Translations under genes and position numbers: made by a program | The notes under the pieces: model-generated | The model's input: only the letters and a program-made list of their open reading frames with translations | The model's database searches: none | What the model was told of the DNA's origin: nothing | Virus record (IMG/VR): IMGVR_UViG_3300012039_000007 | Coordinates: 1 to 42,091 of that record | Source of the DNA: a virus | Reading direction: 5' to 3' (one strand) | DNA: 42,091 nucleotides | Part shown: positions 1 through 42,091 of the stretch, piece after piece | Position numbering within the stretch: the first letter of the stretch is position 1 | Layout: each line of letters begins with the position of its first letter

Positions 1-123
1 CTGACTGGTACGAGTCCATGTCCCTGTGGCGGCACACTGCCGGCACATGGGCAGGTGCAGTAACAGTCAACCTGGCAGGTCAGTCTGGCAGCTCGCTTAA
101 CATCAATGCGACCAACGGCGATA
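1..123. repeat. Terminal direct repeat, left copy (circularity)
   Basis: Bases 1-123 are identical to 41969-42091. The repeat lies within the coat gene and keeps its frame. This is what an assembler leaves when it closes a circular or circularly permuted genome, and is not expected of a true terminal repeat placed between genes. Confidence 0.95.
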
Positions 124-614
124 CGTTCTTCGCTGGCGATGTGTTCAGCATTGACAACGTGAACCAGGTTAACCCGATGACTCGCAGACAGCTTTCGACT
201 CAGGTTAAGCAGTTCGTTGTGACTCAGGATTACACGGCGGCAGGTTCGAATGACACTATTCAGATCAGCCCCGCAATCTACGGTCCAACGACTCAGTACC
301 AGAACGTTGACGCACTGCCTGCAAACTTGGCGGCGCTGACGTTGTTCCCTGGCACTACTTCGCCCAATGGCAAGAGTGGCGCAAATGCGTTGCTGTTGCA
401 TCCTGAGGCGTTTGCGATTGTTGGTATCAGGCTGGAATCTCCGAAGGCGACAGAAGTTACGTCGCAGGCGAAAGATCCAGAGACTGGGATTGCCGTGCGG
501 CTTGTGCGCATGTTCGATCCTCAGACCTCAACTATGGTCAATCGTTGGGATACCTGCTTTGGTTTCGGCAGGCTTTACAGCGACAACTGTGCAGTACGCG
601 TGTTGGGAGCGTAA
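1..614 (+). CDS. Major capsid (coat) protein, P22 gp5-like, C-terminal part
   Basis: This is the 3' portion of the coat gene. The window opens inside it, and its 5' portion lies at the right edge (from 41350). Joined across the 123-bp terminal overlap, the two parts give a continuous frame of 410 residues, close to the roughly 430 of P22 coat. The frame enters at base 3 (GAC TGG TAC). The visible part is rich in small and polar residues, as expected for the C-terminal half of an HK97-fold coat with a P22-type insertion domain. It is followed after 6 bp by a signal-peptide protein. The family call rests mainly on the N-terminal half and on the upstream portal and scaffold-like genes. Confidence 0.9.
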   Translation, partial: DWYESMSLWRHTAGTWAGAVTVNLAGQSGSSLNINATNGDTFFAGDVFSIDNVNQVNPMTRRQLSTQVKQFVVTQDYTAAGSNDTIQISPAIYGPTTQYQNVDALPANLAALTLFPGTTSPNGKSGANALLLHPEAFAIVGIRLESPKATEVTSQAKDPETGIAVRLVRMFDPQTSTMVNRWDTCFGFGRLYSDNCAVRVLGA

Positions 615-620
615 CCGAAC

Positions 621-1370
621 ATGAAAACACTACAGAAGTTGCTCACAGTTGCAGGCTTCATTCTGGCATTCGCTCTTGCGGGCAATGCTCAAACTGCGTT
701 GGTGCAAACAACGCTTTCCGCAGCCATCAACTCTTCGCAGACGAATATTGTACTAGCGTCTGTGACTGGCTTGGCTCGCAACACCTACGGCATCTACATT
801 GATCGAGAATTCATGACTATCACTGCCGTAAACACTACCTCTAGGGTTGTTTCAGTCGTTCGTGGCGCTAACGGCACTCGTGGCACTTCACACGCCGCGA
901 GCACCATGGTGCTATACGGCGTAACTGGCGCTAGCTCTGGAGGCTTTCAGAATTACGACCCTTACGGCTCGTGCGTTACTGCACAGCAGCAATACACGCC
1001 ATGGGTGAACGTTCTGAATGGAAACCAATGGCTGTGCTCTACGGTTACACTGACTTGGGTTCCTGGTTGGGGTAACTATGACGCCGAGCAAGCGGTTACT
1101 ACGCTGGTTGCTTCGGCAGCTGGTGCAATTCTGCCTAGCGGACCACTGTTCCACGTAAATGGTACGCAGGCAGTAACGGGCTTTACGGTACCTGTTGGTT
1201 GCAACGCTACAGTCAGAGGTGGGTGCAGCTTCACTATTATTCCAGATGCTGCTTTCACTTGGACTACTGCTGGCAATATTGCAGACTCAGGTACAGCTGT
1301 GGCTAACCAAATTATTAAATTCATTTGGGATGCTACAAACAGCAAGTTTGTACAGTTGCAAAGCGAGTAA
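621..1370 (+). CDS. Signal-peptide-bearing head/decoration-type protein
   Basis: A 249-residue protein starting 6 bp after the coat stop. Residues 1-23 form a clear Sec signal peptide: MK start, hydrophobic core (AGFILAFALAG), then a site reading GNA/QT. The next 70 residues follow a beta-rich pattern (TTLSAAI...TNIVLASVTGLA...VVRGANGTRGTSHA) that recurs in phage proteins encoded just after the coat gene. The rest is Thr/Val/Gly-rich beta with several Cys (CVTAQ, LCST, GCNATVRGGCSF) that could form disulfides in the periplasm. Position suggests a virion accessory or decoration protein. The signal peptide argues instead for export. The function is not established. Confidence 0.75.
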   Translation: MKTLQKLLTVAGFILAFALAGNAQTALVQTTLSAAINSSQTNIVLASVTGLARNTYGIYIDREFMTITAVNTTSRVVSVVRGANGTRGTSHAASTMVLYGVTGASSGGFQNYDPYGSCVTAQQQYTPWVNVLNGNQWLCSTVTLTWVPGWGNYDAEQAVTTLVASAAGAILPSGPLFHVNGTQAVTGFTVPVGCNATVRGGCSFTIIPDAAFTWTTAGNIADSGTAVANQIIKFIWDATNSKFVQLQSE

Positions 1371-1379
1371 AGCATCAAG

Positions 1380-1405
1380 GCAGGGAGAGTTTCGACTCTC
1401 CCTGC
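1380..1405 (+). terminator. Stable UUCG-tetraloop hairpin after the coat operon
   Basis: An 11-bp perfect stem, GCAGGGAGAGT pairing with ACTCTCCCTGC, closes a TTCG tetraloop. It starts 9 bp after the stop of the gene at 621. No T-run follows (TAACTTCC), so it may be a partial terminator or a 3' RNA-stabilising hairpin that raises coat expression over downstream tail genes. Confidence 0.6.
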
Positions 1406-1436
1406 TAACTTCCAAGCCGGTCAGTCCCGGCAGAAA

Positions 1437-2435
1437 ATGAGGTACACAGTGTTAGCAATTCCGCAGGTAGGTGCATTTACTCCAGCAGACGTAGCAGCGA
1501 TCACAGCAAATTTTCAGCAGTTGCTTGGTATTGGCACTGGCAGGGTTATCTTTCTTGACACAGTGAACGGGAATAACAGCTTTAGCGGACTTTCGTCTGA
1601 CAAGGCTGTACGTACACTCGCGCAAGCGTATGCAATGGCGAATAGCGGCAAGAACGATACGATTGCACTGATTGGCGACGGCTCTACGACAGCAACGCTT
1701 CGCCTTGAAGCTGCATTCACGTGGGCAAAGAACGCAACGCACTTAATTGGTGTTTGCGCACCTTCTCGCATCTCGCAGCGGGCGCGCATTGCACCCTCCA
1801 GCTCAACCGTGGCGTTTGCAAACTTCTTCACCATTAGCGGCAATGGCTGCGTGTTTGCTAACCTCCAGTGGTTCGACGGTTTCACAACTGGAACAACTTC
1901 ACAAATTGCGCATGTCGTTTCAGGTTCGCGCAACGTGTTCTATAACTGCCACATTGCAGGCATTGCCGATGCTGAGGCGGCTGCAAGCGCTGGCAGTCGT
2001 TGCATCAAATTCTCAGGTGGAAGCGAGAACTATTACAAGGACTGCACGATTGGAATTGACACGGTTTCGAGAGGGGCGGCGAATGCAAATATCGAGTTTG
2101 CAAGCGGCTGCACTCGGAATATATTCGATGATTGCGTCTTTCCGATCATGGCATCTGCGGCTACTCCGCTAGGCATTATTGTTTCTGGCGCAGCTGGCTC
2201 AGACAGATTCCAACTCTTCCGTCGTTGCATGTTCATTAACGCCGTGAAGTCTACTGCAACCGCTATGACTGCCCTTGCTACGCTTGCCGCGAGCATTGGC
2301 GGCATGATTGTATTCAAGGATTGTTCAATCATTGGCATAACAGGTTGGGGAACGGACGCTACCAGCAAGGCGCAAATGTACCTTGACGGTTACGTTCCTA
2401 GCAATGCTTCTGGCATTGCTGTAAACCCGGCTTAA
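1437..2435 (+). CDS. Beta-helix-like virion-associated protein
   Basis: A 332-residue protein without a signal peptide. Residues 1-40 look like an attachment region. From about 40 on, the sequence alternates short hydrophobic strands with N/G/C turns in the manner of parallel beta-helix proteins (VFANLQWFDG, NVFYNCHIAGI, ENYYKDCTIGI, RNIFDDCVF, FQLFRRCMFIN, IVFKDCSIIG). An aromatic/Cys ladder (YNC, YKDC, FDDC, FRRC, FKDC) recurs about every 25-35 residues. It lies between the coat-side gene and the tail genes, so it is probably a head or neck decoration. Enzymatic activity cannot be claimed. The ribosome-binding site is weak. Confidence 0.65.
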   Translation: MRYTVLAIPQVGAFTPADVAAITANFQQLLGIGTGRVIFLDTVNGNNSFSGLSSDKAVRTLAQAYAMANSGKNDTIALIGDGSTTATLRLEAAFTWAKNATHLIGVCAPSRISQRARIAPSSSTVAFANFFTISGNGCVFANLQWFDGFTTGTTSQIAHVVSGSRNVFYNCHIAGIADAEAAASAGSRCIKFSGGSENYYKDCTIGIDTVSRGAANANIEFASGCTRNIFDDCVFPIMASAATPLGIIVSGAAGSDRFQLFRRCMFINAVKSTATAMTALATLAASIGGMIVFKDCSIIGITGWGTDATSKAQMYLDGYVPSNASGIAVNPA

Positions 2436-2448
2436 AAGGAGAGACGCA

Positions 2449-2673
2449 GTGAGTGAATACCCAAAGATGCTGTACAACGGAGACGAACATAAAGTTGTAC
2501 AGAGTGAAGAAGAAGAGAAGGCGTTACTTGCTAAGTGGCATCCCGTTGAGCAAGAGCAAGTAATTTCTGAAGCACTAGAAAAAGCAGCCGAGGAGGTGAT
2601 CCAAGAGGACACTGAAACGGTAGAAAAAACGCATGGTCGGCACGTTTCACATGGGCACAAAGGACGCAAATAG
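2449..2673 (+). CDS. Small acidic phage protein
   Basis: A 74-residue protein with a GTG start 8 bp behind an AAGGAGAG ribosome-binding site. The N-terminus (YPKMLYNG followed by an acidic E-rich stretch) matches a type of small protein often found between the coat and tail-completion genes of P22-like phages. The middle is helical and Glu-rich and the tail is basic with His (HGRHVSHGHKGRK). The role is unknown. Confidence 0.7.
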   Translation: MSEYPKMLYNGDEHKVVQSEEEEKALLAKWHPVEQEQVISEALEKAAEEVIQEDTETVEKTHGRHVSHGHKGRK

Positions 2674-2685
2674 AGAGGCGAACGA

Positions 2686-3435
2686 ATGGCGGATGTTGTA
2701 GTTCTTGACTTGATAAGAGCTTCATTCATGGAAATGGGAGTCTATCCTCCTGGCGAAGTGCCAGCAGCGGAAGAAGCTGCCTTTGGCTTGGACAAGCTTA
2801 ACCGCTTGCTTGATTCTTGGTCAGCTCATAGAGCTTACATTTACACGTCCGCCTTTCTTCAATTCACGTTAACGCCAAACTTATCGCCTCACACAATTGG
2901 CCTTGCAGCAAATTCACCAACTTGGGCTGTTACAGGTGCGCGACCAAGCAAGATTACCTCAGCGCAGCTGATTACAAATAATCAGTCACCTGATATTTTT
3001 ACTCCTATACGCATACAGGATGCCGACTGGTGGGCAGCACAAGCAACGCCAACACTTGCGACTGACTGGCCTACTGATTTGTATTACTCGCCTGGCGTTC
3101 CTAATGGTTCTTTGTACTTCTGGCCTGTACCTACAGCGGCTTACGAAGTTCAGTTACAAGTTGATCAGGAATTGCAGCAAGCCGTTTCACTCTCAACTGT
3201 GCTTATATTGCCACCAGGTTATCAAGACGCGATTACGTACGCTCTCGCTGTGAGTTGCTTACCCGCAGGCGAAAAGAGTACGAATGGAGCGCTGGTAGCA
3301 CTTGCACAGCGCGCGCTGGCAATGATCACTGGTAATAATTTTCAGGCGTTGCGCATTGCCACGCGCGACAGTGGCATACCCAATGACAGCTCTAACCGTT
3401 CTAATTTCAATTATAGAACTGGGAGGAGCATTTAG
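2686..3435 (+). CDS. Tail accessory / head-completion protein, P22 gp4-like
   Basis: A 249-residue protein. The N-terminal helices (LDLIRASFMEMGVY, EEAAFGLDKLNRLLDSWS, followed by YIYT) are the hallmark of the gp4 family. In P22, gp4 binds the portal after DNA packaging and starts tail assembly. The family's central beta region and C-terminal helices (YQDAITYALAVSCLP) are recognisable. It directly abuts the gp10-like gene, with stop and start adjacent at 3435/3436, which repeats the P22 functional pairing. The length is ordinary for phages of this group, though longer than P22 gp4. Confidence 0.85.
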   Translation: MADVVVLDLIRASFMEMGVYPPGEVPAAEEAAFGLDKLNRLLDSWSAHRAYIYTSAFLQFTLTPNLSPHTIGLAANSPTWAVTGARPSKITSAQLITNNQSPDIFTPIRIQDADWWAAQATPTLATDWPTDLYYSPGVPNGSLYFWPVPTAAYEVQLQVDQELQQAVSLSTVLILPPGYQDAITYALAVSCLPAGEKSTNGALVALAQRALAMITGNNFQALRIATRDSGIPNDSSNRSNFNYRTGRSI

Positions 3436-5226
3436 ATGCCACGCTTTGGTTTTGTTGGTCCTTCTTACGCATCGCAATCATCTATACAGAATGCCGAGGA
3501 GTGCTATAACTTTTACGTTGAGAATTCAGAAGTTGCAGGAAGTGAGTCACCCCGCGTGCATTATCCAACTCCTGGACTTGATGACTTTGCAACTGGTTCC
3601 GATCTTCCCTCAAGAGGTACGTGCACAACAGACGGAAGAACGTTTCACGTATCTGGCGCAAAGTTCTTTGAGATTCTTTCTGATGGTTCGATTACTAATG
3701 TTCAAGATGTTAGCAACGATGGCCTGCCGGCATGGCTCGTGTTCAGTTCAAATGGCGAAGTATTGGTAAACAGCGGAAAGCGCTGCTACGTGTTTCAGCT
3801 TGCAACCAATACATGGGTGCCACTTATACCGGCAACGTTTTTACAGCCTAACGTTGTGCAGGTTGCACATTGCGACGGGTATTTCTTCGCTCTATTTGAA
3901 AATAGCAACCAGATTCAAGCGTCCAATTTGCTTGATGCAACGACTTGGAATCCATTATCGTTTACTAACGTTACTGTGGTTCCAGGTAATACGGTTGCAA
4001 TCTTCGTAGATCACAGAGAGCTGTGGATTCATGGCATGACGAAGAGCGCCGTATACGTTAATAGCGGAGTTGGCGGAGGCTCGCTTGGCTTTCCGTTCGT
4101 TCCTCTTGCCGGGGCAACAATTGAGACTGGCATTGCAGCTCGCGCTTCTGAGGTGCAACTTGACAATACTATTTTTTGGCTTGGCTCCGACGAAAGAGGC
4201 AACGGGATTGGATGGAAAGCAAACGGCTATACTCCTGCTCGCGTTACTAATCATGCTGTTGAGTTCGATATCCAAAATAAAGTAATGAGTGATGCAATAG
4301 CTTTTAGCTATCAAGATCAAGGCCATTCGTTTTGGCAAATTTCATTTCCAACGCAAAACAAGACTTGGGTATACGATGTTTCGGTTGGTTTGTGGCACAG
4401 AAGGGCGTTTTGGAATATAGCAAGCGGCGTATTTGACGAGCACTTGGCGCGTACGCATACTTTCAATTTTGGAAGGCATCTGGTAGGGAGCAGGTCTTCT
4501 AACAAGATTTATGATATGTCAATAGAGCATCTCGACGATGCTGGCTCACTAATTCGCAGGTTGCGGCGCGCGCCAGATGTTTCGGCAGAAGGAAAGTACA
4601 TCTATCACAGTGAGTTGCAAGTGTATTTAGAATCAGGTCTTGGTCCGCAGCCGCCACTTACTGGACCAAACTTTTGCGATGCACCAGTAGGAGTGCAATC
4701 TTTTGTCCTCCAAGATCCAGACGGAGTTAATTGGACAATAACTGTAGACGATTCAGGGGTATTGCATTCGGCTGTCGGCGGAACGAATGTTGCTACAATC
4801 ATACTCAAAGACAACGATCCCATTCCAACAACTGCATGGCTTGTTGGCATTGACATTTCTGGACAATTAACGACTACAGCGGTGCCGTTTTTTTCAAGCT
4901 ATCCGCAAGCCGTGTTTATGGCAACCACTGGTGGCAATTTTCCAATGAATTTGACTGTGAATGTTGCTGGATTACTTCAAACGACTGTTCCAGTTCATTA
5001 CAGAGACCCCCAGATCGTGCTTCGTTGGTCCGATGATGGCGCAAAGACTTGGAGTAATGAGTATACGCGCAACTGCGGCAGGGCAGGTCAATACAAGAAG
5101 CGCGTGCGTTGGGGTGTTGTCGGCGGCTTAGGCCGGGCGCGCAACAGGGTGTATGAGGTGTTCATGACTGATCCCATACCGTGGCGTCTTGTGGACGCGT
5201 TCTTAAAAGCTAAGGGGGCACAGTGA
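3436..5226 (+). CDS. Tail hub / packaged-DNA stabilisation protein, P22 gp10-like
   Basis: A 596-residue protein of the Phage_stabilise (gp10) family, which forms the hexameric tail hub that closes the portal channel. The N-terminus (FVGPSY...NAEECYNFYVE, then a TPGL motif near residue 48) and the beta-propeller-like repeats up to about 390 fit the family. The C-terminal 70 residues (IVLRWSDDGAKTWS, RNCGRAGQY, RVRWGVVGGLGRARNRVYE) are especially diagnostic. The stop overlaps the next start by 4 bp, as GTGA. A roughly 120-residue segment near 400-520 looks like an insertion and could be an extra surface domain. Confidence 0.88.
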   Translation: MPRFGFVGPSYASQSSIQNAEECYNFYVENSEVAGSESPRVHYPTPGLDDFATGSDLPSRGTCTTDGRTFHVSGAKFFEILSDGSITNVQDVSNDGLPAWLVFSSNGEVLVNSGKRCYVFQLATNTWVPLIPATFLQPNVVQVAHCDGYFFALFENSNQIQASNLLDATTWNPLSFTNVTVVPGNTVAIFVDHRELWIHGMTKSAVYVNSGVGGGSLGFPFVPLAGATIETGIAARASEVQLDNTIFWLGSDERGNGIGWKANGYTPARVTNHAVEFDIQNKVMSDAIAFSYQDQGHSFWQISFPTQNKTWVYDVSVGLWHRRAFWNIASGVFDEHLARTHTFNFGRHLVGSRSSNKIYDMSIEHLDDAGSLIRRLRRAPDVSAEGKYIYHSELQVYLESGLGPQPPLTGPNFCDAPVGVQSFVLQDPDGVNWTITVDDSGVLHSAVGGTNVATIILKDNDPIPTTAWLVGIDISGQLTTTAVPFFSSYPQAVFMATTGGNFPMNLTVNVAGLLQTTVPVHYRDPQIVLRWSDDGAKTWSNEYTRNCGRAGQYKKRVRWGVVGGLGRARNRVYEVFMTDPIPWRLVDAFLKAKGAQ

Positions 5227-7700
5227 GAAGGTATTTTACAATTGTCTTGTGTTTGCTACTTTTAGTTGGCGCTTGCGATGCGCAGGTTGTACGTACGTTC
5301 ATCTCTACTACGACTGTCGCCAACCTACCTCCCGCTGCTACGAATATAGATATTTTATTCTATGTCATAGATGGAAATGACGAAGAGGACTGCACTGTAG
5401 GCGGCGGCGCGTTCACCGTACTATGCAGGTCCACTGGTTCCGTATGGGATAACGTAGGCTCTGGCGGCGGTGGTGGTGGCGGCTTCAACGGTGGGACTGT
5501 TACAGGCAACACTTATTTTACAAGCGGCATTCCATCGTTCGATGTTCTCTGTGTTAATAGCGCCGTACCTGATACGCAAGCTTTCAGGGATGCTCTCAAT
5601 GCTTCAACGGTAACTGATATAGGTGTGCGTCGAGGACCGATTCGCATATGGGGTGACGATGGCTGTCAGTTTAACGGAGCGGCAATTACTGAGTTAGCCA
5701 ACGTAGCTTATGAGACGTTTTCTTGGACTACTGTAGAGCAGTACACAGACGTAAATTTTACCAGCAGTCTCACGATTTCAGGGAATCACAAGCCCATGCT
5801 GTGGATAGGTAAGCATGGAGCAGATGCCGATACTAGCTTTATGCGAGGCCCGGCAGCAAATATTTCAAAGAGTGTTGGCAATTTCCCGATATTCGATTTC
5901 TTTGGAACGAAGAATCAAACCCTTTCCGGCTTAACTCTTCGAGGCTCTGGTACTGAACCTACCGTTTTGTACCGCAGCAACAATGCAACTGATGTTCAAG
6001 ATACTCAGATGATTATCAGTAATTCTGCCATTATTGCAGAAACTGACGGAACTCCAGCGATCAAGATTATTGGTACGCCGCCTCCGCCACAAAGCACTAC
6101 TAATTTTGATTTCACTTTTTCAGCTAATACATATTCGTCGTTTAATTCAACTACGCCATCAATCGTCATAGTAGACAGTGGGAACATTGCCATAGTTGGA
6201 CCGCAAACAGTATTTCTGAACGGTGGGGTTACCATAGAGAATATTCATGCCCCGCGCTCTGGAAACCTGTACATAAGCGACGCATACACTGAAGCATTTA
6301 GCGGTCCCCTGGTTGAATCTACAGGATCAGTCAACGGGATATTTTTAACTAACATTGAGTTTGCCGATTCTATCGGGGCAAGTTATCTCATAAAGAATAA
6401 CGGTGGTGGCGCTGGACTTGGAGGGGTGTATATCAGTGGCAATATTGCAGGTGACGCTACTGGAGTTTACGATCCAACTAGCGCCCAAATAGCGACATTG
6501 CCGTTTAGTAGAATTGGCCAGCTGGAAATGTCATCTCTTGCGTTGCCTTCATTTCTTACTTACCCAGTTAGCTCCGTTGGGGCAAATTTAATTGGCCTAC
6601 ATCAAGATGTACGACGTTCGTTTGGGCCAAGAATTGTTCGCCATGTAAATCTAGCTAGCTATACTCCAACAACAAATTCTGGAAGTGGAACTATCACTTC
6701 TACTGGAATACCAGATCCTACTGGTGGCACTGCTGCGCACAGGGTCGTGGCTACTGCCGGAACATACGATGTTAAGTTTTATAGGGATACGGTAACTCCG
6801 GCTGTTGGTGATGCTTGGATTTACGGAGTGTGGGCTAGGGCGAATACGTCCACTGGGTATTTCAATACAACTGGTCCTGTTTCTTTGGGTACTTCTGGCA
6901 GCGTTACGGTTAAAAGTATGACTGCAAATGATATGGGACAGTTTGGTACATATCAGGATTGGAAGTATTTTCTAAATATCATTAGGGTGACTGCCACGGT
7001 GGGGGATATAGAAGTAATCGCTACCGGATCAACTACAACATCAACGGAAACGGATTTCTATGCACCTGTTTTAGTTAGGGTCACGGCTGCGCAGGGGCTG
7101 AGTGACGCTGAAATATTATCCTATGCAATGTCACTTGCCCCTTACTCTCCAACTTGCAGCGTAGGCGATCTATGCAACGTAAATGGTGCAGTTATTTCTT
7201 CAGTTTCAGATACTGCGTACGGACCTTCATGGAACGGCGTCACGACAATCGCGCCTAGCAAAAATGCCGTTTACGATCAATTTGTAGCTACCCTTGCTGG
7301 ACCTGTAGCAACGGCTACGGCCTTAGCAGCAGACCCTGCCGACTGTAGCGCTGGACAAGCAACGCGTGGCATTAATGCTTCTGGCGTAGCGCAGAATTGC
7401 ACGAACATCGTTATAGCGGTTGCGAATGGAACAATTGCCCTGGCTACTGCTTCTATTCCGGCAAACGATTGCGCCACCGTGCAAACAGCTGCGGCCACTG
7501 GTGCGCTTTCAAGCGATACGATGGACTATATACCAAATGCCAGTATCAAAGGCGTGACTGGTTATACGCCAGCAGGTACTTTAACAGTAACTGGATACAT
7601 TACTGCCGATACTGTGAATTTTGATGTGTGCAATAAAGATCAGTCAAACCCAGTAACCCCTGGCGCAGTAACGCTTCGTTGGGCGGTGCATAGACCGTGA
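5223..7700 (+). CDS. Exported tail-fibre/spike protein with C-terminal TPGAVT module
   Basis: An 825-residue protein with a GTG start coupled to the gp10-like gene. Residues 1-21 are a Sec signal peptide (hydrophobic CLLLLVGACDA, then Q). Next come a phage fibre-type segment with DCTVGGG, a Gly hinge (SGGGGGGGF near 80), a long beta-solenoid-like body, and a beta-sandwich-like region near 480-640. The last roughly 100 residues share an architecture (a Cys, a VCN motif, then TPGAVT) with the genes at 14439 and 35759. The position after the tail hub is where needles, fibres or spikes are encoded, so a receptor-binding role is inferred. A cleavable signal peptide on such a protein is anomalous. 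Confidence 0.7.
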   Translation: MRRYFTIVLCLLLLVGACDAQVVRTFISTTTVANLPPAATNIDILFYVIDGNDEEDCTVGGGAFTVLCRSTGSVWDNVGSGGGGGGGFNGGTVTGNTYFTSGIPSFDVLCVNSAVPDTQAFRDALNASTVTDIGVRRGPIRIWGDDGCQFNGAAITELANVAYETFSWTTVEQYTDVNFTSSLTISGNHKPMLWIGKHGADADTSFMRGPAANISKSVGNFPIFDFFGTKNQTLSGLTLRGSGTEPTVLYRSNNATDVQDTQMIISNSAIIAETDGTPAIKIIGTPPPPQSTTNFDFTFSANTYSSFNSTTPSIVIVDSGNIAIVGPQTVFLNGGVTIENIHAPRSGNLYISDAYTEAFSGPLVESTGSVNGIFLTNIEFADSIGASYLIKNNGGGAGLGGVYISGNIAGDATGVYDPTSAQIATLPFSRIGQLEMSSLALPSFLTYPVSSVGANLIGLHQDVRRSFGPRIVRHVNLASYTPTTNSGSGTITSTGIPDPTGGTAAHRVVATAGTYDVKFYRDTVTPAVGDAWIYGVWARANTSTGYFNTTGPVSLGTSGSVTVKSMTANDMGQFGTYQDWKYFLNIIRVTATVGDIEVIATGSTTTSTETDFYAPVLVRVTAAQGLSDAEILSYAMSLAPYSPTCSVGDLCNVNGAVISSVSDTAYGPSWNGVTTIAPSKNAVYDQFVATLAGPVATATALAADPADCSAGQATRGINASGVAQNCTNIVIAVANGTIALATASIPANDCATVQTAAATGALSSDTMDYIPNASIKGVTGYTPAGTLTVTGYITADTVNFDVCNKDQSNPVTPGAVTLRWAVHRP

Positions 7701-9628
7701 TTAGGCTTCTCTTAATAGCTCTTCTGATTCCTTCACTCGCCCTTGGGCAAGTAGGCATTTCTATTCCCGGCCCATCGAATTACAACACCCCAACCGTGCC
7801 CACTGATCAGTACTGGACTGGCACTCTTGCGAATGAGCGCGCTACCGATTGGACTTTGGCAGGCGTCGAAGGCGGCATACCATCAAGTGGGTGGATGCAG
7901 TGCGGAGGAACAATTGCCGCATATACCGGCTCTGGCGGCACAATACAGTCAGCAATAGACGCTTGCGGCGACAATGAGTATGTATTGTTAGGCGCTGGAA
8001 CGTTCACGCTTTCCAGTGGCTTCTCTCTCGATCACAACATGGCAGTGCGCGGGAGTGGAAGTAACTCCACCATTCTGGTTATCAATGGCGAGACGATCAA
8101 CGACACTTGCGGATACTTCTATACAGCCGCGATTGGTTTCTGTACAAGCTCTAGTCCTGTACCTGAAACAACAGCGAATTGGACAGCTGGCTACGCTTTG
8201 GGAACGACGCGTATAACCCTGAGTGCTTCTAGTGGCGTTGTGGCTGGAACAATACTGAGGCTTAATCAGCTCAATGAAGCAAGCGATGGATATCCGGCAG
8301 CAGGCGATATTTACATTTGCACTACAGCATCTACCTCGTGCGTTGCGCAAGGTGGTGGTTATGGCTTTGGAGTAGCGGGTCGCGCAACCTCGCAGCTCGT
8401 TAAGGTTACTAATGTAGTTGGTGGGAACGTATTCGACATTACGCCACCTATCTCTATACCAGATTTCAGATCAGGACAGACGCCGCAAGCAGTATGGGCA
8501 TCAAGCGCAGCCAATATCCTTACAAATGCCGGAATAGAGGATATGTCGCTTACTTTTACCGGACTTTCTGGGTCGGATGCGGCAGGCCTTGAAATAACAA
8601 ACACTCTAAATTGTTGGGTGCGCGGCGTTAGAACTGTGTACTCCAGTTCGAATAGGCACTACACCTCAATCATTATCAACTCTCTGTTCTTTACGTTTCA
8701 AGACAGCTACCTATACGATCCATCTACCATCTTGATTGCGTCGTATCCAATTTCTCCAAATAACTCTGGCAGTTTGCTAATTCAGAACAATATATTCCAG
8801 ACTGTGACCATACCAATTGTGGTTAATGGTCCCATGCAGAACAGCGTTATTGCCTACAACTTCGCAGTAGGCAGCTCAGGGCCGATGGTCGCCATGCATG
8901 GTGGTGGCGACATGAAGAACCTGCTTGAAGGAAACGTAGCCACAAGCTTCTGGACTGATGCGAACCATGGAACGCACGCTCTCAATACAACGTTTCGCAA
9001 CGCGTTCATAGGCACGCGCTACGGCCCTGCGTGCCCTTCGGTTTGCACGCCTTTACAGATCCAGTCGTTTGGCAGGCTGTTCAACCACGTTGGAAACGTG
9101 ATGGGCGATGCTTCAGTTTACAGCGTGTATCAGAGCCTTCTAACTTGGGCCGGGAATGTAATTTACATTCTTGGTTGGCAGGGCAATGCTAGCGGCCAGA
9201 TACCACCAACCGATGCGTATGTTGCTTCTGGTTTGCTGCGTTGGGGTAACTGGGATCAGGTTACTTCTACTGACGACAATACAGACGGCGATCAGACTGG
9301 AACGCGTTGGTGTGGAGATTCAGGTAACACGAACTGGGCAAAGTGCACTGCTGGAACTGAAGTTCCTAGCACATTGACAAGCTATGCAAACGAGATACCG
9401 GCAAACGAAAGCTTTGCAGATTCATTCTATCTTTCTGCAAAGCCAGCATGGGTAGATGCAATGAAGCCCTGGCCGTTGATTGGCCCTGATGTTTCTGGCG
9501 GCCTGGTGGCCGATCTTGGTGGGCATCTCGTTACTACGCCAGCGATGGACTGTTATTTAGACGTAATGAGTGGACCTTCTGACGGCAGCGGCTCTGTATT
9601 AGCTTACGATTGGACGATGTGCTACTAA
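7697..9628 (+). CDS. Exported right-handed beta-helix tailspike / pectate-lyase-like protein
   Basis: A 643-residue protein with a GTG start overlapping the previous stop. Residues 1-17 form a signal peptide ending LALG/QVG. Residues 70-120 (GGTIQSAIDACGDNEYVLL) carry the N-terminal cap motif of pectate-lyase-like beta-helices. From 250 to 470 there are repeated Asn-ladder turns (LLIQNNIFQ, NSVIAYNFA, LLEGNVA, FNHVGNVMG). The tail (FYLSAKPAWVD, WPLIGPDVSGG) resembles secreted beta-helix proteins of Acidobacteriota, from memory of the family. A polysaccharide-depolymerising or receptor-binding spike is likely. Catalytic residues could not be assigned. Several Cys pairs suit periplasmic folding. 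Confidence 0.72.
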   Translation: MIRLLLIALLIPSLALGQVGISIPGPSNYNTPTVPTDQYWTGTLANERATDWTLAGVEGGIPSSGWMQCGGTIAAYTGSGGTIQSAIDACGDNEYVLLGAGTFTLSSGFSLDHNMAVRGSGSNSTILVINGETINDTCGYFYTAAIGFCTSSSPVPETTANWTAGYALGTTRITLSASSGVVAGTILRLNQLNEASDGYPAAGDIYICTTASTSCVAQGGGYGFGVAGRATSQLVKVTNVVGGNVFDITPPISIPDFRSGQTPQAVWASSAANILTNAGIEDMSLTFTGLSGSDAAGLEITNTLNCWVRGVRTVYSSSNRHYTSIIINSLFFTFQDSYLYDPSTILIASYPISPNNSGSLLIQNNIFQTVTIPIVVNGPMQNSVIAYNFAVGSSGPMVAMHGGGDMKNLLEGNVATSFWTDANHGTHALNTTFRNAFIGTRYGPACPSVCTPLQIQSFGRLFNHVGNVMGDASVYSVYQSLLTWAGNVIYILGWQGNASGQIPPTDAYVASGLLRWGNWDQVTSTDDNTDGDQTGTRWCGDSGNTNWAKCTAGTEVPSTLTSYANEIPANESFADSFYLSAKPAWVDAMKPWPLIGPDVSGGLVADLGGHLVTTPAMDCYLDVMSGPSDGSGSVLAYDWTMCY

Positions 9629-9634
9629 AACTAA

Positions 9635-9877
9635 ATGCCAGATAAATTCCAAGCTCCTTCGGTGCGCACGCCAGTACTAGACGAGAGAGGTTTACTTTCT
9701 GCGTATTGGCAGCGCTGGATACTGGACTTAACGGCTAGGGTTGACATTGCGCCAGTTCCGGCACCAGTTACGGCGAGTGATCCTGGTTTCCCAGGGCAGT
9801 ACTCGTATGATGCAGGATTCTTTTATGTGTGCGTTGCCAAGGATACTTGGATGAGAGCTGCGTTGGTGGCGTTTTGA
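9635..9877 (+). CDS. Small tail-associated phage protein
   Basis: An 80-residue protein. The N-terminus carries an LLSAYWQRWILDL helix and the C-terminus a GFPGQYSYDAGFFYVCVAKDTW motif. That end motif is common in small phage proteins and in fibre C-termini, where it forms a compact beta element. It sits between the spike and the acetyltransferase, and its stop overlaps the next start as TTTTGA. Function unknown, probably virion-related. Confidence 0.65.
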   Translation: MPDKFQAPSVRTPVLDERGLLSAYWQRWILDLTARVDIAPVPAPVTASDPGFPGQYSYDAGFFYVCVAKDTWMRAALVAF

Positions 9878-10299
9878 TCAGAGACGCAAAGCGAAACGAG
9901 ATTGATTGCATCGTTGAAATGGGTAAGAAGTTCTTGTCCTTTTCAACTTATAGCAAGTTCTTGGGTGAGTCACAAGAAACAATGCGCATACTAGCACAGC
10001 AACTCCTGTGGAATGAAAGCTTGCTGGTTTCAGAGCGCGAAGGGAAAGTGATCGGAATACTTGGCTACATTGTTCATAAGCATTTCATCTCTGGTGAACT
10101 TACCGCAGGTGAAGTTTTTTGGTGGGTAGAGCCAGAGTTTCGCGGAGAAGGAGTAAAGCTTATGCGCGAGATGGAGCGGCGCGCAAAGCTGGCAGGCGCT
10201 AAGCATATTCAGATGATTGCACCTAACGACAAGGTTGCTAACTTCTACGTTCGCGATGGGTTTGAGTTTGTGGAAGCAACGTATCAGAGGGCGCTATGA
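9874..10299 (+). CDS. GNAT-family N-acetyltransferase
   Basis: About 141 residues from a TTG at 9874 that overlaps the preceding TGA. This coupled start fits the domain better than the upstream ATG at 9829, which would add 15 unrelated residues. The GNAT core is visible: an N-terminal IRDA strand, beta4 (EVFWWVEPEFRGEG, with a partly degenerate acetyl-CoA loop), an alpha3 helix (LMREMERRAKLAG), beta5 (HIQMI), and the closing NFYVRDGFEFVEATYQR that is very typical. It should transfer an acetyl group from acetyl-CoA to an amine. The target is unknown. It is coupled by ATGA to the oxygenase-like gene. Confidence 0.85.
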   Translation: MIRDAKRNEIDCIVEMGKKFLSFSTYSKFLGESQETMRILAQQLLWNESLLVSEREGKVIGILGYIVHKHFISGELTAGEVFWWVEPEFRGEGVKLMREMERRAKLAGAKHIQMIAPNDKVANFYVRDGFEFVEATYQRAL

Positions 10300-10901
10300 G
10301 AGAAGTTCTAGAAGTTGACTGCTTCGCACCAGACGCTGAGCTAGTGCGCCACACTGTGGTTAATGGCGGCTTTGAAACGAAGCAAGGGCCAGATGGCGCA
10401 ATGTACACAGGTATTTCTGAGCATCCCGTAACGCACTGGCCGTTAATTATTGAGAAGTGGCTAGGCAAGAAGATCGTGCCGCGCCTTTCGTGTTTTCGGC
10501 TAAACTTAGCCGGAGAGTTACCGCACAGTTGGGTGCATTCTGACTTGATCTGTGCGCAGTACGCCAGCGTTTTGTACTTGAACACGCCGCAGCAGTGTTA
10601 TGAGCATCCAAGTGGTACGGCGTTCTGGAAGCATAACCAGTTGAAAGTGGACAGGCTTGCTACAAAAGAAGAGTTAGAGTCTGCTGGCATTAACTGGCAA
10701 GAGTATTACTCTCGCATTGAGAAAGATTGGAAAATACTTGAGCTATGGGAGCGCGTATCGTTCGTGCCGATGGAGTGGAATAAGTTTGTAACTTACCCAA
10801 CAGCTCTATTCCATAGCCGCTTTCCGTTTGATGCGTTTGGCAGCAGCCCTAAAGATGGAAGGTTGATCTGGATTTGCTTTTATGACTTGGAGGTTGAATG
10901 A
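10296..10901 (+). CDS. 2-oxoglutarate/Fe(II) oxygenase-like protein
   Basis: A 201-residue protein coupled by ATGA to the GNAT gene. The double-stranded beta-helix metal triad is readable: H81-x-D83 in HSWVHSD, a distal H173 in YPTALFHSRFPF, and an Arg at 189 that could bind 2-oxoglutarate. The layout resembles DUF6445/prolyl-hydroxylase-like proteins. The reaction would be Fe(II)-dependent hydroxylation of an unknown substrate. Candidates are a virion protein, given its place among late genes, or DNA bases, given the modification-type glycosyltransferase elsewhere in the genome. Both are inferences. Confidence 0.65.
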   Translation: MREVLEVDCFAPDAELVRHTVVNGGFETKQGPDGAMYTGISEHPVTHWPLIIEKWLGKKIVPRLSCFRLNLAGELPHSWVHSDLICAQYASVLYLNTPQQCYEHPSGTAFWKHNQLKVDRLATKEELESAGINWQEYYSRIEKDWKILELWERVSFVPMEWNKFVTYPTALFHSRFPFDAFGSSPKDGRLIWICFYDLEVE

Positions 10902-11710
10902 GCATAGCAACGACTACAGCTATTGCAATTGGTTTGGGTGCAGCTGGCGCTGCTACCTCAGCGCTTGGCGCAAACGCTGCTGGAAATGCAGCAGAAGCGC
11001 AAGTAGATGCAGCGCGAGAGGGGCAAACAGCACAGGAGCGCGCTAGCGCAGCAGCGCTCGAAGAAAACAGACGGCAGTATGATACGACTAGAGCTGATCA
11101 AGCGCCGTTCTTGCAAACAGGCCAAGATGCTACGCGTTACTTGAGAGATAACGCAGGCGATCTAACAACGCCATACGGCGAGTCGTTTAGGGCACCAACT
11201 GCTGAAGAGGCTGCTGCCAACCCAGGCTATAAGTTTGCAGTTGATCAGGGAACGCAAGCGCTAGCAAGTAAGGCAGCAGCGCAAGGCACGTTGCTCAGTG
11301 GCAATACTGGAATTGCGCTTCAGCAATTCGGCCAGAACATTGGCGCTCAGAATTATAACGATGTATTTCAGCGCATGCTTGCAGAGCACACGAACGCGTA
11401 CAATGAGTACAATCTGAATCAAGCTAACAGGTTTAACCGCTACTCTTCACTTGCTGGCGGTGGTCAAGTGGCAGCGCAGCAGTTGGGCAGTGCAGGCGAT
11501 GCTTCGGCAGGGCGCGCAGCTCAGATAAACTTGAACACTGGCGCTAACCAGGCGCAGCTTGCGCAGAACATCGGCCAAGCTCGCGGCAGTGGCTACATCA
11601 ACCAGGCGAATCAGTGGGGTAACTTAATGGATATTCCTGGCAATGTTCTTTCGTTGCAAGAGTTATTGAGACAGCAGCCAGCTGCTAGCACGCAAGGAGT
11701 GTGGGTATAA
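10898..11710 (+). CDS. DNA ejection (transfer) protein 1
   Basis: A 270-residue protein coupled by ATGA to the previous gene. The N-terminus is a Gly/Ala-rich hydrophobic segment (IAIGLGAAGAATSALGA) followed by an Ala/Gln-rich helix. The middle has the NPGYKFAVDQGTQAL...AAQGTLLSGNTGIAL motif found in many podophage and siphophage ejection or tail proteins annotated as DNA transfer protein. These proteins travel inside the capsid and help form a channel across the envelope. It is first of three consecutive ejection-type genes, as in the gp7-gp20-gp16 block of P22. Confidence 0.75.
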   Translation: MSIATTTAIAIGLGAAGAATSALGANAAGNAAEAQVDAAREGQTAQERASAAALEENRRQYDTTRADQAPFLQTGQDATRYLRDNAGDLTTPYGESFRAPTAEEAAANPGYKFAVDQGTQALASKAAAQGTLLSGNTGIALQQFGQNIGAQNYNDVFQRMLAEHTNAYNEYNLNQANRFNRYSSLAGGGQVAAQQLGSAGDASAGRAAQINLNTGANQAQLAQNIGQARGSGYINQANQWGNLMDIPGNVLSLQELLRQQPAASTQGVWV

Positions 11711-13149
11711 TGGGCATCTCACCGTTACCGCCACTTCCACAGTTGCGCGATCCTAAGAACCCACTTGAAGGCGTAAAGGAAGCCATCGGCTTTCGCGCAA
11801 TGCTTGAGCAGCAGCGCGGCGCTCAGCAGCTGCAAGGGCAGACTATAGAAGCAAACGCTATGAAGCTTCAGCAAGCTAAGCAGGCTGAGGCTGAGCAAGC
11901 AAAACTCAAAGCTTTGTACAGAGAAGCAGGCGGTAACTTCGACGCGATGTTAAAGCTTGCACCACAAGCTGGCATCTCGCCGCAAACTGTGCAAGGGCTT
12001 CAAGAGAACAGAACGAAGAACCTCAAGGAGTTGGCGGCACTCGACAAAGACAAGATTGCACAGTTGAAAGAGAAGAACGCTCTTGTAGGCTCATCGGCCC
12101 AAGCTGTGCTTTCACTTCCGCCAGAGCAGCGTGCCGCGGCAATGCAGCAAGAGCGCCAGAAGCTTGTTGCAAGCGGCCTGTTTAATGAGCAAGAGATACC
12201 ACAGAATGCAACGGACGATGAGTTACAGATGTTGGCACTATCTTCAGTTGAAACTGGTAAGCAAATTGATCAGATACAGAAGAACAAAGAGTTTAAGCAG
12301 AAAGAAACCGAGCTTTCTAGGAATAAGTGGAACATTGACAAAGAAGGCTTGGCGCTTATGGCTGAGTCTGGCACAGATGAAGAAAAGAAGGCTGCGAAGC
12401 AAGCGCTTGAAACGCTAAAGAAGTTTGGCGGAAGTTCGCTAGTTGATCTAGTGCAGCGTTCTGTTGACATGAATGAGTCACCTGAAGTTCGACAGAACGC
12501 CAAGAACGCACTAGCGGCGTACTCACTCGCTCGTACAGTGAACAGAATTAACGACGAAGGTTTGACACCGCAAGAGTCGTCAAGAGTACAGGCGTTGGCT
12601 TCGCAGTTTGACACAAATCCTGTAGTAAAGAACTTTAACGAGCAAGCGAACAGAGCGGCAGGAGTTAGGGCAATTGTAGAGAAGGGCTTTGGCGGACCAG
12701 GCGATTTAGCGACGGTGTATGAGTTTATGAAGGCGCTCGATCCAACTAGCGTTGTACGAGAGTCGGAGTATGAGTCCGCCGCTAAATCAGGGAACATTTT
12801 CACTGGAGCAATGGCTCGCTTTAACGGAATGTTCAAGCCTGAAGGTGGTAAGCTCTCAGAGCAGGTCAAGAAAGACTTCCTGGGAATTCTGAACGAGAAG
12901 CTTGGCGTTTCGCAGCGTCAAGTTAAAGGCATTTACGACGACTTCGGCCGCCGCATAAACAAGATAACTGGCGGTGGCGGTGGCAATGAGTATCTAACTG
13001 ACTATACTTCTATGCTTGACAATGCAGCTGGCGCTCAGGGTGCGGCATCGGCAGTTTCTGGACTTTCAATTGAAGCTGGAGGAAAGAAATATACTTTCAA
13101 AGATAAAGCTTCTCTCGATGCGTTCAAAAAAGAGGCAGGCTTACAGTGA
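11710..13149 (+). CDS. DNA ejection-type coiled-coil protein 2
   Basis: About 479 residues from the ATG at 11710, which overlaps the preceding TAA as TAATG. A GTG at 11701 is in frame but less likely. After a Pro-rich start (SPLPPLPQLRDP), residues 20-210 are almost continuous Gln/Lys/Glu/Ala-rich helix with coiled-coil character. A second helical part follows, then a Gly hinge (GGGGGNEY near 425) and a small C-terminal beta domain (GGKKYTFKDKASLDAFKKEAG). Length, composition and position between the other two ejection-type genes support an internal virion protein delivered with the DNA. No lytic motif was found. Confidence 0.65.
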   Translation: MGISPLPPLPQLRDPKNPLEGVKEAIGFRAMLEQQRGAQQLQGQTIEANAMKLQQAKQAEAEQAKLKALYREAGGNFDAMLKLAPQAGISPQTVQGLQENRTKNLKELAALDKDKIAQLKEKNALVGSSAQAVLSLPPEQRAAAMQQERQKLVASGLFNEQEIPQNATDDELQMLALSSVETGKQIDQIQKNKEFKQKETELSRNKWNIDKEGLALMAESGTDEEKKAAKQALETLKKFGGSSLVDLVQRSVDMNESPEVRQNAKNALAAYSLARTVNRINDEGLTPQESSRVQALASQFDTNPVVKNFNEQANRAAGVRAIVEKGFGGPGDLATVYEFMKALDPTSVVRESEYESAAKSGNIFTGAMARFNGMFKPEGGKLSEQVKKDFLGILNEKLGVSQRQVKGIYDDFGRRINKITGGGGGNEYLTDYTSMLDNAAGAQGAASAVSGLSIEAGGKKYTFKDKASLDAFKKEAGLQ

Positions 13150-14357
13150 GTAATGGCGCACAAATAGATTTTGATGCGCTCGCAAGAAAGCATGGCGGCG
13201 CAATAGACTTTGACTCGCTAGCTGTTAAGCATGGCGGCACATCTGGAAGTATTGAAGATGATACGCTGGCCCTTGTTTCGCCTGGAGGAAAGAGAGCACC
13301 AGGCGTCGAGATGAAAGAAGAGCTAGCGCCTAAGCTCGTACGTTCTGGAACAGAGACACTTCCCGCGGTTGGCGGCGTTGCTGGTGGCATTGCAGCCAGC
13401 CCCACTGTGGCTGGCGCAGCGCTAGGCGCTGGATTGGGTACAGGGTTAGGTGTGGAAGCGAAGCAGCTGCTTAATAAAGCATTGTTTGGCGATGGAGAGC
13501 AAGAACCCCTTTCTGGAAAAGGTCTGCGAGAGCTTGCCGTAGGCATGGCAACTTCTGCTGCTACTGCTGGTGCACTACAAGGCACTACAAACTACTTATT
13601 GAACAAGGGAGCACAGCAAGCGGCGAACCAGGATTGGAAAGCGCTCAACGAAGCTGTAGGGGCAACGCAGAAGAGTGTGCGGATTGGCAGAAATGCAAAA
13701 GACATTACACAGGTTAGTTCAATGCCTGGCAGAGGGTTAGCAAACGTTGGCTTTAGCGTCGAGTCACTGAATAAACTCAACCCCGTAGAGCGCATGGCGG
13801 CTATTTCTCCGCATTGGCGATCGGCTGGCAAAGCAATTGATCTAGCTGTAGATGAAGCGACTACTGCCGGTAAAGTTCTCGATTCAGGAAAGTCAGTGTA
13901 CGGCGTTATTAAGTCAATTGAAAACCCAAAGCTTCAAGAGAAAGCTCTTGAGGAGTTTAGCTACTTGCAGCGCGAGTTGGGCATTGCGAATTTGCGCAAT
14001 TCAACGCCAACAGAAACACTAGCACTGCGCCGTGCTCTTAAGGCTGGTTCGCGCTTCGGTCCTAACGGCGATCTTAATTCTTTAGGTGGAATACGGGCGA
14101 GGCTGTACGGCGCTGTTTCTGACGATCTGCACAGTGCTACACCGAAGCTAAAAGAACTTGATCAGCACTATTCCGATATGGAGTCTGCAATGGCGGCAGC
14201 TCAGCGAACGGCGGGAAGGGAAATGCTTAAACCACAAAAGCCAATAGAAACTGAACCATCAAGATTTAAGAAGTTTGCCAAGAAAGTTTTGCCGTACTTG
14301 CTGCCTGGTGCTGCGGCTGGTGCTTACGCGAAGTGGGGTAAAAATATTATTGAATAG
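13146..14357 (+). CDS. DNA ejection-type protein 3 with IDFD/KHGG repeats
   Basis: A 403-residue protein with a GTG start overlapping the preceding TGA. The N-terminus has two tandem copies of a 13-residue element (IDFDALARKHGG, then IDFDSLAVKHGG; nt about 13164-13238). Such repeats also occur in large ejection proteins of other podophages. A Gly/Ala-rich hydrophobic stretch (about 75-105, 120-140) and a second near the C-terminus (YLLPGAAAGAYAKW) could insert in membranes. The middle is helical. By position it is probably the third protein of the ejection set. No enzymatic motif was recognised. Confidence 0.62.
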   Translation: MSNGAQIDFDALARKHGGAIDFDSLAVKHGGTSGSIEDDTLALVSPGGKRAPGVEMKEELAPKLVRSGTETLPAVGGVAGGIAASPTVAGAALGAGLGTGLGVEAKQLLNKALFGDGEQEPLSGKGLRELAVGMATSAATAGALQGTTNYLLNKGAQQAANQDWKALNEAVGATQKSVRIGRNAKDITQVSSMPGRGLANVGFSVESLNKLNPVERMAAISPHWRSAGKAIDLAVDEATTAGKVLDSGKSVYGVIKSIENPKLQEKALEEFSYLQRELGIANLRNSTPTETLALRRALKAGSRFGPNGDLNSLGGIRARLYGAVSDDLHSATPKLKELDQHYSDMESAMAAAQRTAGREMLKPQKPIETEPSRFKKFAKKVLPYLLPGAAAGAYAKWGKNIIE

Positions 14358-14438
14358 CCATCGAATAGAGTAATAAAGAGCAACGCCAAGTGTCCATTGA
14401 ACAGCGATAGCAAGCAGCAAGTCGTTCAGGGAGCTAAA

Positions 14439-15674
14439 ATGCAGAATGTTCCACAGAAGAGTGAACACAAAGAAAAACGCCTTAGCAGCAGTTGGGTGCA
14501 TTGCGTAATAGTAGCACTTTTAGCAGCCCTAGGCACGTGTGCATATGCGCAAACGCCCGTCCAACTCGCACCTGTGGCTAAGCAGCAATTCTTTGACGCG
14601 AATGGCACGCCTCTAGCTGGCGGCAAAATATACACGTACGCAACTGGCACGACTACGCCGCAAGCAACTTACACAAGCTCAGCTGGCGTTGCGCAGAACA
14701 CAAACCCAGTCATTCTAAATGCTGGTGGCTATACGCCTAGCGCATTGTTTCTTAGCGCTTCGTGCTACAGGTTTGTTGTTCAGAATTCAGCAGGCGTAAC
14801 ACAGTGGACAGTTGATGGGATATGCGTAGGAGTGTTTGCTGCTGGCGATAATACGTTCACTGGCGACAATACATTCACTGGAACTAATACTTTTGATGGA
14901 CCCATAATCACAACAGCTGGCGGCACGCTTGGCGGGACGTTCGCTGGCAATCCAACTTTCAGCGGCGATCCGACATTTTCAGGAAACCCAACTTTTAGCG
15001 GAACTCTGGTAGCGCCACAGTTTGAGTCTAACGTAGCCACAGGCACGCCACCGTTTATTGTGGCAAGCACTACCGTAGTCCCAAACCTAAACGTTGGCCT
15101 TATCAATGGCGTTGCTTATCCTATAAGCCCTTCGTTGCACTCTGTTCCGGTAGTTACTGCCGCGAACACGGTTTCTTATAAGGTCGTTCCCGACTGCCCG
15201 GTACTTGCATTCGACGATGGCACGGATGCTTTCTCGTGCAGCACTACGCTTGACAGTTTGACGTTAACGAATGCAACAATCACTGGTTCAACTCTAGACT
15301 CTAGCGTCATTGGCGGATCATCCGCCGACGCCGCTACTTTCACCACTGCTACAGTTAATACCTCTCTTGTCGTTGGTGGTGGTACTGCAACAACTGCGAT
15401 ACTCACAGGTTCGGCGAGCGTAAACCCTGGCACTATTTCAGATGAGACTTGCGATGACGATCTAGATATAACAGTTACTGGCGCTGATACAAATGACCGT
15501 GTCTTTGCCAGCATTGCAGCTGCAAACGCAACTTCACCAGCTGAGATGCTTCAGATTACATGGTCTGCTTACATCTCGGCCGCCGACACAGTTACGGTAA
15601 GGCTGTGCAACAACGGTGGAAGCAGTGCTACGCCTGGGGCTGTAACCGCTTACGCTGTGGTATTCAAATACTAA
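14439..15674 (+). CDS. Exported tail-fibre protein with fibre repeats and TPGAVT module
   Basis: About 411 residues. The ATG at 14439 has a GGGAG ribosome-binding site and is preferred to a TTG at 14397. After a basic stretch, residues 20-39 form a signal peptide ending CAYA/QT. The mature part begins with the fibre head of many podophages (KQQFFDANGTPLAGGK, IYTYATGTTTPQATY). Next are tandem NTFTG/PTFSG beta repeats (nt about 14850-15008), then NATITGSTLD-type fibre repeats. The C-terminal 90 residues contain a Cys, VRLCNN and TPGAVT and match the module in the genes at 5223 and 35759. This is the clearest case of a virion-fibre architecture preceded by a Sec signal. Confidence 0.8.
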   Translation: MQNVPQKSEHKEKRLSSSWVHCVIVALLAALGTCAYAQTPVQLAPVAKQQFFDANGTPLAGGKIYTYATGTTTPQATYTSSAGVAQNTNPVILNAGGYTPSALFLSASCYRFVVQNSAGVTQWTVDGICVGVFAAGDNTFTGDNTFTGTNTFDGPIITTAGGTLGGTFAGNPTFSGDPTFSGNPTFSGTLVAPQFESNVATGTPPFIVASTTVVPNLNVGLINGVAYPISPSLHSVPVVTAANTVSYKVVPDCPVLAFDDGTDAFSCSTTLDSLTLTNATITGSTLDSSVIGGSSADAATFTTATVNTSLVVGGGTATTAILTGSASVNPGTISDETCDDDLDITVTGADTNDRVFASIAAANATSPAEMLQITWSAYISAADTVTVRLCNNGGSSATPGAVTAYAVVFKY

Positions 15675-15694
15675 CATGAGAGGAAAACCAGCCC

Positions 15695-15973
15695 TTGGAC
15701 TTTCACTGGAATGGAGAGATAACCCTAGGAAACGTCATTACTATGGCAATGATTGTCGGTGGAGCGTTGTGGGGTTGGCGCGACCATGATTGGCGTATTC
15801 GTAACCTTGAGTCGTGGAAACAATCACATCTGCATACTAAGGTACAAGAAATTCAGAACATGACCATGTTACGTGAAAATGTAACGCGTCTAATAGCGCT
15901 ACAGGAAGCTGCGGAGCGTAGACTTGTTATGCTTGAAGATCAGCAGCAGGAATGGCGACAGAGGTTACAGTGA
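15695..15973 (+). CDS. Membrane-anchored coiled-coil protein, lysis cassette
   Basis: A 92-residue protein with a TTG start behind GAGAGGA. It has one transmembrane segment (NVITMAMIVGGALWGW, about 13-28), then a WRIRNLESW motif and a roughly 50-residue charged helix. This layout (N-terminal anchor, long coiled coil) fits an inner-membrane spanin-like protein or holin accessory. It precedes the transglycosylase with a GTGA overlap, which supports a lysis role. No outer-membrane spanin partner was identified. Confidence 0.65.
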   Translation: MDFHWNGEITLGNVITMAMIVGGALWGWRDHDWRIRNLESWKQSHLHTKVQEIQNMTMLRENVTRLIALQEAAERRLVMLEDQQQEWRQRLQ

Positions 15974-16395
15974 CTAAAGACGAACTTATAGCAATGGCAA
16001 AGGCTTGCGCCACACAACACCTGCTCGATCCCGTTCTTGTGTGTTCTGTCGTTGAGCAAGAATCGGCGTGGGACACGTGGGCAGTTCGCTACGAGCCTGC
16101 ATTTCAGACTCGATACATAGATCCATTGAATCTTTCTGCTACAGAGACAATGTGCCGCTCTACCAGTTGGGGCTTGATGCAGGTTATGGGACAGACAGCA
16201 TACGAAGCAGGGTTTAGAGCTAAAGCGCCTACGTTACTTTCGCCGGCACTTGGCTTGTACTGGGGTTGCACAGTGCTAGCTAAGAAACTTCGCAAGGCTC
16301 AGAACGATGTTGAGAAAGCTCTTCTTCTTTGGAATGGCGGCGCGAACAAACTTTATCCAGCTGAGGTACTGGCTAGAATGGACACGTACAAATGA
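15970..16395 (+). CDS. Endolysin: soluble lytic transglycosylase
   Basis: 141 residues from the GTG at 15970, which overlaps the upstream TGA. An ATG at 15952 has its AGGA too close to serve as ribosome-binding site. The SLT/goose-lysozyme-like fold is readable: catalytic Glu in VVEQESAWD (E31), GLMQV near 68-72, and an LLWNGG motif near 119-124. It should cleave the MurNAc-GlcNAc bond of peptidoglycan with 1,6-anhydro formation. There is no signal peptide, so it needs a holin. Three small membrane proteins follow. Confidence 0.88.
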   Translation: MTKDELIAMAKACATQHLLDPVLVCSVVEQESAWDTWAVRYEPAFQTRYIDPLNLSATETMCRSTSWGLMQVMGQTAYEAGFRAKAPTLLSPALGLYWGCTVLAKKLRKAQNDVEKALLLWNGGANKLYPAEVLARMDTYK

Positions 16396-16697
16396 AAGAG
16401 CCGCTGTGGGAGCATTGGCAGCACTATCTGGATTCACTTTCTACCAAAGGTGGCAACATCATCTGTACGTTTCTCGTTGTTGTATCACTAATTGTAGCCA
16501 TGTATTTAACTGGCGACAGGGACTTGTACAGGGATCTAATTATAGGTTTCACGAGTGCCCTGCTAGTGATGCTCAAGGGTGACTCTTCAAGGCAACAGAT
16601 GATTGACCGAAAAGAGTCAGTCATGCCGCCGCCGACAGTTTCCACAGGTAAAGTTGAGAATATGAACGTTACAGAGGCACCAAAAGGAGACGCATAA
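16392..16697 (+). CDS. Candidate holin (two transmembrane segments)
   Basis: A 101-residue protein coupled by ATGA to the endolysin. Two hydrophobic segments (IICTFLVVVSLIVAMYL about 23-39; LYRDLIIGFTSALLVML about 45-61) are joined by a short charged turn. A polar C-terminal tail of about 40 residues follows. Size, topology and position next to the endolysin fit a class II holin. The membrane proteins at 16697 and 17310 are alternatives. Confidence 0.65.
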   Translation: MKEPLWEHWQHYLDSLSTKGGNIICTFLVVVSLIVAMYLTGDRDLYRDLIIGFTSALLVMLKGDSSRQQMIDRKESVMPPPTVSTGKVENMNVTEAPKGDA

Positions 16698-16885
16698 TGC
16701 TCAGCGTTGCACTTACACTAATCGTCATCGGCGTGCTACTGTGGCTTGTCACAACGTACGTACCAATGAACGGGACAATTAGCCGTATACTCATTGGCTT
16801 TGTTGTAGTGTGCGTAGTGATCTGGTTGCTTCAAGTTTTTGGATTGTTCCATCTGGCAAACGTGCCAGTACCTCAAGTTAGATAA
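16697..16885 (+). CDS. Small two-TM membrane protein, Thivi_2564-like
   Basis: A 62-residue protein starting at the last base of the previous stop (TAATG). Two transmembrane segments (VALTLIVIGVLLWLVTTYV; ILIGFVVVCVVIWLLQVFGL) flank a PMNGTISR turn. This pattern is widespread in bacteria and phages and is annotated as a Thivi_2564-type membrane protein of unknown role. In this context it may be a second holin or antiholin. Confidence 0.7.
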   Translation: MLSVALTLIVIGVLLWLVTTYVPMNGTISRILIGFVVVCVVIWLLQVFGLFHLANVPVPQVR

Positions 16886-16895
16886 GGGAGATCGA

Positions 16896-17309
16896 ATGGC
16901 TAACAAATTTGTTTCGTTTTTGAAAACGGCAGGTAAGTATCTAGCTCAAGGCACCACAGTAGCTGCCACAGTTATACCGATGCTTAGACCGTTTCTTGGC
17001 TTTCTTCCAGATAAGTGGGAAGCAACAGCAGACAAGGTTTCGTCTATCGTACAGAACGACGCCATCTTGCTTTTTACTGCGGTAATGGATGCAGAGCAAG
17101 CGGGGAACATCCTTGGCTCTACGATCTCAGGATCACAGAAAGCCAAGCTAGCTTCAATTAAGATTGGTCAAGTACTGAGTAGCGCTCTAGCTATTTCAGG
17201 AAAGAAACCAGCAGACCCAATTGCGGCACAGCGCGCACTTGAAACTGTTGCAGGCGGCTTGGCTGACTACCTCAATGCCTATGATGACGATGGCATTCCT
17301 GGTAACTAA
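16896..17309 (+). CDS. Conserved hypothetical protein of the lysis region
   Basis: 137 residues from the ATG at 16896 (ribosome-binding site AAGGGAG). An upstream in-frame start would overlap the previous gene needlessly. The protein is helical with a moderately hydrophobic first third (TTVAATVIPMLRPFLGFLP), a segment of helices, and an acidic end (NAYDDDGIPGN). It is not recognised as an enzyme. It sits between two small membrane proteins, so an accessory lysis or membrane-associated role is possible. Confidence 0.6.
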   Translation: MANKFVSFLKTAGKYLAQGTTVAATVIPMLRPFLGFLPDKWEATADKVSSIVQNDAILLFTAVMDAEQAGNILGSTISGSQKAKLASIKIGQVLSSALAISGKKPADPIAAQRALETVAGGLADYLNAYDDDGIPGN

Positions 17310-17510
17310 ATGTCCTTCCTAGAGGGCATGGGCACCCAAGGCGGAAAAAGCTTACTACTCGCTTCGCTTTGGGTGTTTCTCATGATGATGATTTTTGCTA
17401 GCCGCGTCGGAGGAATAGCGATCACGCCTGAAGGAGTAGCATCGTTAGCGAAAACGTCTGACATGTTGCTTGGTGCCCTGATAGCCGTAGTTATTGGGGT
17501 GAGCAAGTAA
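17310..17510 (+). CDS. Small two-TM membrane protein, last late gene
   Basis: A 66-residue protein whose ATG directly follows the previous stop. It has two hydrophobic segments (LLLASLWVFLMMMIFAS; MLLGALIAVVIGV) around an ITPEGVASLAKT loop. It resembles small phage holin-like or envelope proteins. It is the last rightward gene before the convergent terminator. Confidence 0.6.
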   Translation: MSFLEGMGTQGGKSLLLASLWVFLMMMIFASRVGGIAITPEGVASLAKTSDMLLGALIAVVIGVSK

Positions 17511-17555
17511 TACCGTGCTATACTTCTCGTAACTTATAAGCGCCTCTTACAGCAT

Positions 17556-17596
17556 AACGGCCCTGAGATGCCCACGCGCACACTCTCAGGGCCGTT
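17556..17596. terminator. Bidirectional terminator between converging operons
   Basis: A perfect 12-bp stem (AACGGCCCTGAG with CTCAGGGCCGTT) and a 17-nt loop. It lies 45 bp after the last rightward stop and 5 bp before the last leftward stop. The rightward exit reads CTTAATTACTT, only moderately T-rich. Its place where both transcription blocks meet supports the call. Confidence 0.8.
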
Positions 17597-17601
17597 CTTA
17601 A

Positions 17602-17805
17602 TTACTTACGCTTACGCTTGAACGTATAATCTTCCATTGGAAGAAGTGCATATTCCCTCAAGTTGACTTGCAAACATCCCTCCTTTGTAATCGTAAATAT
17701 TGTTTCGTTTTCCCTGCTTGCAATATAACAACCAATCATGGATAGCACGGGTGAATGTCTTTTCATTTTTGTATGTACTTTGACAGTGCTACGTTTCTTT
17801 TTCAT
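17602..17805 (-). CDS. Small basic protein
   Basis: 67 residues, coupled by ATGA to the gene at 17802. Both ends are strongly basic (MKKKRSTVKVHTKMKRH; TFKRKRK), with a short beta-like middle (TIFTITKEGCLQVNL). It is the last gene of the leftward block. Composition suggests nucleic-acid binding, but no family is recognised. Confidence 0.6.
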   Translation of the reverse strand: MKKKRSTVKVHTKMKRHSPVLSMIGCYIASRENETIFTITKEGCLQVNLREYALLPMEDYTFKRKRK

Positions 17806-18605
17806 CCTTCTTCCCCTGGCTCTCTTCCAATCTCAGAAGCTCCCATATCATCTTGCTCGACTGCTAGGCGGTTACCTTGCTGAAGCTCTCGCACCATACC
17901 GTATGCTTCTTTGGCGATTGCGTACGTTTCGGGAGAAACCCATGCAGCTGGCTTTATGACTGGCTGATACCACTTGCCAACATCGTTCTTTCTAGCAATG
18001 GCTGTGAACTCATACACTCCCGCGAATATATCAGTTCCACGCAAGCGCATCAGTGCCAGCCAGTCTTTCGATACTTTCAAGCCAGTTGACTTCAACGAAA
18101 CGCCAAGCAATGAGTCAAGCTTTGGTAGGCCCTTTTCTGGTAGCGCAAGAGCAGCATAATTGTGAAACAGCGTGCAGGGTGGTGACTTCTTCTCGCCTTG
18201 CTCAGTGTTCTCTCTGAATTGAGCATACTGACACACAGCACACTCACCGCCTGGCACACCCACACCATGCTTACCGTCCATTGCTTGACACAGAATTCCA
18301 CTGCCAGCACCCATCGGCGGGAACATCATGCGCGTCTTGTAGAACAGCAATGGTACGATCTCGACGCTCTCTCCATACACCTGGTTTGTTACAGTGTTGA
18401 AGTACAGACCCTCTTCCAATCCGTTGATGTACTTTGGGTCTGACTTGTCGCGCTGCGGAGACAAAGCCTGGCACAAGCCAAGGCGTGGCAGCGTAACGTC
18501 GCCATGCTCTACGTTCTCCAAACCCTGCCCCGGCCCGGCATGCTTCAGGTAGTCCGGTACCTGCTGTATTGCAGTGGTATCTTCTTTCTTGGCTAGCTTA
18601 TGCAT
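17802..18605 (-). CDS. Putative single-stranded-DNA-binding/annealing-type phage protein
   Basis: 267 residues from the ATG at 18605, seven bases behind AAGGAGAG and overlapping the previous TAA. An ATG 27 bp upstream lies deep in the preceding gene. The pattern (PRLGLCQALSPQRDKSDPKYI, then GLYFNTVTNQVYG, EIVPLLFYKTR, SLKSTGLKVSKDW) recurs in phage replication clusters. In my reading it corresponds to an OB-fold ssDNA-binding protein. Four Cys (CQAM, CAVCQY, CTLF) lie in the centre. It follows a Gp157-like partner, a common pairing. The role is inferred from context. Confidence 0.6.
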   Translation of the reverse strand: MHKLAKKEDTTAIQQVPDYLKHAGPGQGLENVEHGDVTLPRLGLCQALSPQRDKSDPKYINGLEEGLYFNTVTNQVYGESVEIVPLLFYKTRMMFPPMGAGSGILCQAMDGKHGVGVPGGECAVCQYAQFRENTEQGEKKSPPCTLFHNYAALALPEKGLPKLDSLLGVSLKSTGLKVSKDWLALMRLRGTDIFAGVYEFTAIARKNDVGKWYQPVIKPAAWVSPETYAIAKEAYGMVRELQQGNRLAVEQDDMGASEIGREPGEEG

Positions 18606-19092
18606 TGTCGTTCTCTCCTTTTGAGCTGGCATTACGAATTCGCGCAGAAGTCTTGATGTACACCTTTGTTCCCGGCAGTGGCGCTTTGCCGTTTACTAGA
18701 CGCTCTTTGTTGAGCGCGCCAAGCGTTTTGAAATGAACCATTAGCATGTTGGTTAGGCGGTTCTTCTTGATCCACGCCATAAGCTTCTCTTTATCTTCAA
18801 CGCTGCTGTATGGCTCAGAGTTGATATACACAGTTGCGCCACTATCTAGGGTTACTTTCTGAATCTCGGCATCTTCGAGGTTTTCAATAAGCAGTTGCGA
18901 GAGGGCTTCTAGCGTGATGTTAAGTATTTTGATTCGATCTTCTAGAGCTTCTTTCGAAGCCTTTATCAATGCGAACGCACGCGCTAGCTCTGAGGTGGTT
19001 AGCCCTAAATACTGTGCTTTCTCTTCATCAACTTTATTCTGCCACTCCTTCTCGCCTTCAAACTTTGGTAGCCCCGTCCACTTGTTTTTCAT
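18598..19092 (-). CDS. Gp157-like/recombination-accessory phage protein
   Basis: 164 residues from the second ATG (19092). The first, at 19098, is too close to the AGAGGAG ribosome-binding site. An N-terminal helical, coiled-coil part (LARAFALIKASKEALEDRIKI near 35-60) is followed by a small beta domain and a C-terminal PLPGTKVYIKT motif. This arrangement is typical of the protein next to the ssDNA-binding-like gene in many phages. It overlaps that gene by 8 bp. No catalytic motif is seen. Confidence 0.55.
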   Translation of the reverse strand: MKNKWTGLPKFEGEKEWQNKVDEEKAQYLGLTTSELARAFALIKASKEALEDRIKILNITLEALSQLLIENLEDAEIQKVTLDSGATVYINSEPYSSVEDKEKLMAWIKKNRLTNMLMVHFKTLGALNKERLVNGKAPLPGTKVYIKTSARIRNASSKGENDNA

Positions 19093-19276
19093 CTGCATTG
19101 CTCCTCTTTTGAATTTCGGCAGCGTCGCAACATTTCTTGCACGTCAAGAAATGGGTGACTCTGGCCGAGAGAAATTTGCCTTGCGAATCTGAAGCCCAAT
19201 CAAGTTGTACGGCGTGGCCTTCGCGCTCGCGCATGAACGCTTCAGCGGCTTGCAGGGACTTGAATTCGTAGGTCAT
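19058..19276 (-). CDS. Small CxxC-containing hypothetical protein
   Basis: 72 residues, coupled by ATGA to the gene at 19273 and overlapping the next gene by 35 bp. A compact N-terminal alpha/beta part (YEFKSLQAAEAFMRERE) is followed by LTCKKCCDAAEIQ, one CxxC pair. Possibly metal-binding. The function is unknown. Confidence 0.5.
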   Translation of the reverse strand: MTYEFKSLQAAEAFMREREGHAVQLDWASDSQGKFLSARVTHFLTCKKCCDAAEIQKRSNADEKQVDGATKV

Positions 19277-19563
19277 TTTTTGCCTAGTCTATAAACGAAT
19301 TGCTTAGCGTCATTGTATGCACCACGCTCAATCCATCCCACAGCTACACCTGCAAGGAACGCAGCTTCTTCTTTCGCGCCACTAAAGTACTTGCGAAACT
19401 CCGTAGTTATCTCAAACCATAGCGTGATCGGCAGGCCGAACTTATCTTTTACTTTCTTGGCGTTTTCTATGCAGCGCATGTCTTTATCTACGAGCGACTC
19501 GTTACCAGGACGCGTAAGCGGCAAGCGTGCTATGAACTCTTGTGTGTATTTAGTGAGAGTCAT
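19273..19563 (-). CDS. Hypothetical helical protein
   Basis: 96 residues, mostly helical, with no recognised motif. It contains TRPGNESLVDKDMRCIENAKK and a small hydrophobic helix (AAFLAGVAVGWIERG). It lies in the coupled leftward operon between zinc-finger micro-proteins and the ssDNA-binding-like gene, which suggests a role in early metabolism or host takeover. Confidence 0.5.
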   Translation of the reverse strand: MTLTKYTQEFIARLPLTRPGNESLVDKDMRCIENAKKVKDKFGLPITLWFEITTEFRKYFSGAKEEAAFLAGVAVGWIERGAYNDAKQFVYRLGKK

Positions 19564-19690
19564 TGCGCCACTCGCTTGGCCTAAGCCAACTTGAATAGAT
19601 GAACCTGTTACAGTCGCAACAGTAGAAGCGTGAACGGTGCTTGCAGCGGCGGCAGTGGAAACCGAGGTAGCACATGAGAGTCGTGATCAT
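19550..19690 (-). CDS. Zinc-ribbon-like micro-protein
   Basis: 46 residues from the ATG at 19690, which shares its A with the previous stop (TAATG). The motif HCRRCKH followed by FYCCDCNRF gives two Cys pairs spaced like a zinc ribbon. The end overlaps the next gene's start by 14 bp. Coupled start and Cys spacing support a real gene. Confidence 0.5.
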   Translation of the reverse strand: MITTLMCYLGFHCRRCKHRSRFYCCDCNRFIYSSWLRPSEWRNDSH

Positions 19691-19812
19691 TATTTCTTCT
19701 CACTTTCGCGCTTCGCCCATGCCCCTATGCGGCATGGCGTTGAGCAGTATTTCTGCCATTCGACGCGTTGCTTGAACAGCTTGCCGCAGTATTCGCACTT
19801 CACTTTACTCAT
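19690..19812 (-). CDS. Zinc-finger micro-protein
   Basis: 40 residues with a CGGAG ribosome-binding site. A CEYCGKLF...YCSTPC pattern (CxxC then CxxxC, 15 residues apart) is a classic small zinc finger, followed by a basic helix. A similar motif occurs in many phage early proteins. Partner unknown. Confidence 0.65.
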   Translation of the reverse strand: MSKVKCEYCGKLFKQRVEWQKYCSTPCRIGAWAKRESEKK

Positions 19813-19838
19813 TCCGTATAGCTCCGTTAATAGAAGCG

Positions 19839-19852
19839 TAACGCAAGCGTTA
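19839..19852. promoter_or_regulatory. Short inverted repeat TAACGC-AA-GCGTTA
   Basis: A 6-bp inverted repeat with a 2-bp centre in the 54-bp gap upstream of the micro-gene at 19812. The flank reads GCGTAACGC, related to the CGTAAC half-sites in the 32.2 kb control region. It may be an operator. No good promoter was found with it. Confidence 0.3.
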
Positions 19853-19866
19853 TAGAATTGCAAGAA

Positions 19867-20082
19867 CTATTTTAATTCCCTAAAGTCGCCCCTACAACCA
19901 CAGCAACATCCTCTGATCAAACCTCTGTTAAGCATTGAGCGCAGCTTGGCTGTAACCACCTTGCCTGGAAACTGCGCGAGCTTAGCTTGTATGTTCCACA
20001 GAGAAGAGCCAAGGTTCTCATATAGAAGAGTTTCCTTCATCGCCTCCAGTACCTCGCTATCAGATATGTCAGAAGCTTTCAT
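19867..20082 (-). CDS. Small winged-helix-like protein
   Basis: 71 residues overlapping the helicase stop by 14 bp. Helices (DISDSEVLEAMKETL; WNIQAKLAQFPGKVVTAKLRSML) lead into NRGLIRG and a Cys-rich end (CCCGCRGDF). The WNIQAKL...VTAKLRSMLNRGLI run has the spacing of a winged helix, so it may be a DNA-binding regulator. Confidence 0.6.
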   Translation of the reverse strand: MKASDISDSEVLEAMKETLLYENLGSSLWNIQAKLAQFPGKVVTAKLRSMLNRGLIRGCCCGCRGDFRELK

Positions 20083-21661
20083 CTAATTCCTTACGCCACC
20101 TGCCCGTTGTCCAGTTCGCCAGCTCCTGCTTCTCGCGCAGCGCCTTGAACACAGCGTGGTCAACTGTGCGCTGACCTTTTGGGCCAGTTGCGAGAACATC
20201 AATATAAGACACCGGGTGAACCTGCCCCGGCCTATGGCATCTATCTTCGCTTTGTAAGCGCATGCCGTAGGACCAGTCGTTGCTTAGATAGATGACTTCT
20301 GTGGCATTAACGAGATTAAGACCAAGACCACCAGCTTGTACTTGGGCAATAAGTACGTCTTTCTCTACGGTTGTTATTTTTCCATCATCTATATTTAATG
20401 ACAATCCAGGCCTTGTGAATGATTCAATTGCCAACTGTCTATCTGAATCTTTTTGTCCACCATAAATTTGATAGATCAACATATCTCTTTTCTTTTCTAG
20501 GAGCGCAACCAGTCTCTCCCTCTCCCTCCTCCACCTACACCACACAATCACATAGCGCGCTGTGCACTCTTCCGTAAGATACTGTACGCACCAGTCGAGC
20601 TTTTCGGAGCTGAGATCATCGGTTTCAGTTGTAATGAATTTATCGTTTATAGGATCGTATTCTTTGTCTATTTCTATTGGGAATCCACTCTGCGCATTGT
20701 ACGCTGTGTGTTTTGGTGTAGTGCTTCCCAAGTGTCCGCTCGTCAACTGCGCCAACCGCATAATCCTTACCGCAGCATTCGGCTCAACCCTAACATCATC
20801 AACTGACAACGTAAGCATCGCCTCCTTCTTTAGCTCTGTATACCGCTTCCAACTCTCTTCGGTTAGGGCAACTTCCCTAACCGTAAATAGCTTTGGAGGC
20901 AAGTCCAAGCAGTCGCTCTTAAGCCTTCGCAGCACGTATGGCGCGCAACGCTTCGTTAGATCGTCAAGGTTCTTATAACCTGTGATCTGATCGAATGCAG
21001 GGGCGCTGCCGAATCGTTTGCGGTGAATCTCGCAATACTTCGAGCGAAACACATAGAAGTTATCGCCTAGTATTTTAGGCGACAACACTCCCATCTGCGA
21101 GAATAGATCAAGTGGCGAATGAGTGATTGGCGTACCATTCAAGATAACGCAACGACTGCACGCGCCCCGCAGTCTCATAATTGCCTTAGTTTGCTTGGCA
21201 GTGCGTGACTTTATGTATGATGCTTCGTCGAGGACGAGCATGGTTGAATTGTTGCGAATGGTATCCAGTAGCACTTGCAAGTGCTTCGCGCTTCTCAGTA
21301 TCTCGTAATTCGTCACGACCCAGTGCAAGCCTCTGCCTTCGTGCCAGTCGTCGCTGCGCCACTTGGTCTTAAACTTGCCAAGCGCAAACTCCATAACTCG
21401 CGACTGTATCCATGAATGCTTCTTAATCTCGCCAATCTCTTCGTTACACCACACTGTGCGTACGCTTGCCGGGCACACCACTACAGCTGTGTTTATCTTT
21501 TCGGCGTAGGCGAGAGTGCATGCGGCATCTATTACCTGCTTAGACTTTCCAGCGCCAGGCTCGTCGAATAGTGCGAAGCTGCTATGCTCTAGAAGCTTCT
21601 TTACTCCATCTATCTGATGCGAGAAGGGACGAAATAGCCAACGCTTAGTATCTAGCTGCAT
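20069..21661 (-). CDS. SNF2/SWI2-family helicase
   Basis: A 530-residue superfamily 2 ATPase. The N-terminal lobe shows a Q-like motif (RPFSHQIDGVKKLL), Walker A (DEPGAGKSK, 33-41), motif Ia (VVCPASVRTVW), DEAS (145-148) and the ILNGTPI motif III. The C-terminal lobe shows the AGGLGLNL motif V and the SEDRCHRPGQ motif VI typical of SNF2 proteins. Phage members are thought to remodel DNA-bound proteins or help replication and recombination. It overlaps the VRR-NUC gene by 10 bp, a frequent phage pairing. Confidence 0.92.
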   Translation of the reverse strand: MQLDTKRWLFRPFSHQIDGVKKLLEHSSFALFDEPGAGKSKQVIDAACTLAYAEKINTAVVVCPASVRTVWCNEEIGEIKKHSWIQSRVMEFALGKFKTKWRSDDWHEGRGLHWVVTNYEILRSAKHLQVLLDTIRNNSTMLVLDEASYIKSRTAKQTKAIMRLRGACSRCVILNGTPITHSPLDLFSQMGVLSPKILGDNFYVFRSKYCEIHRKRFGSAPAFDQITGYKNLDDLTKRCAPYVLRRLKSDCLDLPPKLFTVREVALTEESWKRYTELKKEAMLTLSVDDVRVEPNAAVRIMRLAQLTSGHLGSTTPKHTAYNAQSGFPIEIDKEYDPINDKFITTETDDLSSEKLDWCVQYLTEECTARYVIVWCRWRRERERLVALLEKKRDMLIYQIYGGQKDSDRQLAIESFTRPGLSLNIDDGKITTVEKDVLIAQVQAGGLGLNLVNATEVIYLSNDWSYGMRLQSEDRCHRPGQVHPVSYIDVLATGPKGQRTVDHAVFKALREKQELANWTTGRWRKELDESF

Positions 21662-22005
21662 TTCGCCACCAAATTATCAACAAGATCATTAAACGTATCG
21701 AATATTTTCACCGTCGCTCCATGTGCCCACGTTACATAGAACTTTCCCTGCCTAGCTTCAACCAGAAAGCCAAACTTAATCTTCTTCAACATGTGCCATT
21801 GCAAAGGCGTTGCGCGGTTACTGCCTACTTTTAGTTCGAACCAAATAGAAAGGCCGTTATTGATTACACAAAGATCAGGTATTCCAGCTGTGTATCTATC
21901 TGCAAACTTCCACACCACAGCCTGCGGCATTTTCGCTTGCAGTGCGCGGCGAAGTTTTTGCGTGAATTGCGATTCTGTCACGTTTCTTTCCTTTCCATTG
22001 TCCAC
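21652..22005 (-). CDS. VRR-NUC domain nuclease
   Basis: A 117-residue, single-domain PD-(D/E)XK nuclease. An N-terminal helix (ESQFTQKLRRAL) precedes GIPDLCVI (D44), FELKVG (E57, K59) and ATPLQW (Q69), the catalytic signature of the VRR-NUC family. Stand-alone viral members are structure-specific, often Holliday-junction-type, nucleases. It is likely to act with the adjacent SNF2 helicase on replication or packaging intermediates. Confidence 0.9.
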   Translation of the reverse strand: MDNGKERNVTESQFTQKLRRALQAKMPQAVVWKFADRYTAGIPDLCVINNGLSIWFELKVGSNRATPLQWHMLKKIKFGFLVEARQGKFYVTWAHGATVKIFDTFNDLVDNLVAKCS

Positions 22006-22517
22006 TTGCCAGGCGTGCCCGGCTTTGTAGCTTGTGGCAACTGCCAGTTACTGTAAATCTCGGCTATCGAGCCGTTCAACTGTGCTATCACCTGCCAATC
22101 ACCTTCGCGCTCAAAGCTGTAGATGCGCCCCGACTCGCTGCGGACTTCGAATTCCCACCAACTGTCTAAGGCCACAGGTTGCAGCGCTACTCCTGTTTGC
22201 GGACTAAAGCCAACCTTGAACGTAGCAAGTACGGAGTTTTCATCAGTAAGTGTTTGATGCCCGTCGCTGCATTGCCACTGAGTTACGCCTTGGTTAGATT
22301 CTTGTGATCCTATTTGCAGTTTGGGCTGGAAGTTATACGAGAGTGTGAAGTCGCACTGGATGCGGTTTTCGCGCAGATAGACGCCAGTCACACTTGTAAA
22401 CGTGCCACCTGTGTAATGGTAAACAGTGTCAGCGTTGTCTTTCTCTGCTAGAAGTGTGTTGAGAGTAGGTGGCGAGCAGCCAAACAAAACTAATGAGAGT
22501 ACAGTTATAAGTTTCAC
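21978..22517 (-). CDS. Putative lipoprotein
   Basis: 179 residues from the GTG at 22517. Starting there gives a minimal lipoprotein signal (KLITVLSLVLFGC), and GAGGAGG lies upstream. An upstream in-frame GTG (22544) would add nine residues before the signal. The lipobox is L-F-G-C with Cys near 14. The mature part is beta-rich with Cys (IQCDF, WQCSDG) and Trp. An early-expressed phage lipoprotein suggests superinfection exclusion or receptor masking, as known for lipoproteins of other phages. That is inference. It overlaps the nuclease gene by 28 bp. Confidence 0.7.
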   Translation of the reverse strand: MKLITVLSLVLFGCSPPTLNTLLAEKDNADTVYHYTGGTFTSVTGVYLRENRIQCDFTLSYNFQPKLQIGSQESNQGVTQWQCSDGHQTLTDENSVLATFKVGFSPQTGVALQPVALDSWWEFEVRSESGRIYSFEREGDWQVIAQLNGSIAEIYSNWQLPQATKPGTPGKWTMERKET

Positions 22518-22522
22518 GGCTG

Positions 22523-22624
22523 CTATCGCCTCCTCTCTAGCCACGTAGCTAAATACATCCCCAAAAAGAAGCCCGAAGCAAATACCGCTGATACCAGCAC
22601 TAACAACTCGAAATCGGTATACAT
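22523..22624 (-). CDS. Micro membrane protein (33 aa)
   Basis: An open frame with one transmembrane helix (LLVLVSAVFASGFFLGMYLA) and a WLERRR tail. It ends 5 bp before the preferred lipoprotein start. The ribosome-binding site is weak. Membrane design and tight spacing support it, but the small size limits certainty. Confidence 0.45.
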   Translation of the reverse strand: MYTDFELLVLVSAVFASGFFLGMYLATWLERRR

Positions 22625-22634
22625 GTTGTAGCTT

Positions 22635-22832
22635 TCAACTAGCTTCCAAGTCATTTCGCTTCCCCATCCTCCGGCGGTTGCGGTCACGCCTCCAACTCTT
22701 TTTCATACCGGCGTAAGGCCTGTTCCCGCCAACTGCGCCGCCAATGACTCTCGTAAAAAGCAAGACAAGCAACGCGATAGCGCCGACGTTCAGTAACAAT
22801 AAAACGATTAGTAATCCACGATACAGGCTCAC
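22635..22832 (-). CDS. Small membrane protein with basic tail
   Basis: 65 residues from a GTG at 22832, directly behind the duplicated GGGGAAGG/GTGGGGG ribosome-binding cassette. One long hydrophobic helix (LLIVLLLLNVGAIALLVLLF) is followed by Gly and a strongly basic tail (KKSWRRDRNRRRMGKR). A different frame on the same strand (22684-22857, 57 residues, Arg-rich, ending YEKELEA) is also open, so frame choice here is not certain. Confidence 0.5.
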   Translation of the reverse strand: MSLYRGLLIVLLLLNVGAIALLVLLFTRVIGGAVGGNRPYAGMKKSWRRDRNRRRMGKRNDLEAS

Positions 22833-22857
22833 GCCCCCACCTTCCCCTGCGGCCCAC
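22684..22857 (-). CDS. Alternative overlapping reading frame (Arg-rich)
   Basis: 57 residues from a GTG at 22857. The C-terminal half (ACLAFYESHWRRSWREQALR) looks protein-like. It overlaps the membrane-protein frame almost completely. Either one frame is a shadow, or the two are nested genes. It lacks a ribosome-binding site as good as that of the competing frame. Confidence 0.25.
   Translation of the reverse strand: MGRRGRWGREPVSWITNRFIVTERRRYRVACLAFYESHWRRSWREQALRRYEKELEA
22829..22853 (-). repeat. Duplicated 25-bp translation-start cassette, copy 1
   Basis: Identical to 23158-23182. Read leftward it holds GGGGAAGG, GTGGGGG and a GTGA overlap of start and stop. It gives two different genes the same initiation signal. 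Confidence 0.85.
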
Positions 22858-22870
22858 TCCGAATGGCGCA

Positions 22871-22918
22871 AGAGGGAGAACTAAGTCGAGCCGGTTTGCC
22901 CAAACCGATTCTCCCTCT
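22871..22918 (-). other. Compound stem-loop in the leftward transcript
   Basis: An outer perfect 10-bp stem (AGAGGGAGAA with TTCTCCCTCT) encloses an inner 7-bp stem (CGGTTTG with CAAACCG). An 11-nt bulge lies on one side and 1 nt on the other. No T-run follows in either direction. It lies in the 158-bp gap between the genes at 22991 and 22832, the least gene-like stretch of the leftward block. It could be a leader structure, an RNA-processing site or part of a small RNA. Open frames of 43 aa (22829-22960) and 21 aa (22929-22994) cross the gap but are weak. Confidence 0.6.
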
Positions 22919-22952
22919 CCTAAGTGGGCTAGTCAGCGCCACAGGCCCTCCA

Positions 22953-22970
22953 CTTGCCATTACTGGCAAG
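22953..22970 (-). other. Second hairpin of the same gap
   Basis: A perfect 7-bp stem (CTTGCCA with TGGCAAG) and 4-nt loop, 34 bp from the compound stem-loop. Two clean hairpins in one short gap suggest a structured RNA. Confidence 0.5.
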
Positions 22971-22990
22971 ATCGTTGTACCAAAACTGAT

Positions 22991-23161
22991 TCACCGAACA
23001 CATACCCATCCCACACTGTAAATTATTACAAACAGAAAACATCCCACGAACACATTCGCCAAATACTGGTCTGGCACGGTGGTCACGATTAGGGCAAAAA
23101 TGCCGCATGCAAAGCCACATATTGCCAAGCCAACGGCTAATCTAATCGCAAATAACTTCAC
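22991..23161 (-). CDS. Two-TM micro membrane protein
   Basis: 56 residues from a GTG at 23161, in the second copy of the duplicated start cassette and overlapping the previous TGA (GTGA). Two hydrophobic helices (AVGLAICGFACGIFALIV; ANVFVGCFLFVIIYSVGWV) are visible. Another frame here (22929-23120) is Cys-rich but lacks coupling. Confidence 0.6.
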   Translation of the reverse strand: MKLFAIRLAVGLAICGFACGIFALIVTTVPDQYLANVFVGCFLFVIIYSVGWVCVR

Positions 23162-23182
23162 GCCCCCACCTTCCCCTGCGGC
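23158..23182 (-). repeat. Duplicated 25-bp translation-start cassette, copy 2
   Basis: Identical to 22829-22853. It lies across the end of the 45-aa membrane protein and the GTG start of the 56-aa one. Confidence 0.85.
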
Positions 23183-23295
23183 ACCGCCCGCTTCAACTCA
23201 AGCTCCCGATCCAGTAATTTACGAATGCCGACTAATTCTGCGTAGATTAAAACTAACATCGCAAATATCATAAACAGTCCGTAGCCAAGCAACAT
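23158..23295 (-). CDS. Single-TM micro membrane protein
   Basis: 45 residues. The ATG at 23295 overlaps the previous TGA (TGATG). A transmembrane helix (LLGYGLFMIFAMLVLIYAEL) is followed by a charged helix (KLLDRELELKR). The last codons (PQGKVGA) are encoded by the duplicated cassette that starts the next gene. Confidence 0.6.
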   Translation of the reverse strand: MLLGYGLFMIFAMLVLIYAELVGIRKLLDRELELKRAVPQGKVGA

Positions 23296-23534
23296 CACTT
23301 CTGCACCCCCACCTGCGACACCGGGTAGTTGGCGAGCACCACATCAACAGAAGCAATTATATTTTTTAAGTAGTTAGCGGTATATTTGCCTATCAATACG
23401 TCGTAAGAATCCTCGCGTAAAACGCGTAGCGCAGCAAGAAACTCATCCCTCTCTCGCAGCAGGGCGTCGCAGGTGTCCATTAGGTCATGCAAACTGCCAC
23501 GCGTTGATCTCCACTGCTCCGGCGTCAGTCTCAT
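23295..23534 (-). CDS. Small helical hypothetical protein
   Basis: 79 residues coupled by ATGA to the gene at 23531. The helices (EQWRSTRGSLHDLMDTCDALLRE near 6-28) are charged, without metal or catalytic motifs. Such small helical proteins are common in phage early regions. Function unknown. Confidence 0.55.
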   Translation of the reverse strand: MRLTPEQWRSTRGSLHDLMDTCDALLRERDEFLAALRVLREDSYDVLIGKYTANYLKNIIASVDVVLANYPVSQVGVQK

Positions 23535-23890
23535 CTTTGCTCCTTGGAAGCGGCGAGGGCTGCGTCATACTTAGCTTTCCACTTCGCGTTCATGTCCTCT
23601 TTGTATAATATGAATGGCAACGCCCACCGCAGATGCCCCTGCAACCTCGCAACCTGCTGGCGAAGGGCATCGGCTTCGCGTTCGTAATCCTGCGCCTTAA
23701 CTTCGCAGCACGCAAAATGGTTGACTTGTTCGCGGAGCCTCTCAATCTCCTGGTCGCGGGCGGTAAGCGTAATTTGATGGCTGGAGCGCCCCTCTGGAAA
23801 TAGATGGTCACCTGTGTGATCGAAGCGCAACTGGCAATAACCTGAAAACCGCTTCAACTCATTGCACATTTTGATTACGCCTTCAGCCAT
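23531..23890 (-). CDS. Zinc-binding N-terminus plus coiled coil
   Basis: 119 residues. The start CNELKRFSGYC...FDHTGDH gives two Cys and two His in the spacing of a small treble-clef-like site. A coiled coil of about 60 residues follows (DQEIERLREQV, DALRQQVARLQ) and then a Trp/Lys-rich end. It overlaps the upstream gene by 8 bp. The role is unknown, possibly a scaffold for host factors. Confidence 0.55.
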   Translation of the reverse strand: MAEGVIKMCNELKRFSGYCQLRFDHTGDHLFPEGRSSHQITLTARDQEIERLREQVNHFACCEVKAQDYEREADALRQQVARLQGHLRWALPFILYKEDMNAKWKAKYDAALAASKEQR

Positions 23891-24362
23891 CCCGTCCCTC
23901 CCTTGCGGCTTGCGCCCACATACGGAATATGCTCATTTGAGAAAGAGGCTGCTTACAGTCCCGGTATCGCTCGTGATGTTCAGCACACCGTTCATACGCT
24001 TTGACGCGAGCCTCCCTCACCAGCCGTTCGTGCTCGGCGCGAAAGTTGGGGCGAGGCGACAAGTTATGCAACTCTTGGGCTATGATCGTGGCCGTGTTGC
24101 TGATTGCGTGAGAGATGGCTCTGTCCAACTTGATTTCGTCAACGTCCATTAAATCTTCAGTCTGAGTTGCGTTCTTCTTACAGACTGCTACACACCGTGC
24201 CAGAGTCGCGTTGAACACTTCCCCCTCCACCTCGGCGCGGTAGGCGGTGAGCGCCTTGGCAAGCGTTTCAATTTGAACGCAGCGCACGCAGGTCTGCCCC
24301 TTGAACGGGATATGTTGGTGCTTCAATATCTCCCTCGCCAACTCCTGCTCGCGGTTAGTCAT
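23883..24362 (-). CDS. Hypothetical helical protein with CxxC
   Basis: 159 residues from the ATG at 24362, coupled by ATGA. It starts MTNREQELAREILKHQH and has TCVRCVQIETLAKALTAY, one CxxC and helix. This beginning recurs in small phage proteins of unknown function. The rest is helical with scattered Cys and His (YERCAEHHERYRDC), so metal binding is possible. Confidence 0.55.
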   Translation of the reverse strand: MTNREQELAREILKHQHIPFKGQTCVRCVQIETLAKALTAYRAEVEGEVFNATLARCVAVCKKNATQTEDLMDVDEIKLDRAISHAISNTATIIAQELHNLSPRPNFRAEHERLVREARVKAYERCAEHHERYRDCKQPLSQMSIFRMWAQAAREGRDG

Positions 24363-24505
24363 CGCATGGACCACCTTCCGATTAGATAACAACACGATGC
24401 AACAAGGCCGACTGCCCCAGAAAACCAACGCTCAATCAATATGGCCGCCGTGACCGCAGCTATCACAAAAAACCACCCTTGGATGAAACGTGTATCGCTG
24501 TTCAT
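24359..24505 (-). CDS. Two-TM micro membrane protein
   Basis: 48 residues from the ATG at 24505 (a second ATG at 24508 is equally possible). Two hydrophobic helices (WFFVIAAVTAAILIERW; GAVGLVASCCYLIG). Start and stop both overlap the neighbouring genes by a few bases. This is the best evidence that it is translated, and it rules out the longer upstream extension. Confidence 0.6.
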   Translation of the reverse strand: MNSDTRFIQGWFFVIAAVTAAILIERWFSGAVGLVASCCYLIGRWSMR

Positions 24506-24711
24506 CATTTGCGCTCTCCAAACACCTTCGCGGCCTGCTCGGCGTGCGCGGGGCAGAACGTGCGATCTTCTAGACCAATAATTCCCATTATCGGAATCAA
24601 CATCACAAATACATTCCATCTTGGCGTTGTAAAATGCGTACTCCATTTTCCATTCCATAATGCAGTAGTAGCAGTACACTCCGGCCAGTCGCAGCGGTAG
24701 AGACGGCTCAT
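24505..24711 (-). CDS. Small Cys/His protein with a hydrophobic segment
   Basis: 68 residues from the ATG at 24711, coupled by ATGA. YRCDWPEC near the start and FCPAHAEQAAKVF near the end supply three Cys and a His for zinc. Between them lies a hydrophobic stretch (VFVMLIPIMGIIGL). It could be a metal-binding membrane-associated protein. No family recognised. Confidence 0.55.
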   Translation of the reverse strand: MSRLYRCDWPECTATTALWNGKWSTHFTTPRWNVFVMLIPIMGIIGLEDRTFCPAHAEQAAKVFGERK

Positions 24712-24917
24712 GGCTTCACCCACATACCGGCTGCCCAAAATCCACACAGCACAGTTAGTACGATTGGTCCTATCATCACGATTACAGTTACCCCTGGCTC
24801 TAACCACCACGGCAACCTGTTCAAGATCGTCTTATTCCCCATACGGATGTGGATATAGATAGGGAACATACCCATGAACAAAATGAAAGTTAGCAGCCAT
24901 TTCAGCGTCGTAATCAC
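24708..24917 (-). CDS. Two-TM small membrane protein
   Basis: 69 residues from the GTG at 24917, coupled by GTGA to the 50-aa gene. Helices LLTFILFMGMFPIYIHI and TVIVMIGPIVLTVLCGFWAAGMW flank a polar loop. An upstream extension of the same frame would bury the neighbouring micro-gene and is rejected. Confidence 0.6.
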   Translation of the reverse strand: MITTLKWLLTFILFMGMFPIYIHIRMGNKTILNRLPWWLEPGVTVIVMIGPIVLTVLCGFWAAGMWVKP

Positions 24918-25066
24918 CCTCCACCCTCCTCTCCCTCGGCTGGCTTGCGCTCCACCACGAATACCTTCCAAAACGCCCAAAAGAACGCGACCACTACACC
25001 CAAAGCGACACAGTACGCAATGACGAGGTACCCAAGCACCATTGCAATATGGTCTAAGCGGCTCAT
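24914..25066 (-). CDS. Single-TM micro membrane protein
   Basis: 50 residues, ATG at 25066 coupled by ATGA. One transmembrane helix (MVLGYLVIAYCVALGVVVAF) and an acidic Gly-rich tail (KPAEGEEGGG). Its presence in the exact gap between two genes, with overlaps on both sides, supports it. Confidence 0.6.
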   Translation of the reverse strand: MSRLDHIAMVLGYLVIAYCVALGVVVAFFWAFWKVFVVERKPAEGEEGGG

Positions 25067-25656
25067 GGCTTGCGCTCCATGGCGGCACCGTAGAAGCAGC
25101 GTTTAACGGGTGTGCCTACGGGAACGCCGCCGCACTGACTACATTGCTTGTCGTGCGCACTGAGCCTCGCCACCCGCCCCACTTCGGCGTCGTGGGCCGC
25201 GAGCGCCTTCGCTGCGGGGAGGTCGATGCCTTCTTCTACCGTCCTCGCCATTGCTTCTCTTGTAGGGCCGTCATCGTGGTAATCGTCGCTAATTCTTCGT
25301 ATACGCCTTGCCGCCTCCCGCAGCGCCAGCCCACGCGCCACGTCTGCGGCATCCTGTAACTCTGCAACTTGCTTTCGCAGAGTAATAATCTGACTTGGAT
25401 ACTCTGTTCGCTTACGAATGTACGCGGCGCAATATTCAGGATCGTCTACGAACTCGCTGCCACTTGGAGTCAGGCCCTCAATGGCACGCTTCCAACGAGC
25501 TAGCATGTTGCGGGCGTCGGCCTCGCGTTGGGCGAGATGTTTAGATAATCTCTCGATGGGTTCATCCATAGACTTGAGTACTCCAACCGATAGTGCCGTA
25601 TCACATAATCTATGGAGTAGCTCCCGCAACTCCTCGTGTTTCTGCTCTGGCGTCAT
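25063..25656 (-). CDS. Helical protein with C-terminal zinc-like site
   Basis: 197 residues coupled by ATGA. The body is long charged helix (EELRELLHRL, IERLSKHLAQREADARNML, IITLRKQVAELQDAADVA) with coiled-coil character. The end reads KQCSQCGG...VKRC, half a zinc ribbon. Similar helix-rich proteins are frequent beside MazG in phage early regions. Role unknown. Confidence 0.55.
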   Translation of the reverse strand: MTPEQKHEELRELLHRLCDTALSVGVLKSMDEPIERLSKHLAQREADARNMLARWKRAIEGLTPSGSEFVDDPEYCAAYIRKRTEYPSQIITLRKQVAELQDAADVARGLALREAARRIRRISDDYHDDGPTREAMARTVEEGIDLPAAKALAAHDAEVGRVARLSAHDKQCSQCGGVPVGTPVKRCFYGAAMERKP

Positions 25657-25994
25657 GGCAATCGCTCCGGGAATCCTACTTTCTCGGACGTGCGATTGAA
25701 CTTGGTGACGATAGCCTGCGCTAGATCAATGCCTTCACTGGCCGCCATAATGTCGAGATAGATAGCAACGTCGGCCAGTTCGTCAGCCAACTTCGACTTC
25801 AGTTCGTTTGTGGTCAGACTGTTCCCGACGATGCCGTCACGTTCACGGTTTAGTTTTTTGACTAGGTTCAGAGCTTCGCCCATCTCGCCAGCCGTTGCGA
25901 CGGCCCAATCAGACAGGCTCCACTCGTTCAATCCGCGTGGATGCCATCTGGAACAGCGGGATATGTTGGCTTGCCGTAATTGTTCAAAGGTCAC
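25653..25994 (-). CDS. MazG-like nucleotide pyrophosphohydrolase
   Basis: 113 residues from a GTG at 25994 (ribosome-binding site GGTGAG, coupled by GTGA). The all-alpha NTP-PPase signature is present: EMGEAL (E37, E40), then ELADVAIYLD (E72, D75), which bind Mg2+. Family members hydrolyse NTPs or ppGpp-like nucleotides to monophosphates. Phages are thought to use them to adjust nucleotide pools or blunt starvation signalling. A single-domain size fits. Confidence 0.88.
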   Translation of the reverse strand: MTFEQLRQANISRCSRWHPRGLNEWSLSDWAVATAGEMGEALNLVKKLNRERDGIVGNSLTTNELKSKLADELADVAIYLDIMAASEGIDLAQAIVTKFNRTSEKVGFPERLP

Positions 25995-26212
25995 TGTCTC
26001 TCACCTCGCTTCCGATCTGAACGAAACCGCGAAAAATCGTAGCCCGAACCATCGCCATACTTTGGAACACACAGTAACTTTCCAAGACATGCGGTGTGCT
26101 TATCGTGCTCCTCGATACTCCGACAACAAGAGCAACCTTCCGATTGCATGTAATCTGCTACTGCTTGACGAATCTCACTCAACTTCGCCTTCCCCCTGCG
26201 TCGGGTGGTCAC
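25991..26212 (-). CDS. Small conserved Cys-rich phage protein
   Basis: 73 residues, GTG start, GTGA coupling on both sides. SEGCSCCRSIEEHD and the end VPKYGDGSGYDFSRF are a recognisable motif pair in small phage and mobile-element proteins of unknown role. The C-C-C-H set may bind zinc. Confidence 0.65.
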   Translation of the reverse strand: MTTRRRGKAKLSEIRQAVADYMQSEGCSCCRSIEEHDKHTACLGKLLCVPKYGDGSGYDFSRFRSDRKRGERQ

Positions 26213-26436
26213 GCTACCCCCACCGGCCTCGGGCTCGTCTGCATCCCCATCTTCATCGCCGTCCAGATCATGCTGGCGGCGTTCTCTGGATTACTCAACC
26301 ACTGCTTGTAGTCCGGCAGCGCCAGAATCGTCACAATTGCGTCAATCTCGTCCTCGGTCGGCGTGCCCGCGTCGCCCTGTTCGCGCAGCGGACTAACCAT
26401 CCACTGTCTAATGCGCCGTTCAGTTTCTGCTGTCAT
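26209..26436 (-). CDS. Small helical protein
   Basis: 75 residues from the ATG at 26436, coupled by ATGA to the membrane micro-gene upstream. Residues AETERRIRQWMVSPL and EDEIDAIVTILALPDYKQW are helical. No motif recognised. Confidence 0.5.
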   Translation of the reverse strand: MTAETERRIRQWMVSPLREQGDAGTPTEDEIDAIVTILALPDYKQWLSNPENAASMIWTAMKMGMQTSPRPVGVA

Positions 26437-26597
26437 ATTCCCACCCACCAACTAAGTAAGAATCCCACCACAGTGCCTAGGGCTATCGCGCCCCACATCC
26501 ATAAGTTAGTGCGATATCTGTAAAGTGGTCTTGTATTCAGTGGCCGATAATATATTGGATACGGCCCGGTACGTACAGTTACATCGTACCTGTTCAT
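26433..26597 (-). CDS. Micro membrane protein (54 aa)
   Basis: 54 residues with a strong GGGGGAG ribosome-binding site and an ATGA overlap with the next gene. A Tyr/Arg/Pro-rich N-terminus (GPYPIYYRPLNTRPLYRYR) precedes one C-terminal transmembrane helix (LWMWGAIALGTVVGFLLSWW). It is probably tail-anchored, with the aromatic-basic head in the cytoplasm. Confidence 0.6.
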   Translation of the reverse strand: MNRYDVTVRTGPYPIYYRPLNTRPLYRYRTNLWMWGAIALGTVVGFLLSWWVGI

Positions 26598-26620
26598 ATC
26601 TCCCCCTTGCGAAGTACTGA

Positions 26621-26644
26621 GGGCGGCTCGTCATTAAACCGCCC
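26621..26644 (-). terminator. GC-rich hairpin after the gene at 26660
   Basis: GGGCGG and CCGCCC with a 12-nt loop, 16 bp past the stop in the leftward transcript. No T-run follows. It may attenuate or process the transcript. Confidence 0.3.
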
Positions 26645-26659
26645 CTGCAATGCTTTCTC

Positions 26660-27184
26660 TTACGCCGATATAGCTGTGACTGCCTCTTTCTCTGTGATCT
26701 TGACGCAGCCAAGCTTTTCAAGACTGTTCAAGTCACCGCGTACGTATGAACGTGCAGACTCTTCGGTGATCTTCTTTTTTCCGTATCGCTCAGTCTTGAT
26801 CACAGCTTCAAAGAGACTGCCAAAGTCCATCGCTGCATCTTTCTTCAACAATACTTGAAGAACGACAGCGTTATGATTGGTTGTCTCTTTGTCGTCAACT
26901 TTCTTTTGTAGAGCTGTGTCAATCTTGCTCGAAAGAGCTGTGTAAAGTTTGAGACTCTTCATTGTCCCATTCGACTTCGCAACAACTTTCTTTGCCTTCT
27001 TTTCTTTCTTTGCCATCTCATTCTCTCCTTGTGTTTCAGATTGTGATGCTACAAAGTTTTTGCACTTGCAAAAGTCGGCAAAGTTATTGCCCGTTGAACT
27101 TACACAGGGGTAAAGCTTCTCTTGGCGGCGGTGGAACTTATAGTCGTGGCCGCAGCGTCCGCAGAGTACTCCTGTGAGGGTCAT
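26660..27184 (-). CDS. Cys-rich zinc-like head fused to basic winged-helix-like protein
   Basis: 174 residues from the ATG at 27184, coupled by ATGA. Residues 1-45 hold LCGRCGHDYKFH...C...FCKCKNF, a zinc-type motif common as a stand-alone phage micro-protein. Residues 57-70 are Lys-rich (KKEKKAKKVVAK), like a histone-H1 tail. The last 100 residues form a helical domain (NHNAVVLQVLLKKD, ARSYVRGDLNSLEKLG) suggestive of DNA binding. A second start at the internal ATG (27016, ribosome-binding site AAGGAGAG) could yield the basic part alone. Confidence 0.6.
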   Translation of the reverse strand: MTLTGVLCGRCGHDYKFHRRQEKLYPCVSSTGNNFADFCKCKNFVASQSETQGENEMAKKEKKAKKVVAKSNGTMKSLKLYTALSSKIDTALQKKVDDKETTNHNAVVLQVLLKKDAAMDFGSLFEAVIKTERYGKKKITEESARSYVRGDLNSLEKLGCVKITEKEAVTAISA

Positions 27185-27345
27185 GGCTTCACCTTTGTAA
27201 TTTCAGGGTACTTTTCACTATTGATAAACTCAAATATTTTGTGAATAAATTCATCACGCGAAGAGTTCCACGCCTGTTCCGCCCAATACGCTTCAGGTGA
27301 AACGGAGCTGAATTCTTTCGTAGCTGCCCATTCTTCGTAAGTCAT
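27181..27345 (-). CDS. Small hypothetical protein
   Basis: 54 residues from the ATG at 27345 (GGAAGG upstream; ATGA overlap with the zinc-ribbon gene). The sequence MTYEEWAATKEF...PEAYWAEQAWNSSRDEF is aromatic and acidic, of a type common in phage early regions. Confidence 0.55.
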   Translation of the reverse strand: MTYEEWAATKEFSSVSPEAYWAEQAWNSSRDEFIHKIFEFINSEKYPEITKVKP

Positions 27346-27464
27346 TTCGCCTTCCAATTCTTGCCGCATGTACGGCAATGGTGGTCTTTAGTCTTGAGTC
27401 GCATGTACGTCTGTGTGCTACCACAGCTTGGACAGCGTGGCTTCTCAAGTTTAGGTGCGCTCAT
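27342..27464 (-). CDS. Zinc-ribbon micro-protein
   Basis: 40 residues. CPSCGS...HCRTCGKNW is a textbook zinc ribbon (two CxxCG knuckles, 13 residues between the pairs). It has a coupled ATGA end. Such proteins bind nucleic acid or RNA polymerase subunits in known phages. Here the target is unknown. Confidence 0.7.
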   Translation of the reverse strand: MSAPKLEKPRCPSCGSTQTYMRLKTKDHHCRTCGKNWKAK

Positions 27465-27624
27465 TGTTTTCCTTTGGCTGTGGCATTGATTCATAAACTT
27501 GCCACGCTGCAAGGCAGGCCGCTGCTACTTCATGTTGTTTAGGGTTGGCAGGGCAAGTTGCGCGCGCCACGCCCTTAGGACCGTTGATTATTACTTCGCA
27601 ATTACTTGACGATGTGGATGCCAT
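27451..27624 (-). CDS. Small hypothetical protein
   Basis: 57 residues, overlapping both neighbours (14 and 23 bp). NCEVIINGPKGVARATCP forms a short beta hairpin with two Cys, followed by a helix (HEVAAACLAAWQVYESM). Supported by the open frame and operon position only. Confidence 0.45.
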   Translation of the reverse strand: MASTSSSNCEVIINGPKGVARATCPANPKQHEVAAACLAAWQVYESMPQPKENNERT

Positions 27625-27811
27625 TCTTCACTCGCTTTCCTGTATGTGTAAGCTTCATGTGCTGCCGCAGCGCCTGCGTTGCTTTGCGCTCTGCGCTCCA
27701 GCCGCCGAACTCTACTTCGTTGCCAATTTCGAACTTTATAACCTTCCACGTGCAGCTTCCTATTTGGCAGCGCGCTACGGCGTGTTTCGGTTTGCGGGTG
27801 TAAGCTGGCAC
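27602..27811 (-). CDS. C2H2-type zinc-finger-like protein
   Basis: 69 residues. The order C-x4-C, then LRQHMKLTHTGKR (HxxxxH followed by TGKR), is strikingly like a C2H2 finger with a TGKR linker, although the spacing between Cys and His is longer than classic. Basic overall. Likely to bind nucleic acid. Confidence 0.6.
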   Translation of the reverse strand: MPAYTRKPKHAVARCQIGSCTWKVIKFEIGNEVEFGGWSAERKATQALRQHMKLTHTGKRVKNGIHIVK

Positions 27812-27812
27812 G

Positions 27813-28109
27813 TTAGTAACCTTGCGCCTTGCGAATCAATTTACGTGCTGGCTTAGTCAGTACTCGTGCTTTTAGTTCCGTGTTGTACGCGTGTGAAATG
27901 TACTTAGCTAACATCTCGTGCGCGCGTTCGTTATCCAGATCGAATCCATCAGCAACCCAAGTTGAATCCACTTGCAATTCCACTGTCCACTTGAACCATT
28001 TAGGTACTCGCACTGCGCGCTTCTCTCTTACTGCTTCATCTTTAAACTGATCTTCGCCATAATTGCCGGTAATGTGTTTGTCTAGATCCTCTACTGCTCT
28101 GCTGTTCAT
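27813..28109 (-). CDS. Conserved small phage protein
   Basis: 98 residues. The start MNSRAVEDLDKHITGNYGED is a conserved opening in small phage proteins. A middle beta part (WTVELQVDSTWVADGFDL) and helix (ERAHEMLAKYISHA) follow. Function unknown. It lies 1 bp from the finger protein gene. Confidence 0.65.
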   Translation of the reverse strand: MNSRAVEDLDKHITGNYGEDQFKDEAVREKRAVRVPKWFKWTVELQVDSTWVADGFDLDNERAHEMLAKYISHAYNTELKARVLTKPARKLIRKAQGY

Positions 28110-28249
28110 CGCATCCCCCTAAGTGCATACCATGCTACGTTGCCTATGATACTTGCCTCACACCAGTAGTGCGCTACAACCTTTAACCACCACCAAGCTA
28201 TATCTGCTTGCGAATATGCGGGCTGGGCGTAGATGTAAATGTCATGCAT
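28106..28249 (-). CDS. Aromatic micro-protein, possibly membrane-associated
   Basis: 47 residues from the ATG at 28249, inside the overlap with the upstream stop. IAWWWLKVVAHYWCEASIIGNVAWYAL is a Trp-rich hydrophobic stretch (given here only as a landmark near residues 18-42). Coupled by ATGA to the next gene. Confidence 0.5.
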   Translation of the reverse strand: MHDIYIYAQPAYSQADIAWWWLKVVAHYWCEASIIGNVAWYALRGMR

Positions 28250-28454
28250 ACGGTCGCTCGTCGCACCAGTCATCTTCGAACATCGGCGAGTCAACGCCGT
28301 AGTGATCAGCCTCCCCTGTCTCTTCAGTGGTGCGCGTCGCACGCCGCTCTCTGTGCTGATCGAACCAATGCATGAGTAGCGCCACTTGCGCTTCTTCTTT
28401 CGTTGTGGCGTAGCGCAGAAAGTTAGGATGGTCAGTGCACTCGACTTGATGCAT
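28242..28454 (-). CDS. Small acidic hypothetical protein
   Basis: 70 residues from the ATG at 28454, which shares its A with the preceding TAA (TAATG). HQVECTDHPNFLRYATTKEE and a helix (AQVALLMHWFDQHRERR) are followed by an acidic end (MFEDDWCDE). No family recognised. Confidence 0.55.
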   Translation of the reverse strand: MHQVECTDHPNFLRYATTKEEAQVALLMHWFDQHRERRATRTTEETGEADHYGVDSPMFEDDWCDERPYA

Positions 28455-28603
28455 TACGACACTTCCACGTTGACGAATTCGCCGGACTGAGTACCAAGTA
28501 ACCACAATTCACACGATGCGCAGTATTTGTAATCAGTATCAATCTCAACGCCGCACTCTTCGCAGTTCGCGGTACGGTATTCTGTTTCGCAGTTAGCGTT
28601 CAT
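28454..28603 (-). CDS. Zinc-ribbon micro-protein, first gene of the second leftward operon
   Basis: 49 residues from the ATG at 28603 (GGAGGG ribosome-binding site). ANCEECGVEIDTDYKYCASCELW is a zinc ribbon with 13 residues between the two Cys pairs (cited as a landmark near residues 13-35). It is the first gene after the sigma70-like promoter at 28626-28655, so it is likely to be made early. Confidence 0.65.
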   Translation of the reverse strand: MNANCETEYRTANCEECGVEIDTDYKYCASCELWLLGTQSGEFVNVEVS

Positions 28604-28625
28604 TGTGTTGCCCTCCATGTCCACC

Positions 28626-28655
28626 ATATTACACATACATACTATTTCGTGTCAA
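28626..28655 (-). promoter_or_regulatory. Sigma70-like promoter, leftward
   Basis: A perfect TTGACA -35 (28650-28655) and TAATAT -10 (28626-28631) with an 18-bp spacer. It lies just upstream of the zinc-ribbon gene at 28603. It is the best promoter match in the window and implies use of host RNA polymerase. Confidence 0.75.
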
Positions 28656-28682
28656 CAAGAATCGCCAATTATTTTAATGTCA

Positions 28683-28711
28683 TTTAAGTGGTTGATTTTA
28701 CACCACTTAAA
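28683..28711 (-). terminator. AT-rich hairpin over the glycosyltransferase stop
   Basis: A 9-bp perfect stem (TTTAAGTGG with CCACTTAAA) and 11-nt loop. It covers the stop of the glycosyltransferase gene and sits 28 bp before the next promoter. Possibly a terminator separating two leftward operons, though no clean T-run follows. Confidence 0.45.
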
Positions 28712-29532
28712 ATCATTCCGTAGTTGTTTACGCCCTCTGAGACCTTAATGTCAGGTCTCAGACGAAGCTCATTCTTCGCAAAACCACTGTAATCCACAGT
28801 GTGTTGCCACCTGCCCCACTTGCGTGTGATCTTCACAATGTCGGGATGTTGTTCTTTTAAGCTTTTCGCCATCTTTAGCCGGCCATCTCCTTCATACAAC
28901 TCAGTAGTGTTTCCGCCTTTCACTGTCATCGTTGCTGCTTTATCCGCAAGGAAAGTCAAGAAGAGCACTGTACACCAACCATCTTTAAGTGCCCTGATCG
29001 AAAGATCCGTATCTTCGTTGTACCTGCCACGCCATTCATATGGCAGGTCATTCTTGAGCAAGATGCAGGAGTATATACGCGTGTTCAAACGGAAAGGATC
29101 GTACTTTTCACGAGGATCAATAAAGAATCTATAGTTGAATCCAGCTATCGCCACATTCTCGTAACGATCCACGAAATCTTCAGCGGCGCGAAAGATTGCT
29201 GCTGAATCGCAGGGATATTTCTTATTGTGATTGAAGCGACAGAAGCCGCCAATGTTGTCGTCAAGTATCCAGTGTCTCGACGCGCCAGACTCTCGTGCGT
29301 GATCCCACACCCAGTTACGCGCCGGTATTGAGCCCAGCCCTAAGTTGCTAAACGGAAGTACAAGCAACTTCTCTTCGTCGCTCCAGCGCATATGGGCACA
29401 GTAGAGCTTGTGTTCCTGTGGCTCTATCACGAGTCTGTACGGACAGTTCATCTCATCAAGAGCGCGCGCTGTTAGACGCGACTCGTAGCGGCCTTTCGAG
29501 ATGATGTACACTGGATATTTAGGTAGGATCAT
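28684..29532 (-). CDS. TET-associated-type glycosyltransferase (DNA hypermodification)
   Basis: 282 residues from the ATG at 29532, where homology begins. An upstream extension of 64 residues reads as noise through the neighbouring gene. The sequence has the TAGT/GREB1-like layout: PVYIISKGRYESRLTARAL, IPARNWVWDHA, ILDDN (DD 91-92, GT-A-like metal site), IFRAAEDFVDRYENVAIAG, and RYNEDTDLSIRAL (likely catalytic acids). Known relatives are proposed to glycosylate hydroxymethylated pyrimidines made by phage TET/JBP oxygenases, protecting DNA from restriction. No classic TET gene was found in this window. The partner gene at 29519 overlaps it by 14 bp. Confidence 0.85.
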   Translation of the reverse strand: MILPKYPVYIISKGRYESRLTARALDEMNCPYRLVIEPQEHKLYCAHMRWSDEEKLLVLPFSNLGLGSIPARNWVWDHARESGASRHWILDDNIGGFCRFNHNKKYPCDSAAIFRAAEDFVDRYENVAIAGFNYRFFIDPREKYDPFRLNTRIYSCILLKNDLPYEWRGRYNEDTDLSIRALKDGWCTVLFLTFLADKAATMTVKGGNTTELYEGDGRLKMAKSLKEQHPDIVKITRKWGRWQHTVDYSGFAKNELRLRPDIKVSEGVNNYGMILSGVKSTT

Positions 29533-29800
29533 CGAGTTTGTCCGTTGATGGATCATGCACGTATCTGATCTTTGAAAAGTCGTTGATCGTCGCCTCTGGA
29601 TGCCACACGCTCTGAGTATCAAGCGTAATCTGCTGCTTGATAATCTTCGCGAAGGCTTCCATATCTTCTCGACTCTCGAAATGTACATACAGAGTCTTAA
29701 ATGGTTTGCAGTCCTTCGACACAAACTCTGGCATTCCTTTCCAGTGCTCTTCCCACCATTCGCCAGCTTCGAAAAGTGGCTTTTGCGATTCGTCGCTCAT
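29519..29800 (-). CDS. Conserved partner of the glycosyltransferase
   Basis: 93 residues. The string EEHWKGMPEFVSKDCKP, then LYVHFESREDMEAFAKII and ITLDTQSVWHPEA, is a pattern I associate with small proteins beside TAGT-type glycosyltransferases in phages and mobile elements. It has a compact alpha/beta fold without catalytic residues. It probably works with the modification enzyme, but how is unknown. Confidence 0.7.
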   Translation of the reverse strand: MSDESQKPLFEAGEWWEEHWKGMPEFVSKDCKPFKTLYVHFESREDMEAFAKIIKQQITLDTQSVWHPEATINDFSKIRYVHDPSTDKLDDPT

Positions 29801-29907
29801 GATTGTCTCTTTTCATTTTTGTACCAACACTCTCTGCATATACGTCCATACTTATCATCGTGTATAGTTTCTTTTTCTTGCTTACAGTCGCCGCATTTAT
29901 ACATCAT
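29797..29907 (-). CDS. Zinc-ribbon micro-protein
   Basis: 36 residues from the ATG at 29907, overlapping the primase stop (ATGA), and ending in an ATGA overlap with the next gene. KCGDCKQEK...ICRECWYK provides two CxxC knuckles. Overlaps at both ends make it convincing despite the size. Confidence 0.65.
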   Translation of the reverse strand: MMYKCGDCKQEKETIHDDKYGRICRECWYKNEKRQS

Positions 29908-32183
29908 TGCCCCTCCACTCTCGGACCTATGCCCCTCCACCAGCGTACATTGCCACCAGCGCGATAGTCGGTCAGTTTCTGATCTTGCAGGTATTTTCCT
30001 AGCGAGTGTTTCGTTATTGGATACTTGAAGCTGTTCCGCTTACACCAGCCAGCGTAGCTCTCGTACAGCGCAGCGTGTCGCACCTTCGCATCTTCGTGCA
30101 GCACGCAGCACTCTTCAAGCCAGTTCGCCGTTATGTCCATCGTCTCGTGCAGCGTGTCGCCTGCCTTGATTACCTTTTGCGGTGGAGCCAAACCTTCGCG
30201 CTGCCACTCAATGCAACCGATTACGGCGCGCGCGAGTATTCCCGGCATCTCCGAGTTGAGCTTGAATATTAGACGCGGGTCAATTTCATCCTCCTCAAAC
30301 CTTCTATCGAATGGTATGTAGTGCAGCCTGTCCCATAGCGCATGGCTACTCTCTGAAATCTTTGGTGTGTGGTTCGTAACCAGAAACAGTTTGAACGTTG
30401 GTCTAAAGCTGAAGTTAGTGCCATACAAGAATCGCGCCACCACCTTATCGCCGCCGCTCAGTGTCTTAATGAGCGCCACGTCCAACGTCTTTGACTCATC
30501 AGCCTCCTGCGCCACCACAAGTCTTGCACCCGCCAGGATAGCTAGATCATCCCTTGGATCGTTGCGCGTCTGGTATTTTTGCAGGAAGGTTTCAAACCGT
30601 GCAGGCTGGCTGTACGAGCCAAGTAGCGTTTGCATCGCTTCCACCAACGTGCTCTTACCGTTTCTCCCGTTCCCGTGCATCATAAAGAATGAACGTTCGC
30701 TTATATCGCCCGTTAAGCAATACCCCAACACGCGCCACAGGTACGCAACCATCTCTTCATCGCCATCCATTATTTCATCTAGGAACTTCTCAAACCTTGG
30801 GCATTTCGCTTCGGGATTGTACGGCTCAAGCAAGCCGCGCGTTATTTGATCGCCGCGCATGCCTGGCCGTAGCATGCCATTCGTTAAGTCCACCACGCCA
30901 TTTGAGCACGCGAGTAACAGCGGCTTGTTGTCGAACGCTTCGGCTGGCTGTGCCAGCATGTCGCGTGCGAGCCTTTCTATTGCCGCGCGCCGCGAGGAGT
31001 CGCCCGAAGTTATGGCCCACTTAAACTCTTGCGCAGCCTCTTTGTCATCTGTGCGCATCATGGCTGCTGCACGCCGCGCGCGCTCCTCCTCTACGCGCCT
31101 TGTTGCCTGCCGTACCTCGCCATCTGCGTCGCGCTCCCAGTGCACGCCGTTCCACTTCAGCCAAGTCTTCCATTCTTCTATGCGTATGTACTCACCGTCA
31201 ATCATGCCTTTGAATAAGTCCGCGTTAGCCGTGTCGTTTCTGTACAACTGCTCAACGTCGGGGTCGTAGAAGCTCTTAGTTTTCGCTATCGCATGCTTGA
31301 TCTCTATGCGCCCCCACGTTGAGCCTGCCTGCCTGCGGTCAAACTTAGGACGCATCAGGCCACTTGCGCGGAACAGCCTCTCCATGCGCTCTTCATCGCC
31401 GCGTGTCCAGTATGCAAAGATCATTAACAGAGCTGCGTCGGCTTCTGATTCTCCTTGGTAGCCATCTACCTTACCTTCGAATAGAGACTTGAACTTCTCG
31501 CCATTCTTGGCGTTGCGCGCGCGCTCAAGCAGTTCATCGTCTGGTATGGCTTGCACGCGTTTTAGCTTCTCTTCGTCGTGCGTTGGCACTTCAGCTTTTT
31601 CTTCTTGCTTTGTTTGTCCGAATGCCAATTCATATACTTCCGAAAGCTGCCTTTCTCTCTCGCATATCTCTACGCGTTCACCGACCAGTTCGCCAGTAAT
31701 TGTGAAGTAGCGTTTCTCTGAGTACATCTCTATTTTGTTCCGCCTGCGCACACTGCCGGGGAGGGTGGCTTGCACGATGATCTTGACGCCTGTACCTGAG
31801 GGCGAAACCTCAGTGTAGGAGTCCAGCTTATCTATAAGCTCTTGTGCCCATGCCCCTATGTGCCCAGTTTGAGGGTCGCGGCAGTCGTCTATGTCAATTC
31901 CTGTGTATGGATCGGACGGCGAGAACACAAAACCGATACCCATATAGCGCGTACTAGTACCGAAAAGTGCAACGGCTTGAACGCACGTTCCCCATGTTTC
32001 GGGCGAGGTTGTATCGGCGTTTTTTCCTGTTTTTGGGTCCACTGGCATCTTGATTGGACGCCCTTCTTTGCCGCTTTCTAACCTCCAAGCTACCCATTGA
32101 TCTAGGTTTTTAAGCTCGTCAGGTATGTTCTCAATGTGCGCAACTTGTACACGCTTATATGACTTACGCTCTTTAGGTGGCAA
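29904..32183 (-). CDS. Prim-Pol / D5-type primase-helicase
   Basis: 759 residues from a TTG at 32183. An upstream TAG in frame and the absence of a nearby ATG support it. The N-terminal primase-polymerase-like domain has GIDIDD (95-100, catalytic Asp) and SPSGTGVKI. A linker follows, then a D5_N-type region (CSNGVVDLTNG) and an SF3 helicase with Walker A (GNGRNGKST, 504-512), Walker B (LVVAQEADE, 555-563) and sensor-1 (LVTNHTP). It is the only replicative enzyme recognised, so it likely primes and unwinds the genome, possibly with some polymerase activity. It is the first gene of the leftward block. Confidence 0.9.
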   Translation of the reverse strand: MPPKERKSYKRVQVAHIENIPDELKNLDQWVAWRLESGKEGRPIKMPVDPKTGKNADTTSPETWGTCVQAVALFGTSTRYMGIGFVFSPSDPYTGIDIDDCRDPQTGHIGAWAQELIDKLDSYTEVSPSGTGVKIIVQATLPGSVRRRNKIEMYSEKRYFTITGELVGERVEICERERQLSEVYELAFGQTKQEEKAEVPTHDEEKLKRVQAIPDDELLERARNAKNGEKFKSLFEGKVDGYQGESEADAALLMIFAYWTRGDEERMERLFRASGLMRPKFDRRQAGSTWGRIEIKHAIAKTKSFYDPDVEQLYRNDTANADLFKGMIDGEYIRIEEWKTWLKWNGVHWERDADGEVRQATRRVEEERARRAAAMMRTDDKEAAQEFKWAITSGDSSRRAAIERLARDMLAQPAEAFDNKPLLLACSNGVVDLTNGMLRPGMRGDQITRGLLEPYNPEAKCPRFEKFLDEIMDGDEEMVAYLWRVLGYCLTGDISERSFFMMHGNGRNGKSTLVEAMQTLLGSYSQPARFETFLQKYQTRNDPRDDLAILAGARLVVAQEADESKTLDVALIKTLSGGDKVVARFLYGTNFSFRPTFKLFLVTNHTPKISESSHALWDRLHYIPFDRRFEEDEIDPRLIFKLNSEMPGILARAVIGCIEWQREGLAPPQKVIKAGDTLHETMDITANWLEECCVLHEDAKVRHAALYESYAGWCKRNSFKYPITKHSLGKYLQDQKLTDYRAGGNVRWWRGIGPRVEGQ

Positions 32184-32239
32184 TGGGCTGTTAAACTCTT
32201 TCTAAAACAAGTTTTTTTCGTAACTCTCTTCCATGTATA

Positions 32240-32258
32240 CGTAATTATATAAGTTACG
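32240..32258. promoter_or_regulatory. Operator palindrome over the leftward -10
   Basis: CGTAATTATATAAGTTACG has 5-bp inverted half-sites (CGTAA, TTACG). Its centre contains TATAAT on the minus strand (32244-32249), a perfect -10 for the primase operon. A further CGTAACT lies at 32219-32225 and AGTTACG at 32326-32332. This layout would let one regulator control both directions. The -35 for the leftward promoter is poor. Confidence 0.5.
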
Positions 32259-32261
32259 AAT

Positions 32262-32290
32262 TTGAGCTATGCTTTTAACAAACTTAACTA
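32262..32290 (+). promoter_or_regulatory. Possible rightward promoter
   Basis: TTGAGC (32262-32267), 17-bp spacer, TAACTA (32285-32290). It would drive the small terminase and the late block about 105 bp downstream. Only a moderate match. Confidence 0.35.
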
Positions 32291-32315
32291 CCCGGTGCAA
32301 GCACTTTCTTGCCCC

Positions 32316-32345
32316 CTTGTGAAAAAGTTACGTAGCTTGTGAAAA
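32316..32345 (+). repeat. Direct repeat CTTGTGAAAA, 20-bp period
   Basis: Two copies (32316-32325 and 32336-32345), exactly two helical turns apart, upstream of the small terminase. Between them lies AGTTACG. This looks like tandem sites for a regulator on one DNA face. Confidence 0.45.
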
Positions 32346-32395
32346 TAAAGCTTGCATGTTGTTTCGAACGTGCGTAGTGTGCTGCGCGTGAAGCT

Positions 32396-32767
32396 ATGGC
32401 GGACGAAAGCTCAGAACACAATCTTGAACACTTACCAAAAAGGCGTACACGTCCAGAAGCTCTCAAAAAGTACGAATGGAAGCCAGGGCAGTCTGGTAAT
32501 CCAGGTGGACGCCCCAAGCGTGATCTCGCTGCTGACATCGCAGTACAAATCTTCGAAAAAGCTCCTGATGAAATATTTGAAGCCATGCGCAAAGCTGTGC
32601 TCAAAGGCGATGCGCGCGTGTTTCAAGTCTTGGCAGATCGAGGCTTTGGAAAACTGAAAGAGCAAGTCGAGCACAGTGGCGATCTGAAGGTTGGATTAGT
32701 TGAGCGTTTGCAGAATGGCCGCAAGCGCGTCAAGGCGAAAGAGGAGACTGAATCAACCGAGCCATGA
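32396..32767 (+). CDS. Terminase small subunit-like protein (DUF5681-like)
   Basis: 123 residues. KPGQSGNPGGRPK near residues 29-41 is the DUF5681 signature, a basic DNA-contact motif, followed by helices (AADIAVQIFEKA, EIFEAMRKAVLKGDARVFQVLADRGFGK). It has the usual size and sits 5' of the large terminase, with six tiny genes between. It is likely to recognise phage DNA for packaging. First gene of the rightward block. Confidence 0.78.
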   Translation: MADESSEHNLEHLPKRRTRPEALKKYEWKPGQSGNPGGRPKRDLAADIAVQIFEKAPDEIFEAMRKAVLKGDARVFQVLADRGFGKLKEQVEHSGDLKVGLVERLQNGRKRVKAKEETESTEP

Positions 32768-33000
32768 TCTATGTGTTTCCAGCTCCGAAGGTTTGCACCA
32801 AGCATTGCAATTGCCATAAGCGCTGCGAGAAGTACGAAGGGCACGAGGAAAGGGAAACAATGCGAGGCGTTCCCAAGGAAGCAGAGATCATACGCGGCCA
32901 TCTGTGCTCAGCGTGTATTGATAAGTCGCCCCATAGACCAACAGTAGGCGCTGGCAAGAATGCAATATACAGAGAGTTTCGACAAATGGGGTTGGCGTAA
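32764..33000 (+). CDS. Cys-rich zinc-binding small protein
   Basis: 78 residues coupled by ATGA to the small terminase. KVCTKHCNCHKRC and LCSACIDK give six Cys and a His in the first 54 residues, enough for one or two zinc sites. A basic C-terminus ends with REFRQMGLA. Similar Cys-rich proteins appear near terminases, role unknown. Confidence 0.6.
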   Translation: MIYVFPAPKVCTKHCNCHKRCEKYEGHEERETMRGVPKEAEIIRGHLCSACIDKSPHRPTVGAGKNAIYREFRQMGLA

Positions 33001-33001
33001 C

Positions 33002-33097
33002 GTGGAGTACTTTACGGCATTTGTAGTAGCTGTGATTGTGGTTTGCTTCTATGCCGCATATCACATGACGCGGCCACGAGGTGGCGATGGTGCTTGA
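33002..33097 (+). CDS. Micro membrane protein (31 aa)
   Basis: A GTG start 1 bp after the previous stop. One transmembrane helix (YFTAFVVAVIVVCFYAAY) and a short basic tail (TRPRGGDGA). It overlaps the next gene by 11 bp. Confidence 0.5.
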   Translation: MEYFTAFVVAVIVVCFYAAYHMTRPRGGDGA

Positions 33098-33230
33098 CTT
33101 AATCTTCGACATTCAAGTTGGCGCGCGGCTGATTGCAGTCTCTAACATGCGGCACATACAGCGCACGCGGATGTACTGGAATAAGTATCGCAGACCGTTA
33201 CTGCCAAACATGGTGCATATCAACCTGTGA
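33087..33230 (+). CDS. Small basic protein (47 aa)
   Basis: DLIFDIQVGARLIAVSN is followed by a basic, aromatic part (RHIQRTRMYWNKYRRP). Its end overlaps the next GTG (GTGA). Real by tiling. Function unknown. Confidence 0.5.
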   Translation: MVLDLIFDIQVGARLIAVSNMRHIQRTRMYWNKYRRPLLPNMVHINL

Positions 33231-33376
33231 AATTCAATTCAAAATATCGAGAGTTGCGCCGATCTGGATGGGTTAGGCAATGGGCAGAATGGGCTGTTGC
33301 TACAGAGAACGCATACAATGGCGATACTAGGCTTTTGAAGCGTTATATTCTTGGACCAAGGCGCGGAAGTAGATGA
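33227..33376 (+). CDS. Small basic protein (49 aa)
   Basis: A GTG start overlapping the previous TGA and an end overlapping the next ATG. It is rich in Arg and Trp (KYRELRRSGWVRQWAEWAV; LLKRYILGPRRGSR). It may bind nucleic acid. Confidence 0.5.
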   Translation: MKFNSKYRELRRSGWVRQWAEWAVATENAYNGDTRLLKRYILGPRRGSR

Positions 33377-33558
33377 GCGAGCCATTCAACACACGCGCCG
33401 AAGTGTACTGCGTGCTATGTGGTTTGGCTTTGTTTTATGTTGAACGGCCTGGCAAAGAAATTACGCTCATCGTCAAGCATCCCGAAAAAACAGAATGCAA
33501 GTTTGATGGCTTGACGTTCTTACCGCCTCGCGTTGAACTAGAAGAGGTGAAGGTTTGA
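33373..33558 (+). CDS. Small Cys-containing protein
   Basis: 61 residues, ATGA-coupled. YCVLCGLALFYVE and TECKFDG supply three Cys in a small beta-rich fold, possibly a zinc site. It ends in a TTGA overlap with the large terminase and so may set its translation. Confidence 0.6.
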   Translation: MSEPFNTRAEVYCVLCGLALFYVERPGKEITLIVKHPEKTECKFDGLTFLPPRVELEEVKV

Positions 33559-35054
33559 ACGCTCTCGCCACTCTTCCACTTGATCTTCAGCTTGCTGATG
33601 AATTCTCAAAGTTCATGCATGATCCACTTGGCTTTGTGCTGTTCGCTTATCCGTGGGGCGAGCCTGGCCCGCTTGCGTTGCACGACGGACCCGATGTATG
33701 GCAAGCCAAGCTACTGAAAGAAATAGGAGCGCGTTCCGCAGTAAACGAGTTTGATGGCACCACACCTGTGCAAGCGCTGCGCGAAGCTGTTAGCTCCGGC
33801 CATGGCGTTGGCAAGTCAACCCTAGCAGCGTGGCTTGTTGACTGGATTATGTGTACGCGCCCATTTGCGCAAGGCACAGTAACGGCGAACACGTACACGC
33901 AGCTGCGCAACAAGACTTGGGCGCAGATCAAGTACTGGACTAATCTCTGCATTGCTTCGCACTGGTTCAAGGTAACCGATGACAAGATGTACCACGTTGA
34001 CTTCAAGGACACGTGGTTCTGTGCACCACAGAGCTGCAAAGAAGAGAATAGCGAAGCGTTTGCAGGTCAGCATGCAGCTGGCAGTACGAGCTTCTATCTG
34101 TTTGATGAAAGCTCTGGCATTACCGACAAGATATTCGAAGTCTCTGAAGGCGGCTTGACTGATGGCGAGCCAATGATTTTCTTACTCGGCAACGTTACGC
34201 GTTCGCAAGGCAAGTTTTACAGGGCAACGAATGGCGTAGAGCGTGACAGGTGGCATCGCACGCAGGTTGACTCGCGCGAAAGTAAGTTCACGAACAAAAA
34301 GCAGATCGAAGAGTGGATACAGGATTATGGTGAAGATAGCGACTTTGTGCGCGTGCGCGTTCGCGGCCTCCCCCCGCGTGCTTCGGATGCGCAGTTCATC
34401 GATCACGAGAGGGTGCTGAGCGCACAACGGCGAACGGTCGTCACTCTCCCGACCGATCCTCTCGTGGCTGGTTGCGACCTTGCATGGGGCGGATCTGACG
34501 ATAACGTCATCCGCTTCCGACTTGGCAATGATGCACGCAGCTTGAAGCCGATAAAGATCAAGGGCGAGTTTACGCGCGAGCCTATGGTGCTGACGAATAG
34601 GCTTTCTGATGTGCTGAGTAAAGAGCATGTGTGTGGTGATGGCATTAAGCGTAAGGTGCATATGCTGTTTCTTGACTCTGCTGGCATTGCAGGGCCAATA
34701 GGCGCGAACTTGAGGGCACTTGGGCACCGTAACGTGATGGAGGTTAACTTCGGAGCTGATTCACCTGATCCAAAGTGTGCCTACATGCGCGACTACATGT
34801 GGCAGGGCTTGAAAGAATTCTTGCTTAACGGCGCAATTGATGCGGATGCAGGGCTTGAGACTGATCTTGTAGCTCCGGGCGTATTGCCTGACACGCGGCA
34901 GCGCATCAAGCTTGAGTCAAAGAAGGACATGAAGGCGCGCGGCTGCGACTCGCCAGATGATGCAGATGCCCTTGCGCTAACGTTTGCAGTTAAGGTTGCG
35001 ACAGTCAAGAAGCCAGTTGCAGCGCCCATGCGACCGGCCAGTCAATGGAGTTGA
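33555..35054 (+). CDS. terL: Terminase large subunit
   Basis: 499 residues from a TTG that overlaps the preceding TGA. The ATPase half has Walker A (GHGVGKST, 82-89) and Walker B (YLFDESSG, DE 184-185), then a LLGNVTR coupling motif. The RNase-H-like nuclease half shows D308 in AGCDLAWGG, D374 in FLDSAG and a DSPDDADALAL end motif. It cuts concatemers and pumps DNA through the portal. Subgroup comparison would predict whether packaging is headful. The circularly permuted assembly suggests it is. Confidence 0.95.
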   Translation: MNALATLPLDLQLADEFSKFMHDPLGFVLFAYPWGEPGPLALHDGPDVWQAKLLKEIGARSAVNEFDGTTPVQALREAVSSGHGVGKSTLAAWLVDWIMCTRPFAQGTVTANTYTQLRNKTWAQIKYWTNLCIASHWFKVTDDKMYHVDFKDTWFCAPQSCKEENSEAFAGQHAAGSTSFYLFDESSGITDKIFEVSEGGLTDGEPMIFLLGNVTRSQGKFYRATNGVERDRWHRTQVDSRESKFTNKKQIEEWIQDYGEDSDFVRVRVRGLPPRASDAQFIDHERVLSAQRRTVVTLPTDPLVAGCDLAWGGSDDNVIRFRLGNDARSLKPIKIKGEFTREPMVLTNRLSDVLSKEHVCGDGIKRKVHMLFLDSAGIAGPIGANLRALGHRNVMEVNFGADSPDPKCAYMRDYMWQGLKEFLLNGAIDADAGLETDLVAPGVLPDTRQRIKLESKKDMKARGCDSPDDADALALTFAVKVATVKKPVAAPMRPASQWS

Positions 35055-35055
35055 G

Positions 35056-35469
35056 ATGAATAAAATTCTAGTAAGCATTGGATTTCTTTTAGTGTTTGGG
35101 GTTTCAGCGCAAGCGCAGACGCGCAGCGTAACGATTCAGTTTGCAAACAGTCCTACAGCTGGCGTTTCTGGTTACAACGCATATAGAGTGCTGTGCTCTG
35201 CGGTAACGGGAACAACTTGCACACAGTCTGGTACACCAGCAAAGATCAACACAGCTCTTATCTTTTCGCCATTCACAGACAATTCAGTAGTGGCTGGTCA
35301 GAAGTATGAGTATTACATTACGGCGCAGTGCCCCTCTGTGGGATGTAGCCCTGGAATTTCAGGAGAAAGCGTTCCATCTTCAAAGGCGATTGCGAATATT
35401 CCGCCGTTAGCTAACCAGCTACCGGGAGCGCCGCCGAACATTACGATTACAATAGTGAGTACACCATGA
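35056..35469 (+). CDS. Exported fibronectin-III-like protein
   Basis: 137 residues from the ATG at 35056, directly after the terminase stop. A signal peptide (residues 1-21) ends VSAQA/QT. The mature part has an FN3-like order of strands (RSVTIQFANSP...VSGYNAYRVLC, YEYYITAQCP) with four Cys. Single FN3 domains are carbohydrate- or protein-contact modules on phage virions and bacterial surfaces. First of six exported proteins between the terminase and portal genes. Confidence 0.7.
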   Translation: MNKILVSIGFLLVFGVSAQAQTRSVTIQFANSPTAGVSGYNAYRVLCSAVTGTTCTQSGTPAKINTALIFSPFTDNSVVAGQKYEYYITAQCPSVGCSPGISGESVPSSKAIANIPPLANQLPGAPPNITITIVSTP

Positions 35470-35762
35470 GAAAAGTACTTATAGTTTCACTGGCTGCGTT
35501 GCTTTATGCAGCGTATGCCCTGGCCGCTACAGATGGTGCACCTGTGTATATACCAAATGAAATTCAGATGCTGCGCTTGCAGCTTGCGCAATCGAAGGCG
35601 CACACAGCGCAGCAAGCGGCGAACATGGCGCAGCAGGTGTTGAGCTTCAGGCTTGCTGAGCTTGAAGGCGAGGCGGTCAAGGTGAAGCTAGAAAACAAGT
35701 GGCCTGAAACGGTGCAATTCGACAGGGATAACTTAGGGTTTAGAGAGAAGGTGATTCAGTGA
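35466..35762 (+). CDS. Exported coiled-coil protein
   Basis: 98 residues, ATGA-coupled. Signal peptide (VLIVSLAALLYAAYALA/ATDG). The mature part is a single helix rich in Gln/Ala (MLRLQLAQSKAHTAQQAA, MAQQVLSFRLAELEGEAVK), likely a periplasmic coiled coil. It may be a spacer or assembly helper for the neighbours. Function unknown. Confidence 0.65.
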   Translation: MRKVLIVSLAALLYAAYALAATDGAPVYIPNEIQMLRLQLAQSKAHTAQQAANMAQQVLSFRLAELEGEAVKVKLENKWPETVQFDRDNLGFREKVIQ

Positions 35763-36238
35763 AACGTTTTCTACTCACTCTTGCGTTGCTACTCTCCGTA
35801 CCTGTAATCGTGTGGACGCAGAACGGCGCGTACACGACAACGCCAAGCAGCTTCGGCACGCCTGGAACCGTAACGAGCATTGCGACTACTTCACCAATAA
35901 CTGGCGGCACGATTACTACGACTGGCACGATTGCCTGCGCTACTTGCACCATAACTATAGCAAGCGGCGACATTGCGTTGGCAACTGCCGAGATTGCATC
36001 AGGTGCATGTACTTCTGCGCAGACTGACACGGCTACAGGCACGGCAACGACTGATGTGATCATCTACACGCCTGCTGCTGATCCTACTGGGATAGATGCT
36101 TACGAGGTTAGCGCCACTGGCTCTGTGTATATATGGGCATATCCAACATCTAACACAGCCAACTTCAAGGTGTGCAATAACACTGCTGGTGCGCTGACGC
36201 CTGGCGCATTAACGATTAATTGGAAGGTTGTGCGATGA
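35759..36238 (+). CDS. Exported fibre-tip-like protein with TPGAVT module
   Basis: 159 residues, GTG start in a GTGA overlap. Signal peptide (LLTLALLLSVPVIVWT/Q). It then has a tail-fibre-type linker (GTVTSIATTSPITGG, TTTGTIAC), followed by a roughly 95-residue C-terminal module with a Cys, VCNN and LTPGALTINW. That module matches the ends of the fibres at 5223 and 14439. It looks like a free-standing copy of a fibre tip. Confidence 0.7.
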   Translation: MKRFLLTLALLLSVPVIVWTQNGAYTTTPSSFGTPGTVTSIATTSPITGGTITTTGTIACATCTITIASGDIALATAEIASGACTSAQTDTATGTATTDVIIYTPAADPTGIDAYEVSATGSVYIWAYPTSNTANFKVCNNTAGALTPGALTINWKVVR

Positions 36239-36894
36239 AGTTATTGCGCCTAATTGCGTTACTCTTTTTTGTTTGCGGAACTTCGTTCGCGCAAATGCCC
36301 ATGGGTGGCGTGACTGCGAATGCTGCCAGCGGTCCGGTCATGGTTACAGATGACTTTGACCGTGGGGATGCAGACCCAGTGGATGGCAATTGGTCATTAG
36401 TTACTGGTTCAGGGTCACTTGAGATCGTATCAATGGAGGTGTTGCCAACTACCATTAATACCAGTTCAGTTATGGTCAATACAGGCGCAACTTTTCCCGA
36501 CGATCAGTACGCACAGATTACTTCAACATCACCCTCCCTTGCTGGATTCAACTACGCAGGTGTTGTGCTGCGGTACGCAACTGGTGCTAGTACTGGGTAC
36601 CGTGTATTTTGTGGCGCAGCTGGAAGTAGCGATGAGCAGTGCTACATAAGCTTGATGGTTGCTGGTATGAATACAACGCTGGACTCTGTGGCGGGGGCAC
36701 TAGCCGTTGGCGACACACTGCGCGCCGAGATTACAGGCACCACAATAACAGCATACAAGAATGGTATGGCAATAGCCGGGTTGACTGCCACAGATGCAAC
36801 GGTAGCCTCTGGTAGGCCTGGGATGGTCTTATTTGCCTTAATTACTGCGGCAGAGGCATCCCTGGATGACTTTGAAGCTGGCTCGCTTCCATGA
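36235..36894 (+). CDS. Exported concanavalin/LamG-like lectin
   Basis: 219 residues from the ATG at 36235 (ATGA). Signal peptide ends GTSFA/Q. The mature domain (DDFDRGDADPVDGNWSL, VVLRYATG, VGDTLRAEITGTTITAYKNG) is the jelly-roll type found in phage and bacterial carbohydrate-binding proteins (LamG/DUF1080-like). It may bind host or matrix glycans. One Cys pair is present. Confidence 0.72.
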   Translation: MKLLRLIALLFFVCGTSFAQMPMGGVTANAASGPVMVTDDFDRGDADPVDGNWSLVTGSGSLEIVSMEVLPTTINTSSVMVNTGATFPDDQYAQITSTSPSLAGFNYAGVVLRYATGASTGYRVFCGAAGSSDEQCYISLMVAGMNTTLDSVAGALAVGDTLRAEITGTTITAYKNGMAIAGLTATDATVASGRPGMVLFALITAAEASLDDFEAGSLP

Positions 36895-36909
36895 GATACG
36901 TAAAAGGAA

Positions 36910-37044
36910 ATGACTCACTGGCGCTCATGGCTACTCTTGCACAGTACATTTCGAGACCAGTACCACATAATGCGTTTCTTGGAATTTCAGAAAAGAGGCG
37001 CGGCAATGGCAGCCAGAAGCGCGCGCATCAAGTTGACAGAATAG
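36910..37044 (+). CDS. Possible small basic protein in the linker
   Basis: 44 residues (MTHWRSWLLLHSTFRDQYHI, then a basic end) in the 165-bp stretch between the lectin and the next exported gene. In another frame the stretch is open from the ATGA at 36891 into the next gene. Which frame is used is unclear, and the AAGGA is too close to this ATG. Confidence 0.25.
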   Translation: MTHWRSWLLLHSTFRDQYHIMRFLEFQKRGAAMAARSARIKLTE

Positions 37045-37058
37045 CGGAGGCGAATAGG

Positions 37059-37511
37059 ATGCTTAAAAAAGCAAGTATGGCGTTGTTAGTTGTAGCGCTG
37101 GCTTCTAGTGTTGCGCTAGCAGGCGTGTACGCTGATGGTCGCGCTAATCCACTTTCCCCTTCGCAGACAGTAAAGGTTTGGACAGCTGAGTCGCCCACAC
37201 CTGGCACTGGCGCTGCGGCAGCCTCCTCAGCTGTGCTATTAGCGCCCGGTCAGAATCCTCAAGGTGTAACGCCGTTTCACGCTGTTGGTTATTTCAGTGG
37301 CGCACCTGGAACGTTTGAGATTGACGTACAAGGTGCAGATGAGGACGTAAGCGCACGTTATCAGACTTTTAATGGCTGCGCAATAAGCACAGTGGACGCA
37401 ACTAATTTCACGTTTCGCTGTGATGCCGTATCAGTCAGCTCTAAGTATGTACGGTTACTGTTGCGAGCGCGCGGCAATGCGGTAAGCGTTACAGCGTGGA
37501 TTGGCCGATGA
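37059..37511 (+). CDS. Exported beta-rich protein
   Basis: 150 residues from the ATG at 37059, which has a GGAGG site 9 bp upstream and begins a proper signal peptide (MALLVVALASSVALA/G). A start at 36891 would place 56 residues before the signal. The mature part is beta-rich (KVWTAESP, FEIDVQGADEDVS, YVRLLLRARGN) with one Cys pair. No family recognised. It is coupled by ATGA to the barrel gene. Confidence 0.6.
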   Translation: MLKKASMALLVVALASSVALAGVYADGRANPLSPSQTVKVWTAESPTPGTGAAAASSAVLLAPGQNPQGVTPFHAVGYFSGAPGTFEIDVQGADEDVSARYQTFNGCAISTVDATNFTFRCDAVSVSSKYVRLLLRARGNAVSVTAWIGR

Positions 37512-38158
37512 TCAGGTTATTCATTGCACTAGTGGTTCTGCTTTGCACTATTGCGCCATTGCAGGCGCAAACAAAGCTTGCGGTTGATCTAGCTGGTGGT
37601 ACTTGCATGGGATATGAACTGCCTTGCATTGAAACAACTGCGCGCGTTGAGCATTTCATTCGTCAATTCGAAGTACAGGGTTACGGAACGTATACACCAA
37701 CAGATAAGTTGGGCGGTAACAGTTCGAATACTTACATTGCTGGCGCTACTGGCATTGCATGGACTAAATATTTAGGTTTGACGGTAAATGGCCGGCACAC
37801 TTGGCTCAAGTCTGATCAATTCAACAAAAGAGATGCCCGCTTCTCTGTTGGCGCAGTGAAAGCGTTCCGCTGGCTTGATAGCAGCCAGAGACTTTATGCG
37901 GCGTTTGTCATTCCCACTGGTGGATACAACTCCAAAACTGGCATTGAGTCTAATCGTTTGATGGGGCCTGAGTTTAGATGGGAAGCAAATCTGTGGCGAA
38001 ACATTGATTTGCATTTGAAGTTCAAGGTGCTACGAGTTTTGCATCAGGGAAATCCAAGCTGCGATGGCTCGTTAGGTGGTGCAGTAACTTGCCAAAGAAA
38101 GAGCACATGGGAAGGCAGCTCGACTACTGGCATTACATTTACTTGGGGTGTGCGATGA
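37508..38158 (+). CDS. Putative outer-membrane beta-barrel protein
   Basis: 216 residues from the ATG at 37508. Signal peptide ends PLQA/QT. The mature part alternates polar and hydrophobic residues in about eight strands (VQGYGTYTPT, GIAWTKYLGLTVNGRHTW, FSVGAVKAFRWL, RLYAAFVIPTGGY, FRWEANLWRNIDLHLKF, STTGITFTWGV), as in small outer-membrane barrels. The end lacks the usual terminal Phe (WGVR). Phage-encoded outer-membrane proteins can replace or mask receptors. A periplasmic role is the alternative. Confidence 0.6.
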   Translation: MIRLFIALVVLLCTIAPLQAQTKLAVDLAGGTCMGYELPCIETTARVEHFIRQFEVQGYGTYTPTDKLGGNSSNTYIAGATGIAWTKYLGLTVNGRHTWLKSDQFNKRDARFSVGAVKAFRWLDSSQRLYAAFVIPTGGYNSKTGIESNRLMGPEFRWEANLWRNIDLHLKFKVLRVLHQGNPSCDGSLGGAVTCQRKSTWEGSSTTGITFTWGVR

Positions 38159-38241
38159 AAGTTTACTCAGGTTTCAAAGCCTTGATGAAAGACGTAAAGA
38201 ATAAGCCAAAGCCAAAGAAGGGAAAGAAAAAAATTTACTAA
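38155..38241 (+). CDS. Lys-rich micro-protein (28 aa)
   Basis: An ATGA start and a TAATG end tile exactly between the barrel and portal genes. Half the residues in its second part are Lys (DVKNKPKPKKGKKK). It may bind DNA or membranes, or only couple portal translation. Confidence 0.5.
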   Translation: MKVYSGFKALMKDVKNKPKPKKGKKKIY

Positions 38242-40283
38242 TGCCAGAAGAAACACAAAACGACGACATGCTGAAAGAGATACGCGATGAGTATAAGCGT
38301 TATCTCGACGCTTGGCGTGAGCCGCACGAAGAGGGCAGCACCGATATGCTGTATGTGTTGGGTGACCCATGGCCTGCGGAGGAGCGTAAGCAGCGTAAGG
38401 ATAACGACAGGCCGTGCTTGGTGTTTGATGAGCTTGGGCAGTATTTGAACCAGCTAAACAACGACATGCGCGCTAACAAGCGTTCAATACACGTTGCGCC
38501 TGCTGGTAACGGTGCAGATGATAAAACGGCAGAGCTTCATGGGAACATCATTCGCGGCATTGAGTATGAGTCAAACGCACAGGCAGCGTACACCACTGGG
38601 TTTGAGGGCGCTTCGCAGCGTTCGTATGGTTACTGGCGCGTAACAACTGAGTACACGAGTGAGAAGTCTTTTGTGCAGCACTTGCGCATCAGGCGCATTG
38701 CGAACCCTGACTCAGTATTGCCAGATCCAAACTTCAAAGAGTTTGACGCCTCTGACATGCGCGGATGTTTTGTACTTGAGTGGATACCACGCGCGCAGTT
38801 CAAGGAGCGTTATCCTGAGGCCAAGATACAGTCATTCGACATTGAGCATGGCAAGTTGGCGCCTGATTGGATCACTGACGATAACGTACTGACTGCTGAG
38901 TACTGGAAGGTTCGCACGCCGAAAGCGCGGCTGGTGGAGGTGTTAGCTCAAGGACAGCAACTACCACAACAACTGTGGAAGTCTGACCTTCCCAAAGATT
39001 TCAAGGGAATGATTCTCCAGGAGCGCGAATCAGAGAAGCGCCAAATAACTCAGTACATCACGAATGGTCTAGAGATTCTTGAAGAGCGCGAGTGGAAAGG
39101 AAAATACATCCCAATCGTAGGCTGTTTCGGGCGCGAGCTGTGGGTTGATAAGGGTAGCGGAACGCAGCGCGTGTTGCAGTCTCTGATTCGAAAGGCGCGC
39201 GACCCGCAAATGTCAATGAACTATTTGCGCAGCTCTGAGACTGAGCTTATCGGGATGACGCCAAAGTCGCCATGGCTTGCCGTTAGTGGGCAGTTGGGTC
39301 CGCACGAGCAAGAATGGCAGTCGTCGAACAAGGTTCCTATTTCTGTGTTGCAGTACTTGACGCAAGTTGATTCAGCGCCTGGACAGGTTCTAGGTGCACC
39401 TACACGTCAAGACTATGTTCCACAAATTCAGCCACTGGAAGTTGCAGCCGAGAGTTGCAAGCGTGCAATACAGGCTTCAATGGGGCGGTACAACACGAGC
39501 GTTGGAAAGAACGATACAAACGTCAAGAGTGGAATTGCAATAGAAGCACTCGACCGGCAGTCAGATCAGGGTTCTTTTCACTTCTTAGATAACCTAGAGC
39601 GCTCAATTAAGCATACGGGGCGCATTCTGGAAGATTTGATTCCATTCTACTACGATACAGCGCGCGATGTTCCTATACAGACGAATGATGGAACGTTTGC
39701 AACGTTGCGGATTAACGATCCTAAATATCAAGATCCGAAAACGAAGCAAGCAACTCCCAACAGAACAGATCAGGGTGACCATAACGTCACAATTTCAACT
39801 GGGCCAAGTTTCGACTCTCAGAGGCAAGAGGCAACGGCTTTTGCTGACTTGCTCATTTCTAAGTTGCGCGAACTTCCCATTGCGCCACAGCAGATGGCGC
39901 AGCTTTTGGGTTTGGCTATCAAGTTGAAAGATCTTGGTCCGCTGGGCGACACGATGGTACAGATTATTGATCCTCAAGACGGCGAAGAGAAGTTGCCGCC
40001 ACAAGTTGTTGGCATCATCTCGCAGCTACAAGCGCAGAACCAGCAGCTGCTGGCAATTGTGAATAAGCTCTCAATGGAGAAGGCCGCTAAGGTTGTAGAC
40101 AACAAAGCTAAGTTTGACATTGAGAAGCTAAAAGCGGCAACGCAGATCACAATAGAGGACATGAAGGGCTTGCACGAGGCGGACGTTATGAAGATGCAAG
40201 CGCATATTGATCTTGTAAACCAGATTTTGGGAGCTTTACAGCAACCAGAAAGCGCGGACTCACAAGCCGTGCCTATTCAATAG
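38241..40283 (+). CDS. Portal protein, P22 gp1-like
   Basis: 680 residues, similar to P22 portal (725). The N-terminus (YLDAWREPHEEGSTDMLYVLG, RPCLVFDELGQYLNQLNNDM) and the later YGYWRVTTEY and NPDSVLPDPNFKEFDASDM motifs are characteristic. Residues 575-650 are Gln-rich helix (ISQLQAQNQQLLAIVN), suggesting a short barrel extension. Twelve copies form the packaging and ejection channel. It precedes the scaffold-like and coat genes as in P22. Confidence 0.92.
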   Translation: MPEETQNDDMLKEIRDEYKRYLDAWREPHEEGSTDMLYVLGDPWPAEERKQRKDNDRPCLVFDELGQYLNQLNNDMRANKRSIHVAPAGNGADDKTAELHGNIIRGIEYESNAQAAYTTGFEGASQRSYGYWRVTTEYTSEKSFVQHLRIRRIANPDSVLPDPNFKEFDASDMRGCFVLEWIPRAQFKERYPEAKIQSFDIEHGKLAPDWITDDNVLTAEYWKVRTPKARLVEVLAQGQQLPQQLWKSDLPKDFKGMILQERESEKRQITQYITNGLEILEEREWKGKYIPIVGCFGRELWVDKGSGTQRVLQSLIRKARDPQMSMNYLRSSETELIGMTPKSPWLAVSGQLGPHEQEWQSSNKVPISVLQYLTQVDSAPGQVLGAPTRQDYVPQIQPLEVAAESCKRAIQASMGRYNTSVGKNDTNVKSGIAIEALDRQSDQGSFHFLDNLERSIKHTGRILEDLIPFYYDTARDVPIQTNDGTFATLRINDPKYQDPKTKQATPNRTDQGDHNVTISTGPSFDSQRQEATAFADLLISKLRELPIAPQQMAQLLGLAIKLKDLGPLGDTMVQIIDPQDGEEKLPPQVVGIISQLQAQNQQLLAIVNKLSMEKAAKVVDNKAKFDIEKLKAATQITIEDMKGLHEADVMKMQAHIDLVNQILGALQQPESADSQAVPIQ

Positions 40284-40293
40284 GAGAATTAAA

Positions 40294-41325
40294 TTGACTG
40301 AGAACGCAACACCCGTGGCAGAAGGCGTGAAACCAGCAGCGGCCCCGCCAGCCGTAATACCGATTGACAAGATGACTTCTGAGCAGCGCTCTTCTTGGCG
40401 TTTAACTGGTGAATTTCCAACGGAAGAGAAGAAAGCTGCGGAACCCAAAAAAGAAGATTCTAGCGACAAGACGGAAAAAGCAGAATCGTCACCTGCTCAA
40501 GCGGAGAGTGAGTCTCCGGTAAAAGCCGAAGAAGTGCCAGAATCGGCAACTGGCGCAGAAAGTGATGCGCAGGATGTCGAAAAGACTTCATCGGCCAAGA
40601 AAAACGCTAACAACAGAGTGCTTGAGCTTCTTGGCGAGACTAAGAAGCTAAATTCTGACGTGCAGCGTCTTGAGCGAGAGCTAGCAGAGGCGAAGAAGAG
40701 CACAGCGCCTGTTGCTGAACTGAAGCAGCCAGAAAAGCCAACTCCCGATAGCTTCGATTCACCTGAAAAGTATGGCGAGGCTTACGAGAAATGGCAAGAA
40801 CAGATGGCTGAATTCAGGGACAAAGCTTTAACAGCTAAGATCAAGGCCGACTTTGCAAAAGAAGCTCAGGAAGCAAAAATCAATGAGATGCGAAAGAAGT
40901 TGCAGGACAACTGGTCTGCACGAACAGCTGCGGCACAAGAAAAGTACAAGGACTTTGACACTGTGGCGCTAAAAAACGACAAGTTAGTGAACGCCATACC
41001 GCAAGGATCAGTCATTGACTCGTACATTTTGAACCGTGCCGGAGGGACAGACGTTCTGTATCATCTTGGTAAGAATCCTGCCGACTTAGCGGCTCTGCTT
41101 ACCATGTCTCCCATTGATCAAGCTTACCGTCTTGCTGAAATTGAGCTTACTTTAGAAGGAAAAACGACACCTGCTCCTAAACAGATCAGTAATGCGCCCG
41201 CTCCACTGAAAACGGTAGATTCTGGAAAGCAAGAGCCTACCGATACAGTTGAGCGAGCCATTATCAACCGCGACGTTGGTGCTTACATGAGGGAAGCAAA
41301 CGCGCGAGCTGTTGGCAAACGCTAA
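40294..41325 (+). CDS. Scaffolding-like protein
   Basis: 343 residues from a TTG with a TAGGAG site. An acidic, Ala/Glu/Ser-rich disordered N-terminus (about 1-95) leads to coiled coil (RVLELLGETKKLNSDVQRLE; LTAKIKADFAKEAQEAKINE) and a helical end (LAALLTMSPIDQAYRLAEIE). Composition, size (P22 gp8 is 303) and position between portal and coat indicate a procapsid scaffold that templates coat assembly. There is little sequence conservation in such proteins. Confidence 0.8.
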   Translation: MTENATPVAEGVKPAAAPPAVIPIDKMTSEQRSSWRLTGEFPTEEKKAAEPKKEDSSDKTEKAESSPAQAESESPVKAEEVPESATGAESDAQDVEKTSSAKKNANNRVLELLGETKKLNSDVQRLERELAEAKKSTAPVAELKQPEKPTPDSFDSPEKYGEAYEKWQEQMAEFRDKALTAKIKADFAKEAQEAKINEMRKKLQDNWSARTAAAQEKYKDFDTVALKNDKLVNAIPQGSVIDSYILNRAGGTDVLYHLGKNPADLAALLTMSPIDQAYRLAEIELTLEGKTTPAPKQISNAPAPLKTVDSGKQEPTDTVERAIINRDVGAYMREANARAVGKR

Positions 41326-41349
41326 CGGCATATAAAAAGGAGCTAGGCA

Positions 41350-42091
41350 GTGCCAAACCAATTTTTATTTAGCGATTGGGTATCAATGGAGGCTTTGCGC
41401 TTGCTGCTTAACAAGCTGCAAGTTGCGCAGTTCTTCAACCACAGTTGGGAGAACGATTACAACCAGGAATTCCCTGTAGGTGAAACGATCACGGTGAAGC
41501 TGCCGCAACGCTTCACTATTAGAGATGGGCTGCAATACACACCGCAGAACATCAACCGCATTTCAACGACAATCACAGCGAACAATGTTCTTGGCGTTGA
41601 CTTTCAGTGGGACTCGGTCGAGAAAGCTCTAAAGATGGAGCGTTCGCGCGCTGAGATCAGTAAGCAGTATCTTGAACCTGCAATGGCTCAGATTGCTCAA
41701 GAGATTGACTCTCGTGCAGCTCTGTTCGCCACTCAGAACACGAACAACATTGTTGGACAGTTGGGAATTGATCCTACAACTCCTCAAATTTTCAACGAGG
41801 CACGTGAAAGACTGATTACGCTTTCATGTCCTCCGTCCGACGAAAAGGGAATGATCATTCCTCCGAGATTCAACACGACTCTCGTTCCGGCAATGTCGGC
41901 CCTGTTCAATCCTGCTTCCGAGATTTCGAAGCAGTACAAAGAAGGCAGCATCGGGAAATATGCTGGAGCTGACTGGTACGAGTCCATGTCCCTGTGGCGG
42001 CACACTGCCGGCACATGGGCAGGTGCAGTAACAGTCAACCTGGCAGGTCAGTCTGGCAGCTCGCTTAACATCAATGCGACCAACGGCGATA
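41350..42091 (+). CDS. Major capsid (coat) protein, P22 gp5-like, N-terminal part
   Basis: A GTG start behind AAGGAGCTAGGCA. The first 247 codons are here and the rest is at 1-614 (410 residues in all). The opening NQFLFSDWVSMEALRLLLN, then FPVGETITVKLPQRF and GVDFQWDSVEKAL, matches the P22 coat family. It continues through helices typical of an HK97 spine (SRAEISKQYLEPAMAQIAQ). It should form the icosahedral shell together with the scaffold-like protein. Confidence 0.92.
   Translation, partial: MPNQFLFSDWVSMEALRLLLNKLQVAQFFNHSWENDYNQEFPVGETITVKLPQRFTIRDGLQYTPQNINRISTTITANNVLGVDFQWDSVEKALKMERSRAEISKQYLEPAMAQIAQEIDSRAALFATQNTNNIVGQLGIDPTTPQIFNEARERLITLSCPPSDEKGMIIPPRFNTTLVPAMSALFNPASEISKQYKEGSIGKYAGADWYESMSLWRHTAGTWAGAVTVNLAGQSGSSLNINATNGD
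41969..42091. repeat. Terminal direct repeat, right copy
   Basis: Exactly equal to 1-123. Removing one copy gives a 41,968-bp circle with an intact coat gene. Confidence 0.95.

Follow-up and report, generated by a model that had tools for sequence, protein, structure and literature searches.

Why would a podophage fibre carry an export signal ahead of the domain by which such proteins join the tail? Tailed-phage virions are thought to assemble wholly in the cytoplasm, and an earlier note on this locus held that a virion part should not be exported. That premise is an assumption, and the sequence data presented here challenge it. The gene in question lies between internal virion protein genes and lysis genes in the window (the whole stretch analysed, 42,091 nucleotides of viral DNA), with the following features.

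14428..14433, + strand: Shine-Dalgarno AGGGAG, 5 nt before the ATG at 14439 (sequence reading and scoring)
14439..15674, + strand: signal-bearing P22-type tailspike/fibre gene, 411 aa, translated with no internal stop; a full-length homologue (L092/L274, 42% identity) has its own signal
14439..14549, + strand: predicted signal peptide, residues 1-37, cleavage AYA/Q (shuffle test; A/Q kept in 12 of 13 signal-bearing clusters)
14559..14831, + strand: P22-type head-binding domain, about residues 41-131 (PHROG 26190, E 1.7e-9; PDB profile search; Foldseek; VIA-align; AF2)
15366..15671, + strand: C-terminal knob with two conserved, aligned Cys, common to the proteins at 5223 and 35759 (alignment and an HMM built from these same three proteins, 5223, 14439 and 35759)
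15952..16395, + strand: SLT-domain endolysin without a signal peptide, two genes after the fibre (Pfam PF01464, E 2.4e-9)

The N-terminus of the fibre reads MQNVPQKSEHKEKRLSSSWVHCVIVALLAALGTCAYA/QTPVQLAPVAKQQFFDANGTPLAGGK, where the slash marks the predicted cleavage. A basic stretch, KEKR, is followed by a hydrophobic core, VIVALLAALG, and then by AYA/Q, the arrangement that the earlier note had described ahead of the head. It was borne out with a home-made signal-peptide scorer, used for all signal-peptide calls in this work: none of 20,000 shuffles of the 36 residues after Met reached the observed score, and 113 of 20,000 shuffles of the N-terminus passed the loose threshold. AF2 predicted a helix at residues 18-36, in a full-length model that is otherwise poor (pLDDT 52), and the predicted cleavage falls 3 residues before the start of homology to spikes that lack a signal. 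The N-terminus has the basic n-region, hydrophobic core and A-x-A of a Sec/signal peptidase I substrate, and these are kept across relatives. A Tat signal was rejected, as the n-region, KSEHKEKRLSSSW, has no RR. Processing by signal peptidase II as a lipoprotein was also rejected: the lipobox [LVI][ASTVI][GAS]C is not matched, LGTC having Thr at -1, and the signal Cys is not conserved, being missing in several signal-bearing relatives. By every available sequence test, the fibre signal is real.

Fusion with the preceding gene was rejected, since that gene stops at 14357, leaving an 81-nt gap, and the fibre gene has its own Shine-Dalgarno. An internal start behind the signal was rejected as well. 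The earlier note had named a virion form beginning at an internal Met as the result that would overturn its reading; a sequence scan found no Met between the hydrophobic segment and the C-terminal part. Start scoring returned only GTG codons as alternatives near the head, all without a Shine-Dalgarno.

Directly behind the predicted signal lies a complete head domain. Profile and fold searches placed its KQQFFDANG region within a P22-tailspike-type head-binding domain. A profile built from 47 head sequences matched the head-binding domain of the cyanophage Pam1 tailspike (7eeq, E 1.9e-14) as well as the Pan3 tailspike, and the AF2 head model (pLDDT 81.6) aligned with the P22 tailspike head-binding domain 1lkt (VIA-align Z 11.9), with Pan3 (9vyg_o, VIA-align Z 13.8; 9vyg_m, Foldseek E 1.6e-7) and with WceF (6TGF, structural Z 6.0). 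In P22 this domain docks to the tail; thus, the signal precedes the docking domain. In P22-type tailspikes, the primary product begins with this domain and has no signal peptide, a description that only the predicted mature form of the window protein fits. For the remainder of the protein, where a trimeric beta-helix or glycanase body was sought, no Pfam family was matched, in the body or elsewhere in the fibre.

The earlier note had stated that the head normally lies at the very N-terminus, and this held among relatives without a signal. The head domain begins at the initiator Met in 77 such sequence clusters. In the 80 closest IMG/VR relatives, the KQQFF-like motif follows a Met, mostly one with a Shine-Dalgarno, by ~8-14 residues, and the distance is the same in the annotated phages PBR31, P26218 and DSL-LC05. 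The annotated signal-less phages with the head domain near Met are phages of Proteobacteria. Two of the signal-less loci (L171, L002) have two head-binding-domain genes each; the more complete signal-bearing records examined have one.

Scanning of IMG/VR, one genome collection and 396 Acidobacteriota genomes yielded 12 further independent loci with a signal on the spike. Three are in Acidobacteriota assemblies, one of these inside a 6.4-Mb contig with two more signal-bearing genes directly downstream, and one is on a contig binned as Betaproteobacteria. In these relatives, the cut falls a few residues ahead of the shared head domain, and the A/Q cleavage is kept in 12 of the 13 clusters, the signals being otherwise divergent. 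A check of the host +1 residue found Q in 6 of 26 chromosome signals, indicating that Q is common at this position, yet too rare to account for 12 of 13. The bodies of two of the signal-bearing relatives (L178, L088) resemble beta-helices or pectate lyases. A gene directly upstream of a signal-bearing spike (L272, complement, start 12148; L089:1034-2485) has a signal of its own, LLVA/QSD, and 10 mature Cys.

The earlier note had treated the signal as one odd gene. This view was not sustained: the window phage has about ten signal-bearing proteins, and the trait belongs to a lineage of podoviruses linked to Acidobacteriota. With its exact 123-bp direct terminal repeat (1-123 and 41969-42091), the window represents a complete, circularly mapped genome, and the coat gene is split across the record ends (41350 to 614). 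It encodes a P22-like portal, a head-closure/hub protein and an ejection protein. Besides the fibre, the genes with signal-like N-termini, several of which adjoin structural genes, are listed here with the tail hub.

621..1370, + strand: signal-bearing 249-aa protein, GNA/Q, immediately downstream of the coat gene; 4 mature Cys; PHROG 7578/1101, tail-like
3436..5226, + strand: head-closure/tail-hub protein without a signal, PHROG 578 Hc3 (PHROG E 6e-83)
5223..7700, + strand: signal-bearing 825-aa protein, CDA/Q, in the structural module; 10 mature Cys; shared C-terminal knob
7697..9628, + strand: signal-bearing 643-aa protein, ALG/Q, in the structural module; 13 Cys
35056..35469, + strand: signal-bearing 137-aa protein, AQA/Q; 4 mature Cys
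35466..35762, + strand: signal-bearing 98-aa protein; no mature Cys
35759..36238, + strand: 159-aa protein with a signal-like N-terminus (weak score, 2.57), mostly signal and shared C-terminal knob
36235..36894, + strand: signal-bearing 219-aa protein, SFA/Q; PHROG 2804, virion structural protein
37059..37511, + strand: signal-bearing 150-aa protein; 2 mature Cys
37508..38158, + strand: signal-bearing 216-aa protein, LQA/Q; 4 mature Cys; by eye, the look of a small outer-membrane barrel; no family match

With the same scorer, nine calls were obtained in the window versus 0.23 per genome on shuffled window proteins. The mature Cys number is even in 9 of the 10 signal-like genes, one of the nine having zero; the protein at 7697-9628 is the sole odd one. 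Homologues of the 621 gene in three related phages (L273, L277, L278) also appear to start with a signal; a search for this gene in annotated phages and IMG/VR gave no match.

Several other observations were made in this genome. The six signal-like small genes of 35056-38158 are consecutive and flanked by the large terminase and the portal, which is an unusual site for exported proteins. A 332-aa protein between the coat and tail genes (1437-2435) has 9 Cys and no signal, an exception among the Cys-rich proteins of the phage. Acetyltransferase-like genes adjoin tail or spike genes in the window (9829-10299) and in related records (L170:7532-7984, L279:32875-33216, L280:23103-23501); found in several Acidobacteriota phages, they are annotated in Tunturi 1 and 3 and were recognized by eye in the window and L170. 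A conserved 200-aa gene lies directly before the ejection protein (window 10296-10901; L178:35-634; similarity by eye). The window phage presumably infects soil bacteria, probably an Acidobacteriota-linked host.

Cultured phages carry the same trait. One of them, the podovirus Tunturi 1, was isolated on Tunturiibacter psychrotolerans, a soil bacterium of the Acidobacteriota (PMC11924767); the text of that paper does not mention signal peptides. Tunturi 1 and Tunturi 2, podoviruses on Acidobacteriota hosts, have five signal-bearing genes each, on spike-like genes. In Tunturi 1, these genes lie in the virion module, encode 20, 10, 20, 1 and 32 mature Cys and include one annotated tail spike and one annotated virion structural protein; most of its large spike-like genes bear signals. 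Tunturi 2 gp17 has 34 Cys, the 32 conserved with the last signal-bearing protein of Tunturi 1 plus two added. Among the virion genes checked in the Acidobacteriota phages Tunturi 3 and 4, no signal was called except for a single weak call in Tunturi 4, on a small non-spike protein. An artefact of host or composition was rejected on the basis of these signal-less virion genes and of the shuffled proteins (0.23 versus 9). Because Tunturi 1 and 2 have the trait and Tunturi 3 and 4 lack it on the structural genes checked, we conclude that it is a property of certain phage lineages and not of the host phylum or of start calling.

Since folding would take place in an oxidising compartment, an exported spike is expected to gain cysteines in pairs. 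In a comparison resting on a small number of independent signal-bearing lineages (13 clusters), with p values that are indicative only as the rows are related and not phylogenetically independent, median Cys content was 1.60% in the 13 signal-bearing clusters versus 0.52% in 72 complete signal-less clusters (p 6e-5), the mature Cys number was even in 12/13 versus 18/52 signal-less proteins with any Cys (p 2e-4), and at least 2 Cys were present in the head-binding domain in 7/13 versus 0/77 clusters (p 2e-7). No signal-bearing head (0/13) carries a single Cys. Odd numbers occur in the signal-bearing fibre of L088 and in the signal-bearing proteins 7697 (window) and 19025 (Tunturi 1). The head pairs use two sets of positions, 22 with 79 or 85, and 68 with 88 in the window protein, and 12 of the 13 signal-bearing heads lie close together on a weak tree, with at least two origins. 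In the AF2 head model, the window pair C109/C129 is at both ends of a predicted beta hairpin (strands 72-78 and 84-92; the Cys are residues 72 and 92 of the mature head); this placement, judged from strand positions, is compatible with a cross-hairpin bond.

Because the A/Q site is kept, Cys are enriched and even-numbered, and signal-bearing relatives occur in other phages, export of these spikes into an oxidising compartment is very likely real, and it is a lineage trait. For the window protein, the sequence makes it very likely that it is exported, is cleaved at the predicted site, has a Cys content of the disulfide type and adopts the P22 head-binding fold. What follows export is less certain. 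Our main reading, to which we give a probability slightly under one half (about 0.47), is that the fibre is a Sec pre-protein that matures in the periplasm and joins the virion after the holin has opened the membrane. SecYEG would move the pre-protein across the inner membrane, and signal peptidase I would cleave AYA/Q, so that only three residues remain ahead of a canonical head-binding domain. The mature chain would then trimerise and form its disulfides in the periplasm; meanwhile, capsids, filled and closed with portal and tail hub, would wait inside the cytoplasm. Opening of the inner membrane by the holin would bring the two pools together, and the spikes would plug into the tail hub as the final assembly step. 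The tail-hub protein at 3436..5226 is a candidate docking partner, and the other signal-bearing proteins may be co-exported spikes or virion appendages.

We infer docking after export because the docking fold is kept, the gene is single-copy and it has the position of a spike gene. Late docking fits the P22 pathway; Israel, Anderson and Levine reportedly found in 1967 that P22 tailspikes join heads in vitro. It also fits the endolysin of the window, which has no signal and so would need a holin to exit the cytoplasm. Against this reading, a kept head domain would by itself be no proof of docking, as WceF illustrates. More tentatively still, the lineage as a whole may build part of its virion outside the cytoplasm, with most spikes and fibres Sec-exported, disulfide-bonded and added after holin opening.

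Of the options raised in the earlier note, assembly at lysis is favoured over a free exported enzyme or adhesin, and a membrane tether is least supported, given the kept A/Q site. A free exported spike that is not a virion part, acting as a periplasmic or extracellular glycan enzyme, an adhesin or a receptor-blocking decoy, is the strongest rival, though we consider it less likely than docking. Its precedents are WceF of Pantoea stewartii, a glycanase that resembles the P22 tailspike and in which an export signal precedes this head domain (PMC7949094; Z 6.0), and PblB of streptococcal prophages, a surface adhesin with a predicted signal peptide (PMC4508584); the beta-helix/pectate-lyase-like bodies of L178 and L088 also speak for it. 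However, the fibre gene occupies the canonical spike slot, neither the window phage nor three related signal-bearing phage records have a second, signal-less head-binding-domain gene to serve the virion, and in Tunturi 1 it is most of the large spike-like genes that carry signals.

It is improbable that an uncleaved signal anchors the spike to the inner membrane, tethering it in the periplasm. The hydrophobic core is long enough, and the predicted helix spans 18-36, but the A/Q site is conserved where the rest of the signal is not, and the signal Cys, with Thr at -1 and no counterpart in several relatives, does not form a conserved lipobox. Equally slim is the chance of two products, a cytoplasmic virion form started at an internal GTG (Val46 or nearby) and an exported long form: GTG codons are indeed found close to where the head begins, both in the window and in several signal-bearing relatives, but none has a Shine-Dalgarno, Val is simply common in the motif, and, to judge from the Cys pattern, most of the protein folds under oxidising conditions. 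It is very improbable that the hydrophobic N-terminus is a chance feature or an annotation error and that nothing is exported. The calls come from a home-made scorer, but the shuffle test, the 13 independent clusters, the A/Q conservation, the Cys statistics, the nine calls against 0.23 expected and the same-phylum negative controls Tunturi 3 and 4 all oppose it.

When a fibre-like protein lacks a signal peptide, this has been taken as support for its origin in a phage (PMC6199706). This rule of thumb fails in a phage lineage whose spikes carry Sec signals, a trait that the Cys statistics support, and annotators should be warned that an exported protein labelled 'bacterial' in an Acidobacteriota genome may be the spike of a prophage. 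Signal-bearing spikes would mean either that assembly includes a step in the periplasm or that a set of spike-like proteins is secreted; the relatives that share the trait suggest that tail parts are shipped from the cell interior before particles are finished. With two such podoviruses, Tunturi 1 and 2, available in culture, the idea can be tested directly.

P22-type tailspikes and Sec-exported phage endolysins (PMC6116005) are already known; a limited open-access search, with subscription papers and preprints outside its scope, turned up no account of tailed-phage spikes, as a class, bearing signal peptides. Signal-peptide endolysins, such as Lys44 of phage fOg44, and SAR endolysins are tailed-phage proteins that use host Sec during infection (PMC6116005). 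Unlike the window fibre, they are lysis enzymes without a virion-docking domain, and the endolysin of the window itself has no signal. PblA and PblB of streptococcal prophages are tail proteins that reach the exterior of the producing cell, with a signal peptide predicted for pneumococcal PblB (PMC4508584); PblB of S. mitis is released by phage-induced permeabilisation and binds to other cells. Both belong to a Gram-positive siphophage and, in contrast to the window protein, are not P22-type spikes.

WceF (6TGF) resembles the window protein in that an export signal immediately precedes a P22-type head domain, which this exported bacterial enzyme retains without any virion (PMC7949094). Its signal is of the Tat type and its gene belongs to a bacterial exopolysaccharide cluster, whereas the window gene has a Sec-type signal and lies in a phage structural module; a WceF-like cluster context was rejected, as the fibre gene is flanked by phage internal virion and lysis genes. 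With the P22-type tailspikes themselves (P22 gp9, Sf6 gp14, Pam1, Pan3 and Xanthomonas phage PBR31), the window protein shares the head-binding fold and profile. Their genes follow those for ejection or internal proteins, as in the window, whose genome also has a P22-like portal, and PBR31 has the same gene order of internal virion proteins and then tailspike. In PBR31 and the signal-less relatives checked, however, the protein starts with the head-binding domain, whereas in the window it starts with a 37-residue predicted cleavable signal and carries paired Cys.

Follow-up and report, generated by a model that had tools for sequence, protein, structure and literature searches.

Signal peptides on candidate virion appendages of a soil phage, within and beyond an island between the terminase and portal genes

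What role can be assigned to six consecutive genes, most of which begin with a clear signal peptide (SP), lying between the large terminase gene (terL) and the portal gene of a phage? According to standard teaching, tailed phages assemble entirely in the cytoplasm. The window analysed was the whole 42,091-nucleotide stretch of IMG/VR record IMGVR_UViG_3300012039_000007, derived from a soil phage that probably infects Acidobacteriota, and its terL–portal region is laid out as follows.

33555–35054, + strand: large terminase, terL (phrog_2, 8.5e-27); without SP; left border of the island
35056–35469, + strand: g1, putatively exported 137-residue protein; SP MNKILVSIGFLLVFGVSAQA/QTR; 4 mature Cys; possibly FN3-like
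35466–35762, + strand: g2, putatively exported 98-residue Ala/Gln-rich protein, coiled-coil-like; 0 mature Cys
35759–36238, + strand: g3, short fibre-tip protein; GTG start; borderline SP (VIVWT/QNG); 4 mature Cys
36235–36894, + strand: g4, putatively exported lectin-like protein; SP ...GTSFA/QMPMGG; 2 mature Cys; CBM66-like beta sandwich
37059–37511, + strand: g5, putatively exported protein, no fold assigned; SP ...SSVALA/GVY; 2 mature Cys; alternative start at 36891
37508–38158, + strand: g6, putatively exported beta-rich protein, perhaps of the outer membrane; relative in an Acidobacteriota genome
38155–38241, + strand: basic ORF of 28 residues; 4-bp overlap with g6; without SP
38241–40283, + strand: portal (phrog_156, 3.5e-91); without SP; right border of the island

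The genes g1 to g6 are co-directional on the + strand, flanked by the end of terL at 35054 and the start of the portal gene at 38241. The original observation that most of them overlap the next by 4 bp was borne out at four of the five junctions; at the other, g4/g5, such an overlap arises only with the g5 start at 36891, which adds a 56-residue extension, and the start at 37059 is preceded by a GGAGG box. The expectation that a terL–portal interval is normally empty or holds small cytoplasmic genes proved roughly right: among terL relatives the interval spans 105 bp to 6.1 kb, and SPs were called in 13 of the 224 genes that it contains, five of those 13 belonging to the window itself.

SPs were called with our own heuristic rather than SignalP, on a scale that gives 11.7–14.5 for eight exported E. 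coli proteins. Six Sec SPs had been proposed for the island, and five are clear, g1, g2, g4, g5 and g6 scoring 14.5, 14.8, 14.2, 13.7 and 14.3 respectively, each with a positive n-region, a hydrophobic h-region and small residues at -3 and -1. The sixth, that of g3, received no score and is borderline, its n- and h-regions being good but the -1 position being occupied by Thr; a relative of g3 in contig L083 has the canonical cleavage site AFA/QDYTTTP. With a background of 19 in 876 genes of the terL-relative phages scoring at least 12, the chance of at least five SP-bearing genes among six is ~3e-8. No lipobox with Cys at +1, as in superinfection-exclusion lipoproteins of the T5 Llp and phi80 Cor type, was called in the six island proteins.

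Pfam searches with all six proteins returned nothing reliable. The fibre-tip assignment of g3 was upheld by homology to the C-terminus of an SP-bearing 1,522-residue fibre in L083 (E=2.9e-34), and the lectin assignment of g4 by its fold, for which Foldseek returned CBM66 (E=5e-5) and the baseplate of mycobacteriophage Douge (2.8e-4); g4 also matched PHROG 2804, a virion structural protein (E=3.6e-9). Relatives of g4 in L011 and L083 are likewise SP-bearing; a search of viral contigs yielded two distant relatives of g4 and no direct relative of g6, and 347 Acidobacteriota genomes yielded no match to g4. The remaining assignments fared less well. The FN3 reading of g1 was dropped, as neither Pfam nor PHROG gave a match and similarity to a suspected FN3/Ig-like SP protein in contig G362 reached only E=0.024, and the coiled coil of g2 was not confirmed. 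No relatives of g1, g2 or g5 were found in the loci searched (for g2, no close one). A homologue of g6 was located in an Acidobacteriota genome (37% identity, E=7e-31, conserved GNPxCDGSLGGxVTCxRKS), and this protein may be destined for the outer membrane; its identification as a confident barrel was abandoned, since the AlphaFold model from a two-sequence input, albeit beta-rich, has a pLDDT of 33, and no Pfam family was matched, including the known outer-membrane barrel families (Ail/Lom).

SPs of the same kind were found on four further products of the window.

621–1370, + strand: SP-bearing protein directly 3' of the coat gene; SP ...LAGNA/QTALVQ
5223–7700, + strand: SP-bearing fibre of 825 residues; 10 mature Cys; fibre-tip C-terminus
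7697–9628, + strand: SP-bearing protein of 643 residues, beta-helix-like; 13 Cys, the odd-count exception
14397–15674, + strand: SP-bearing tailspike; SP 1–51; head-binding domain 52–145; fibre-tip C-terminus

The first three SPs were called by the heuristic and that of the tailspike, which has a long n-region, by eye; the coat, portal, terL and ejection-type genes are without SPs. Relatives of 621–1370 at the same position carry an SP in four contigs (G002, G006, G361, G362) and lack one in two (G004, G363). A beta-helix-like protein encoded at 1437–2435 is likewise without an SP and may serve as the spike of the virion itself. The island had been taken for one separate surface assembly. It appears rather to be part of a genome-wide SP-bearing appendage set placed at a variable site. 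Related phages carry these families at other positions: in L011/G006 a relative of g4 lies immediately upstream of terL, and in L083/G005 the order g3→g4 occurs within the tail module. An alternative, that the terL–portal interval is a hotspot where accessory genes (morons) with separate envelope functions have collected, unrelated to one another and unlinked to the SP-bearing tailspike, would be consistent with the greatly varying content and length of this interval among relatives, with the lack of relatives of g1, g2 and g5 in the loci searched, and with the bacterial relative of g6. That reading is nonetheless very unlikely, as the fibre and lectin genes related to g3 and g4 occur together in the G005 tail module, and ten products of the window share SP style and, with one exception, even cysteine counts.

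Cysteine parity provided the means of assessing whether these SPs are removed. A first count gave even:odd ratios of 25:2 for mature SP-bearing proteins and 74:81 for non-SP proteins. After exclusion of three SP calls regarded as false (G006 24245, coat gene; G361 26511, ejection-type; G363 10394, membrane protein), the final count over eight contigs gave even numbers in 41 of 44 mature SP-bearing proteins (41:3, p=8e-10), 27 of 47 of the precursors (27:20) and 122 of 246 non-SP proteins (122:124). Because parity becomes even only once the SP is removed, the SPs look, on this statistical basis, both functional and cleaved. Were the N-terminal segments instead retained hydrophobic tags or mis-called starts, assembly would be cytoplasmic as usual; the heuristic nature of the SP calls leaves room for this, which is nevertheless highly improbable in view of the contrast between 41:3 and 27:20, the presence of Q at +1 in 35 of 48 SP-bearing proteins, the same A/Q cleavage site in exported proteins of Acidobacteriota genomes, and the absence of any evident alternative start codon between SP and domain in 14397–15674. 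For the island proteins export and cleavage, like co-translation, are very probable, and export of receptor-binding or decoration proteins is well supported by these sequence comparisons, although the disulfides could instead form after lysis.

The most telling case is the tailspike at 14397–15674. Profile comparison of its domain with the PDB gave 7eeq ('Tailspike head-binding domain', 2.2e-13) and 9vyg ('Tail spike protein', 1.7e-12), whereas its body had no Pfam match, the fibre-tip-like C-terminus being recognised by eye. In almost all of some 90 other homologues the head-binding domain starts at residue 2–6; here it starts at residue 52, exactly where the SP ends, and would become N-terminal once the SP is cleaved. 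SP-bearing versions recur in seven other phage contigs (L116, L119/L120, L171, L203, L222, L232, L268) and in two Acidobacteriota genomes, one with adjoining phage ejection-like genes; a further candidate, in L162, was rejected when its real start was recognised as MSVFLSP. The virion-anchor residues of the domain are conserved in the SP-bearing versions, seven of eight of which have exactly two Cys in the domain, at differing positions, compared with 0–1 in all other homologues. In the seven of eight SP-bearing contigs searched there was one head-binding-domain protein per contig, always the SP-bearing one, with no SP-free copy, and 14397–15674 was the only such protein found in the window. 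These tailspikes largely form one weakly supported clade with one outlier, and the cases are not all independent.

The best explanation, to which we would assign about an even chance, is that the island encodes six members of a genome-wide group of virion-appendage proteins that are exported via Sec, disulfide-bonded, held outside the cytoplasm and docked at lysis. Late in infection, the tailspike, fibres, coat-adjacent protein and lectin-like pieces would be made as precursors, passed through SecYEG, relieved of their SPs, usually at A/Q, and folded with disulfide bonds in the periplasm; the pool would then wait outside the cytoplasm and, as an inferred step, dock on tailspike-less virions once the holin opens the inner membrane. 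Late docking is proposed by analogy with P22, to which tailspikes can be attached in vitro as the final component. The island would then constitute an accessory cassette, with g3 as fibre tip, g4 as CBM66-like lectin, the uncharacterised exported proteins g1, g2 and g5, and g6. Real cleaved SPs, oxidised mature proteins, a retained virion-anchor domain and recurrence in Acidobacteriota phages are the steps for which the sequences argue. The larger proposition, a new tailed-phage assembly route comprising Sec export, periplasmic oxidation and attachment, delayed until lysis, to virions that are complete in other respects, is put forward tentatively, as falling somewhat short of an even chance.

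Of the three roles originally suggested, the best fit is a pool of virion decorations in the periplasm, since the virion anchor of the tailspike is conserved behind an SP and these phages yielded no copy of it free of the SP; masking of the surface and a superinfection block fit less well and are retained chiefly for g6. Exported decoys, displayed at the surface of the infected cell or released from it to cover receptors or bind incoming or sibling virions while the virion uses other spikes, would likewise fit the cysteine parity, and could draw on a possibly outer-membrane g6 related to an Acidobacteriota-genome protein and on 1437–2435 as virion spike; their role would be superinfection exclusion or prevention of re-adsorption to debris. 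The conserved anchor residues and missing SP-free domain copy make decoys unlikely, as does the coat-adjacent protein, whose SP-bearing and SP-free forms at one locus suggest one virion role reached by two routes. Somewhat more doubtful is a role of the exported proteins (tailspikes, beta-helix proteins and lectins) in binding or cleaving the host's exopolysaccharide or envelope sugars before lysis, for progeny exit and spread: this would suit the CBM66 resemblance of g4, the pectin lyase annotation of ORF14 in phage Tunturi_2, and the beta-helix and chitobiase-C-terminal Pfam matches of ORF17 in Tunturi_1, but leaves unexplained both the head-binding domain kept behind an SP and the export of the coat-adjacent protein, and no catalytic residues were identified. 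Counting against the favoured explanation are the poor cleavage site of g3, the odd cysteine count of 7697–9628, and the lack of any link between g1, g2, g5 or g6 and virions.

If tailspikes do travel via Sec and encounter the particle upon lysis, fibre folding with disulfides and periplasmic chaperones, timing (host sugars within the cell would have no spikes attached to them) and the control of superinfection would all need rethinking, and the difficulty of recognising many soil-phage fibre genes would be partly explained. That no described system has this composition agreed with the literature searched, which gave no account of tailspikes with SPs, of tail fibres that are exported, of proteins like these from phages of Acidobacteria or, for tailed phages, of the export route that the sequences suggest for tailspikes and fibres.

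The closest counterparts are podovirus tailspikes such as that of Xanthomonas phage PBR31 (PDB 7eeq, 9vyg). They share the head-binding domain (profile E of about 1e-12 to 2e-13) and lie at the same point of the genome, between the ejection-type proteins and the lysis genes, but begin the domain at residue 2–6 with 0–1 Cys; the window phage has a cleavable SP ahead of the domain and has acquired a pair of Cys. Five tail-module genes (ORF12, 13, 14, 16 and 17) likewise begin with SPs in the cultivated Tunturiibacter phages Tunturi_1 and Tunturi_2 (PP887698, PP885685), which form plaques on an Acidobacteriota strain (PMC11924767) and, with 63-kb genomes, are not close relatives of the window phage; the main text of that paper does not mention SPs or report virion proteomics. 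A rule that the host sets the occurrence of SP-bearing fibres was discarded, as the fibre genes of Tunturi_3, from the Tunturi_1 host strain, and of Tunturi_4 are without SPs in the stretches examined. The proposal is directly testable in culture, because Tunturi_1 and Tunturi_2 are available as cultivated phages and Tunturi_3, which shares the host strain and has no SP-bearing fibres in the part of its genome examined, offers a built-in control.

Lambda Lom resembles g6 as a phage-encoded exported protein adjoining virion genes, but, unlike the set in the window, is a single outer-membrane protein among fibre genes. The fibre genes around it are not known to carry SPs. Lom and similar late-operon outer-membrane proteins are named in PMC12309495. 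SP-bearing endolysins, as in Pseudomonas phage UFJF_PfDIW6 (PMC8951688), resemble the set in being phage proteins that pass through Sec and act outside the cytoplasm, and differ in being lysis enzymes rather than virion appendages.

A rule-based caller combining n-region charge, h-region hydrophobicity and the -3/-1 rule, rather than SignalP, was used to assign Sec signal peptides (SPs), and recovered all eight exported E. coli N-termini used as controls. The six plus-strand genes g1 to g6 between the terminase (terL) and portal genes were found at 35056-38158 as the original prediction had them, and the SP ascribed to each was clear in g1, g2, g4, g5 and g6 but not in g3, where the hydrophobic segment is good but residue -1 is Thr. 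Given a background rate of 2.2% (876 genes of related phages), the chance of at least five SP genes among six consecutive ones is ~3e-8. Most junctions had been expected to overlap by 4 bp, as four of the five do; the exception, g4/g5, overlaps in this way only with a g5 start at 36891. The resultant extension (36891-37058, 56 codons in frame with no stop before g5) may be a fused remnant or else a long n-region of the kind present in the tailspike gene 14397-15674.

The notion of a separate assembly survived only as regards the exported character of the island, SPs being present on four genes elsewhere in the window:

621-1370: coat-adjacent gene following the coat gene; SP by the rule-based caller
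5223-7700: SP-bearing fibre; SP by the rule-based caller
7697-9628: beta-helix-like protein whose mature form has 13 Cys; SP by the rule-based caller
14397-15674: tailspike; same signal behind a long n-region, seen by eye

The same caller detected no SP in the window's coat, portal, terL, scaffold-like, ejection-type or replication genes, and calls in two short membrane proteins, as in two small genes of the minus strand, came from internal start codons only. The gap between terL and portal measures anything from 105 bp to 6.1 kb in terL relatives, where most of its genes have no SP, and is therefore an accessory site; together with the SP genes beyond the island, this makes export a property of appendage genes throughout the genome. 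A reading of the island as unrelated morons is considered improbable. In one relative (locus L004, 6455-12475) the gap contains, by eye, sugar-metabolism-like genes (NeuB-like, epimerase-like and cytidylyltransferase-like), another cargo of the site. A beta-helix-like protein without an SP (1437-2435, with relatives at loci L003, L005 and L025) adjoins the coat region, and could be the SP-free spike that the virion itself uses.

In the tailspike, what follows the SP (residues 52-145) is a virion anchor, matching the N-terminal domain seen in tailspikes of phages such as Xanthomonas phage PBR31. With a profile of 32 homologs, PDB entries 9vyg ('Tail spike protein') and 7eeq ('Tailspike head-binding domain') were matched at 1.7e-12 and 2.2e-13, respectively. 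Across 102 distinct homologs this domain nearly always starts at residue 2-6; in the window and seven other contigs it directly follows an SP and retains the invariant anchor residues, and most of these predicted mature proteins begin with Q. Profile searches of seven of these eight contigs returned one head-binding-domain protein each, always the SP-bearing one. Seven of the eight SP-bearing domains form one weakly supported clade (87/75), that of L203 being placed elsewhere, and SP state changes twice in all on the tree. A further candidate, L162, was rejected as a false positive. Decoys or masking proteins would likewise be exported; alongside the retained anchor, this explanation is regarded as unlikely.

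Exactly two Cys were present in the head-binding domain of seven of the eight SP-bearing versions (window included), as against 0 or 1 in every other homolog, and the positions of the pair differ (GGC + NCATG; KLC + TCSTG; PCAGC; SCYR + GIC). For whole proteins of eight contigs, Cys number was even in 41/44 mature SP-bearing proteins (p=8e-10), 27/47 precursors including the SP and 122/246 non-SP proteins, cleavage sites being heuristic and some homologous proteins counted separately. This parity emerged initially from five contigs (25:2 even:odd vs 74:81, precursor control included); at other loci a smaller set showed 9:0, three of its contigs also entering the final count. The 7697-9628 product is one of the three odd-count exceptions. 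Evenness apparent only after removal of the predicted SP fits cleaved, fully disulfide-bonded proteins, and by both Cys tests the SPs would be functional, although the disulfides could form after lysis instead.

A cultivated case is provided by Tunturi_1 and Tunturi_2, plaque-forming podoviruses of Tunturiibacter (PMC11924767; PP887698, PP885685), in each of which ORF12, 13, 14, 16 and 17 begin with an SP, ORF14 being annotated 'tail spike' or 'pectin lyase' and ORF17 'virion structural'. Cys totals in Tunturi_1 are 20 (ORF12), 10 (ORF13), 21 (ORF14, one in the SP), 2 (ORF16, one in the SP) and 32 (ORF17). No SP was found on fibre genes in the stretches examined of Tunturi_3, which has the same strain as host, and Tunturi_4, so that SP use is not imposed by the host. 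The main text of PMC11924767 makes no mention of signal peptides, and no virion proteomics of the Tunturi phages was found in openly licensed full texts.

Full contigs of relatives have a layout like that of the window. In G361 an SP is found on the tailspike, on the coat-adjacent gene, on three genes of the tail module, on a fibre of 1,174 aa and on two further proteins, one of 378 aa and one small and beta-rich, and contigs G362, G002, G004, G006 and the 64-kb G005 each carry three to six SP appendage-type genes. The coat-adjacent protein has an SP in G002, G006, G361, G362 and L012, whereas its positional counterparts in G004 and G363 lack one, so gain or loss of the signal happens at the level of single genes. 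G005 also holds three SP genes in a row, the last of which (L083, 8044-15255) encodes a phage protein of 2,403 aa with 54 Cys in its mature form.

Two of the labels given to the island proteins were borne out. The putative fibre tip, g3, is a shortened form of the tip at the end of a 1,522-aa fibre with an SP in G005; the next gene there is SP-bearing and g4-like. The supposed lectin, g4, is similar to PHROG 2804 'virion structural protein', and its predicted model, which is modest in quality (pLDDT averaging 55, with 75-83 in the core), has CBM66 (5e-5) and the mycobacteriophage Douge baseplate (2.8e-4) as its best matches, and so g4 is probably a sugar-binding piece. Glycan remodelling by the exported proteins before lysis is judged unlikely. 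The g6 product is predicted to be beta-rich, and a relative is encoded in one Acidobacteriota genome, close to a cysteine desulfurase-like gene. Lying between the fibre and lysis genes of G361 (L298, 17651-18181), a small beta-rich protein with an SP is a possible counterpart by position and type.

The preferred reading is that virion appendages would be Sec-exported and oxidised, held outside the cytoplasm, and joined to virions at lysis. Export is, on sequence grounds, highly probable; docking at lysis is tentative, the scales standing close to level. Late docking is physically reasonable by analogy with P22, whose tailspikes are the last part to attach and can join heads in vitro. Tailspike, fibre and lectin are known kinds of part, and what seems new is their routing through Sec export, no description of which was found in openly licensed full texts; a categorically new virion assembly route is a possibility.

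At 42,091 bp, the window covers its IMG/VR record in full. A coat-like gene (451 aa) reads through both record ends (41350..42091 + 1..614), so that the genome is very probably complete and circularly permuted. Its terL (phrog_2 match; portal, phrog_156) is closest at 47% identity in described phages, 67% in viral contigs, and 57% (Eisenbacteria MAG) and 56% (Bryobacteraceae MAG) in named bacterial assemblies. SP-tailspikes occur in 2/347 Acidobacteriota genomes, and these, with the g6 relative in another genome of the phylum, point to Acidobacteriota as the likely host. The chromosome of one of the two (G255; L293/L294, joined coordinates 11889-22510) holds a phage remnant in which genes resembling terS and ejection genes precede a run of three SP genes and then lysis-like genes. 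On the minus strand of the window, 21978-22544 encodes a hydrophobic N-terminus and a lipobox-like LFGC motif, and its product is possibly a lipoprotein.
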